Shown: positions 1 through 46,753 of the stretch, in pieces
How the letters are laid out: every line of letters begins with the position of its first letter
Position numbering within the stretch: the stretch's first letter is position 1
NCBI GenBank assembly: GCA_900169235.1
Contig: FWCC01000408.1
Location: 1-46,753, forward strand
Direction: 5' to 3'
Source of the DNA: Zarea fungicola
Taxonomy: Eukaryota; Ascomycota; Sordariomycetes; Hypocreales; Cordycipitaceae
Length of the DNA: 46,753 bases
Translations under genes and position numbers: made by a program
Notes under the pieces: model-generated
The model's database searches: none
What the model was told of the DNA's origin: nothing
The model's input: only the letters and a program-made list of their open reading frames with translations

Positions 1-93
1 GCTTTGTTTGCTACTGCTGTTCCATATATAGGGGAGGGCTTCCTCCCACATCCGTAGATAGCCTCAATTGACCACCAAGTTACTACAGCATTA

Positions 94-3000
94 CTACTGG
101 GAGACGCCCCTCTCAGTACTGTGCCCAGTAACCCTTCGTGATCGTACCAACACCCCGGCTTGTAGTAGAAGCTTTATAATCTTGTGGTAACCCCGATCGG
201 TTGCTATAAAGAGAGCTGTGGATCCGACAGAATTACGAGCATTAAGATCGGCTCCAGCAGTAAGTAGGAGCTTGAAAACTGTAACATGGTTCCTGCGACA
301 TGCTTCAAGCAGAGGGTTGTATGCATCTTCATAGGTAGAATTAACATCGGCTCCAGCAGTAAGCAGGAGCTTCACAATTTCAACATGGCCATTGTTGCAA
401 GCTCCAAAGAGGGCCGTCAATCCGTGATAACTGGGAGCGTTAACATTGGCTCCAGCAGTAAGCAGGAGCTTTACAATCTCACCATGGCCAATGCAATATG
501 CTCTAAAGAGCACCACGCTATGCCAGAGAGCATTAACATTGGCTCCAGCAGCAAGTAGGAGCTTTACAATTTCAACATGGCCATTGTAACATGCTCCAAA
601 AAGAGCCCTGCTCTCACAACCATGAGCTCCAAAGAGAGTCGCGCTCTCCGCATTAACATCGACTCCAGCAGCAAGCAGGAGCTTTACGACTTCAAGATGA
701 CCTTGCTCGGATGCCAACCACAGAGCCGAAAGTCCCGCATCCGGATCAACGGTAGCATCCGCTCCGGCAATAAGCAGGCGCTCAATTATCTCCATGTGGC
801 CAGAGTCGCATGCCGCCCGGAGTGCTGTCTGGCCGCCGCCTGGATGTGCAGCAAGGTTAACATCCGCGTTGGCGGCAAGCAATCGCTCCACTACGTGAAG
901 GTGGCCATTTTGACAAGCCGCCTGAAGTACTGTTTGTTTGCTTTTTGGATATATAGCACCAGAAACACCCGGGATAGCAGCCAGCAATCGCAGTGCTGCT
1001 TCAAGATAGCCATGTTGGCATGAGGCTCGAAACTCTGTCCACCCAATCTGCATTCTATAGTGGGTAGTCTTGATGTCAGGGATCAGAAGAATAAGTGATA
1101 CTCCCTCGTCAAAAACAACAATCTCGTTCGCCGTGACGTTAGACCTGAGTAGTAGCTCGACTACCTCCAGATGGCCAGCTTCAGACGCCGCCCGGAGAGC
1201 AGTAGCAGGGTTGAGACCTATGCCGGCATTGAATAGGCGCTCCACTACTTTCAAATGCCCCTCGCTAGACGCCAGGTTGAGTGCGAGCTGGAGACAGTAA
1301 TTTCGTGATTCATCATGCGGCTGAATAATGTTACTGTCGATGTCAGCAACCATGGAGGGTAAGGCAATGGCAACAGATTCGTCGTCACCGGCAGCAGCAG
1401 CGCTTAGGAAAGCCAGTCCTGTAGAATATTGGTACTTCTGGGAACTGCTAATAGCATGGCGAAAAATTGCGTAGTGGCGCGTGTGCTGGCTCCAGTAAAG
1501 TAATGACGAATCCTGCTGCTGTACTTCCCATGGCCTGTTCGCTGAAATAGCATTATCCGTAATGATTTGAAGAAATAGACCCCAAGTGCTGGAGTCCTCC
1601 TTTCGAAAGTCAACGGTGTGGGAATTCCAATATGCTGCTGCATACGCAAGGAAGGGATAGTTGTCTTAAAAGCTTTCCATGCTGGCAGTATTGACCGCAC
1701 CGCACCGTGCCGCTGCCTCGACGAGGTCTGGGGTAGATTTGCGGCGTCTTAAGACCAAGCCTGCGAGAGAATTTGATACGGGCGCCAGCTTTGCTAGCTT
1801 CAGCTCTCGGTTAAGAGCAGTGCTGGCTATGTCCACCGGATGTAAATAAAGAGGTTGCTGCCGTCGCGTGATCGCTTTACTGAAGTCGCTGAAATGCAGG
1901 TATGTGACGCATAGTTCACCGCAAAAATGATTTGCCTCTTTGAGATCCACATGGAAACTTGATAGTCGCAGTGAAGGGCCTTTCTTGGTGATGAAGTCAT
2001 GGATGCTACCATGAGCAAAGCGAACTTGTCTTGGTTCCTCTTCTGCGATTTGAAGAAGATTTCCACACTCCAGGACAACCTGGCTCATGTCATGAGCCAA
2101 ATGATCTTTCTTTCTTTTTTTCTGTCCAATTTCAATTGTGACGGCTTCACGCAGTTCCTCTAGTGCCAACGGCCGCTTGGCTGCGACCACGCATCGAAAT
2201 ATCTTCTGTATGAGCTCTATGCGTCTCCTCTGGGGACTTATACGGAATAAAATCCTTGTATATGTTTCTTCCAAGCTTTGTGGAAGATCTATTAGAGCAT
2301 GACGTATATCTGCGTCGCAGTTTCCAGCACGTATCTCATCTAGTAGAAACGTCACCCAAAGAAACCCGAGATATGTTGATTAGTTTAGGAGTTAAAACAG
2401 GGCAAATTGCAGCAAATACTGACATTCCATCAGCATGTTGAGTAAAAGTATTGATGATTTCCACTAAGAGATGCGGGTTACCAAGCACCAAGCCTTTCTG
2501 TTGGAGCCATTCTTGGACAGAGATATCGATGTAGGCGCTAATATCGCGAGTAACACTATCACATGACATCGAGATATGTTGCATGGAAAAGGACCTTCCC
2601 TGTAAGTCCAGACGGAGACTATCACGACTGGTGATGAAGATTCTCAAGTTTGAGGCGGTGGCAGTGAGTGATTCCAGCGCATCAAGAACTGCTCGACGCT
2701 CGACTGTGTTGCACTCATCAAGACCATCGATAATAATAAAAAAACCACCTGAATGCTTAATTATATATTGAAGCAAGCCTACCCAAGTTTTTAGATCGAT
2801 ATAGAGACTCTGGTTGAGGTATGTAAGCTGATTTTCAATGTATTCTGATAATGTCAAAGGATCTAGGGATTGTCGAATGATTGATCGTATAACTGCTTCA
2901 GCTCGAAGAGATTCCGCATTGTCGTGATCCACAAAGAAAAACGTGGCATGGTCACTGCTGCCAATATTCCGGTAGATGTGATTGATGACATTAGCACTAG

Positions 3001-4264
3001 TTCGGATCAGAAATATTCAGAGCAATACGATGCCAACGGACCATACTCACCATAAAACGGTCTTGCCAGATCCAACTTGTTCATGTTAGCAAAGATCAAT
3101 GACGGCAGCGCTACAACATACTTTTCCCAGAGCACCAGAATAATGATGCGTCGCTCCCTTCACGCCATCGCTTGAATGCGGGAGCCTCCAAAATCCATTC
3201 TGCCGTATCGCATTGGCGTTTTTTGCAGGCTTCTTTAAAATCGTCACAGTGGTCATGTGAAGACAGCCAATCAAGGAGACGAACCCTTTCTTTCCCTACC
3301 AGCAATTTAATACAGCAGCCCTTCTTTGGTTGCAGAGGAAATGTACTCACTGGATTTACGCGTGGATTGTTGCAGCTGCATGGCTCTGATCTCATCAAGC
3401 CCACGCTCGACCTTTGGCATAAAACTTCGCAACCTCGATCTGCTCCTTGTTGCATTCTTCCTTTCCTGCGCCTGGAGCCTCTGGTCTTGGCGTTCGGCAT
3501 GTGCTGCCGCTAGGTCTATCTCAGCCTTTACGTCTTTGCCTAGTTTCTGTATCTCCTGCACATCTGACTGCATCTCCTGCTCAAAAGATTGCAAGATTGC
3601 CCTCTTCAGCTTTTGCTGCCCTGATTTCCGTGAGCAAAAGGTGCGGACAGGCATATTAGTAGGATTCACCCTTACATGGCCGTTGAAGTATTTGTACCAC
3701 ATGCCTGCAGCAACGGATAAGGGCAGCATGGAAATCACAGAGCGCATTCTGTAGTCCAGTAGAGGCGGGGTAGAGAGCCTGGTACTCGGCGAAACGCGGG
3801 CACTGCTTGCTGAAGCGCATAAAGACTTCAGAAAGCGCTTCAAATTGCGAGGTAAAGTTGACCGCAATCTGTGGACATTATTAGCGTATGACGAGACGAT
3901 TCGTCTACTCCATCACTGCCGCACTCACCAGCAACGTGAGCTTGACGCTCCCCCAGACCAAAGCCGCAATCTCTGGATGAGACGATACGAAAGTCTCAAC
4001 AACGGTCGCAAAGGACTGTACAGACTGGAGCACGGTATATAGACGGCTGGAGATGCTGCGACCCTTTTTTTGGTGATTTTCGTAGTCCAGTTGGGCGGTG
4101 AAGATTAAGACGGTCTCTGCTTCGCGGGCCGCCCCAATCTTACCTAGCTTCCCGCGCTGTTCTTCTGTTAAAATGTTCTGAAAGTCGCGGACGGCAAGCT
4201 GTAGTAGTGCCTGGGGTTCCGCAGAGGCCCCGGTAGCGGCCGTCGACGCAGTCGCAAGCTCCAT
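94..4264 (-). pseudogene. NLR-like STAND protein (N-terminal DUF7708-like, NACHT, ankyrin repeats), damaged
   Basis: Fungal NLR-type sensor, a family linked to non-self recognition and regulated cell death. Model exons on the minus strand: 3929..4264, 3676..3868, 3351..3620, 3122..3295, 3051..3075, 2424..2996 and 94..2365; phases agree throughout. Residues 1-270 resemble the N-terminal region of fungal NACHT proteins (DUF7708-like) and end in a coiled, charged stretch. Walker A GSGKT is at about residues 326-330 and lies in a 25-nt exon. Walker B DGLDECN follows. The C-terminus carries about 11 ankyrin repeats with the core G-H-x-E-I-V-K-L-L-L. Two lesions: the intron 2366..2423 starts GTCAGT but ends GG where AG is expected, and an in-frame TAA at 1666..1668 separates NACHT/helical parts from the ankyrins although the frame continues on both sides. 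Probably a pseudogene; a truncated NACHT product cannot be excluded. Confidence 0.8.
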
Positions 4265-5832
4265 TCTGCGATCGATAGATCGATGGGACGGGCCGCTGGG
4301 GTGCTGGGTGGAGATGTTGTTAGCCCAGTTGCAAAAACATGCATTGACTTTATGTTATGTAAGCAGCTGAATTCAGTTGGTGCTGGTTCCTTTCCTGTCG
4401 AGGTGGTGAGCGGCTGAGCCCTGCGTTGTCGTGATGGTGTGGCTGCGCCTCAAGCTGAAGCCGACGTGCAGCTGCCTGATTTTGTTAGCTGCGAGTATTG
4501 CAGACTAATTTACAAGGAATAAATATATAGGAAATAGTATTTGATAACATAATCATGCCTCGTTTGTCGATATTCGGAATTATTGCTCAGTCGAGCCAGT
4601 TGTCGTCAAGCTCCGTTTCTCACCCAGTCGTTGGAGCCAAAGAGCGCAAACCCAGAATCTCAACAATCTGAAGGAAAACCTTGAATCAAGGTCGGCACTA
4701 GGTGAAACTGCAGCCCAACGGAGGTAGTATCCAAACAGCTATGGACAAGAACAAGAGCGCAGACTGCATATTTAATTACAAAGTCACTCTCACGAGTCAC
4801 ATCATGTCGGGTAATAGAACATAGCGCGTTAAGGGCAAGTTAGTTAGATAGAGAGCATTAGAGGGGAATTATTTTATTCCCCTCCAGCACTTACTGAAGT
4901 TACTATTTATAACCCCGGGCTAGACGTTAGTTACAGTCTTACTATCTGTGGTTCACGCCCTTCTGGCCGCTGGAAGTCCGTAAACAACGGCGCATCACCT
5001 ATATAGAGATATAGAATTAAGAATAATCGGTAATCATCACGAATCTATTGGCTGCTTCAGTAAGAGGCAGAGGCTCTTTATTTCTAACGAGCGCCTACTT
5101 ATTCCAGCTCTGAGCTAGCGACAAATGATATTACTTCTTGCTGCCTGTATGTACTTCACAGAACCTATCAACAACGAACCTGCCAGCTATATTCCCAGTT
5201 AGGCGCATAGACTTGATATTTCTAGCAAGCTCCCAGTTGGACTTGACTCCTAGCAAGTCATGGCCGCAGGACCTCAAAGAAGCCTAACAAGGTTGTGCAC
5301 CTTGACTTGACGGCTGGACCGTTACCAGCTCCTGCTGTGAGACACGGGACACCCAGCTTAGTGATATAAAGCGTTGTCTGACTTGCCCCATTCCAATCCA
5401 AGACAGAAGGGCACACCGCTCAACTCAGATCCCTAGAAATCAATTCCACCTTCACAGCGACAATTAAACTAAAATGATCATGCGCCAGACAGTACTGCCT
5501 GACCGCCTCCTGCCCCAATAACAGCGACAGAAGTGATACATGGTACCTCTTTGCTCTGCCAGCCACCAGTACACCACATCACCTAGACCGTCACTTCACT
5601 CCTCTTTTCTTTTCATTTTCCTCCTTAGAGATTTGTTTTTTCTGCCGAAAGTTCAAATTCTACTATAAACTTTCCGCCGCCCGACATAGCTATCAGTAAG
5701 GTCGGCAACCTAGAAACGCGACTGGCGGACCGACATTTGCAGTCGCGATTTATTTCCTTCAGTGACCTGTACTAAGTTTTGTATTGATTCGCAGCCAAAC
5801 TAAAATAAAAATATACATTGAAGTTATCACCT
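4265..5832. other. intergenic, no gene seen
   Basis: About 1.6 kb between the 5' end of the NLR-like gene and the 3' end of the HsbA-like gene. I find no convincing coding exon on either strand. It contains one perfect short inverted repeat (4861..4884), described separately, and no recognisable RNA gene. Confidence 0.6.
4861..4884. repeat. perfect 9-bp inverted repeat with 6-nt loop
   Basis: GAGGGGAAT and its exact reverse complement ATTCCCCTC flank a 6-nt AT loop. It could be part of an old element end or a chance hairpin; no flanking duplication was found. Confidence 0.5.
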
Positions 5833-6357
5833 CTAAGAAAACTGCTGTTCAAATGATTCCAGAGCCTTTGCGAAATATTCCTTTGCTTGCCCCTGCATAA
5901 CTTCCAGCTGCGGCTTGGCGTCTGGCGATGCGCCGTCAATGCCAGTCTGAATCATCCTGTCTGTGGAAATCTGGAACGATTTGAGGATTCCATACATGAT
6001 TGGAACGCCCATTGGTACTTTTTGAAACTTTGCTGCCGAGCTTGTAATGGTATTCATGGCGTGGTTGAGGGATTGCAAGGCGGCATTCCCGTCGCGCAGG
6101 AGTGGCTCGTCGGTTTCGGCACTTCGGGCGCCTAGCTTCTGAAAGCTCTTCTGTGTTTCTTTGATTCGCGTTGCCAGGACTTCTGCTTGAACAGCAATGG
6201 GTACCAGAGTCAATATGCCGCCTCCCCAACGACCAATGGTGCCGTCTATGCCATCAAGGGCTGATTTAAGGTCCTGCAGAGGTGTGGTGCCGAACAATCC
6301 ACCTTGCACGAGCCCGACGGCGGCGCAAAGGAGCATAGAAATCGCGTTGACTTTCAT
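5833..6357 (-). CDS. HsbA-like secreted hydrophobic-surface-binding protein
   Basis: Predicted 174-residue single-exon protein. The start at 6357 was chosen because it opens directly into a signal peptide (MKVNAISMLLCAAVGLVQG), while the upstream in-frame ATG at 6426 would put 23 charged residues before it. The rest is a helical, Cys-free domain of the HsbA / cell-wall galactomannoprotein family (PF12296-like): amphipathic helices around LQDLKSALDGIDGTIGRWGG, then a spacer and a C-terminal helix rich in Gln, Lys and Phe. HsbA proteins are secreted, adsorb to hydrophobic surfaces and can recruit hydrolases; others are cell-wall mannoproteins. It is divergent from the reductase gene, sharing a 319-bp spacer, so co-regulation with the polyketide locus is possible but unproven. 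Confidence 0.75.
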   Translation of the reverse strand: MKVNAISMLLCAAVGLVQGGLFGTTPLQDLKSALDGIDGTIGRWGGGILTLVPIAVQAEVLATRIKETQKSFQKLGARSAETDEPLLRDGNAALQSLNHAMNTITSSAAKFQKVPMGVPIMYGILKSFQISTDRMIQTGIDGASPDAKPQLEVMQGQAKEYFAKALESFEQQFS

Positions 6358-6676
6358 AGTGAGTGACAGGTCAGCGTTGCTTTTTGCAAATGTGTTTTTT
6401 GGGGGGCGCATATGAATTTTATGCATGTTTGGGACTAGCCACAGTGTTTCGGATACCTATACGAAGGCGGCCTGGTCCGTCGCCATGTACGCGCCGTGTG
6501 TCTCCGGAACGCAATGTCGCACCCATGTCTTGAACAGTGTACAGCGCACTTATGTCGCACCCTACCCCCGTAGTTCTGGGCCCAGCCGTGTCTCTTCCTT
6601 CCGTTGCCAGTATATTACGGATGAGCTCTCGCTGGTCACTTTGCATACACACACTGGAACTGGCCATCTCCCGACA
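6358..6676. promoter_or_regulatory. shared divergent promoter of HsbA-like and reductase genes
   Basis: The 319-bp spacer between two divergent starts must hold both promoters. An open frame runs through it in phase with the reductase from 6425, but its translation has no resemblance to the family, so I treat it as non-coding. No regulator site is recognised. Confidence 0.5.
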
Positions 6677-7900
6677 ATGACAACCCCACAAACTTTGCAG
6701 GATCTCGACGCTCAAGATCAAGGCTGCAGTGACTGGTATGAAGACCAGGTTGTGCTCTTGACGGGGGCTACTGGCAGTCTCGGGATCTGCTTCCTCTACA
6801 AGTTGGCGATACAGCTGCCCACGGCAAAAATCTACGTTCTATGTCGCGGCACAGTGCAAGAAGCCATGCAAAAATGGGAGACAAGTATCCCCGAGCAGAT
6901 TGACGAGATCCTTGATTCGGGCAAAGTTCACTGCATCAAAGGAGACATGAACTGCGACGGTTTCGGCCTGGATGCGGTGGATTTGGCCATTCTTCAGGGC
7001 GAGGTGACGGTAGTTGTCCACGCTGCAGCCAATATTTCGCTTGCCCAGAGTCTTGTTGAGTCTGTGGCCAGCGACACTTTGCCGGTGGTCCGCCTTGGGG
7101 ATCTTGCTCAGACATTCCGCAAGCTTCGTCTCTTTGTGCATATATCTTCCACCTTTGCGCAGATGCACCTGCCGGGCGGGTCGGTCGAGGAAAAGATCAA
7201 TCTTGTCGACGAGCATGAGCCTCCGCCGCGAGTCCAGCTGGAGTCAATTCTCGCCACAGGCAAGTCGCCGTACACAAGCCGCTTCATCACACCATATGGA
7301 CATGGAAAGTATCTTGCAGAACGCCTACTTTTGGAATACCAAGACAGATTCCCGATTTTAATGGTTCGGCCGTCCAGCATATCGCCAGCGCTTCGGCATC
7401 CGTATCCACTCTATGGGCCAGACGGCTCGATACCAATGCACACATTTGTAGCCATCACCATCGCTCGTGGGTTCGATTTTTGGGAAGCGATCCGCGTGCT
7501 TCCTCAGCGCTATATTTTTGATGAAATACCCGTGGATTTTGTTGCCAATCTCACGCTGCTCCACGCGGCTGCTGGCACAACAGGAATAGTTCACGCTGCA
7601 GCGCAGATGTGCGTCCCGTTAACAGTGGCCGAGATTGTGGAAAAGGCCTGCAGATACACGTCGAAGGAAAGACTGGAGCGTCTCGGTGCCACTGGTAAAG
7701 TGAACAGCACACCAAGGCAGCTGCCCTTGGAATTCCACACCCTACTCACAGAGTCATGGCGCGATTGGATATTCGAGTGCAAGCGCTCGCTACACCTGAT
7801 GGGGACTAAAGGGCCAATTGGGTTAGAAGTGCCTTTCAATTTTGAAGATTTATTCCGACAGCGCACCGAGAAATGGTCCAAGGCGATGGTCAATCTGTAG
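6677..7900 (+). CDS. stand-alone thioester/fatty acyl reductase (NAD_binding_4, FAR-like)
   Basis: Predicted 407-residue NAD(P)H-dependent reductase of the extended SDR / male-sterility type, which reduces acyl thioesters to aldehyde or alcohol. The nucleotide-binding TGATGSLG motif begins at residue 29, the SST segment is at about 157-159, and the catalytic pair Y207-x3-K211 sits in YGHGK. The FAR-typical PVDFVAN segment follows. The ATG at 6677 places TGATGSLG about 28 residues from the N-terminus, as usual. There is no adenylation or carrier domain and no membrane segment, so it is not a full carboxylate reductase. It lies 192 bp upstream of the PKS start on the same strand. Inferred role: reductive release of the PKS chain, which otherwise lacks an off-loading domain. 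Confidence 0.82.
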   Translation: MTTPQTLQDLDAQDQGCSDWYEDQVVLLTGATGSLGICFLYKLAIQLPTAKIYVLCRGTVQEAMQKWETSIPEQIDEILDSGKVHCIKGDMNCDGFGLDAVDLAILQGEVTVVVHAAANISLAQSLVESVASDTLPVVRLGDLAQTFRKLRLFVHISSTFAQMHLPGGSVEEKINLVDEHEPPPRVQLESILATGKSPYTSRFITPYGHGKYLAERLLLEYQDRFPILMVRPSSISPALRHPYPLYGPDGSIPMHTFVAITIARGFDFWEAIRVLPQRYIFDEIPVDFVANLTLLHAAAGTTGIVHAAAQMCVPLTVAEIVEKACRYTSKERLERLGATGKVNSTPRQLPLEFHTLLTESWRDWIFECKRSLHLMGTKGPIGLEVPFNFEDLFRQRTEKWSKAMVNL

Positions 7901-8092
7901 AAAATAAGGTAAATATGGTTGAGCGCTAGACTCACTCAGGCTGGATAATACATTCTATTCCGGTTTCAATTTTGGCGGCGAGATTTACACTTTAGAACGA
8001 GTAGATTACTGCGTCGACCACAACAGTAGGGGGTAGTTACACCGCATCCATCTCACCACTTTGAGACAAGTTGTCGTATTCATAAGACATAC

Positions 8093-11000
8093 ATGCATGA
8101 TAGAGACAACGGCACAGGCTGTTCCATTTACGAGACAACGAGGGGGGCTTTGCACCCCCCCAGCCGTGTTGAGCCGTCTACAAAAAGTCAGTCGGGCGGA
8201 CTCCTTTCAAAAGTCATTGTCAATCCTGCTAAGCGAATAGATTCCAATTTGAAGATGATAGATTCAGACCATCCAAATGCTAATAACTATCCAGAGGCGA
8301 CTGCTGCTCTGGAAAGCAGCCATGCTACTGGATCCGGATTCTGTATGAAACATGAAGAGAGCGATGTGAATGCAGCCATCGCCATTGTCGGCATTGGCAT
8401 TCGCTTGTCTGGCGGCATCACTACCAGCGATGAATTCTGGAGGCTGCTTATTGAAGGGGGAAATGGCCTTACCGATGTACCTGGTAGTCGATACCGCATT
8501 GATTCCTTCTACACACCAGGAAAGCAAGGGGTCAAGATGCGTCAAGGCTGTTTCCTGGACCAAGACCCGGCGCATTTCGACGCCGACTTCTTTGGCATCG
8601 TTCCAAAGGAAGCAGAGAAGATGGATCCTCAGCAGCGACTCCTGCTTGAAGTCGCAGCAGAGTGCCTGGAAGACGCCGGTGAGACTGAGCTGTGGGGTTC
8701 AAACGTCGGGTGCTACGTCGGCGTCTTTGGCGAGGACTGGATTGGTCTTTCGCACCAGGACCCGCAATCAATCGACAGATATCATGTTTCCAGCACAGGG
8801 CATTTTGCGCTCTCCAACCGCCTCTCGTACCAGTTTAACTGGCACGGGCCGAGCATGACCATACAGACGGCCTGTTCCTCATCAATGGTCAGTCTTCACG
8901 AGGGCTGTCAGGCATTGCTGAGGAATGACTGCGACGCCGCAGTGGTGGGTGGTGTAAACTTGCTGCTGAATCCCATCATGGCCATGGCAATGTCTGACTC
9001 CAAGGCTCTCTCCTCGGACGGCAAGAGTAAAGCGTTTGATGCAGACGCAGACGGCTATGGAAGAGGTGAAGGTGTCAGCGTCATCCTGATCAAGAGACTG
9101 AAGGACGCCATCCGGAATGGGGACACCATACGAGCCGTGATCCGCGCCACTGACACCAACTTTGACGGGAAAAGGCCGTCTGCATCTGCACCAGACGTTG
9201 ACACGCAGGAAAGCCTAATACGCCGCACCTATGAGAGGGCAGGGATCTCCAGCATTCGTGATACTATATTTTTTGAGTGTCATGGGACGGGCACGCAAGC
9301 CGGGGACATTGTTGAGATAACCGCCATCGCCAGGGCATTACAGACAGACAAGGAAATCACTGGACAGCCCGTTTGGATCGGCTCAGTCAAGCCGAATGTC
9401 GGACACACTGAGGGGGCATCAGGGTTGACCTCTGTCATCAAGGCAGCCCTCTGCCTTGAAAACGATGTTGTTCCACCAAATATTTTCTTCAACAATCCAA
9501 ACCCCAGAATACCATTTCAGATGGCGAACCTCGTTGTTCCGCGGGAGCCAACACCTTTTCCTGCGGGACGGAAGAAACGCGTCAGCGTCAATTCATTCGG
9601 CGTGGGCGGTTCGAACGCTCATGCCATCCTAGAGTCGGCCGGCTCGTACTTGTGTCCATCGGGCGGCCACAACCAGCCTGCAACACAAGCAGACAGACCT
9701 GGCGACAGACATCTTATACTGCTGTCCGCCAAAAACCCCGATGCGTTGGAAAAGCGAATTTCCAATCTTGTTGAGTACATGGATAAGAACAAAGAGTGCA
9801 ATTTGGATGATCTCTCCTACACACTGTGCTGCAGACGCGAACACTTTTCCCATCGCGCATACGCAGTGGTCAACCCACGCCGCCCAATGGCACGAACAGA
9901 CTTTCGCTCGCCTCACGTGCAACCAGGTTTCCAATTTGACTCCGTTTGGCTGTTTACCGGACAGGGCTCGCAGTGGGTTGGCATGGCGCAGCAGCTTCTC
10001 AAAGAATCGGACCCATTTCAGCGTGACATGGAACACCTCGACACTGCTCTGAAAGCGCTCCCGGACGCACCGGACTGGTCCATAGCTGAAGAACTGTCCA
10101 GGTCAGCATCTGGTGGCAGCCGCATCAATGAGACGGAAATGGCACAGCCATTGTCAACAGCCATCGCAATTGGGCTAGTGAACCATCTCCGCCGCTGGGG
10201 ACTGAAGCCATCTGCCGTCGTCGGCCATTCCAGCGGCGAACTAGCAGCCGCCTACGCGGCCGGGGCCATATCGGCCACGTCGGCCATCTGCATGGCGTAT
10301 TACAGAGGGCTTGTGTCGAAGCTACGTGAGCACCAGGGCTCCATGGTGGCGGTCGGCTTGGGACAAGCAGACATACAGGAGCTTTTACAGCAGATCCCCG
10401 ACGTTGAAATCGCTTGCCACAATAGCCCTCGCAGTCTAGTCTTGTCTGGTAGTCCTTCCGGACTGGATGAAATAAGCCGTCGCATCAAACAAGAGCATTC
10501 GCAAGTCTTGTGTAAGAAGCTACGGGTGGCTGTGGCGTACCACTCCTGTAAGTTTTCCGCAGTGTTTTGCTTGGTCGCTTCGAACTAATCGTCGTCTTTT
10601 GCAGCCCAAATGAGAAATTTGGCGGCAGTATATGAACGACACATCTCACCCATCATCGAGCATACTGCGAGCATGATCCCCATGTACTCCACCGTATCAT
10701 CTAAGAAGATCACGGATCCAACGGAATTGGAGGCATCATACTGGGCACGCGGCCTGTCCTCTCCCGTGCAATTCGGCCAGGCCGTCGCTAATGTCATGTC
10801 TGACTTCAAAGAGTCGCAGCTGATTCTACTCGAAGTTGGCGCTCATTCCACGTTTTCAACTTTTATTAAGCACATTCTCGAAGGGTCATCAAACGCAGCA
10901 GACAAAGGTCCTGCACGAATCTACATTCCAACGCTGACCCGAAATGACCCGGATGCTAGGGCGCAATTACTCTCAGTCATTGGTCGGCTGCACTGCTTGG

Positions 11001-14000
11001 GTTTGTCCCTAGACTTGACAAAGGTCACCGGTGTGCAGCGCATCCTGTGCAATCTACCCCGGTACCCTTGGGACCGCCAGCTTTACCGACGCGAGAGCAG
11101 GCTTGCACGGGAGTGGCGTCTCCGGGCCGCACCGCACCATGAACTGCTCGGCTCCAGAGTGGTCACCATGCCAGAGGCAGAGCCAGCCTGGAGGAATCTA
11201 TTGCAACTTGGCGATGTCTTGTGGCTGAGCGACCACGTCTTGAGTGGCAAGGTGGTGTTCCCGGTTGCAGGATACATTGCCATGGCTGGTGCCGCGTGTC
11301 TACAACTCTCCAGCGACAGCGCATCCTACTCGGTGCGGAATCTGTCTCTTAACTTGGTTCTTACTCTTCTACCCGGACAACGGCTGGAGATTCTCACCAC
11401 GTTGAAAAGACAAAGATACAACGATCTTACAGAGTCGGAGTGGTATGCATTTAGCATATCCTGCCATGATGGAACTGGCTGGACCCAGCATTGCGGCGGC
11501 CAAGTTCGCGCCGACCACCGCGACGGTGCGCTAGAATACAGCGAACTGCATGATATTCCTGCACCATATTCCCGCAGAGTCAACGCCGAACAGTGGTATG
11601 CTTCGATGCGAAAGCATGGCTATGAGTATGGCCAATGCTTTCGGAGGCTGGAAAATGTATCTGCGGACCCGGTGCAAATTGCAGCAATAGGCACGATACC
11701 CGAGACGCCGGATAACGAACCCGCCGCCACCTATGTCCTCCACCCGACTGTCATCGATCGCTGCCTGCAAATGATGGGCATTGCTCATAGCCACGGCCTT
11801 TCTCGCAGGGTCAGTGCCATGGAAGTGCCTAAATCAATTGAGTTTGTGTCTGTTGCTAGAGCGTCACAGAAGACAACCGTGAGTGTACACGGCGTAGATG
11901 ACGGAGGTCAAAGTACGTCCTGGAATGCAGCTGCCATATCTGACGGAAAGCCCGTCTTGTATATGCGGAATCTGTGCTCTATCGCATTGAATATGAAGTT
12001 GAAGCAACAGATGATGGTTCCGCCGTTGACAACTTTGAGATGGACGCCACTTGTTGATGTACTGCCGCCTGCGGAGTCGCTTCTTTCAAAAGCAAGCAGA
12101 TTTACAGCGGACGGGAAGCAGCTACCTTGGAGCAAATTCCTCTCGCAGCTCGGCCATTCTTTACCCTCATTGCGTGCCCTCCAAATTGGTGTTGACGCCC
12201 CGGATATGACAAAGTCCAACCTGGAGCTCTTGAGGACGAGTGAAGGCACGCCTTTGTTTTCGTCCTACACCGTAACAAGTGCTTTGACCGCATCTCTGGA
12301 TCCAGCGAAGCTGCTGTTTGATGGCATCGCAGGTGTTAATTTCAAGACATTTGCCGTGGGAGGGGATCTTGAGAGCCAGGGCTTCGAACCACATAGCTTT
12401 GACCTTGTAGTCACATCAAATCCCAGCCATCTGGTCTCTCTGGACATACTTGCCTCAATTCGACGGCTCTTGACAGATTCAGGCTGGTTATTAGGCCAAA
12501 ATGCAGATTTCATGTTTCCGGCACATTACAGTCTTGGGGAAGCCACCACCACTGACATCATGGAGCATTGCAAATTCCTGCTTCAACAAGGAGGGCTCCA
12601 GTGTGGTGAGGTACTAATTGACGACAACAAGGATCGAGGAGCTCGGACATTGTCCCTGCTTACCAAGGTAGCTCCCAATGAGCCACGAAGGACCAAGAAC
12701 ATTACGCTACTGAGAGGCAGTCATGTGAACCCTCAAGTGGATGCGATTGAGCGCCATCTTGTTCAGCGAGGCTACACAGTAACTCAATGCACCCTCGGAA
12801 CCGTCCCTCCACCTGGGCAACACATCATCTCCTTAATCGACTTTGATTACACTGGACTGCACCGATTGTCTGAATTGGTTTACCAGCAACTAAAAGACTT
12901 TCTGCTCAATAGCACGTCACATCATATACTATGGCTCACGGGGGAGGCGCAGCTTGACTGTCTTGATCCAAGATACGGCCTCGGGCATGGACTGATCCGA
13001 ACCCTGAGACGAGAATGTGGACTTGACTTGTCAATTTTGGAAATCAGTGAAATTGATGACGCGAGTGCAGAACTCATCGTTGATTTACAGCGCTGGACAG
13101 AGCGTGTCCCTGGCTCGCGAGATAGGAAACGAGATTCTGAGTTTGCAATCCTCGACGGAAAAGTACATGTCGGCCGCTACCACTGGGTCTCTGCGCTGCC
13201 CCGGCAAAAAGTCAGCTCTGCATCTGCTACGCGAGTTGCCAGGCTGCAGCTACGCCCTAATCCGTCTGATAAAATTTGTCATTGGGCTCCATCCGAGTTG
13301 GATGAGTTGCGGGAGGATGAAATTCAAGTTGAATTGCGGTTTGTGGGATTGAATTTCCGAGTACGTTTCCAAATCTGACAAAATAAGCATAACAACATTA
13401 ACGCGAGTAATTAGGACATTTTAGTCGCAGCTGGTCTTGTAGGCAACAAAAGCCAACTTGGTATTGAAGCAAGTGGCATTGTCACCAAGGTGGGAAGCAA
13501 GGTTACAGGCTTTGCAGTCAATGATAGGGTCGGGGTCCTCGGATCCAGCCTCTGCCAGACACGCGTAAATGCGCTTGGCAGTTCCTGTTGGAAAGTTCCG
13601 CAGCAACTCTCGCTGGAGTCCGCAGCTACTACTCTCGTCCCGTTCTTGACAGCGCTGTATTCCTTGGTACACGTTGGCGGTTTACGAGAAGGACAGGTAA
13701 ATGAGCTCCATTTCTCTTTTTCCCGCCACCATACAAGAGGATTGCTAATTAACGTTGATGCTCAGTCTGTGCTTGTACACTCTGCCTGTGGAGGCGTGGG
13801 ACTTGCGGCTTTACAAATCTGTCAAATGCTAAAGACAAAGGTCTACGCCACTGTCGGAACTGACGACAAGATAGCATATCTCGAAAAGAATTTCTCGATT
13901 CCGCGTGCGCATATTTTCACCTCACGAGATGATTCTTTTCACTCTGGTGTCATGAAGGAAACCAGCGGTAAGGGAGTTGACATTGTACTCAACTCTCTCG

Positions 14001-15703
14001 CCGGCAAACTACTACATGCCTCGTGGCAGTGTGTTGCCAGCTTCGGAAAGATGCTCGAACTGGGTAAGATTGATTTTTCGACGAATGCAACACTTGGCAT
14101 GAGCCCCTTTGCAAAGAATAGGGCATTTATCGGAATCGACCTACTTCAACTGGCAAGTGAACGGCCAGAGATCCTATCGAGGTGAGTTTACTGCAGAGAA
14201 CTTGCAAAGTCAAAATCAGTTCGACAAATTATTTACTAACTCCCTCTTTTTCTATGGTATAGTCTTGTACACAGTGTGTGCGGTCACTTAGAGGCCGGTC
14301 AGTTGTCTCCTCTACCGATACAAGAGATTCATGACGCTTCAAACACGGCGGAGGCGTTGCGACACATGCAGGCAGGTCAGCACATAGGCAGATTTGGACT
14401 GAGGATGCCGGGCAGTACAGAAGACCTACCGATGCCATTGGACTCGCCAGATGCTGTCCATTTTAAAGCCGACGCATCATATCTCCTGGTTGGCGGCACC
14501 GGTGGCCTCGGACGGGCCATCTCCAACTGGATGGCAGAGCGCGGCGCTAGGCACCTCGTCTACCTGTCGCGAACAGCACCACCCGAAGATGGCAGCGACT
14601 TTGTACGCGAACTTGCCGTCCAGGGTTGTCAGGTGGAGTTTGTGACTGGAAGCGTGACGAGCCTGGAAGATGTGCAGCGCGCGATTACTACCTGCTGCGG
14701 AGAGGAGCGGCCGCTAAAGGGTGTCCTGCAGCTGTCCGCAATGCTTTGTGATCGTACATTTTCCAACATGACACACAAGGAGTGGGATGATTGCCTCGGC
14801 CCAAAGGTTACCGGCACGTGGAATCTGCACGAGGTGCTCCGCCATGCCCAGGACAAGGTGTCGCTTGACTTTTTTGTCCTCTTCGGCTCTCTGGCCGGCG
14901 TGTATGGAAACGGCGGACAGGCAAACTATGCAGCTGCCAACACGTACCTTGAGAGCTTCGTGCACTACCGCCGGCGGCTCGGGCTGCCGTGCTCGCTACT
15001 GAATCTCGGACCAGTTGGCGACGTGGGTATGCTGAGCCGGGATGACAGACTGCTGCGGACTCTGCGGGAGACAAAGTCCGTGCAGCTTCTGCGTGAAGCA
15101 GATGTGTGCCGAGGTCTGGGCATTGCCATCGCCCAATCCCCAGTGACGGCCATAATGCGTACCGCGAGCTCTGGCGAGACAGGAGCGCTGGATCTGAATC
15201 CCCGAGCTTTGTCCTCCTCGGCCATTGTAAATATAGGCATGAACACGGCAGAAGGATGGCTCGCCTCCCACTCGTCGGCATCGCGGGCGGCGTCGTGGAT
15301 CGACGATGCTCGCTTCGCGCTATACGCGAATTTAGATTGCAACCGGACCAGCAAGGCAAGCATCGTAGACAATCGCTTCTACGCGTTCATGGCGCAGATT
15401 GAGGAGAACCCGGCGATCCTCAACCAGCCAGAAACAGAGCTCGTCATCTGCCGGGAGATTGCGCGCCTGATGACGGGTTATCTGGGCGGCGGTGGCAGTG
15501 GCGCTGGTGAGAAGATTAGCGATGAGGACATTGGTAATATTGCGATTGATTCGCTCATGGCGATTGAGATCAAAGATTGGGTCCGGGGCAACATGAATCT
15601 TGATGTGAGCATGGACCAGACGTCGAGATCGCGGACGTCGGGTGAGCTTGCGAGCCATACTGTGGAGCGACTCAAGGTCAAATATGGCCTGATTGAGAGT
15701 TAG
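8093..15703 (+). CDS. highly reducing iterative type I PKS (KS-AT-DH-psiMT-ER-KR-ACP)
   Basis: Five exons: 8093..10547, 10605..13360, 13415..13696, 13766..14181 and 14263..15703, giving 2449 residues. KS: active-site C261 in TACSSS, H397 in HGTGT and H438 in NVGH. AT: S713 in GHSSGE. DH: H1029 in HxxxGxxxxP and D1203 in HPTVID. A methyltransferase-like block (about 1300-1500) has lost the glycine-rich SAM motif (reads IGVDAPD). ER: NFRDIL at about 1735 and HSACGGVG at about 1836-1843. KR: GGTGGLG 2047-2053, S2179 and Y2192. ACP: S2400 in IDSLMAIE. All reductive centres look intact, so a largely saturated chain is expected. No thioesterase, reductase or acyltransferase follows the ACP. The start is uncertain: ATGs at 8093 and 8255 both precede KS in frame. 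It follows the stand-alone reductase. Confidence 0.93.
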
Positions 15704-17315
15704 ATGTGGTGAATTCTAGTTTGGGGACATGAACGTACGAGCTGAGATATTATGGGTGCGCATTCAGGCTCAGCGGGATTAGTTACGCAAAGCAAACCTA
15801 CCAGGACTAGCTAGGGCTGTTTTCTTCGCAACGTTTGCATTCATTTTTTATTATTATTTTGCATTAAATTTCCACCGATTCTTCGCGTTCATTTGAGATG
15901 ATTGGTCATATGACTGAAGACGTCCTACACAGGTAGTGCCGTAGTGCTCCAGCAATTGGCCGGTCATATCGGTTGACCACTTGGAAGAATTGGGAAAACA
16001 CGCCGCTTCGGTGTTCGAGTATTGGACCCTGAATGACTTTCCTGATTTTCTTGATTTTCTTAATGAAAATAACTTTATTCTCCTACCCCTCTTCCCAGTT
16101 AAGCACCTGGCTTAGTTTGGGCGGTCTATAACGCATAGGGTGACGTAGATTGCGCCTTTGAATGTCTGGGCATTAGTCTAGACCGAGAAGCGACAAATAG
16201 TCTGTAATGCTAAAGTTTCACTGGCTTAATGTTTGAAAGAAAACAAAGAAGTCATCTGACTTCTCTCCTACTTCGCTATGTTGATTATAAGGGCGAAGAT
16301 AACTTACTACATCCTTTTTATTATGATTATAGCGGTCTTAAGCTGACGTTCACTTTGCGCTAGATCCTTGGGATACTCTAGAGCTATCTAAAACCTTTCT
16401 TTGCCCTTGCTAGAGCCAGATGCTAGACTGGGTAGAGAAGTAGGAGGATGAACTTAATGAAATTAGTAAAATTAGGAAAACTAGGAAAACTAGGAAAACT
16501 AGGAAAATCCATAACAATATGTTTAATACATCTAACTTTATTTCAATTACTCTATAGTGTTCTCTGAAAGTAGATGAGCTGTTATGTAGTACAAATTGGC
16601 CAAAGACTTGGTCCAAGATAAAAAATACAGGGAAGTCTGCGGGATTGACGGCTTTGGCGGCCAGATATTGCCCATACCTTGAAGAAAGGCTTATTGAGAA
16701 GGGTAATTAAATCATAGTAAAGTTAATTAAAAAGAAAAAGATCTCTTGCCCTCTTTGTTTCTTCCTGTCCCACCCTCAGATAGATAAGTGAGCCTTCACA
16801 GTACGTCTTCGCTCTCATCGCCAAAGAGACATGTTGAAGCCTGGTTGTGTGCATGCCCCACGAGCTAATTCGGTTGGTCTAAGACACACTATCACATTGA
16901 GCAGTTATTAGTCAAAGATGAGAAAGAACTGATTGAGTGAAGACAGGACGCTTTGTCGTCACTACTGGGAACAGCCCCCAGGTAAAATAAAGCAACATTT
17001 AACCAATTTTGCGAGGTGCTCACAAACATTGGGGCCACTATGCACGACACAAATGTCCTCCCAAAGAGGTGATTATACAAATGGCATTCTAATACAGCAT
17101 AGCTCAAATCTTGCCCCGCCCTGACTCTGGTGGAGAAAGACAGCGCCGGGCGATCTTGAGACCTCCGTCTTGGAAGTCGATCCGCTTCGCCACTCTACTG
17201 ACTCCTCCGACTCGCTGTCTGATATTGTGTCAAGATGGTACCCGCGACACCCCGATCTTTCATCAGAGACCTGTACATTATGCAAAATCAAGAATTTTTG
17301 GAGTCTTGAATGTAG
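15704..17315. other. AT-rich intergenic stretch after the PKS
   Basis: About 1.6 kb with no supported gene. Short frames on both strands are broken and compositionally unlike the neighbours. It holds a 9-bp tandem repeat (16474..16507) and leads into the carrier-domain relic at 17316. Confidence 0.55.
16474..16507. repeat. short tandem repeat, 9-bp unit AGGAAAACT
   Basis: Three complete copies of AGGAAAACT and a partial fourth follow one another. A simple minisatellite in non-coding sequence. Confidence 0.75.
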
Positions 17316-17522
17316 CCTTTTCCAAAAATAGCCAAGGGTGATGCTCAATCGCTTTTCTTGCGACTAGGCCTCATTTCCTGCGGTCTAGTGTTGACCGAAG
17401 AACTTGCCATTGATCAGGCAATTCTCGTGGACAATATTCGAATTATAGACCTCAGCCTCGACTCACTCATTTCACTTGTTATTTCTCAGAGGTTGCGAAA
17501 AGAGTTGAAGATTGAGGTCTGA
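17316..17522 (+). pseudogene. relic of an acyl carrier domain, non-reducing-PKS type
   Basis: A 68-codon open stretch with no ATG start that ends in TGA at 17520..17522. Its second half reads LTEELAIDQAI, then DLSLDSLISLVISQRLRKEL. This fits the carrier-domain pattern (xDxGxDSLxSLxIxxRxRxEL) of fungal non-reducing PKSs better than that of the neighbouring reducing PKS, whose ACP reads IDSLMAIEIKDW. The phosphopantetheine serine is the S of LDSL. Nothing recognisable of KS, AT or other PKS domains remains around it, and the stop comes where helix 3 should begin. I read it as the last fragment of a deleted PKS; chance resemblance is possible because the match is short. Confidence 0.45.
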
Positions 17523-17933
17523 GTATTTCTCCATCATTTTGATATCTTAGCGGAACGATGAGTCGATGTTGGATGCTTTGGTAAATTCAGTGTCCTTTAA
17601 AGCGACGATATATTAATTTCACCGCTATTCTGCGGCTTACGTGGGGGCGCCACCATCGTCCATCAGGCTTTCTGCGAACTCAGCCCCCGACACTGGTCAC
17701 GCGAGTAACCAATCAAAGGTTTGAAAAGGGTACAATCATTCAACTATAGTCGACTAGTCAAAAATAATTCCCTCATTAGTCCACGTGCCATGTATTTGCC
17801 CCTCCTTTTAAGCACTGCCAAGACACTACAGAGACACTATCGACATCCTTCCGCTGCCAAGAGATATTGATCCGCGTTTTCCAAGATAGAGTTTCTACTG
17901 GTGAAAATATACAAAAATATCTTACGACGAGAT

Positions 17934-20900
17934 ATGGATGATGAACGAGCTTCCAAGGGTGAGCAAGCCGGGGCTAGCGACAGCGGTGGAGTAAACACGG
18001 AGGCGCCGCCGCAACAGCAGCCTGCCCGGGCTGGCGAGCCCAGAATTCAATTCAGCGCAGGCGTCAAGCCGAAATCGAAGGAACCCGTCAACACCAATAC
18101 CCTTTCTTTTGGGGTGCCCATTACAAAAAGGTCACACAGTATTGTCTCGATCCCGCAAGTGGTCTCTCCAGAGGAGAAGAATATCCGCCAGCGCGAAAAG
18201 GAACACGCCAAGCGCAGTGTGGCCATTGACGAGCATCTTGTTCCTCACATGGAGGTCGCCGCCAGATATCAAACCAAAATCGACCTTGCGGAACCTGGAA
18301 AGTCATTTGGGTTGACCAGTGAGCAAGCGAGTGAGCTGCTCCGCCATCATGGCGCCAATATCCTGACGCCGCCCCCAAAAAGACATCCAATTCTCAAATA
18401 CATTGACTGCCTCACTAGTCTTTTCAACTTACTCTTGGTCGTGGCAGGTGTGCTAGAGTATATTTTACTTGGAATCAATTACAAGGCAAACTTCCAAAAC
18501 GTAAGTTCTTGGCGCTATTGGGTGGAAACGAGATGAGTAACCCGCATTTTAGACATACCTCGGAGCAATACTTATTGCGGTTGCATTTATCAATGCCTTC
18601 ATCGAGTTTTACCAGCAGCAAAAGTCCCAGGCCCTGCTGGAGTCGTTCTTGGCCATGATTCCGGCAAAGTGCGTGTGCTTTCGCGACGGGAAACTAAACC
18701 AGCTGGAAGCATCTGCCCTGGTGCCTGGAGATGTGGTGCACGTTCGCATGGGCGACAAAAATCCGGCTGACCTCTTGATTTTTGCGGCCTCGGATTGTCA
18801 GGTGGACAATTCGTCCCTCACTGGTGAATCCGAGCCCCAGGAGCGCCACAAGGATAACGATTTAGAGAACCCCCTGGAGGCGACAAACATCATGTTCAAC
18901 AGCAGCTTAGTGGTCTCTGGAGAAGCGTACGGGGTCGTTATTCGCACTGGCGACGGCACGATGCTCGGTCAAATCGCGAATCTCACTGCCAGCGAGGACA
19001 AGACAAGCTCCCCCCTTGCCCACGAGATTGACAATTTTGTGAAACTGATTGCAACCATTGCTATTGTCACGGCAATCATTTTCTTTGGCATTGCATTTCC
19101 CGTCAATAATAATAACGCGTCACTGGCCATCAACTTTGCCATCGGTATATTCGTAGCATGGGTGCCAGAGGGTCTACCAGCCACAGTCACCATGCTCCTG
19201 ACTATTGCGGCGAAGAGAATGGCCAGCCAAAACGTTCTCGTAAAGGACCTGCAAGGTGTGGAAACCTTGGGAGCCATCACCTTGCTCGCCACAGACAAAA
19301 CTGGTACCTTGACACGGAACCAGATGACGGTTGCGAATCTGTGGACATGTGGTACACTGTATTCGGCGTCTGAAAGCGTCGACAACGAGCTAAAGGTTGC
19401 CAGCCTGGAAACGCCGGGCATCAGTGATCTTCTGCACACTTTTGCTCTCTGCTCTCGTGCAAAGTTCAATCAGACGGATACCCCAATCAGAAACCGAGAG
19501 GTAATGGGTGACGCCACAGAATCTGGCCTGTTCCGCTATTCTGCAGACAAACTCAGGGACTTTGATAGCCTTGCAACGCGATACCCAAAGGTCTTTGAGC
19601 TACCATTCAACTCGGACACAAAGTGGCACATGACAATTCTCAAGAAGCAACATGAAAACGGAGCCCTGACTCTCTACATCAAGGGCGCCCCAGAGAGGGT
19701 GTGGCACCTTTGCAGCCATTTTCTCACTGCCGAAGGCGAGTGTGCGCAGCTGACCGAAGAACACACAGCCGCATACAACGATACCTACAAGCGCATGGCC
19801 AGCCTCGGTCATCGTGTCCTAGGGTTTGCCAAGCTTTTACTCCCCGGCGACGAATACCCCGAAGACTTTCGGTTTGATAAGAAGGCTAGCAACTATCCGC
19901 TCGGGGGTTTCATTTTTACCGGACTGGCCTCTCTCCAAGATCCACCAAAACATGGCGTCCGTGAAGCCATTGGACGCTGTCGCGAAGCCGGCATCAAGGT
20001 CATCATGGTCACTGGTGATCATCCGCTGACTGCGGAGGCCATTGGTCGAAAGATCAACCTCGTCATTGGCGAGACAAGGGAGATGGTTGCATTGCGCAAG
20101 CAAAAGCCGATTGAACAAGTCACCGAGCACGAATACAAGGCCGTCGTGATCCATGGCGAGACCATAGACAGCCTCACGGATGCGGAATGGGACAACATTT
20201 TCTGGAAAGACGAAATCATCTTTGCTCGCACCTCCCCAAAGCACAAGCTTGAAATTGTGCGCCGGGCCCAGAGCATGGGCCATATTGTTGGCGTCACCGG
20301 CGACGGCGTCAACGACTCTCCCGCCTTGAAAAAGGCAAACCTGGGCATTGCGATGAACATGTCCGGCTCCGACGTCTCCAAGGAGGCGGCGTCCATGATT
20401 CTGCTCGACGACAACTTTGCAAGCATCGTCCGTGGAATAGAGGAGGGCCGACTCATCTTTATCAATCTGAAAAAGTCTATCCAGTACACCATTACCCACT
20501 CCACCCCCGAGGTCATTCCCAACCTGCTCTACATCATTGTGCCTATCCCGCTACCGCTTTCCGCCATTCTCATCTTGGTGATCGATCTCGGCTTCGAGCT
20601 CATTGCCGCCCTCTCCTTTGCGTGGGATCCGCCAGAGACGGCAGATGGCCTGATGAAGCTGGCCCCGCGCAAACCCGTCACGCAGCAAACCAGCAACATC
20701 TTCCGTCGACGCGCCCTGCGCCGGACCCAGTCCCGCTTCGACGAGGAGTCCGGTGAAGTTATTTCTCCGGAGCACCAAAGCCGCTGGCAGAGGTGGGCAG
20801 GCAAGGCGCACCAGATGGTGACGCGGGAGTACTGGGCGGACAAGCTTGAGGACACAGGCGCCGCGGTGTTGGTGGACAAGTACCTCCTGTCGTGGGCGTA

Positions 20901-21474
20901 CATTGAAATGGGCCTCATCGAGGCCGTGGGCGCCCTGACGTCCTTTTTCGTCGTCTTGCACCGGCGCGGCATCTCCCCGTACGACGCGCATGTCATGCAA
21001 AAGGGCGCAGGACAGCCCACACACTACTTTACAAAGGATGCCGAGCCGTACAAGGGCATCGACGGACCGACACAGGTGGACATTCTGGCGGAGGCGCAAT
21101 CCATGTATTACTGGGCCATCATGACGATGCAAATGTTCAACCTGTTTGCGTGCAAGACGCGCCTCACGCTTCCGTTTGGGAGGTACATGTTTGCGAACAA
21201 GGCCACGTTTTACAGCATCTTTGCAGGCGCGTCGCTGGCGGCGTTTGTCATTTACACCCCGGGCGTGGAGACGGTGTTTAAGACTACGCGCAGCCTCAGC
21301 CCGCTGTACTGGCTCGTGCCGATGGCTTTTGGGTGCGTCCTGATAGGGTACGCGATGGCGCGCATGGTAGTCGGGCGCAGGACAAGGCCTATCACTTGGA
21401 ACCCGGAGATTCAGGGTCTGCAGATGTATCCTACCATCCGCACGGTTAGAAGTGTGTCTGCCAGAAGTGTCTAG
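17934..21474 (+). CDS. P-type ATPase, Na,K-ATPase-like (subfamily IIC)
   Basis: Two exons, 17934..18500 and 18553..21474, encode 1162 residues. This is a plasma-membrane-type cation pump. A basic, polar N-terminus precedes the cation-ATPase N-domain (QASELLRHHGANIL). TGES (about 279-282) is the actuator motif, and the M4 signature is VAWVPEGLPATVT. The phosphorylated aspartate is D437 in DKTGTLT, KGAPERV marks the nucleotide-binding domain, and GDGVNDSPALKKAN (from about 772) the hinge. The C-terminal transmembrane segments follow. The wording around M4 and after DKTGT (RMASQNVLVKDLQGVETLG) is closer to animal Na,K/H,K pumps than to fungal PMA1 or ENA pumps. The ATG at 17934 was preferred; the 11 codons upstream begin with GTG. 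The 5' intron is 52 nt with GTAAGT and TTTTAG. Ion specificity cannot be read from the sequence. Confidence 0.9.
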
Positions 21475-23889
21475 GTGTAGGTTGTGCCCACGGCTTTATA
21501 GGTTAAGGAAGGCAGCCTATTAAAGTTGTTTTAGATTTACTCTCCTTAGCCTAGTCTAGCTATAATATCTTAGTATTGGCCTCTACCCTTCTAATAGAGT
21601 AGTTTACCTTTATGCTTATAAGGTAGAGAGTTAAGAAGACAGCTAAATTTTATATCTATGCGCTGCTCGGGACGTAGTAAAGAATGTTTTCCGCCAAAGA
21701 ATATTCTGTACGTGTGTATTAAAGACTTATGCGCACTGTATACCTACGCGAGGCTGACATGCCTAGAGCTGGGCGTGAGCCTTCGGATCTAGTTGCAGTG
21801 AACTTCCCACATACATTCATGACTCCAAATCTGTCAACAACTCTAGCTCGGGGAAATCCTCCAATCCAATCGGCATAGAAGCTTTAGCTCTTGTATCTTC
21901 AGCTCAGCCGTTGGGATGCCACCAATCTTTGCATACGTAGCATTGTGCCAGTTGATGGAAAATTAGCATCGTTTGTTTCTATCAACTCCGCCAGCATATG
22001 CACCACCGCCATAATATTGTATACCGCGCATAGCTCATATCTTCGTGATAGAAGCTTTGGCATTTGCTTTGGATAATCAGCGTCCCTGGCCGTTTGATGT
22101 AAATGTAGCCGTGACGCCGAGTCCGATGCAAGTCTGCCTGGTGATGTGCTTGAGCAATCCAAGCCATCGTTATTACGTCGGCCCGGCGACAGGCGGCTTG
22201 AAGTTTGATCTCCGATAGCAGATGCTGATGCTGTTTCCATCAAAGAAGTCGCCGGGACGGCAGCAATTTTCTGCCTATCAAGGTGCCGTGCTAATTCATT
22301 GGAAATCGACTGTGGCACTGGCTTCTGGTTGCACCACTTCTCGATTGCGGTGACATCTAAGAACTCTTGCTCAGCAGAGGTAGCAGCCATACGTATGAAC
22401 AGCGGCGGGCGTAACATTAGCTGGCGTATTTCTTCAGGCAATACAGTTGGTGACCCAGCTGATTGCAACAGGTAGCAGGAGAACCGGAGATGAGGGATGC
22501 CGCCATTGTATCAGTTGCATCAAAGTCGGATGCCAGGCAGCGTGAAGCTGATATGAATGCTACTATTACCAGGGATCTCTTGCATCATGGGCGAGCATAC
22601 TCGATATCTACGTGTGACGCGGTACAAGTGCTATTCGCGACCCAAGTTTCAATGAGACAGCATTCCAATGAAATTGTAGCTGGTTGAAGCAAGGCCTCTG
22701 CGCTCAAATGTTAATCCGAACTGAACTAGTTTAATACTTGGTAAATTGGAGGAATTTATTCTTTCCTCATTGCCCAATCCGCCTACCGAATTCTATGTGT
22801 GGGACACGGCATGAGCTTGATTTTCACAACCGTTGTGGTCGGACCAAACCGTCCGCATTTGTGGCGATCGTTTCCTCATGTGGGAATGAGCAGCGCCAGC
22901 CGGCAACTTTAATAAGCACCAAACCAGGCCAGCGTTCTGATTTGCACACTCTAGACGAGTTGCGGAAATACCATCGAGTCTTTCGTAGAAAAAGACGGGG
23001 CAAACCAGATGATACTGGCTCGGTGCTTTTGTTGCGCCAGTTTGAGAGAGCATCAGCCACAGCCAATGATGGCAATTGCCGCGCCTCATGAATGACGTCG
23101 TTTAAATCAATACCTGTTTCTGCTAAAGGATTAAGAGAGTTTGTTTACCAAAATCGTGTACGATATTACAGTGCTATCTGCGGGGAAGGCGCCTGAATCA
23201 TGTCAGTGTTTAGATTAGAGACTGAGTACGTGCCTCCCTCTCACTTTCAAACTGGCTCACAAGTACCTAACCAACTTGGACAGATACTCTTCTTGCTATC
23301 TGGATTTTTTGCTGTGGAAAGCGGATGCCCTTTGCTCCGCTTTGACTGTATCTTGAAAGGAACCAGGTCCGCAGATCTGAGAAGAGACTTCTCCGTTAGT
23401 CCTCCAATCGTTCTCCTCTAGATAATTTAGCGTGTGGCACAGAATGGTGGCGTAGCTAAGCAGCCAAACAAACCTGTGTGCCATTCCTAGTCTTGATTTC
23501 TTTAGTCGTCCAATTCTTTAAAACGCCATATATTTCCATGCCCCAAAGCAGGCGTAGTCGATTCCTCCCAATGCATGCAAAGAACTTAACTGACTACCTA
23601 CTGATTTTGCAACCACACAAACGTACTTAGTGCATACACGACTTACTAGAGCTGGCCAAAAGCCGAGGCTTCCTCCCGTAACACAAACAAGCCATTTCCG
23701 CTTCAATTTCGGCTACTCATTTTGAATCTGAATTCTGAAAATTCCATTTTCCCATTCGCGGCACGCAATTCCCTTCTATCCTCTGTTCCTCGCAACTTGT
23801 CTACTATACATTTCTAGGCTTCCACTACTCAAGACATACTCAACGCCATCGCAAATACAAACATACTCAGTACACCTGACAAACGGGTG
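21475..23889. other. intergenic region with weak ORFs only
   Basis: About 2.4 kb. The first 400 bp after the ATPase are AT-rich and featureless. One possible coding stretch (21899..22417, minus) is listed separately. An ORF at 22738..23091 (+) has an antisense partner of similar length and no recognisable domain, so neither is called. A near-palindromic CRE (TGACGTCG) lies at 23093..23100. Confidence 0.5.
21899..22417 (-). CDS. hypothetical protein, possibly one exon of a larger gene
   Basis: An open frame of 172 codons from the first in-frame ATG; the frame itself stays open upstream to about 22510. It shows a mixed composition with a polar middle (Ser/Arg/Asp-rich) and a hydrophobic helical stretch near the C-terminus (YNIMAVVHMLAELIE). 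I recognise no domain. An acceptor-like CAATCAG lies just upstream, so this may be a last exon, but no convincing preceding exon was found. It could equally be a decayed gene or a chance frame. Confidence 0.3.
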   Translation of the reverse strand: MLRPPLFIRMAATSAEQEFLDVTAIEKWCNQKPVPQSISNELARHLDRQKIAAVPATSLMETASASAIGDQTSSRLSPGRRNNDGLDCSSTSPGRLASDSASRLHLHQTARDADYPKQMPKLLSRRYELCAVYNIMAVVHMLAELIETNDANFPSTGTMLRMQRLVASQRLS

Positions 23890-24820
23890 ATGAACAACAC
23901 ACGACTAGATCCGGGCCTGTCCGCCATGCTGGATGCCTCCAACTTCCCCATTGATCCAGGCGCCCTCGTTCACCAACAGGCCCTTTCTGAAACGGGCAAT
24001 TTGCCATCTCGCACAACATCAACCTCGTCCGCCCGACGATGATCTACATCAGACACGGAGTTTGACCACAACGGCGAAGAAGAAGTAGAAGACTGCTTTA
24101 CATTAAAGAAGCCCAACACCAGATCCAGAAAAGCCAGCGGTAAATTACACGCATCAAAATCTAAAACCAAAACCACAACAACAACCAAATCCAAATGGGT
24201 TGCCGGTGGAGGCAGCACCAGTGGTGGCACTACCACAAGCACTACGACAAAGAGTGGTGGCGGCACTAAGAAGCTTCGCAAGCGAAACCTCGAGCGCAAC
24301 CGCACCGCGGCTTCCAAGTGCCGCCAGCGCAAGAAGCTGTGGCAGGACGGGCTGGAGCGTCGTAAGATGGAACTTGAGAGCCGCCACAAGGCGCTGCACC
24401 TTGAGACCGTGGAACTCGTGGAGGAAGTCGCCCTGCTTAAGAATTTCGTTATGGCGCATGCTACCTGTAATAATGCCAATATTGATAATTGGATCTGTAA
24501 CAAGGCGGATAATTTTGTACGACGCATGAGCACGGCCGGTTTACATGGGCAGCCACAACCTGGTGCTGGCAATGCGGAGTCCCATTCGCAGAATATACGT
24601 ACAGGAAGCCTCCTGTCGAATGGTACGTTTCTATACACATCCTTGATAAAGTACAACTGTAAGAATATTAATTTGCTAATGTTTCGTATTTTCAATAGAT
24701 GTCATGTCACACATGTCTTCCCCACCCGGACAAAAAGCTCTGTTTGATCTATGCGTTCGAGCTGGCGTCGCAATCAACGATGACAGTATTTTCACACAAG
24801 ACACTCTCGTGGTCTCATAA
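23890..24820 (+). pseudogene. bZIP transcription factor (ATF/CREB-like), in-frame TGA at codon 51
   Basis: Exons 23890..24622 and 24699..24820 (intron GTACGT...AATAG) encode a bZIP protein. The basic region NLERNRTAASKCRQRKKLW has the consensus N-x-x-A-A-x-K-C-R and leads into a zipper with Leu/Met heptads (RKMELESRHKALHLETVELV), then LKNFVMAH and a short tail (INDDSIFTQDTLVVS) across the intron. The N-terminus MNNTRLDPGLS aligns with MNMTRLTPDLS of the bZIP at 32203, so the start is well supported. Codon 51 is TGA (24040..24042), directly after two CGA codons, while the frame stays open for 194 further codons to the donor. The next in-frame ATG (24367) lies inside the zipper, so no DNA-binding product can be made by re-initiation. 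A CGA-to-TGA transition is the simplest origin; a base error is the alternative. Confidence 0.75.
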
Positions 24821-25376
24821 AAGAATGCATGATTCTGTCTTATCTGGCAATGTCTTGTTATTTCGCGATATTTTTACTTATTTTCTATCAATTAACGATT
24901 TTATCCTCCCGTTTTGCAGAATCGATTTACTTTTTCTTCTTCTTTTTAATCTTTTACGCAATCACAAGTAAATTCACACACACTGTTGGAACCAGAACTA
25001 CAAGGTTGCCAAGAGTTCGCGTGATATCACATGGCCATTGGTATTGAAGGATTACAGCTTGTATTGACGACGATGTAGAACAGCTAGCTGGGCTTTAGCG
25101 TGGAGGCGTTGGAAGCGACACATACGAATCAGTAAGCGCTGGCGGCGACGGGCAAACTGGCATGACTGGACGGCATGAACGGTAGTATTCTTCCGTTTTT
25201 GTCAAAACAAAGAAAGTTTAAACATTTCAAGGAATTGAAGACTTTAAGGGAGTAGGTGCTCGGCTTTTTTGTTTTCAATTCCACTGCCCCTCTGAGTGAG
25301 AAACTTGCTGTCCCTGGTTTTTCTGTATGGAGTACAGCAAATGATGTTTGTTTTGTTGCAAATGCAAAAACTGGCA

Positions 25377-25733
25377 TCACTGAATTTTATATGCAAATGA
25401 TATAACCCGTTCCATGACACAAATATGCGGAAAAAGTTGAGAAGAAGATACGTGGTCAATTTGCGTACATGTTCCTGCGTAGCACTTGTCTCCATCCTTG
25501 TAATAGCGGCCGCTCCAGCGACACTTCGCCCACCCCTTGGAGTGGGATATACCCTTCATATTCTTGATGTACTGTTTCAGATCGCGGTACTTGGCGCTCT
25601 GATACTTAAGCCTCCAGCCGCGCTGCTTGATCGGCTGCTTGTGGTTGTACACGGCCTGTGGGCGCTGCTTCAACCTGGCGCCCTCGATGCCCTGGCGCGG
25701 AACATGTTGAACCCGACAGGTGTCAACCCAAAC
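25377..25733 (-). pseudogene. unrecognised coding remnant, Lys/Arg/Tyr-rich with four Cys
   Basis: An open minus-strand frame of about 118 codons bounded upstream by TAA and lacking an ATG near its start, so it would have to be an internal or last exon. The protein is strongly basic (RGWRLKYQSAKYRDLKQYIK) and has Cys residues in the contexts DTCRV, AKCRW and DKCYAGTC. Its base composition is higher in G+C than the flanks, which supports a coding past. No family is recognised. The plus strand also has a 109-codon frame here, with a much less protein-like composition. It could be a fragment of a small secreted protein; that is a guess. Confidence 0.3.
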
Positions 25734-26018
25734 TTAACTCGGAATGCTTTTTAAAGTTTCTTCTCATGTCTAATTTTGCTACAGGATCTTCCACTGCTTT
25801 TTCTTTTCATGACCTTGATTTTCTTTTTTTCTTGAATAATAATTATCACACCAGGCTTTTGCTCTCTTGCTCTCATCTGGCTATTCGGGATACTTCTATT
25901 CGTGATACTTTCGCTGTCACTTTTTTCAACGTGACGATACCTTGATTCACCACAGGTGTGGCAGCGGTGCCCATGCCAATCACTTAATCCGCTTCCGTTA
26001 TATACTCGATTTTCACGC

Positions 26019-26429
26019 CTAAGATGGCTCATCATGGAGACCGGTATGGTTGCTGCGGAGCTGAAATGTAAGGTAGACATTTCGGGAGCCTGGAAATGGT
26101 GTCATCCGCAACTTCTGCCCAGCTACCTTGGCCATGCCTTCCTTGATCATCTCAGAGCTTTCTTTTGCGGTCATCTTCAGGGAACAACCACCAAGAATAG
26201 ACTCCGTCAAAACGCCGTCGAGTTCTTAAGGTCCAAGCAGATGCGCCTCCCGATACTGTTGCCCTTCCGACTGAGGAAACTCTTTTACAGTGTCGCTCGT
26301 GTTTCAAGGGCTTCAGACCGCTCTAAACTGGTAACCCCATACTTCTTGCGCTAGGTACCCCATCCTGTCCATGTTTGAGTCGCGGTTTTCGTAACACATT
26401 TCCATGAGCCACCACAGCCCTTCGCCAGG
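26019..26429 (-). pseudogene. decayed coding remnant with three in-frame stops
   Basis: One minus-strand frame gives protein-like sequence over about 137 codons, broken by TGA at 26313..26315, TGA at 26304..26306 and TAA at 26226..26228. Segments include LWWLMEMCYENRDSNMDRMG, EFPQSEGQQYREAHLLGP and KESSEMIKEGMAKVAGQKL. A TAG (26430..26432) bounds it upstream and may be a fourth lesion. All four stops could come from CAA, CAG or CGA by C-to-T change. I do not recognise the family. Confidence 0.35.
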
Positions 26430-26861
26430 CTAAAAGCACCAACACAGCACTACGCGGACTGCTCACCAAGCCTATATTCTGCCAAGTGAGCAGCATTTGT
26501 TGCTCTCCCACAGCTAGAATGCTCCCAGGTACTCTTTGTGCTACAGCCTGGTGTTCGTCGGCTGGCGGAGGAAAATTGCCACGTACTACAGTTTGAAGTC
26601 GTTTGTCAACTAAATCAACTGAAGAAATCAGCCAAATATTTCCACGCTTTGCCTGAAACAACGGAGCGAAGAACAGCGCTGCAGTGCGAACAATGCCAGC
26701 CTGGGTAAATATAAAGACCATACAAAGGTTCACCCCCCTCGGCCATTGCCATCAGAGCTGCATAATTCTTACACCCAATATACAGAGCTTATTATACATT
26801 TTCCAACCATGAACAAACTTCGTGAATATAATAGCGCCTTTCTAAGCTCAATACACCCTTG

Positions 26862-27791
26862 TCACGTAGAAGTGGATGGAAAGTTGTTCGCTTTCTTGCC
26901 CTTGGCCTGCGGCTCCTCGGCCACGGTGCGCTCGGCGCGGCGCGTCTTGACCCATGTGCCAAGTTCGTTCCAGATTTCCTGCTTCTGCGCGGTGGAGAGG
27001 GTTGCGGCGAGGCCGCTGGTGCTTGAGGCGACAAAGACTCTGGCGCCCGCCCACTCACCCGGGACGACACCCATGTTCTCGCCGTCCTCCTGCCAGCCAT
27101 ATTGAAAGGCTTTTTTCCCAAGGGGGCGATTGACGTGGCGGACGCGCCAGATGCTCTCCCAGATGCTCTTGCCGACGACGCAGACGGACTCGGGCCGCCA
27201 TTTCCTGACCTTGTTCTCAAGCACGGCGACACCGTCGTCCATTTCTTGCTTGCTGAGCTCGGCGCCGTTGCGGCTGGGGCGCGCAACAATGTTTGTGTGG
27301 CCGAGCGCGTAGAGCCGCGGCATGCTGCGATCCTCCTCGGCGCGACAGGGCCGCGGAGTGATGCCGCTAGAGTAGAGGAACTTCCAGAAACGGTTGGACG
27401 GGTGCGCGTAGGCGTGCCCCGTGCGCGCCGTCTGGATACCTGGGTTGAGTCCCACAAAGAGCACCAGCAGATTCTCGGCGAGTGTATCGGGCAGCAGCGG
27501 CAGGTGCGCGTAGGTCGAAGGCGGTGCGTAGCCGGACCGGAGACGCTGAGGCTCGCCTTGGGAGGGCGGCGAGGTTTGACGACGCTTCTTGGCTGATACT
27601 GGTTTTGCAGTGTTCGTGGCGGATGCCATCGATGCAGAGGCAGCCTGACGGGCGCTACGCCGTGGTGCTCGGTCCGGTGGATCGTGCATGAACTCTTGAA
27701 GCTGCAGACTGTCGGGAAAGGAAGATGCTTTAGACAGCGGTGAGTTGTTGCTGTTGCCAGCACCGGATTCGCGAGGCGCGCTGGGACTCAT
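26862..27791 (-). CDS. G/T mismatch-specific thymine-DNA glycosylase (MUG/TDG family)
   Basis: Predicted 309-residue nuclear base-excision-repair enzyme, single exon, acting on T or U mispaired with G (for example after 5-methylcytosine deamination). Residues 1-100 are Ser/Pro/Arg/Lys-rich and probably disordered. The catalytic motif GLNPG is at 114-118, with N116 the activating Asn, followed by the family-typical ARTGHAYAHPSNRFW. The second active-site loop reads SSTSGLAA (256-263), where bacterial MUG has NPSGL. A Lys-rich tail ends the protein. The ATG at 27791 is the first in frame. The gene is compact and undamaged, unlike its neighbours on either side. Confidence in the family is high; substrate range is not visible. 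Confidence 0.93.
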   Translation of the reverse strand: MSPSAPRESGAGNSNNSPLSKASSFPDSLQLQEFMHDPPDRAPRRSARQAASASMASATNTAKPVSAKKRRQTSPPSQGEPQRLRSGYAPPSTYAHLPLLPDTLAENLLVLFVGLNPGIQTARTGHAYAHPSNRFWKFLYSSGITPRPCRAEEDRSMPRLYALGHTNIVARPSRNGAELSKQEMDDGVAVLENKVRKWRPESVCVVGKSIWESIWRVRHVNRPLGKKAFQYGWQEDGENMGVVPGEWAGARVFVASSTSGLAATLSTAQKQEIWNELGTWVKTRRAERTVAEEPQAKGKKANNFPSTST

Positions 27792-29298
27792 GACGAAAGC
27801 GAAGAGGCTATGGCATCCAAGCTATTTCAGAGAAGCCTGGAGCTCACAGATTAGTTGTCAGTTCTGGTATCGAGTTTGACAAGTGAATAGGTAGCAACGC
27901 GCCTAGGAATGGTGTCGATTGCGTTGTGCTGACAGGGTAAGTGGTTCAGCTTAGCGGGATTTTGGCCGTGGTGACAACCATGATTGAATGGATTACCTCC
28001 TCGAGCTTTTTAACCTCTCATTGATCTTCAACGCCGTAATATATCATATGTATGAGAATAGCCTTTTGTTAAAAATAAAAAAACTGGCTCCTGGATTGCA
28101 TTTTTGTGACGTCATGACCGTTTACCGTTCGATCACGATAGGCTGCGCTGAGCCCAAAGATCTCGTGCGCCAAACAAGATACCAAATCTCAACTACCCTT
28201 CTTTCGGGCTGTTTTTCTCTTCCTCTTTCCCTTTCTCTCCTCAAGTTTTGCCTGACGTGTCCTTTCAAGCCATTCATAAGCCGCGGTCGGCTCTGGCGGT
28301 TTTGCCATGCCAAACACTCAGGTCCTTCGCCGACCTGCATCCTGGCGTCCGATTTATCACCAACTGCGAAATAGTACTCGAGGCATGTGACTTCATCATC
28401 TCCGGGGTTTATTTGCTGGCGACGATTTCGTCTATTTAGCCCTGATGTCATGATGTTTGACTTATCCACCCTCGTCACCTTAGCTTGGGTATGCTTCGGC
28501 ATTGAAAGATCGACCACGCTAATACGTATATCCGGTCCATCAACTTGATGTTCCAAAAGTGATAGAGCAATTATCGCTTTTAAAAGTACATTAATAAAGT
28601 AATAAGGCTAGTAAATTTCATCACGTTCCCAAGCAAAGTAACGTCCCCTACAGTTGCCGCACAACCATAGAATATCGACAGACTGACAGGCTTTGTGACT
28701 CTAGAATGGGCTTTTTGCATCCCGCTCCTGGCTTAATGCACTATCTAATTCTAAAAGCATCTAGGCTAGGACCCATACGTATTTCAACAGGGAGCCAGGG
28801 ATCGCAACTCACACAGTTAATCACCAGGCTTAAGTTAAAGGCTAGATGTAAATATGTGAACCAGTTTTTATAAAAGTTAAAATTAAGTTTAAAAGCTCTT
28901 TGGCGCAATTAATAAGGACTTTAATAGAGACTATGTAACACACTTATTATAAACTAGAGTCTCTTTTGGCCTATAAAGACAAATGCCAAAGGTGTGGTTG
29001 TTTAATCGAAATTTGTTTATATTCCAAGTCTTGACTATATTATAATAGCGAGAAAATGATTGATAGAGTAACACATAGGTGTTATAATAGGCTTATAGGA
29101 AATCTTTTCGCTTTAATATGCATGGCATGCCTATGATAGGTCTCTGCCCTTTTTCTTCCCAGGTATTAGATCACTTATGGATTGTATAAGGGGAAAGGCC
29201 TATTTGTAGTATAAAGTAGTGGGAAAGCTCACTTCGTCACCTCGCGTTATGATAGTGTAGAGCCTATACTGATTACTCTTTCCCTTGCTCTGGAGAGA
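27792..29298. other. intergenic, AT-rich toward the right
   Basis: About 1.5 kb. A minus-strand frame (28122..28556, 144 codons) is open, but its composition is low-complexity (RRERERGREKQ) and no family is seen, so it is not called. From 28600 on the sequence is very AT-rich with no ORF. A perfect CRE palindrome lies at 28107..28114. Confidence 0.5.
28107..28114. promoter_or_regulatory. perfect CRE palindrome TGACGTCA
   Basis: Exact 8-bp ATF/CREB-type bZIP recognition sequence, about 320 bp upstream of the glycosylase start (27791, minus strand). Whether it is used is unknown; an 8-mer can occur by chance. Confidence 0.35.
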
Positions 29299-30360
29299 CT
29301 ACATTGCGCCTGAAGCTCTCCAAGAATCCAAAGCATCTTTACCCAATTTGTCCTTGATGAACTTCTCGCTGAGCTCCCACAACTCTGTCCCCAGCTTACC
29401 ATCGGACGCCAAAGAGCTCTCGCTGCCTAAAGTTTCAGGATCGGAGAAGTATGCGCCGTTTTGATCCCGCTGTTCCACTTCTGGTGCGGTGAGTGCCCAG
29501 AGAGTGCTATAGGAGCCCTGTTCCGGGTCACGGCCAATGGTCTTCATGGCTGCAGCAATAAGCTGTCCCGTAATCCCAGGATACGCATCCTTCCATTGAT
29601 CTTGCATAGCCGTATTTACCTACACATTCAATGCGTTAGTAATAAATAGTGTAATCACTTTCTGTGGTACACATACAGCGCCTGGGTGAACTGCAAGAGC
29701 GTAGATGGAGTCGCTGGTGGGTTTAATCACCCGCTCCAGCAACCCGAATCGGACAAGAAGGATGAGGGCCAACTTGCTTCTAGCATAGAGTTCCACCGGG
29801 CTCAGGTTTGGGTTATTAATGTCATCGAGAGAGGAGAACTTGACATTAGACGGTGCCTGTAGGTGCATGCTGCTGGAAACAGCAACCACACGAGGACCGG
29901 TCACGCCTGGCATCAAGCTCGTTCTGCGAAGTGTCGCCCACAACTGGTTGACGACGTAGTATTGCCCGAGATAGTTTACTCCAAAAATCTTTTCAATTCC
30001 ATCCTGGTCGAGATCGTACCGGTTTGCATTGATACCTGCAGAGAGAACGAGGTAGTCGAGCCGATCAAGTGAATCGCGCAAGTCTCCAAAGACCGATCGG
30101 ACTTCGGCAAGATTGCCAAGATCACAATGTTTCCAGGAAATTTCAGCATTTTCGTTTCTCTTTTTAATTTCTTTAATAGCGCTGTTTCCCTCGTCTTGCT
30201 TGCGATTCACCATGATGACCTTGCAGCCGGCCTGGGCGAGCGCGGCGCTGACCTCGTAGCCAATACCGAGAGCGCCTCCTGTCACAACGGCCACACGGCC
30301 AGTGAGATTTTGAGGATGCACTTCCATCGGTCCAACAACCTTGTGAAGAGTCGACTGCAT
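29299..30360 (-). CDS. short-chain dehydrogenase/reductase (retinol-dehydrogenase-like)
   Basis: Exons 29677..30360 and 29299..29619 (57-nt intron, GTATGT...TGTAG) encode 334 residues. Rossmann motif TGGALGIG is at 27-34, followed by a CDLGN acidic turn (about 79-83). The usual NAG reads LSAGI, the catalytic Ser lies in VSSSM (162-164), and Y192-x3-K196 is in YARSK. The downstream HPGAV motif is split by the intron, as the first Val codon of exon 2 completes it. The C-terminal part (GRDPEQGSYSTLWALTAPEV) is typical of the WWOX/retinol-dehydrogenase-like classical SDRs in fungi, which often tailor secondary metabolites or reduce lipids. The start at 30360 was chosen over an upstream TTG-led extension. 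Substrate unknown. It stands alone, with over 1 kb of empty sequence on each side. Confidence 0.88.
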
Positions 30361-32202
30361 GATTAATAGAGAGATTAAATAGAAAACTTTTCTAAAAGAA
30401 AGTACAACGACGAATGTAAAATGATTATGCAAGAGTAAAACTGGCCCAGTAACAAGAGATTGGCGGCACGAGTACAGTAGCCAGAGGCATCAAATGTTCA
30501 AATAAGCCCAAATATCTCGATTTCGTCATTTTTACACGAATATTAAATGAATTGTAATTACTCCAGTTGCATCAGCTATCAGGTTTCATAAATGCCATGT
30601 GGTGATGTCATATATCTCGTCACTCTGATCGGTAAAAGGTGTTCAAGCGACTCTGAGCAGAATTTTGCAAAAATTAGGTTGGATTTAGAATTGGAGTTAC
30701 TATTCTCCCTTTTCCTGGGGCTGGACTATCAAGTGATACCAGAGCTTCACCATTTCCGCATCTCGTACCACGGAGCAGGGCTTACAGATTTGCAGTGATA
30801 GCTAGTTTGTTATTGAACGAGATTAAACACCTACAGTTGCTTAAATTAGTTAGGAAGTACTGTCGTTCCATCACCACTTTCCTTGGCGTTATAAACCAGT
30901 TTAATGTAGTAAATACTTATTAGAGAGTTAGTTTTTATAGAAGTCAGAATTTTGTGCGTACGCTACCATCAATGAAAGTTGATTTGTTGGCACTAGCTTA
31001 GTTGTACACCATCTGTCTGCTCAGTTCTGCCCTCAACTCGACAATCAAACCCGAGTCTTTATTTGTTTGAAGGACTCGCAGCAATAATTCATTGCCTGGT
31101 ATATTTGATCAAATATTTTAAATACACTTTCAGCCTCCTATTCCATCAATACCGCCGTCCGTGAAGTTTGGAACGACGGCTTGGAGTCCGGGGCGCGGCC
31201 CTGTTGTCTCAATGCAGATCTGCCGTCCGCGAGAGATCTACTCAGGCTCAGTGCAACGGCGATGCAGTTATTACTAAAGCAAAGTAAGGCTGTCATAATA
31301 ATATCAATGTACCAAACGTATATCAACTCGTGCGCTGTTAATTTATTGGTTTGACAATGTTTTCGAGCTCATCTGTTTGCTTTGTTTGGCATTTTGTTTG
31401 ACTGAGGGCCAGTGCATAACTAAAAACATGGCTCGGCGCGGGTGGCAATCAATTAAGGTGCTGGGCAGTACGGTGCATCTGATCCGTGTAATGTCGATTT
31501 CTCACCTTTGATGCAAAATCGCAGGTTAATTGGCGGAGCAAAATTCCCGCTGTGACAATGGGCTGTTCCCTAAATGCCAGTCGTTCACCAATGGGCACTG
31601 CAAAACAATTAAAGGCAGGCTGCTCCACCGCAGCCACTAAATCGCTAGCTTTTAACCAGCTAGTTTGGCCCAACTCTATTGATCATGATTGTCTGGAATC
31701 TTGGAGTATGAACTATTGTGTTCCCCTTTCAAGCGGCAGCAATGACGTCAGTGCTCGCTCTGGCATACGGAAAAATGTTTAGCTGTCTTTGTTGCTTTGA
31801 TTGGGTTTTTTGTGCGGGGGGGTTGCGTTGCTTAGCTTGCCTTTTTATTTTGGTTGCAGTCCGTCAGAATTCCACATGTATTAATTAATCATGCTTAGGA
31901 TATGGCTGGGTGACTGTCACCACCACCAGTGCCATTCACCTATGCCACCTTTACTAGTTACCTTCACTCAGTCTTTGCTGCTAAATGCTATCAGGCAGGC
32001 ATTTATGATAATCAATGCAACAGTTTGAACAGAGAACTTTACCTCAGTAGGAAAATCTCCAGGGTTGCGAGAGGAGTCCTAATTCATCATCTACCTGGAA
32101 TATAGCTGTTGATGGTCATACTGACCCTACAGGTATTCTATCTGGCGACACAGCCATACAAGCCTCCCAAGCAGACAAACACATACGCTCCCTCCCAAGG
32201 TG
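30361..32202. other. intergenic, no gene seen
   Basis: About 1.8 kb between the divergently transcribed SDR and the second bZIP gene. Only short frames on both strands, none with a recognisable domain or signal peptide. A perfect CRE is at 31743..31750. Confidence 0.55.
31743..31750. promoter_or_regulatory. perfect CRE palindrome TGACGTCA upstream of the bZIP gene
   Basis: Exact ATF/CREB site about 450 bp upstream of the ATG of the intact bZIP gene, whose basic region belongs to the type that binds this palindrome. Autoregulation is an inference. Confidence 0.4.
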
Positions 32203-33082
32203 ATGAATATGACACGGTTAACTCCCGACTTATCCGACATACTCCAGGAAACCAACAAATCCATCGCCCTCCTTAAACCAGACACTGATTCCTCCTTCCA
32301 CATATCATCAACAGTATCAGTAGGGCTCTCATGCACACCCAACACGGACAACAATGTCGACGGCGATTACAATGAAGAAGGCGAGATAGCACATAAATAC
32401 AATACGAGGAGCAGAAAGAAAGTGTCCACTGCGTCACTCAAGTTGAAAATAACGCCGGCGAAGCCGATTGCGGGGAGCGCTGCCCGCGACACCGCAGTCA
32501 AGAGGCGCAACCGCAACCGCATCGCCGCCGCCAAATGCCGCTACCGCAAGAAGCAGTGGCAGGATGGCCTCGAGCGCAAGAGGATAGATCTTGAAAGGCA
32601 GTCCATGGCCCTGCACAGCGAGTCCGAGGAGCTTCTGGAGGAGGTGGCGCAGCTCAAGAACTTTCTCATGGCCCACGGTGCCTGCGGCGATACCAAAATT
32701 AACGACTGGATCTGCAACCAGGTGGATATGTTTGTGAGGCGGGTGAGTACAGCGCAGGCACTGATGCATCCTGCATCAGCACTGCCCGTCTCGGCGGCTG
32801 CGCTCAATGAACCAGACGAAGCCTCCTTCCCTGGGGTACACTAACAGTGAACTCCTTAATGAATGGCAATAACAAAACAATATAAACAGTATTGAAAATA
32901 ATGCTTGTTTATAAATCACAGAGACGCCGAACAACATGGCTGCCACCTCTGGCTCTAAGGCGTCGGTTGATATTATCTCAAACAAGTATGAGAGCTTGCG
33001 ACCCGGCGACCCAGACAGCACCTCGCAAAACAACAATATTTCCCACCATGAGTTTCTCATGCTGGATTGGATTCAGACATGA
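32203..33082 (+). CDS. bZIP transcription factor (ATF/CREB-like), intact paralogue
   Basis: Exons 32203..32835 and 32924..33082 encode 263 residues. The basic region KRRNRNRIAAAKCRYRKK (about 100-117) has the N-x-x-A-A-x-K-C-R core of ATF/CREB-type bZIPs and runs into the zipper (RIDLERQSMALHSESEELLE), then LKNFLMAHGACGD and INDWICNQVDMFVRR. The acceptor of the 88-nt intron was placed at CACAGAG, two bases after an alternative AG, because only this keeps exon 2 (NNMAATSGSKASVDIISNKY) in phase. The start is supported by alignment with the N-terminus of the broken paralogue at 23890. The shared block from basic region to FVRR, similar intron position and 8-kb distance indicate a local duplication. 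Predicted nuclear homodimer; target genes unknown. Confidence 0.87.
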
Positions 33083-34544
33083 TATAATTCTGTCACCTTT
33101 TTCTCACATCGAGATGTCTGCATCAACATACTGTCGAGTTTCTGCGCTTTCCTGGCATTGTTTTCTCCTCCAGCCGCGCTTTCTCCCTCTTGTTTTTGTT
33201 GTTTTCTATTTGTTTACTTGTCGATATCATCATTCCATGAACCAAGTCAAAACATGCAAATCGGAAGTACTGGTAATGAGCAACCGACATAGGATATAGT
33301 GGGCTGGGCTCAAAATTGCTTTCGTCATCAGTTGGAAATTGTAGTATTCTTCAGGGAAACTGAAAGACTCTGACCCACCATGTATCCTGGACACACCACT
33401 GAAGGGGGGATATCCGAGTATAGATGCCCACCATGGCAGCGCAATCCCAAGGCTCCAGTGTAAGATAGTGGCATAAAACTTTCTCTCCTTCTCTTGTTCT
33501 GTGTTTGCACAAACCTCAATCTGACACAATCATGACCCAGCGTTTTGGGCAGCAGGTTTGGTTCAGTCATTAGCAAGTTGCAATCGCTGCTTCTGCTCTC
33601 TGCAACGCCCCAGGCCAGGTCCTGGCGCAAGGAGCAGGAAGCAGCGGAAGATACCACTATGGTGGAAAGCGATTACGTATAGAAAAAAACATAAATAAGT
33701 TATATGTATGAAGTTATGTCATTATAATGTGGTGTATTTTATGCTCTCTTTTGATATACCAAGGTGCAGCTCATTACTAGATTCCGTTACTTCCCTGGCT
33801 TAGTCTGGCCCGGTCCAGTCTGCCATATCTTGAATCAGACTGTCCCAAAATGTAACGACCCCGTCCACCTTGCACATGGCGGATTTAATAGTGTTGGAGA
33901 GTTCCAAGAGACGAAGGAATCACATTCTGCTGGGACAAGCCAGGAAGCATAGGCACTTTTCCAACTTTTTTCTTCTTTGACCATTTCCCTATTTCACTAA
34001 GCTGTAGACTGTGAGAACAGAAAAAAGCCCTTGGACAGTATAAAAAGCCTATTTTTCACTGTCTATTACTTGATTTCTAGAATTAAGAGCGCCTCTCCGA
34101 TGCAAGCTACTTCTGACAACGGTCAGAGCTTTGCCCACCCAAGTAAGTGCCAACACTAGCTAGCCCCCGAACGCTACCAGGGTGAGAAGCTCACCAACGG
34201 AGAGCCGCAACCACCTAACTTGGTATCACCAAGGTCAGCAACTATACTCATGCCCAGGCGAATTTGTAGTTGTCTATCTGCGCTCGATCGACATAACTTT
34301 ACTGAACCTCCTCCTGTAGTTGGGATCTCAGTACTTGGCATTTTTACTGCCCTGTATCAAGTTTGGAGTATGAGAAATGCAGCGACTGTAGACTAGAGAC
34401 AAATATCGGAAAGATAATTTGAACCTGTGTATGCTATTACTACTTCTAAATGTTCTACATAATGCTATCTGCGGCCAGTACCTTTGTCTTTACTGCCGCC
34501 AGGAAAGCATTGCAATATTAGGCAGCTGAAGATGTCGCACTCTA
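33083..34544. other. intergenic, AT-rich, no gene seen
   Basis: About 1.5 kb downstream of both the bZIP gene and the UstYa-like gene, which converge here. Several 60-110 codon frames exist on both strands, but none has a domain, a signal peptide or coding-like composition. Confidence 0.55.
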
Positions 34545-34845
34545 TTAGTCCATTAGATTTTCTGTTAGATCCAAATGCATGTTAGTGGACATAATAGCAT
34601 GAGACTTAGCCCAGTCTCGAATTTTGTTGAAATTTCGGCAGCTGTGCGCAACATCCCCGTGGAATTGCATTCTCTGCCTTTCTTTGTTCCACTGATAAAC
34701 AAGTGTGCTAACATCAGCATGACACATAAGAGACTGCCGTATAGAATCGACACAATGCTCGATATGCTCCAACTTCAAGTATTTTAGCACTTCTTCGCTT
34801 TCTGACATATTAAGGCTACGGTAGTAATCGACGTAGAAAGACCGT

Positions 34846-35032
34846 TGTCACGACTCATATCGTGTCACGTGCTAGAAAGCGGCGGATAAAAGGCGAGATA
34901 GCGGCGTAGTACGCACTGGAGAGGACCTCTTCCTCTCCAGTGATCAATAGAGTCATATTACAACTATATTACAGCTATCTTCTTGCTATCTCTCCCATCA
35001 CCTTCTTCGTGCTAGCCACAACGTTCCTGACA
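34846..35032 (+). mobile_element. solo LTR (187 bp) with 5-bp target-site duplication
   Basis: It begins TGTCA and ends TGACA, the inverted TG...CA termini of retroviral-type LTRs. It is flanked by identical ACCGT at 34841..34845 and 35033..35037. Inside are a TATA-like GATAAAAG (34885..34892, plus strand) and a perfect 12-bp hairpin (34914..34942, loop CCTCT). No internal retrotransposon sequence remains, so it is the product of LTR-LTR recombination. It lies within the last coding exon of the UstYa-like gene. Perfect duplications suggest a fairly recent insertion. Confidence 0.9.
34914..34942. repeat. 12-bp stem hairpin inside the LTR
   Basis: CACTGGAGAGGA and its exact reverse complement flank a 5-nt loop, just downstream of the TATA-like box. 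A likely transcript-level hairpin at the R region of the element. Confidence 0.7.
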
Positions 35033-35673
35033 ACCGTCTTATAATGTTCTATTGATGGAATTGTCAGCTCCAAAGTCACTTGTTGTTTCCTGCGTCACTT
35101 ACAAGGCAGTGAAGCTGATGGAACACATCCAATTCGACGAAGTATTTATCAGTTGTACCACTTATCCTTCCAGTCCTATTTGTCAGCAATGCGGCATCTG
35201 CTTTGGAAATGGCTAATTGGCCAACTGCATGCGTCGGTTAGTGTTGTTCTACCGTTTTTTTTTTCGTAAGGGTTAGGAATTTGATTGCCTACATTCGTAT
35301 AAATCCTTCCATGCACGATTTCTTTCTTCATTAGGAAGCCCTTGAAATGCGGAAATATTATCGTCAAATCCCTGTGTGAATGTCTGTATCTTGTATTCGA
35401 TTTGCTCTTGTGCTGGAGCTAAGTACTGTTAGCATGTATTAGTCTATTTCATGACAAACTTACAGTACATTATCTGTGCACATATCTGCTAAACAGAAAC
35501 GGTCGTAATAGTCCGAAAGTGACGAAAAGAAGGCAAAGGATGCAAACTGTAAGCCCGAAAACAATTCTCTCCTTCCTCTGCAGCTGTCTCAGAGAAGCTA
35601 TATCGTGAGATTTTACTGCCGCATCGCAGCAATTGTGCTGTGTAAGAGGATAATAGGTTGTCTTTGGTAGCAT

Positions 35674-36131
35674 AGTATCCGTCAACTAGAACCTTATCCT
35701 TCCCGTCGATGAAGAAAAAGCAGTACCTGGAACTCCTTTTTCATGTCTGTGAAACAGGTTTATGGAAATGATCTTCAATACTGTTAACTAAGTTATCATT
35801 TATATCTTTTTCTCGGGGGAAACATGTCCTAACGCTATATGATAAGCAGTGCCACAATATCGGCGACAACGGCCGTTGACATCGGACTTATTAGTAAGTG
35901 CTGACATCAGAAAATAGCGCTGATAGTATTGCAACATACAGATATTTATAATACGACACATATATTTGTAATTACTGCCTTTATTTGTCTGATGCTCAAA
36001 TGATTCAGATGACTTTGTTTCTATAAAGGATTATATTCTCCTCCTCGTATTCTCCTACTCATTGGCAAATCCAGGTGCTAGCTTACCTATTTCCTTATTA
36101 TACTTTCTATCATATCCAGATTTCTTTCATC
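35674..36131. promoter_or_regulatory. shared divergent promoter of UstYa-like and precursor-peptide genes
   Basis: A 458-bp AT-rich spacer between two divergent starts, with no ORF of its own. Head-to-head placement of precursor and oxidase is a usual way of keeping a RiPP pair co-expressed. No specific operator is recognised. Confidence 0.5.
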
Positions 36132-36323
36132 ATGAAGTATATGACTATTATATCTCTCATAGTCGCCCTCATAGAGGCAGCTTCTATTCAACTTCTCGAT
36201 AGCCCTTCACCTGCTGGACATAGTTCTATCAACAACCAACCGTACGCAGAAGACGCAGAGGGTTGGGTTGGCAAGCGTGGGGAAACACCTTACGCAGAAG
36301 ATGCAGATGGTTGGGTTGGCTAA
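36132..36323 (+). CDS. secreted Kex2-processed repeat peptide, putative dikaritin-type RiPP precursor
   Basis: Predicted 63-residue precursor. Residues 1-17 form a signal peptide (MKYMTIISLIVALIEAA); this, not the upstream in-frame ATG at 36075, is taken as the start because it opens directly on the signal. A leader of about 19 residues follows, then PYAEDAEGWVG (37-47), a Kex2 site KR (48-49), GET, and PYAEDADGWVG (53-63) ending at the stop. The two copies differ at one residue (E/D). Short Tyr-containing repeats separated by Lys-Arg are the hallmark of UstA/PhomA-like precursors; the divergent UstYa-type gene supports this. Two copies is few for the class. After the second repeat the bases AAGCGT recur one nucleotide out of phase, so a further KR may have been lost. 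An alpha-type mating pheromone is the alternative, but the Trp/Cys pattern usual there is absent. Confidence 0.75.
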   Translation: MKYMTIISLIVALIEAASIQLLDSPSPAGHSSINNQPYAEDAEGWVGKRGETPYAEDADGWVG

Positions 36324-38612
36324 GCGTTTGTACCACATCACAGTCGTTGCAGCGTGGACATATATTGACTTAGGACTAGCCCCGAGACCCAAAGACATCA
36401 TGATGGGGACAGTGCAACGTTAGATCTGCTTATTAACTGTGGGTTTTAGCTCGGTGAAGCCGGAACAGGGGATGAACATTCGAATCTAAAACAGTTCAAA
36501 AATCTCCTAGCCCTTCAACTAACATCCGCAACGTTCAATATATACCTATCACCCGCGGGCTTTGCCGCGGGGCAACCCTCAAATAGCACCCTCAAATGCC
36601 GCTGCCTACACTGCAAGGTTCTAGCTTCTCGATCATTATCACAAACACATCCGTTTCTTCACTGTTGTATTTGCTGTGTCTGGATGTGATGCTCTCTAAA
36701 CTTTCTTTGATTCGCTACAATGCAACCTTCTTGTTTATTGATCGCCCATATGGTGCATCAGCTACTACACCCTCTAGTTCCATCGCCTAAGCGACATAGG
36801 CCGTCATAAACTTGACCTCTATAAATTAGCTGATATATCTTATAAACGTTTCGGCGTGTTGTGATTCCAATACTCTCTTTGTGCGGGGTGTGATTATTGC
36901 CACAAGAGTGGAACAGGCTGCCGTAGCTTGCACTTTTGCAGATAAATTCGACAGATACGCGACAATCAAGCCTTGCAGATGTGTAACTGAGGTTCTTGAT
37001 CTATACAGTGCTGAAATTTATAAATCATAAAATATTACATATTAGAATCCTTTATGGTGTATTTACAGTGGATTCCACTTCTGTTCCTGACTGCAAATAG
37101 AGAAATTTAAGTTAGTCTTGTTTGCGCTGGCCCACCAGCATTTTATCTTGCTCTAGCTTCTGCCAAATCTTCAACAAGGGTAATTTCTATTTATATGGAG
37201 CTATCATGTTTCATAGCCCCATTTAATTGCTAATTATACTATTATGTTAAGGTCCGGCCCTGCCAGACTTATATATGGTATCCGCCAAGAAAGAATTTTA
37301 TGTATATCTTACTGCCTGGTATGCTTTTAATGTATTACCCTTTCTAATTATTTATTTTAAATCTATTGAAACATAAACTATTTTACTTGGTTAATTGGTT
37401 CCTATAAAGGCTTTATTAAAACTGCTGATCCAGCACTGTTGACTCAGTTCCTGTGACGGACGCCTATGCAGCCAGGCCACGGAGCAAAAGATCAGGGTAT
37501 TGAAGCCATTCTAGCAAGAATAGTAGGCGTAATAGCCGTCCATATAGAGTTTATTATAGTTCCTGCTAAGTCTCATGCTTTTAAGATGATGAGAACTTAG
37601 CTTCGAGCCACGTCCAACGCGTTCTTCTTGCCAAAATAGTCATAAACCCGATAAAGCCTACATTCTCTTCTGATCAATTAATCCCTGAATTTGGTTGCCT
37701 TTCGAAGGACCCCTGGCGCATTCTAATGGCATTAATAGGCATAATAGCCTTTACCAGAGCTTCTATACTCAACTTTTTTTTTTCCAGAATCAACTAGTTA
37801 TTTGTTCTATTTCTGCCTCCATGTCTCATATTTGCTCTGTTCACTGAACTGAAACATGGTACCTGATGACTCTATCCGCCGAAAGTATTAAGGGTTATGA
37901 CCGGAATGGAAGTGGAAGTGAAAGAGATCACAGGTAACGGTTGGAGGAATAGTATAGAAGAATTGAGAAGTTATTGCTCTTATTGTTGTTATGTCTAATT
38001 TCTAAGGTAATTAGGTGGGAGGAATACAGCCCTTATATCTTAGGGTTGGGCAAACCATTGCTGTGTACTCTGTACACCACTGGTGTGACCTATGTTACAT
38101 ATCAGGTGACTGCCACAAGCGACACTCACCTTGCGGAGAACATAGCTATTAAATGAGAGACCAGACAAAATAAGGCAAGAAAGAAATACCTATTTTGCAG
38201 ACGTATTAAAGTAACTCCATTGACCAAACGTGTATATATTTGCCAATTTTCCCGCTGCTGATGATTCGTCTTGAGGTTGCGCTGGCTTACAGGAGCGGAA
38301 ATCTGCGGCAGAGATAGGATACGGTGGAGGTGCGAGGTAAAGTACTGGCTCACATGTGTTTGCCTACCTATTTCCACGGGTTAAGTGTGTAGCTTGTGTT
38401 TTGACTTTGTAGATCTTAGTTTATAACGCCTCCGACCGCTATAGCAGGTAATTATTGCGCACGGCATGTGCAAATGAAACACTTCACGTCTATAAAGCGT
38501 AAGTACGCACATATAATTAGAAGTTTTTTTAGTTAAAAGACAGAGATAGCAATATATAGTATAATTCTAATACAATCAATATAGAGGTCTTAAAAAAGAT
38601 CTTCATTAGCAA
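36324..38612. other. long AT-rich intergenic region
   Basis: About 2.3 kb without a supported gene; frames are short and broken on both strands. It includes a GC-rich inverted repeat at 36552..36571 (CCCGCGG / CCGCGGG) standing out from AT-rich flanks. Composition suggests old, possibly RIP-affected repeats, but no element ends were found. Confidence 0.5.
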
Positions 38613-39354
38613 CTAATAATAGACACTCCTATTAGCAGTATAGTGCTTCTTAAATACTGCACCATGATCTAGCCTATTAGGTCGCAAGGCGACAGATTTA
38701 TGGCTATTTAGAGTCGCTATTATGTGAAACCAATGTCTCTCATAGAGATTATAATAGGGCCCCCACCCAGGAGGTATTGTAGGGTTCTCAGGCTTTGCAT
38801 AGCTCGCATCTGCTAAAAGCTCCTTAGAACCATCAATAAGGCTCTCCAAGGTCCCAGTAAAAGAATCATCTAATGCAAGCTGTAGATTCACTAGGTATGC
38901 ACTAAGGATTTTTCGCATGTACCATAACAAAGAAGGTGCATTAGGAAATCGATAAGTCAAACATCTGTATGTTATTATTCCGGAGAGTCTAGAAATTCAT
39001 CTCGCGTCTGCGTATTCTATGCAATAGATTGTTAAATAGGTGCAATTGGCCGTGCAGGCTTGCTACAAAGAACAGCTTCTCGGCAACAGTGGGCTGCCTT
39101 ATGACGGGCGACGTAATTGCGGCGTTGGATAGAGCTTGAAGCAGGTCGCCAGCTGCTGTACGCAGCGCATTACATTCGTAGGTAATTTCTATTGCGTATT
39201 TGGGCTGGGGCCAGTCCCTGACAACCTCCCAACGAGTGACTTGCACGTAACATTTAGCAACATGAGTGTGTCTTGACTGACGATGTAGAGCAAGTCCCAG
39301 CCCCGAGATTCGCCGGGAATATCTAGTCATAATTACGGCCCTTGTCACTCGCAT
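38613..39354 (-). pseudogene. hypothetical protein in two frames, possibly a decayed gene
   Basis: Two consecutive minus-strand open stretches, 38989..39354 (121 codons) and 38613..38960 (115 codons, led by TTG), have protein-like composition: for example QPTVAEKLFFVASLHGQLHL in the first and PTIPPGWGPYYNLYERHWFH in the second. They lie in different frames, and no GT donor is visible in the short gap between them, so an intron does not join them cleanly. I do not recognise a family. They lie downstream of the Zn2Cys6 regulator on the same strand and may be the remains of one gene. Confidence 0.35.
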
Positions 39355-39501
39355 GCAGCCGAACCAGGAAGATAGGCAAGTTCAGTCCAGAGAAGCGCCT
39401 CGGTACGTTTTGTGGTGTTGGCAATCAATTACAGGTTTATGCAAACAGGTCATACTAGATACCAATTAAATGACTTTTTCATGATCCTCTGTACCCCACG
39501 A

Positions 39502-41943
39502 TCATTCAGGAGCTAGATTCGGTTCCGTGCTCTGTAATTTTTGCAGCAGATTGTTGAGCCTCTGCTCTTCAACATCGCCGCCCAAGTTTACCAGATTTAC
39601 TGGGTAGGATGCACGAACATAGCTGGACGTGAGTGAGGTGGGAGTTTCTGGTGACGAAAGACCTAATGCCGAGTTCGCGAGATCAGCCATTTCGATCGGT
39701 AATTTATCGTACATGAGACGGAACACTGTGTTAGATAGATGTGCGCAGCTACCCTGTGCAGAAAGACCCTGCAGAGCAAGCAAAAGACTGGATGCTACGT
39801 CCACTTTTCTTGTTGGCGGCATCTCGGACCCGCGACAGTCTGCAACATATCTGAACCCAAGAGCAGAGAGAAATTGCAGCATGACTGGTGCGTATGTTGT
39901 GAAGCCATGCCTCAGGTAATACAATCGAGCAATAGTCTCAAGGCTGGCTCTCGCCGTTTGCATAAGAGTCGCGACTGTCTGAGTCACCTCTGGATGCGTA
40001 GCTATCAATGTGTTGCTCAAATCTGAACTTGCAAATGGTTCAAGTAAGTGCATCATGACATATTGGAAGTGCAAGCTAGTTAAAATTAGACTCCAACTTG
40101 TGAGGACATTGAAGAAATTACGAGACGTAAATGCTCGGCGAAAACTCACTGTAGTTGTAAGTGCGAAGGTAAAACAATATTCGACGGATTAAGCGCTGCC
40201 GGCAGTGTTCGAAACCATGTCATAAAATGGCCATAGTACTCGGTGGCTTCTTTCAGGGAAAGCGTCTTCCTTTTGGCGCCGCCAAACAAATCATTGGCAA
40301 GGTCATTTAGAATGATATGAAATTTTGCCGTGTGAAAGAAAAGTGATGGGAAATGATACTGCTGGACATCAGCAGTCAGAGGATAGGAAATGTGCACCTC
40401 TCCATAAAAGTGGCAGTCTTTGAGCGGGTCTGGCAGTGGTGTCTCGGGGGGACGCTTGAACAAAGTAGGTCTGTAATAATGGCAGCAAACCATCCTTGAC
40501 AAGAGGCCGGTAGAGTTAGCATGGACACACCAAGTCATTTCCAGTTTGAGATGATTGTACATACGCCTGCCAAGAGAATAGCCCCCAGGCGGTGAATTGA
40601 CGCGCGGTAAACATATCTGTGCGCGCGTAGCTCTCTTGGGGTCCAAAAAGATTTAGACTGTGCGCGATTTTCGCAGCTTCAACCATGTAAATGTTGCCGA
40701 TTTGGTCCAGTCCATCCATGTTGTAAACAGTGTTCATCACAAGCGCCGCCTGCAAAGTAGTAAGCTTGCTTTGGCCTATTTCTAGCTCCCACAGCCTCTT
40801 GGCCTCGGCAAAGAAGCGGTAGCAAAGGCTTTGTGCATCCCAAGGCTCATTACGTCCTTTAAGTTGCGGATGATAGTGCGACGCAGCCGCAAGGACTGCG
40901 TTGACGAGGAGACTGGAGCAAAAACGAGTTTGGCCTGCTTTGAGATCCTCTAGAAAAAGGTCTTTTTGAAAGATGTGGAAGAAAGGGTAGGCATGGAGAA
41001 TGTAGAGCTCCATCAGTCGATGAAGGAGAGTTTCGTCTAAAATGACAACCGTCCATTTGGAAATCTTGGTGCCGCTCAGACGAGGTTCGACGAGAGTGGC
41101 TCCGTGGTAAGGCATCTCAAAGACTGAATCTGAATCGGCATCTGGCACCGGGTCTGTGTTCAATTGTTCATGTCGCTCATAAATTCGAACCTTGAGATAT
41201 GGGTTGTCATTCTTCAATAAAAAGTCTGGCCATTTATTGCTAAATGGAAACTCGTATCTAGTCCGGCATTCGGGCCTTAAAGAAAGTTGCAACAACAAAT
41301 CAGCGTCCTGGACATATCGAAGCATGGTTGCTACGTCATGTCCGGACCTCATCAATTGCAATATATGGTAGGCATCCCTCTCGGGAAGCGCTTGCACCAC
41401 GTGGTAGAATTCCTCAAAGAGATTTCCAGTGTTCGGCCTTTGATCTGGAGGGGCAGTTCCCTGCTGCTTCTGAGATAGGAGGGTTCCGACAGTAGTTCCG
41501 GCTCGAATCCTTTCCAATATTTCGATTCCCTCTTCTGGAGTACCTGTTTTTATGAGATCAAATAGCTCACGATAAGCAGATCTTTCAACTCCTTCAGCAA
41601 GAAGCTCGTCATACATCCGTTTCAAAGTCTGTCCCCGCGTTTCTGCGGAGCCGGCCCTATAATGGCATTCGACCGATCGCCGGATACAGCTCCTGCATCT
41701 TGGCCTCACACCGGAGCACTGCAAGTAGTTAGGCACACGGTGAGTTTTAGAATCCAGATTCTTTTCACTTGGTACCTTAATTTTGCTTTTGCGACAAGCA
41801 TCACAAGCAGTGGCTACACTGACCCTCTTTGGCACTGCCCGCTGCATAGTGGCTGCCCCTTCGTTTGACCTGGTAGCGTTACCGATGCTACCAGCGGGGA
41901 GAAGCGGTCGCAAAGGATGGTTGCTTCCATTTGAAGGGGACAT
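39502..41943 (-). CDS. Zn2Cys6 fungal transcription factor (746 aa)
   Basis: Exons 41776..41943, 40565..41718, 40150..40494 and 39502..40075; introns of 57, 70 and 74 nt with GTACCA, GTATGT and GTGAGT donors. The binuclear zinc cluster is complete: C47-x2-C50-x6-C57-x6-C64-x2-C67-x6-C74, with the first intron falling just before C57. A linker and a helical ILERIRAGTTVGTLL block follow, a feature of many Pezizomycotina regulators. The middle-homology region starts near EMPYHGATLVEP and includes LMELYILHAYPFFHIFQKDL. The N-terminal 40 residues are low-complexity. It is divergent to a paralogous regulator at 44002 with the same first-intron position. Probably a nuclear activator or repressor of nearby genes; the target is unknown. 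Confidence 0.92.
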
Positions 41944-44001
41944 TATGTCAAGTAGAACCGGATTTCGCCAATTCAGAGGTTATCTGGCATGTTTTGCAGG
42001 GCAGCTGCACACGACGAAGACGGTTAAGGGGCGGGCATCAACTGGGCCACGGTGCGGCGGGCATGGCTGGAATACCTGCTGAAAGCCAGAATCCTTTGGA
42101 GTGCGTAAAGGACAAGTCACAGCAAGGTTGGCTAGTATAAAATTGGCGTCAACTCTTACTATTGACGGCTGAGGCTTCACTAACTGCTCTCCACATTACC
42201 AAGCTGTTTTAGGCGCAACCCCGCACTTCCGCACCAAGTGATTATGTACCTTTGCCAGACATGCTAACCTGCTTTATGAACGGTGGTCGGAACTCTTGGG
42301 TGCTTCCTCGCAGTGGAATTCTGCTACCGACACAGGAAACACTCCCTTGGGTGGAATTAAAGAATCTCGACTCCATAGAACGCTCCTTAGTACTGTTGGC
42401 CAAGGATCGCTAGACTGAGGAAGAATTGGGAATTATTTGTTTACTCGTTTTGCGTCTTTTCTGTATCTTTTTTCTTGTCTTCTTGCTTTCTTGGTGTTGC
42501 TTGTTTTGGTACGGAGGTCGCTTTCAAAAGTCATGTCCTACGCTAACTTCACGCAACCCTATTGACAAGGATTAAACAGGGCTGAATACCTAGGGGTACA
42601 ATAATCACTATAATCATGCCCTAGCAAAACAAGATTAGAGTGTCATTGTCCAGACAATAGGGAAAGTGCGTAGTGGCTTGACCCCTAAAGGTTCCCTGTA
42701 TATTTGGCACCTGTCCCTGGAAGCAGATGTATAGTAATGTCACGGCTCGAATATCCTTTTCAGGGTTAGAAAGTGGCGTAAGACACGACTTTTGAAAGCG
42801 ACCTCCGTACGTGGTGGGATTGAAAGGCTGCAAAGCTCGGAGCATAGGCACGATATAGGACCAGGTCTAAATTAGGGAAAGGGTTGGTGTTCTAAGGGGG
42901 TCTTTCTTCACACACACACGCACAAGCAAGTCATGTGTCTGACATTTTTGTGTTTTTTCTTCTAAACTTGCTTGATGACAAGGTGGAAAAGGGTTGAGAC
43001 TAGCTCGGAGAGGATTCTTAACGATTGCATTGACGGCCACCACTCATCTACACAGGAGTTTCTGAGTTGAATAATCAACACAGTAGCGTAATTGAATCTA
43101 AAAACAGGCCCAGTCCAGTTTTTGGTACATCCTTGCTGTCACCTAACTACTTGAAGTTTATCCAAAATTTTGACAAAGCCGGCCTGATTGGATGTGAATA
43201 TATCTATGCCATCTCTTTCAGAATTTCAAAGCTACGCAAATACTGAATCTTCCCCCATCAAAAAAATCTCAATAAATTATTTCCTAGTTTATATTGATAT
43301 AATGGCTATTTCCTCATGTTATTGTCGGTAATCAGTCGGCTAGAATGTAACTTGGATAAGAGGGTATTGTCGCTTCTAGCACCTCCCCTCCTCACTGAGC
43401 AGGCGAATGCCGGCCTCTGATTGGCTGATTCCTCCTTCATGTACGCGTTATGTGCGAGTATAAGATGTAGTACACGCGTATTATCGCACCGCCCGATGAA
43501 ACCCTCCATTCGTTAACTGTCAACTGATAACCACTTGTGATAGTGGCTTGCTCCAAACTACGGGTGATCACCTATAAGAGGTGCTAAATGCTACGAATAT
43601 GCAGCACCCACTCATCCCGTGAAGAGTCATTTGCCAGCCTAGTAACCAGCGTACATGACTCCTCTTGGTTTCCCACATCTCTTGGTGCCGGCAATGCTAG
43701 CTTCAAGAAAAAGCAATGCCGGCCAAGGTTTGCCGCAGGGTTAGGGTTAAATTGGGCCTGGTTGGCTGGAGCTGTATCACCGCCCATCTACGCTGCCTGA
43801 TTGGTCACTATTCCGCTGTCACTTTAGAGTGTGATGGTGCGGGGTATCGCCCCAGTCCAACCTGCCGTTCTGGCAAGACAGACGTTTGTTAAGATGTCTC
43901 GTACAGTAGTCGCTTCTCGGTACAACCTGTCCATTCTACCTAGTACGAATTAGGAGCAGACAGACTCCCAGATTCTGCGCTCAACTGCACTTTGAATCAG
44001 C
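41944..44001. other. 2-kb divergent spacer between the two regulators
   Basis: It contains both promoters and a 296-bp MITE (42512..42807). The remainder has only short frames with no domain. An AGGGTTAGGGTTA stretch near 43737 is too short to be called a telomeric tract. Confidence 0.55.
42512..42807. mobile_element. mariner-type MITE, 296 bp, TIRs and TA duplications
   Basis: The left end begins CGGAGGTCGCTTTCAAAAG and the right end is its inverted copy; 21 bp match perfectly and the similarity continues to about 34 bp with three mismatches. TA dinucleotides flank both ends (42510..42511 and 42808..42809), as with Tc1/mariner transposition. The interior has no transposase ORF, so it is non-autonomous and would need a full-length relative elsewhere in the genome. 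It lies between the two Zn2Cys6 genes, about 570 bp upstream of the left one. Confidence 0.85.
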
Positions 44002-46421
44002 ATGTCAACGAGACGTTCGGACACTGGTTCACGACCGTTACGCCGACTTGCACCTTTCATTCCTCGCTCCACTTCGCTACCACGAACGTCGGGATCTCAT
44101 GCTCAGCAATCGACGTCTTCGGTCCCCAAACGCCGTACTGTCGTTACTGCAGCTTGTCAACTCTGCAGAAAACACAAAACAAAGGTTTGTCTCGGCTCTG
44201 TCGAGATTATAAGTAGAAGGCTGACTCGTTCATGTCGACTCAGTGCGATGCTGGTAGTCCCTGCGCGGCATGCAAACGTCGCAACGCTGAATGTCTTTAC
44301 GAGACGGAACCGAGCGAAACACGACAGCAGGCATTAAAGCGGAAAGTCGCAGAGCTACAGAACCATTCCTCGAGCTACAGAGTAATCTACAATCTACTCC
44401 GCGACCAGCCAAAAAATAATGCCGACAGGATTCTCGAACGTATTCGAAGCAGATCTGACGTCGAGAGCATCTTGGAAGATCCCACGTTACTTCGTCAGTC
44501 TATTAGAAGCGAAGCTGGACTGCCGATGGATAACATTTCCGAGCAAAAAACGGCGCTGGCAGCCCTACCCCCCATCTATTCGGAGCGAGAGTTTGAGCTG
44601 TTGGTTCGACATCCAAACGCCTATCCGACGCTTAATCCCTTGGATGATATTGCATTATCAAAGGGTTCACGGTTTCGGCCAGTCAAGATTTCCCAGCCGA
44701 ATAGAGATAACCCTCGTCTAAACCCGTCCCAGACCTTACGATCCATTGTCGCCGCGCCTAGCCTGCCCCAAGAAAGTGACCTGGGCAGCGCTGATGCCGC
44801 CTCCTTGCGATCTAGTCCAAACTCAAGCTATTTTGACAAACGCTTGGAGCGATTGAACATTGCTTTCTGGACAGCTGTTCCCATAACGAATCAGTACGCT
44901 GCACGTGCGATCTCCTTGTACCTCGAGACGGACCATCCATTTTTAGGGCTTTTCGATGCCGACCTCTTCCTCGAGGACTTGGTGGACTGTCAACTCAATC
45001 ATTGCTCCGCGTTTCTCGTAAGCTCATTGCTCGCATTTGCATCTGTAAATGGCCCTTGTTCATCTTCGAGAGAGAAAATACACTGAAAAAGCTTTAGCAA
45101 GCGTATACACTGAGAGAGCCAGTGGCTTTAAGCAAGAGCTACGAATTTGAAAGCGAAGCCAAGAGGCTAGCGGAGGTCGAACTTCACTCTGACAGCCTCA
45201 CCACAGTTGCTGGCCTACTTCTTCTCTATGAATCCATTGGCACTCACGGCAAGATGGCTTTGAGCTACATTAACCACATGTTTGACATGGCAGCTAGAAT
45301 GAGGCTGTTTGGCGTTGAAGAGAGACTGAACACTAGTGAATTCGCCACCCTTTCTTCAACAGAGCAACGCTCAACAGCATCTGTAGCATGGGGAGCTTTC
45401 AACTTTTTCTCGTGAGCACTAGCAATAACGGGGCTTGAACATTATGCTAATGTATCCAGCATGGTTTCACTATTTGATGTTGTTGTTGCTAGTCCTTACC
45501 CGCCATCTATACCTAAACCTGGAAGCCGTGGCAATCGAAATAATCGAGAGAATATGGCCGATACCTCCGCCTCTACCCCAGATTCAAAGGTTCAAGTCTT
45601 CCCTTCCCTCTGCTCTTTGTGGACCGTTGCTTCCGAGGTTGTGTTCTTTTACCGCACTTCAACGGGACAGAACCAAGTGCCTCTTGCATTTGCGCTCTCG
45701 AAATACTACAAACTGCTATGCTTAGCAGACAATCTGACTGATTCAATGGTCCGCAGGCAAAATAGTACTGCCCAAACGCTTGTCTTTCAGTAAGGGTCTC
45801 TTTCTGCTCTTTCGGTCCATATAGTTTGTTCAGATGCTGACTAAATAAAAAAGTATCTGGTATCACGCCGTTGTCCTCTACATCTTTCGCCCATTCATCG
45901 TGAATGAGAGTCATCACGACATCGGCAAGTGGACCTCTCCTTTGCCGTCACCAGAGGCTATATTTGCTGCATCTGTCAAACAAATGAAGCGTCTGATCCT
46001 TATATACGGAGCTGAACATCCTTGCGCGGCTTATTCTGTCTTTTGGCACGCGGGATTGATGTATGTCGCCAACGCGGCTCTCAAGAGCCCGAGCGATGAC
46101 AACTGGAAATCATACTTCGTGCTCTGTATCCGTGGCTACTCCAAATTAGCTGCCTCGTTTCGGTTCGCTAGCGGCCTTGCGCAGGGCTTACTTGGAATGG
46201 CGCTAGATGTTGGTGCGATAAGTCATGATGAGGCGCTCATTCTGAACTGTGAACTACGCTATGAAGCAACTCGCTATGGATATTTCAAAGACACTGTGCA
46301 GGGATTCACATTGGATCTCAATCTAGCTCAGTCAAATCAAAAGGCAGCGCGCGTTGAAGAGCTGATTGACAAGTTTGAGGAGATAACTCTCTTTAACGAG
46401 CTTACGACGGGGATTTACTAA
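44002..46421 (+). CDS. Zn2Cys6 fungal transcription factor (731 aa)
   Basis: Exons 44002..44184, 44244..45044, 45098..45411, 45460..45789 and 45854..46421; four introns of 48-64 nt, all GT-AG and in phase. The zinc cluster is C52-x2-C55-x6-C62-x5-C68-x2-C71-x6-C78, interrupted by intron 1 just before C62 as in the divergent paralogue. Shared landmarks with that protein include the ILERIR helix, a DHPFLGLFDADLFLEDL block (YPFFHIFQKDLFLEDL in the other), the AKRL/E-L segment and the C-terminal region after IWYHAVVLYIFRPF. The last exon (KQMKRLILIYGAEHPCAAYS, then ALKSPSDDNWK) is typical of the fungal-specific regulatory domain. No lesion is seen. It may control the RiPP pair or another local gene; position alone suggests this. 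Confidence 0.92.
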
Positions 46422-46753
46422 GGCAGCTGGCCGACCCTCAACTCTAAAAGTAACATAATCAATCATATATTATAAAAGTTATTAGTAACACTGCTGCCCT
46501 ACGCAGCGGATTTACTCTTCCAACGTTAATTCTTCGTAATGTTTAACCATGTTTCCCAATCGGCGGCTTTCAGCATCATCAGTCATCCTCGCAATATTTA
46601 TCGGGTACTGTGCCGTCTTCACGTGCTTGACCCTGGCTTCTTTAACGGCAGTTTCCTCGCTTTTGGTGCCGCTCTCTGCGGCAAGGATGCCAGCCTCGCG
46701 TGAGGGCATCTGTGAGGGCTTTTAAGAAGAGAGTGCTTGTATTCACGATATGT
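46422..46753. other. 3' flank of the regulator and window edge
   Basis: It contains a possible last exon of a convergent gene (46512..46709, listed separately) and otherwise AT-rich trailer sequence. Confidence 0.5.
46512..46709 (-). CDS. possible C-terminal exon of a gene running off the right edge
   Basis: A 65-codon minus-strand frame with coding-like composition: charged and helical (VKEARVKHVKTAQYPINIAR, ending VKHYEELTLEE). The bases before its ATG read CTCACAG, a plausible splice acceptor, so it may be a last exon rather than a small gene. No family is recognised, and the upstream part is outside the window. Confidence 0.4.
   Translation of the reverse strand: MPSREAGILAAESGTKSEETAVKEARVKHVKTAQYPINIARMTDDAESRRLGNMVKHYEELTLEE

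What the first reader, a model, noticed from the sequence alone, without database searches (positions are those of the whole stretch)
34545..36323. Divergent precursor-peptide / UstYa pair: a minimal dikaritin-type RiPP locus with a core not known to me
A 63-residue secreted precursor has two copies of an 11-residue block (PYAEDAxGWVG) around a Kex2 KR site. It sits head to head with a gene carrying the UstYa/DUF3328 hallmarks: one N-terminal TM helix, an IEY block and two HxxHC motifs. Ustiloxin, phomopsin and asperipin pathways use exactly such pairs. The acidic, Trp-ending core is unlike the core motifs I know (YAIG, YVIPID, FYYTGY). Neither reading frame is conspicuous: the precursor is tiny, and the oxidase is split over four exons and an insertion.
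Basis: partly seen in the sequence, partly recalled or inferred. Interest (0 to 1): 0.9.

Follow-up and report, generated by a model that had tools for sequence, protein, structure and literature searches.

The report
Fungal peptide gene beside broken oxidase
A mould probably related to insect-pathogenic fungi carries a tiny gene for a repeated secreted peptide next to a gene of the kind that turns such peptides into cyclic natural products, but a piece of mobile DNA has split that second gene, so this looks like a new, disabled member of a known family of pathways.

Summary
ORF 36132-36323 (+) encodes 63 residues: a hydrophobic N-terminus and two PYAEDA[E/D]GWVG blocks around one KR. Another, unnamed contig encodes a 79-residue, 78% identical homologue with three blocks, so the gene is real. 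The divergent neighbour is UstYa/DUF3328: its last-exon piece scores 74.3 bits to PF11807 (cut-off 25), and both HxxHC motifs are present. The 'insertion' is a 187-bp solo LTR (34846-35032; TG...CA ends, ACCGT duplication; 26 further matches in the genome). It lies between the two HxxHC motifs, so the oxidase is very probably dead here while the precursor stays open. A flanking bZIP gene points to a Hypocrealean fungus. Of 20 other UstYa regions fetched from the same genome, 5 hold secreted Kex2-type repeat ORFs, each with a divergent UstYa within 2.6 kb; two have cores ending GWG-KR, reminiscent of GWVG-KR here. Such adjacency is well documented (PMC7329392), so this is a new member of a known kind with a core not found in the texts searched. 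Cyclisation, the residues joined and activity are untested, and linkage of the pair outside this genome could not be checked.

The parts
36132..36323 (+). Repeat precursor gene, 63 aa: hydrophobic N-terminus, two PYAEDA[E/D]GWVG blocks, one KR
   Evidence: only match in the genome; homologue P0001, 78% identity, three blocks; 1 of 209 ORFs
35485..35673 (-). UstYa N-terminal piece with one hydrophobic helix; presumed ATG at 35673, 458 bp from the precursor ATG; 3' limit of this exon not settled
   Evidence: read directly; no Pfam match for 35530-35673 alone
35291..35419 (-). UstYa piece with the IEY block (approximate exon 2)
   Evidence: within PF11807 match 35243-35521, 30.7 bits
35103..35210 (-). 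UstYa piece with the first HxxHC motif, HQLHC (approximate exon 3), followed by a gtaagt donor-like site
34846..35032 (.). Solo LTR, 187 bp, TG...CA ends, 5-bp target duplication ACCGT, inside the last predicted exon
   Evidence: (26 other matches at 72-98% identity, some partial, one of only 29 bp)
34545..34845 (-). Rest of the UstYa last exon with the second HxxHC motif, HIEHC
   Evidence: ORF 34545-34847: PF11807 74.3 bits, E 1.7e-20

Best explanation
A dikaritin-type precursor/oxidase pair of a Hypocrealean fungus, disabled in this genome. Shown by sequence: a Kex2-type repeat protein gene, a divergent UstYa gene about 0.46 kb away, and a solo LTR splitting the latter. Inferred: in a lineage without the insertion the precursor enters the secretory pathway, Kex2 cuts after KR to free G-x-x-PYAEDA[E/D]GW[V/I]G peptides, and the membrane-anchored UstYa oxidase cross-links a side chain (Tyr is the residue used in the known cases; the Trp is a candidate partner) to give a cyclic peptide. 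In this genome the peptide would leave unmodified or be handled by another UstYa.
For: PF11807 matches; repeat ORF unique in the window and conserved with a different repeat number on another contig; LTR ends, target duplication, other copies with their own duplications; five further secreted repeat ORFs near UstYa genes among 20 fetched regions, each with a divergent UstYa; UstYa genes peak at the gene next to such repeat genes in a survey of 1461 fungal strains (PMC7329392, section 7 read).
Against: No expression or product data. No tyrosinase match on this contig; no methyltransferase, peptidase or peptide transporter among the 30 of 94 window ORFs of 100 aa or more that were scanned, though asperipin-2a is made from four genes without tyrosinase (passages). 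Only two repeats and one KR. Exon 1/2 junction of the oxidase not settled. Pairing outside this genome unproven. Shorter exons were not scanned systematically.
Confidence: 0.76

Rival explanations
1. The repeat gene makes a linear secreted peptide (signal or pheromone-like), and the UstYa gene beside it never acted on it.
For: 6120 of 7878 catalogued repeat proteins have no DUF3328 gene within 15 genes; linear peptides of this class are found in mushrooms (passages of PMC9769878); the precursor stays open although the oxidase is split.
Against: UstYa is the immediate divergent neighbour and a divergent UstYa recurs at five other repeat-gene loci; catalogued pheromones almost never have DUF3328 neighbours (passages of PMC7329392); the block contains Tyr, as do 65.6% of DUF3328-linked repeats against 38.2% of others.
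Confidence: 0.14
2. The pathway still works here: another UstYa acts in trans, or the LTR is removed by splicing.
For: 55 UstYa pieces, 40 merged loci, in the genome (lower bounds); the nearest own-genome piece among those fetched is the one at C230 beside a GWG-KR precursor, 55% over 53 aa, and both fall in one supported set of 11 tree rows.
Against: The LTR has 3 to 6 stops in every frame on the gene's strand and splits an exon between the two HxxHC motifs; within the set of 11 the tree does not resolve the window piece's nearest kin.
Confidence: 0.08
3. The repeat ORF is a chance reading frame.
For: It is tiny and matches no Pfam family.
Against: 78% identical homologue with an extra block; 1 of 209 ORFs passes the repeat criteria.
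Confidence: 0.02

Closest known systems
Asperipin-2a locus (aprA/aprY)
   Same: One repeat precursor with one DUF3328 oxidase and no tyrosinase; four genes in all (passages of PMC6514808)
   Different: Core FYYTGY; has a transporter and a reductase gene; oxidase works
Ustiloxin and phomopsin loci
   Same: Signal peptide, Kex2-separated Tyr-containing repeats, UstYa-family oxidases
Kex2-processed repeat proteins with DUF3328 neighbours (PMC7329392)
   Same: Architecture and adjacency: 1758 of 7878 catalogued
   Different: Strings of this core are absent from that paper's main text and from the full texts of the held library (four strings); its supplementary tables could not be read, so it may be listed there

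Membership tests
UstYa / DUF3328 (PF11807) | Profile match above curated cut-off | tested here: met
   74.3 bits against 25 for the last-exon piece
UstYa / DUF3328 (PF11807) | Two HxxHC motifs | tested here: met
   HQLHC and HIEHC, on either side of the LTR
UstYa / DUF3328 (PF11807) | Intact gene (needed for a working member, not for homology) | tested here: not met
   Solo LTR with stops in all frames
Kex2-processed repeat protein | Signal peptide | tested here: inconclusive
   Nine-residue hydropathy up to 3.42 near the N-terminus; no signal-peptide predictor on hand
Kex2-processed repeat protein | Internal repeats with a dibasic site between | tested here: met
   Two blocks around KR; three around two KR in P0001. 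One survey asks for three repeats (passage of PMC6339444), which this copy lacks
Dikaritin RiPP | Precursor gene beside a DUF3328 gene (class-defining enzyme in the newer definition quoted in PMC12048977 section 23) | tested here: met
Dikaritin RiPP | Tyrosinase, methyltransferase, several DUF3328 genes, transporter or peptidase in the cluster (older definition, same section) | tested here: not met
   No tyrosinase match on C186 and one UstYa gene only; the others not seen among 30 of 94 ORFs scanned
Dikaritin RiPP | Cyclic product with a side-chain cross-link | not testable with these tools
   needs mass spectrometry

The most novel reading that the evidence does not exclude
This fungal lineage runs a set of divergent precursor/UstYa pairs whose cores carry a Tyr and a Gly-Trp(-x)-Gly just before the Kex2 site (window, C230, C439), and the oxidases join Tyr to Trp. 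Tyr-Trp bonds are known in RiPPs in general (abstract of PMC13250620, listing), but the UstYa passages I saw describe other bonds. Single pairs are switched off by LTR insertion while the precursor persists.
Probability: 0.1. Interest if true: 0.7.

Novelty: new member of a known kind. Interest (0 to 1): 0.38.

Why it matters
It adds an acidic, Trp-containing core to the catalogue of fungal repeat precursors, and shows one genome with at least six precursor/UstYa pairs, one of them apparently caught in decay. Two-repeat precursors like this one would be missed by a survey asking for three repeats.

Tried and rejected
Linkage in the second sequence: the UstYa last-exon search (8 hits) and the bZIP search (18 hits) list no contig of 8311 bp, the length that carries P0001; uninformative rather than negative, since exons may not have been predicted there. 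Tree of UstYa pieces (30 rows, 82 columns, one short row dropped): the window piece is in a supported set of 11 (96/94) that also holds the C230/C439 oxidases of the GWG-KR loci, but its nearest kin are unresolved, so a sister relation is not supported. Lichen origin was considered after a paper listing and dropped on the bZIP relatives. Pfam gave nothing for the precursor and PHROGs only a match at E 0.6. One search failed on a wrong coordinate and was repeated correctly. Literature: seven searches; only looked for the core itself (0 papers), and searches gave nothing I could use on gene orientation or on insertions in such genes. Supplementary files could not be read.

Full report
What is there. 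The window is contig C186 of a 43.1-Mb draft genome. On the + strand, 36132-36323 encodes MKYMTIISLIVALIEAASIQLLDSPSPAGHSSINNQPYAEDAEGWVGKRGETPYAEDADGWVG. It is the only match in its genome. In a collection of 5.8 billion proteins the search returned two proteins: the window's own and P0001, 79 aa, 78% identical over the whole query, with three blocks, on one unnamed contig of 8311 bp. Over the leader (residues 1-36) 27 of 36 residues agree; over the two aligned blocks 19 of 22 agree (counted by eye). Under fixed criteria (a 9-mer pair with 7 or more matches plus a dibasic site) it is 1 of 209 window ORFs.

The neighbour. On the - strand the PF11807 profile matches at 34599-35159 and 35243-35521, and the ORF 34545-34847 taken alone scores 74.3 bits. 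The pieces read in order: a hydrophobic helix (35485-35673), an IEY block (35291-35419), HQLHC (35103-35210), then the last exon with HIEHC. These limits mark the peptides I located, not a gene prediction. Donor- and acceptor-like sites are plain for the second and third introns; for the first, a stop in the helix frame precedes the best donor-like site, so that junction is not settled.

The insertion. 34846-35032 is 187 bp, begins TGTCAC, ends CTGACA, and has ACCGT on both sides. One search returned 27 matches in the genome including itself; the best other copy is 98% identical and several are partial. Of four other copies aligned end to end, three (L010, L011, L012) also have 5-bp duplications, and the more diverged fourth (in L031, 76%) shows none. 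Nothing but the 187 bp lies between the duplications, hence a solo LTR. It falls inside the last predicted exon, between the two HxxHC motifs, and carries 4, 3 and 6 stops in the three frames on the gene's strand. Loss of function is therefore inferred with good confidence. The close match of another copy fits a recent insertion, but no date was computed.

The genome. A bZIP gene at 32125-32844 has 18 hits, one the window's own; the 10 that carry an organism name are Aphanocladium, Cordyceps or Beauveria. Aphanocladium is Hypocreales; that the other two are is recalled. This is one gene's evidence. UstYa pieces number 55 (a lower bound), 40 loci after merging within 1 kb. Of 34 regions wanted, 20 were obtained. 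A scan of 1,319 ORFs over the 34 records held, overlapping loci counted more than once, gave 37 with a repeat. By hand I kept those with a signal-like start and dibasic-separated repeats: the window and five regions (L015, L016, L017, L021, L024). Dropped were other-frame readings of the same repeats, low-complexity and ankyrin ORFs, and one partly masked locus. In all six a UstYa match lies divergent at 0.6 to 2.6 kb. It is the nearest UstYa in five of six; at L015 a same-strand one is nearer (0.85 kb), and at L017 a convergent one is about as near (960 against 957 bp). Distances are between profile matches and ORFs, not between start codons. L015 and L016 cores end NNPAGWG-KR and FMPVGWG-KR. 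Repeats of the window, L015, L016, L017 and L021 contain Trp; those of the window, L015, L016 and L024 contain Tyr. The sample is small, and in a large survey Trp is not enriched in DUF3328-linked repeats (20.5% against 24.5%).

How it would work, and status. By analogy with ustiloxin and asperipin (passages) the precursor would be cut by Kex2 and cyclised by UstYa. Here one cut would release GETPYAEDADGWVG; the first block stays on the propeptide unless another protease acts. All of this is inference. In this genome the dedicated oxidase is split, so the simplest reading is a decaying pathway with a precursor not yet lost.

Known or new. The arrangement is that of Kex2-processed repeat proteins with DUF3328 neighbours: 1,758 of 7,878 in one survey, the count peaking at the next gene (PMC7329392, section 7 read). 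Strings of the core were not found in that paper's main text or in the held library; the survey's 2,560 stand-alone proteins (abstract) sit in tables I could not read. Verdict: a new member of a known kind, broken here.

Noticed in passing
L015, L016, L017, L021, L024 (own genome): Five further secreted repeat ORFs near UstYa genes, with cores such as QNGDILYNNPAGWG, NGNPDILYFMPVGWG, VDPHKVDPHNRFW and HKYSVSAKEADA; a short tyrosinase match (34.5 bits) lies just past the L024 pair.
   Followed up: partly
own genome: 3 of 27 matches of this LTR family lie within 3 kb of one of 40 UstYa loci (0.16 expected); four distances were tried, and one of the three is the window's own, found because it sits in a UstYa gene. 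May only reflect shared repeat-rich regions.
   Followed up: partly
94-3016 (-): NPHP3_N/NACHT-type piece, winged-helix piece below cut-off and ankyrin repeats: an NLR-like gene, with a 93-bp tandem repeat at 340-600.
   Followed up: no
6416-15703 (+): Polyketide synthase pieces (KS, AT, DH, ER-like, KR), probably highly reducing, preceded by a NAD_binding_4 ORF.
   Followed up: no
17871-21474 (+): P-type cation ATPase pieces.
   Followed up: no
29620-30489 (-): Short-chain dehydrogenase ORF about 4 kb from the oxidase; could be a tailoring gene, but nothing ties it to the pair.
   Followed up: no
24043-24747 (+), 32125-32844 (+), 40516-41979 (-), 44217-45086 (+): Two bZIP and two Zn2Cys6 transcription factor ORFs (the last only 21.1 bits against a cut-off of 21): the pair lies among regulators.
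   Followed up: partly
32125-36323: The window's bZIP and UstYa last-exon proteins are listed on a contig of 6540 bp and its precursor on one of 11736 bp, so another assembly of this stretch seems broken between them; cause unknown, perhaps the LTR repeat.
   Followed up: no
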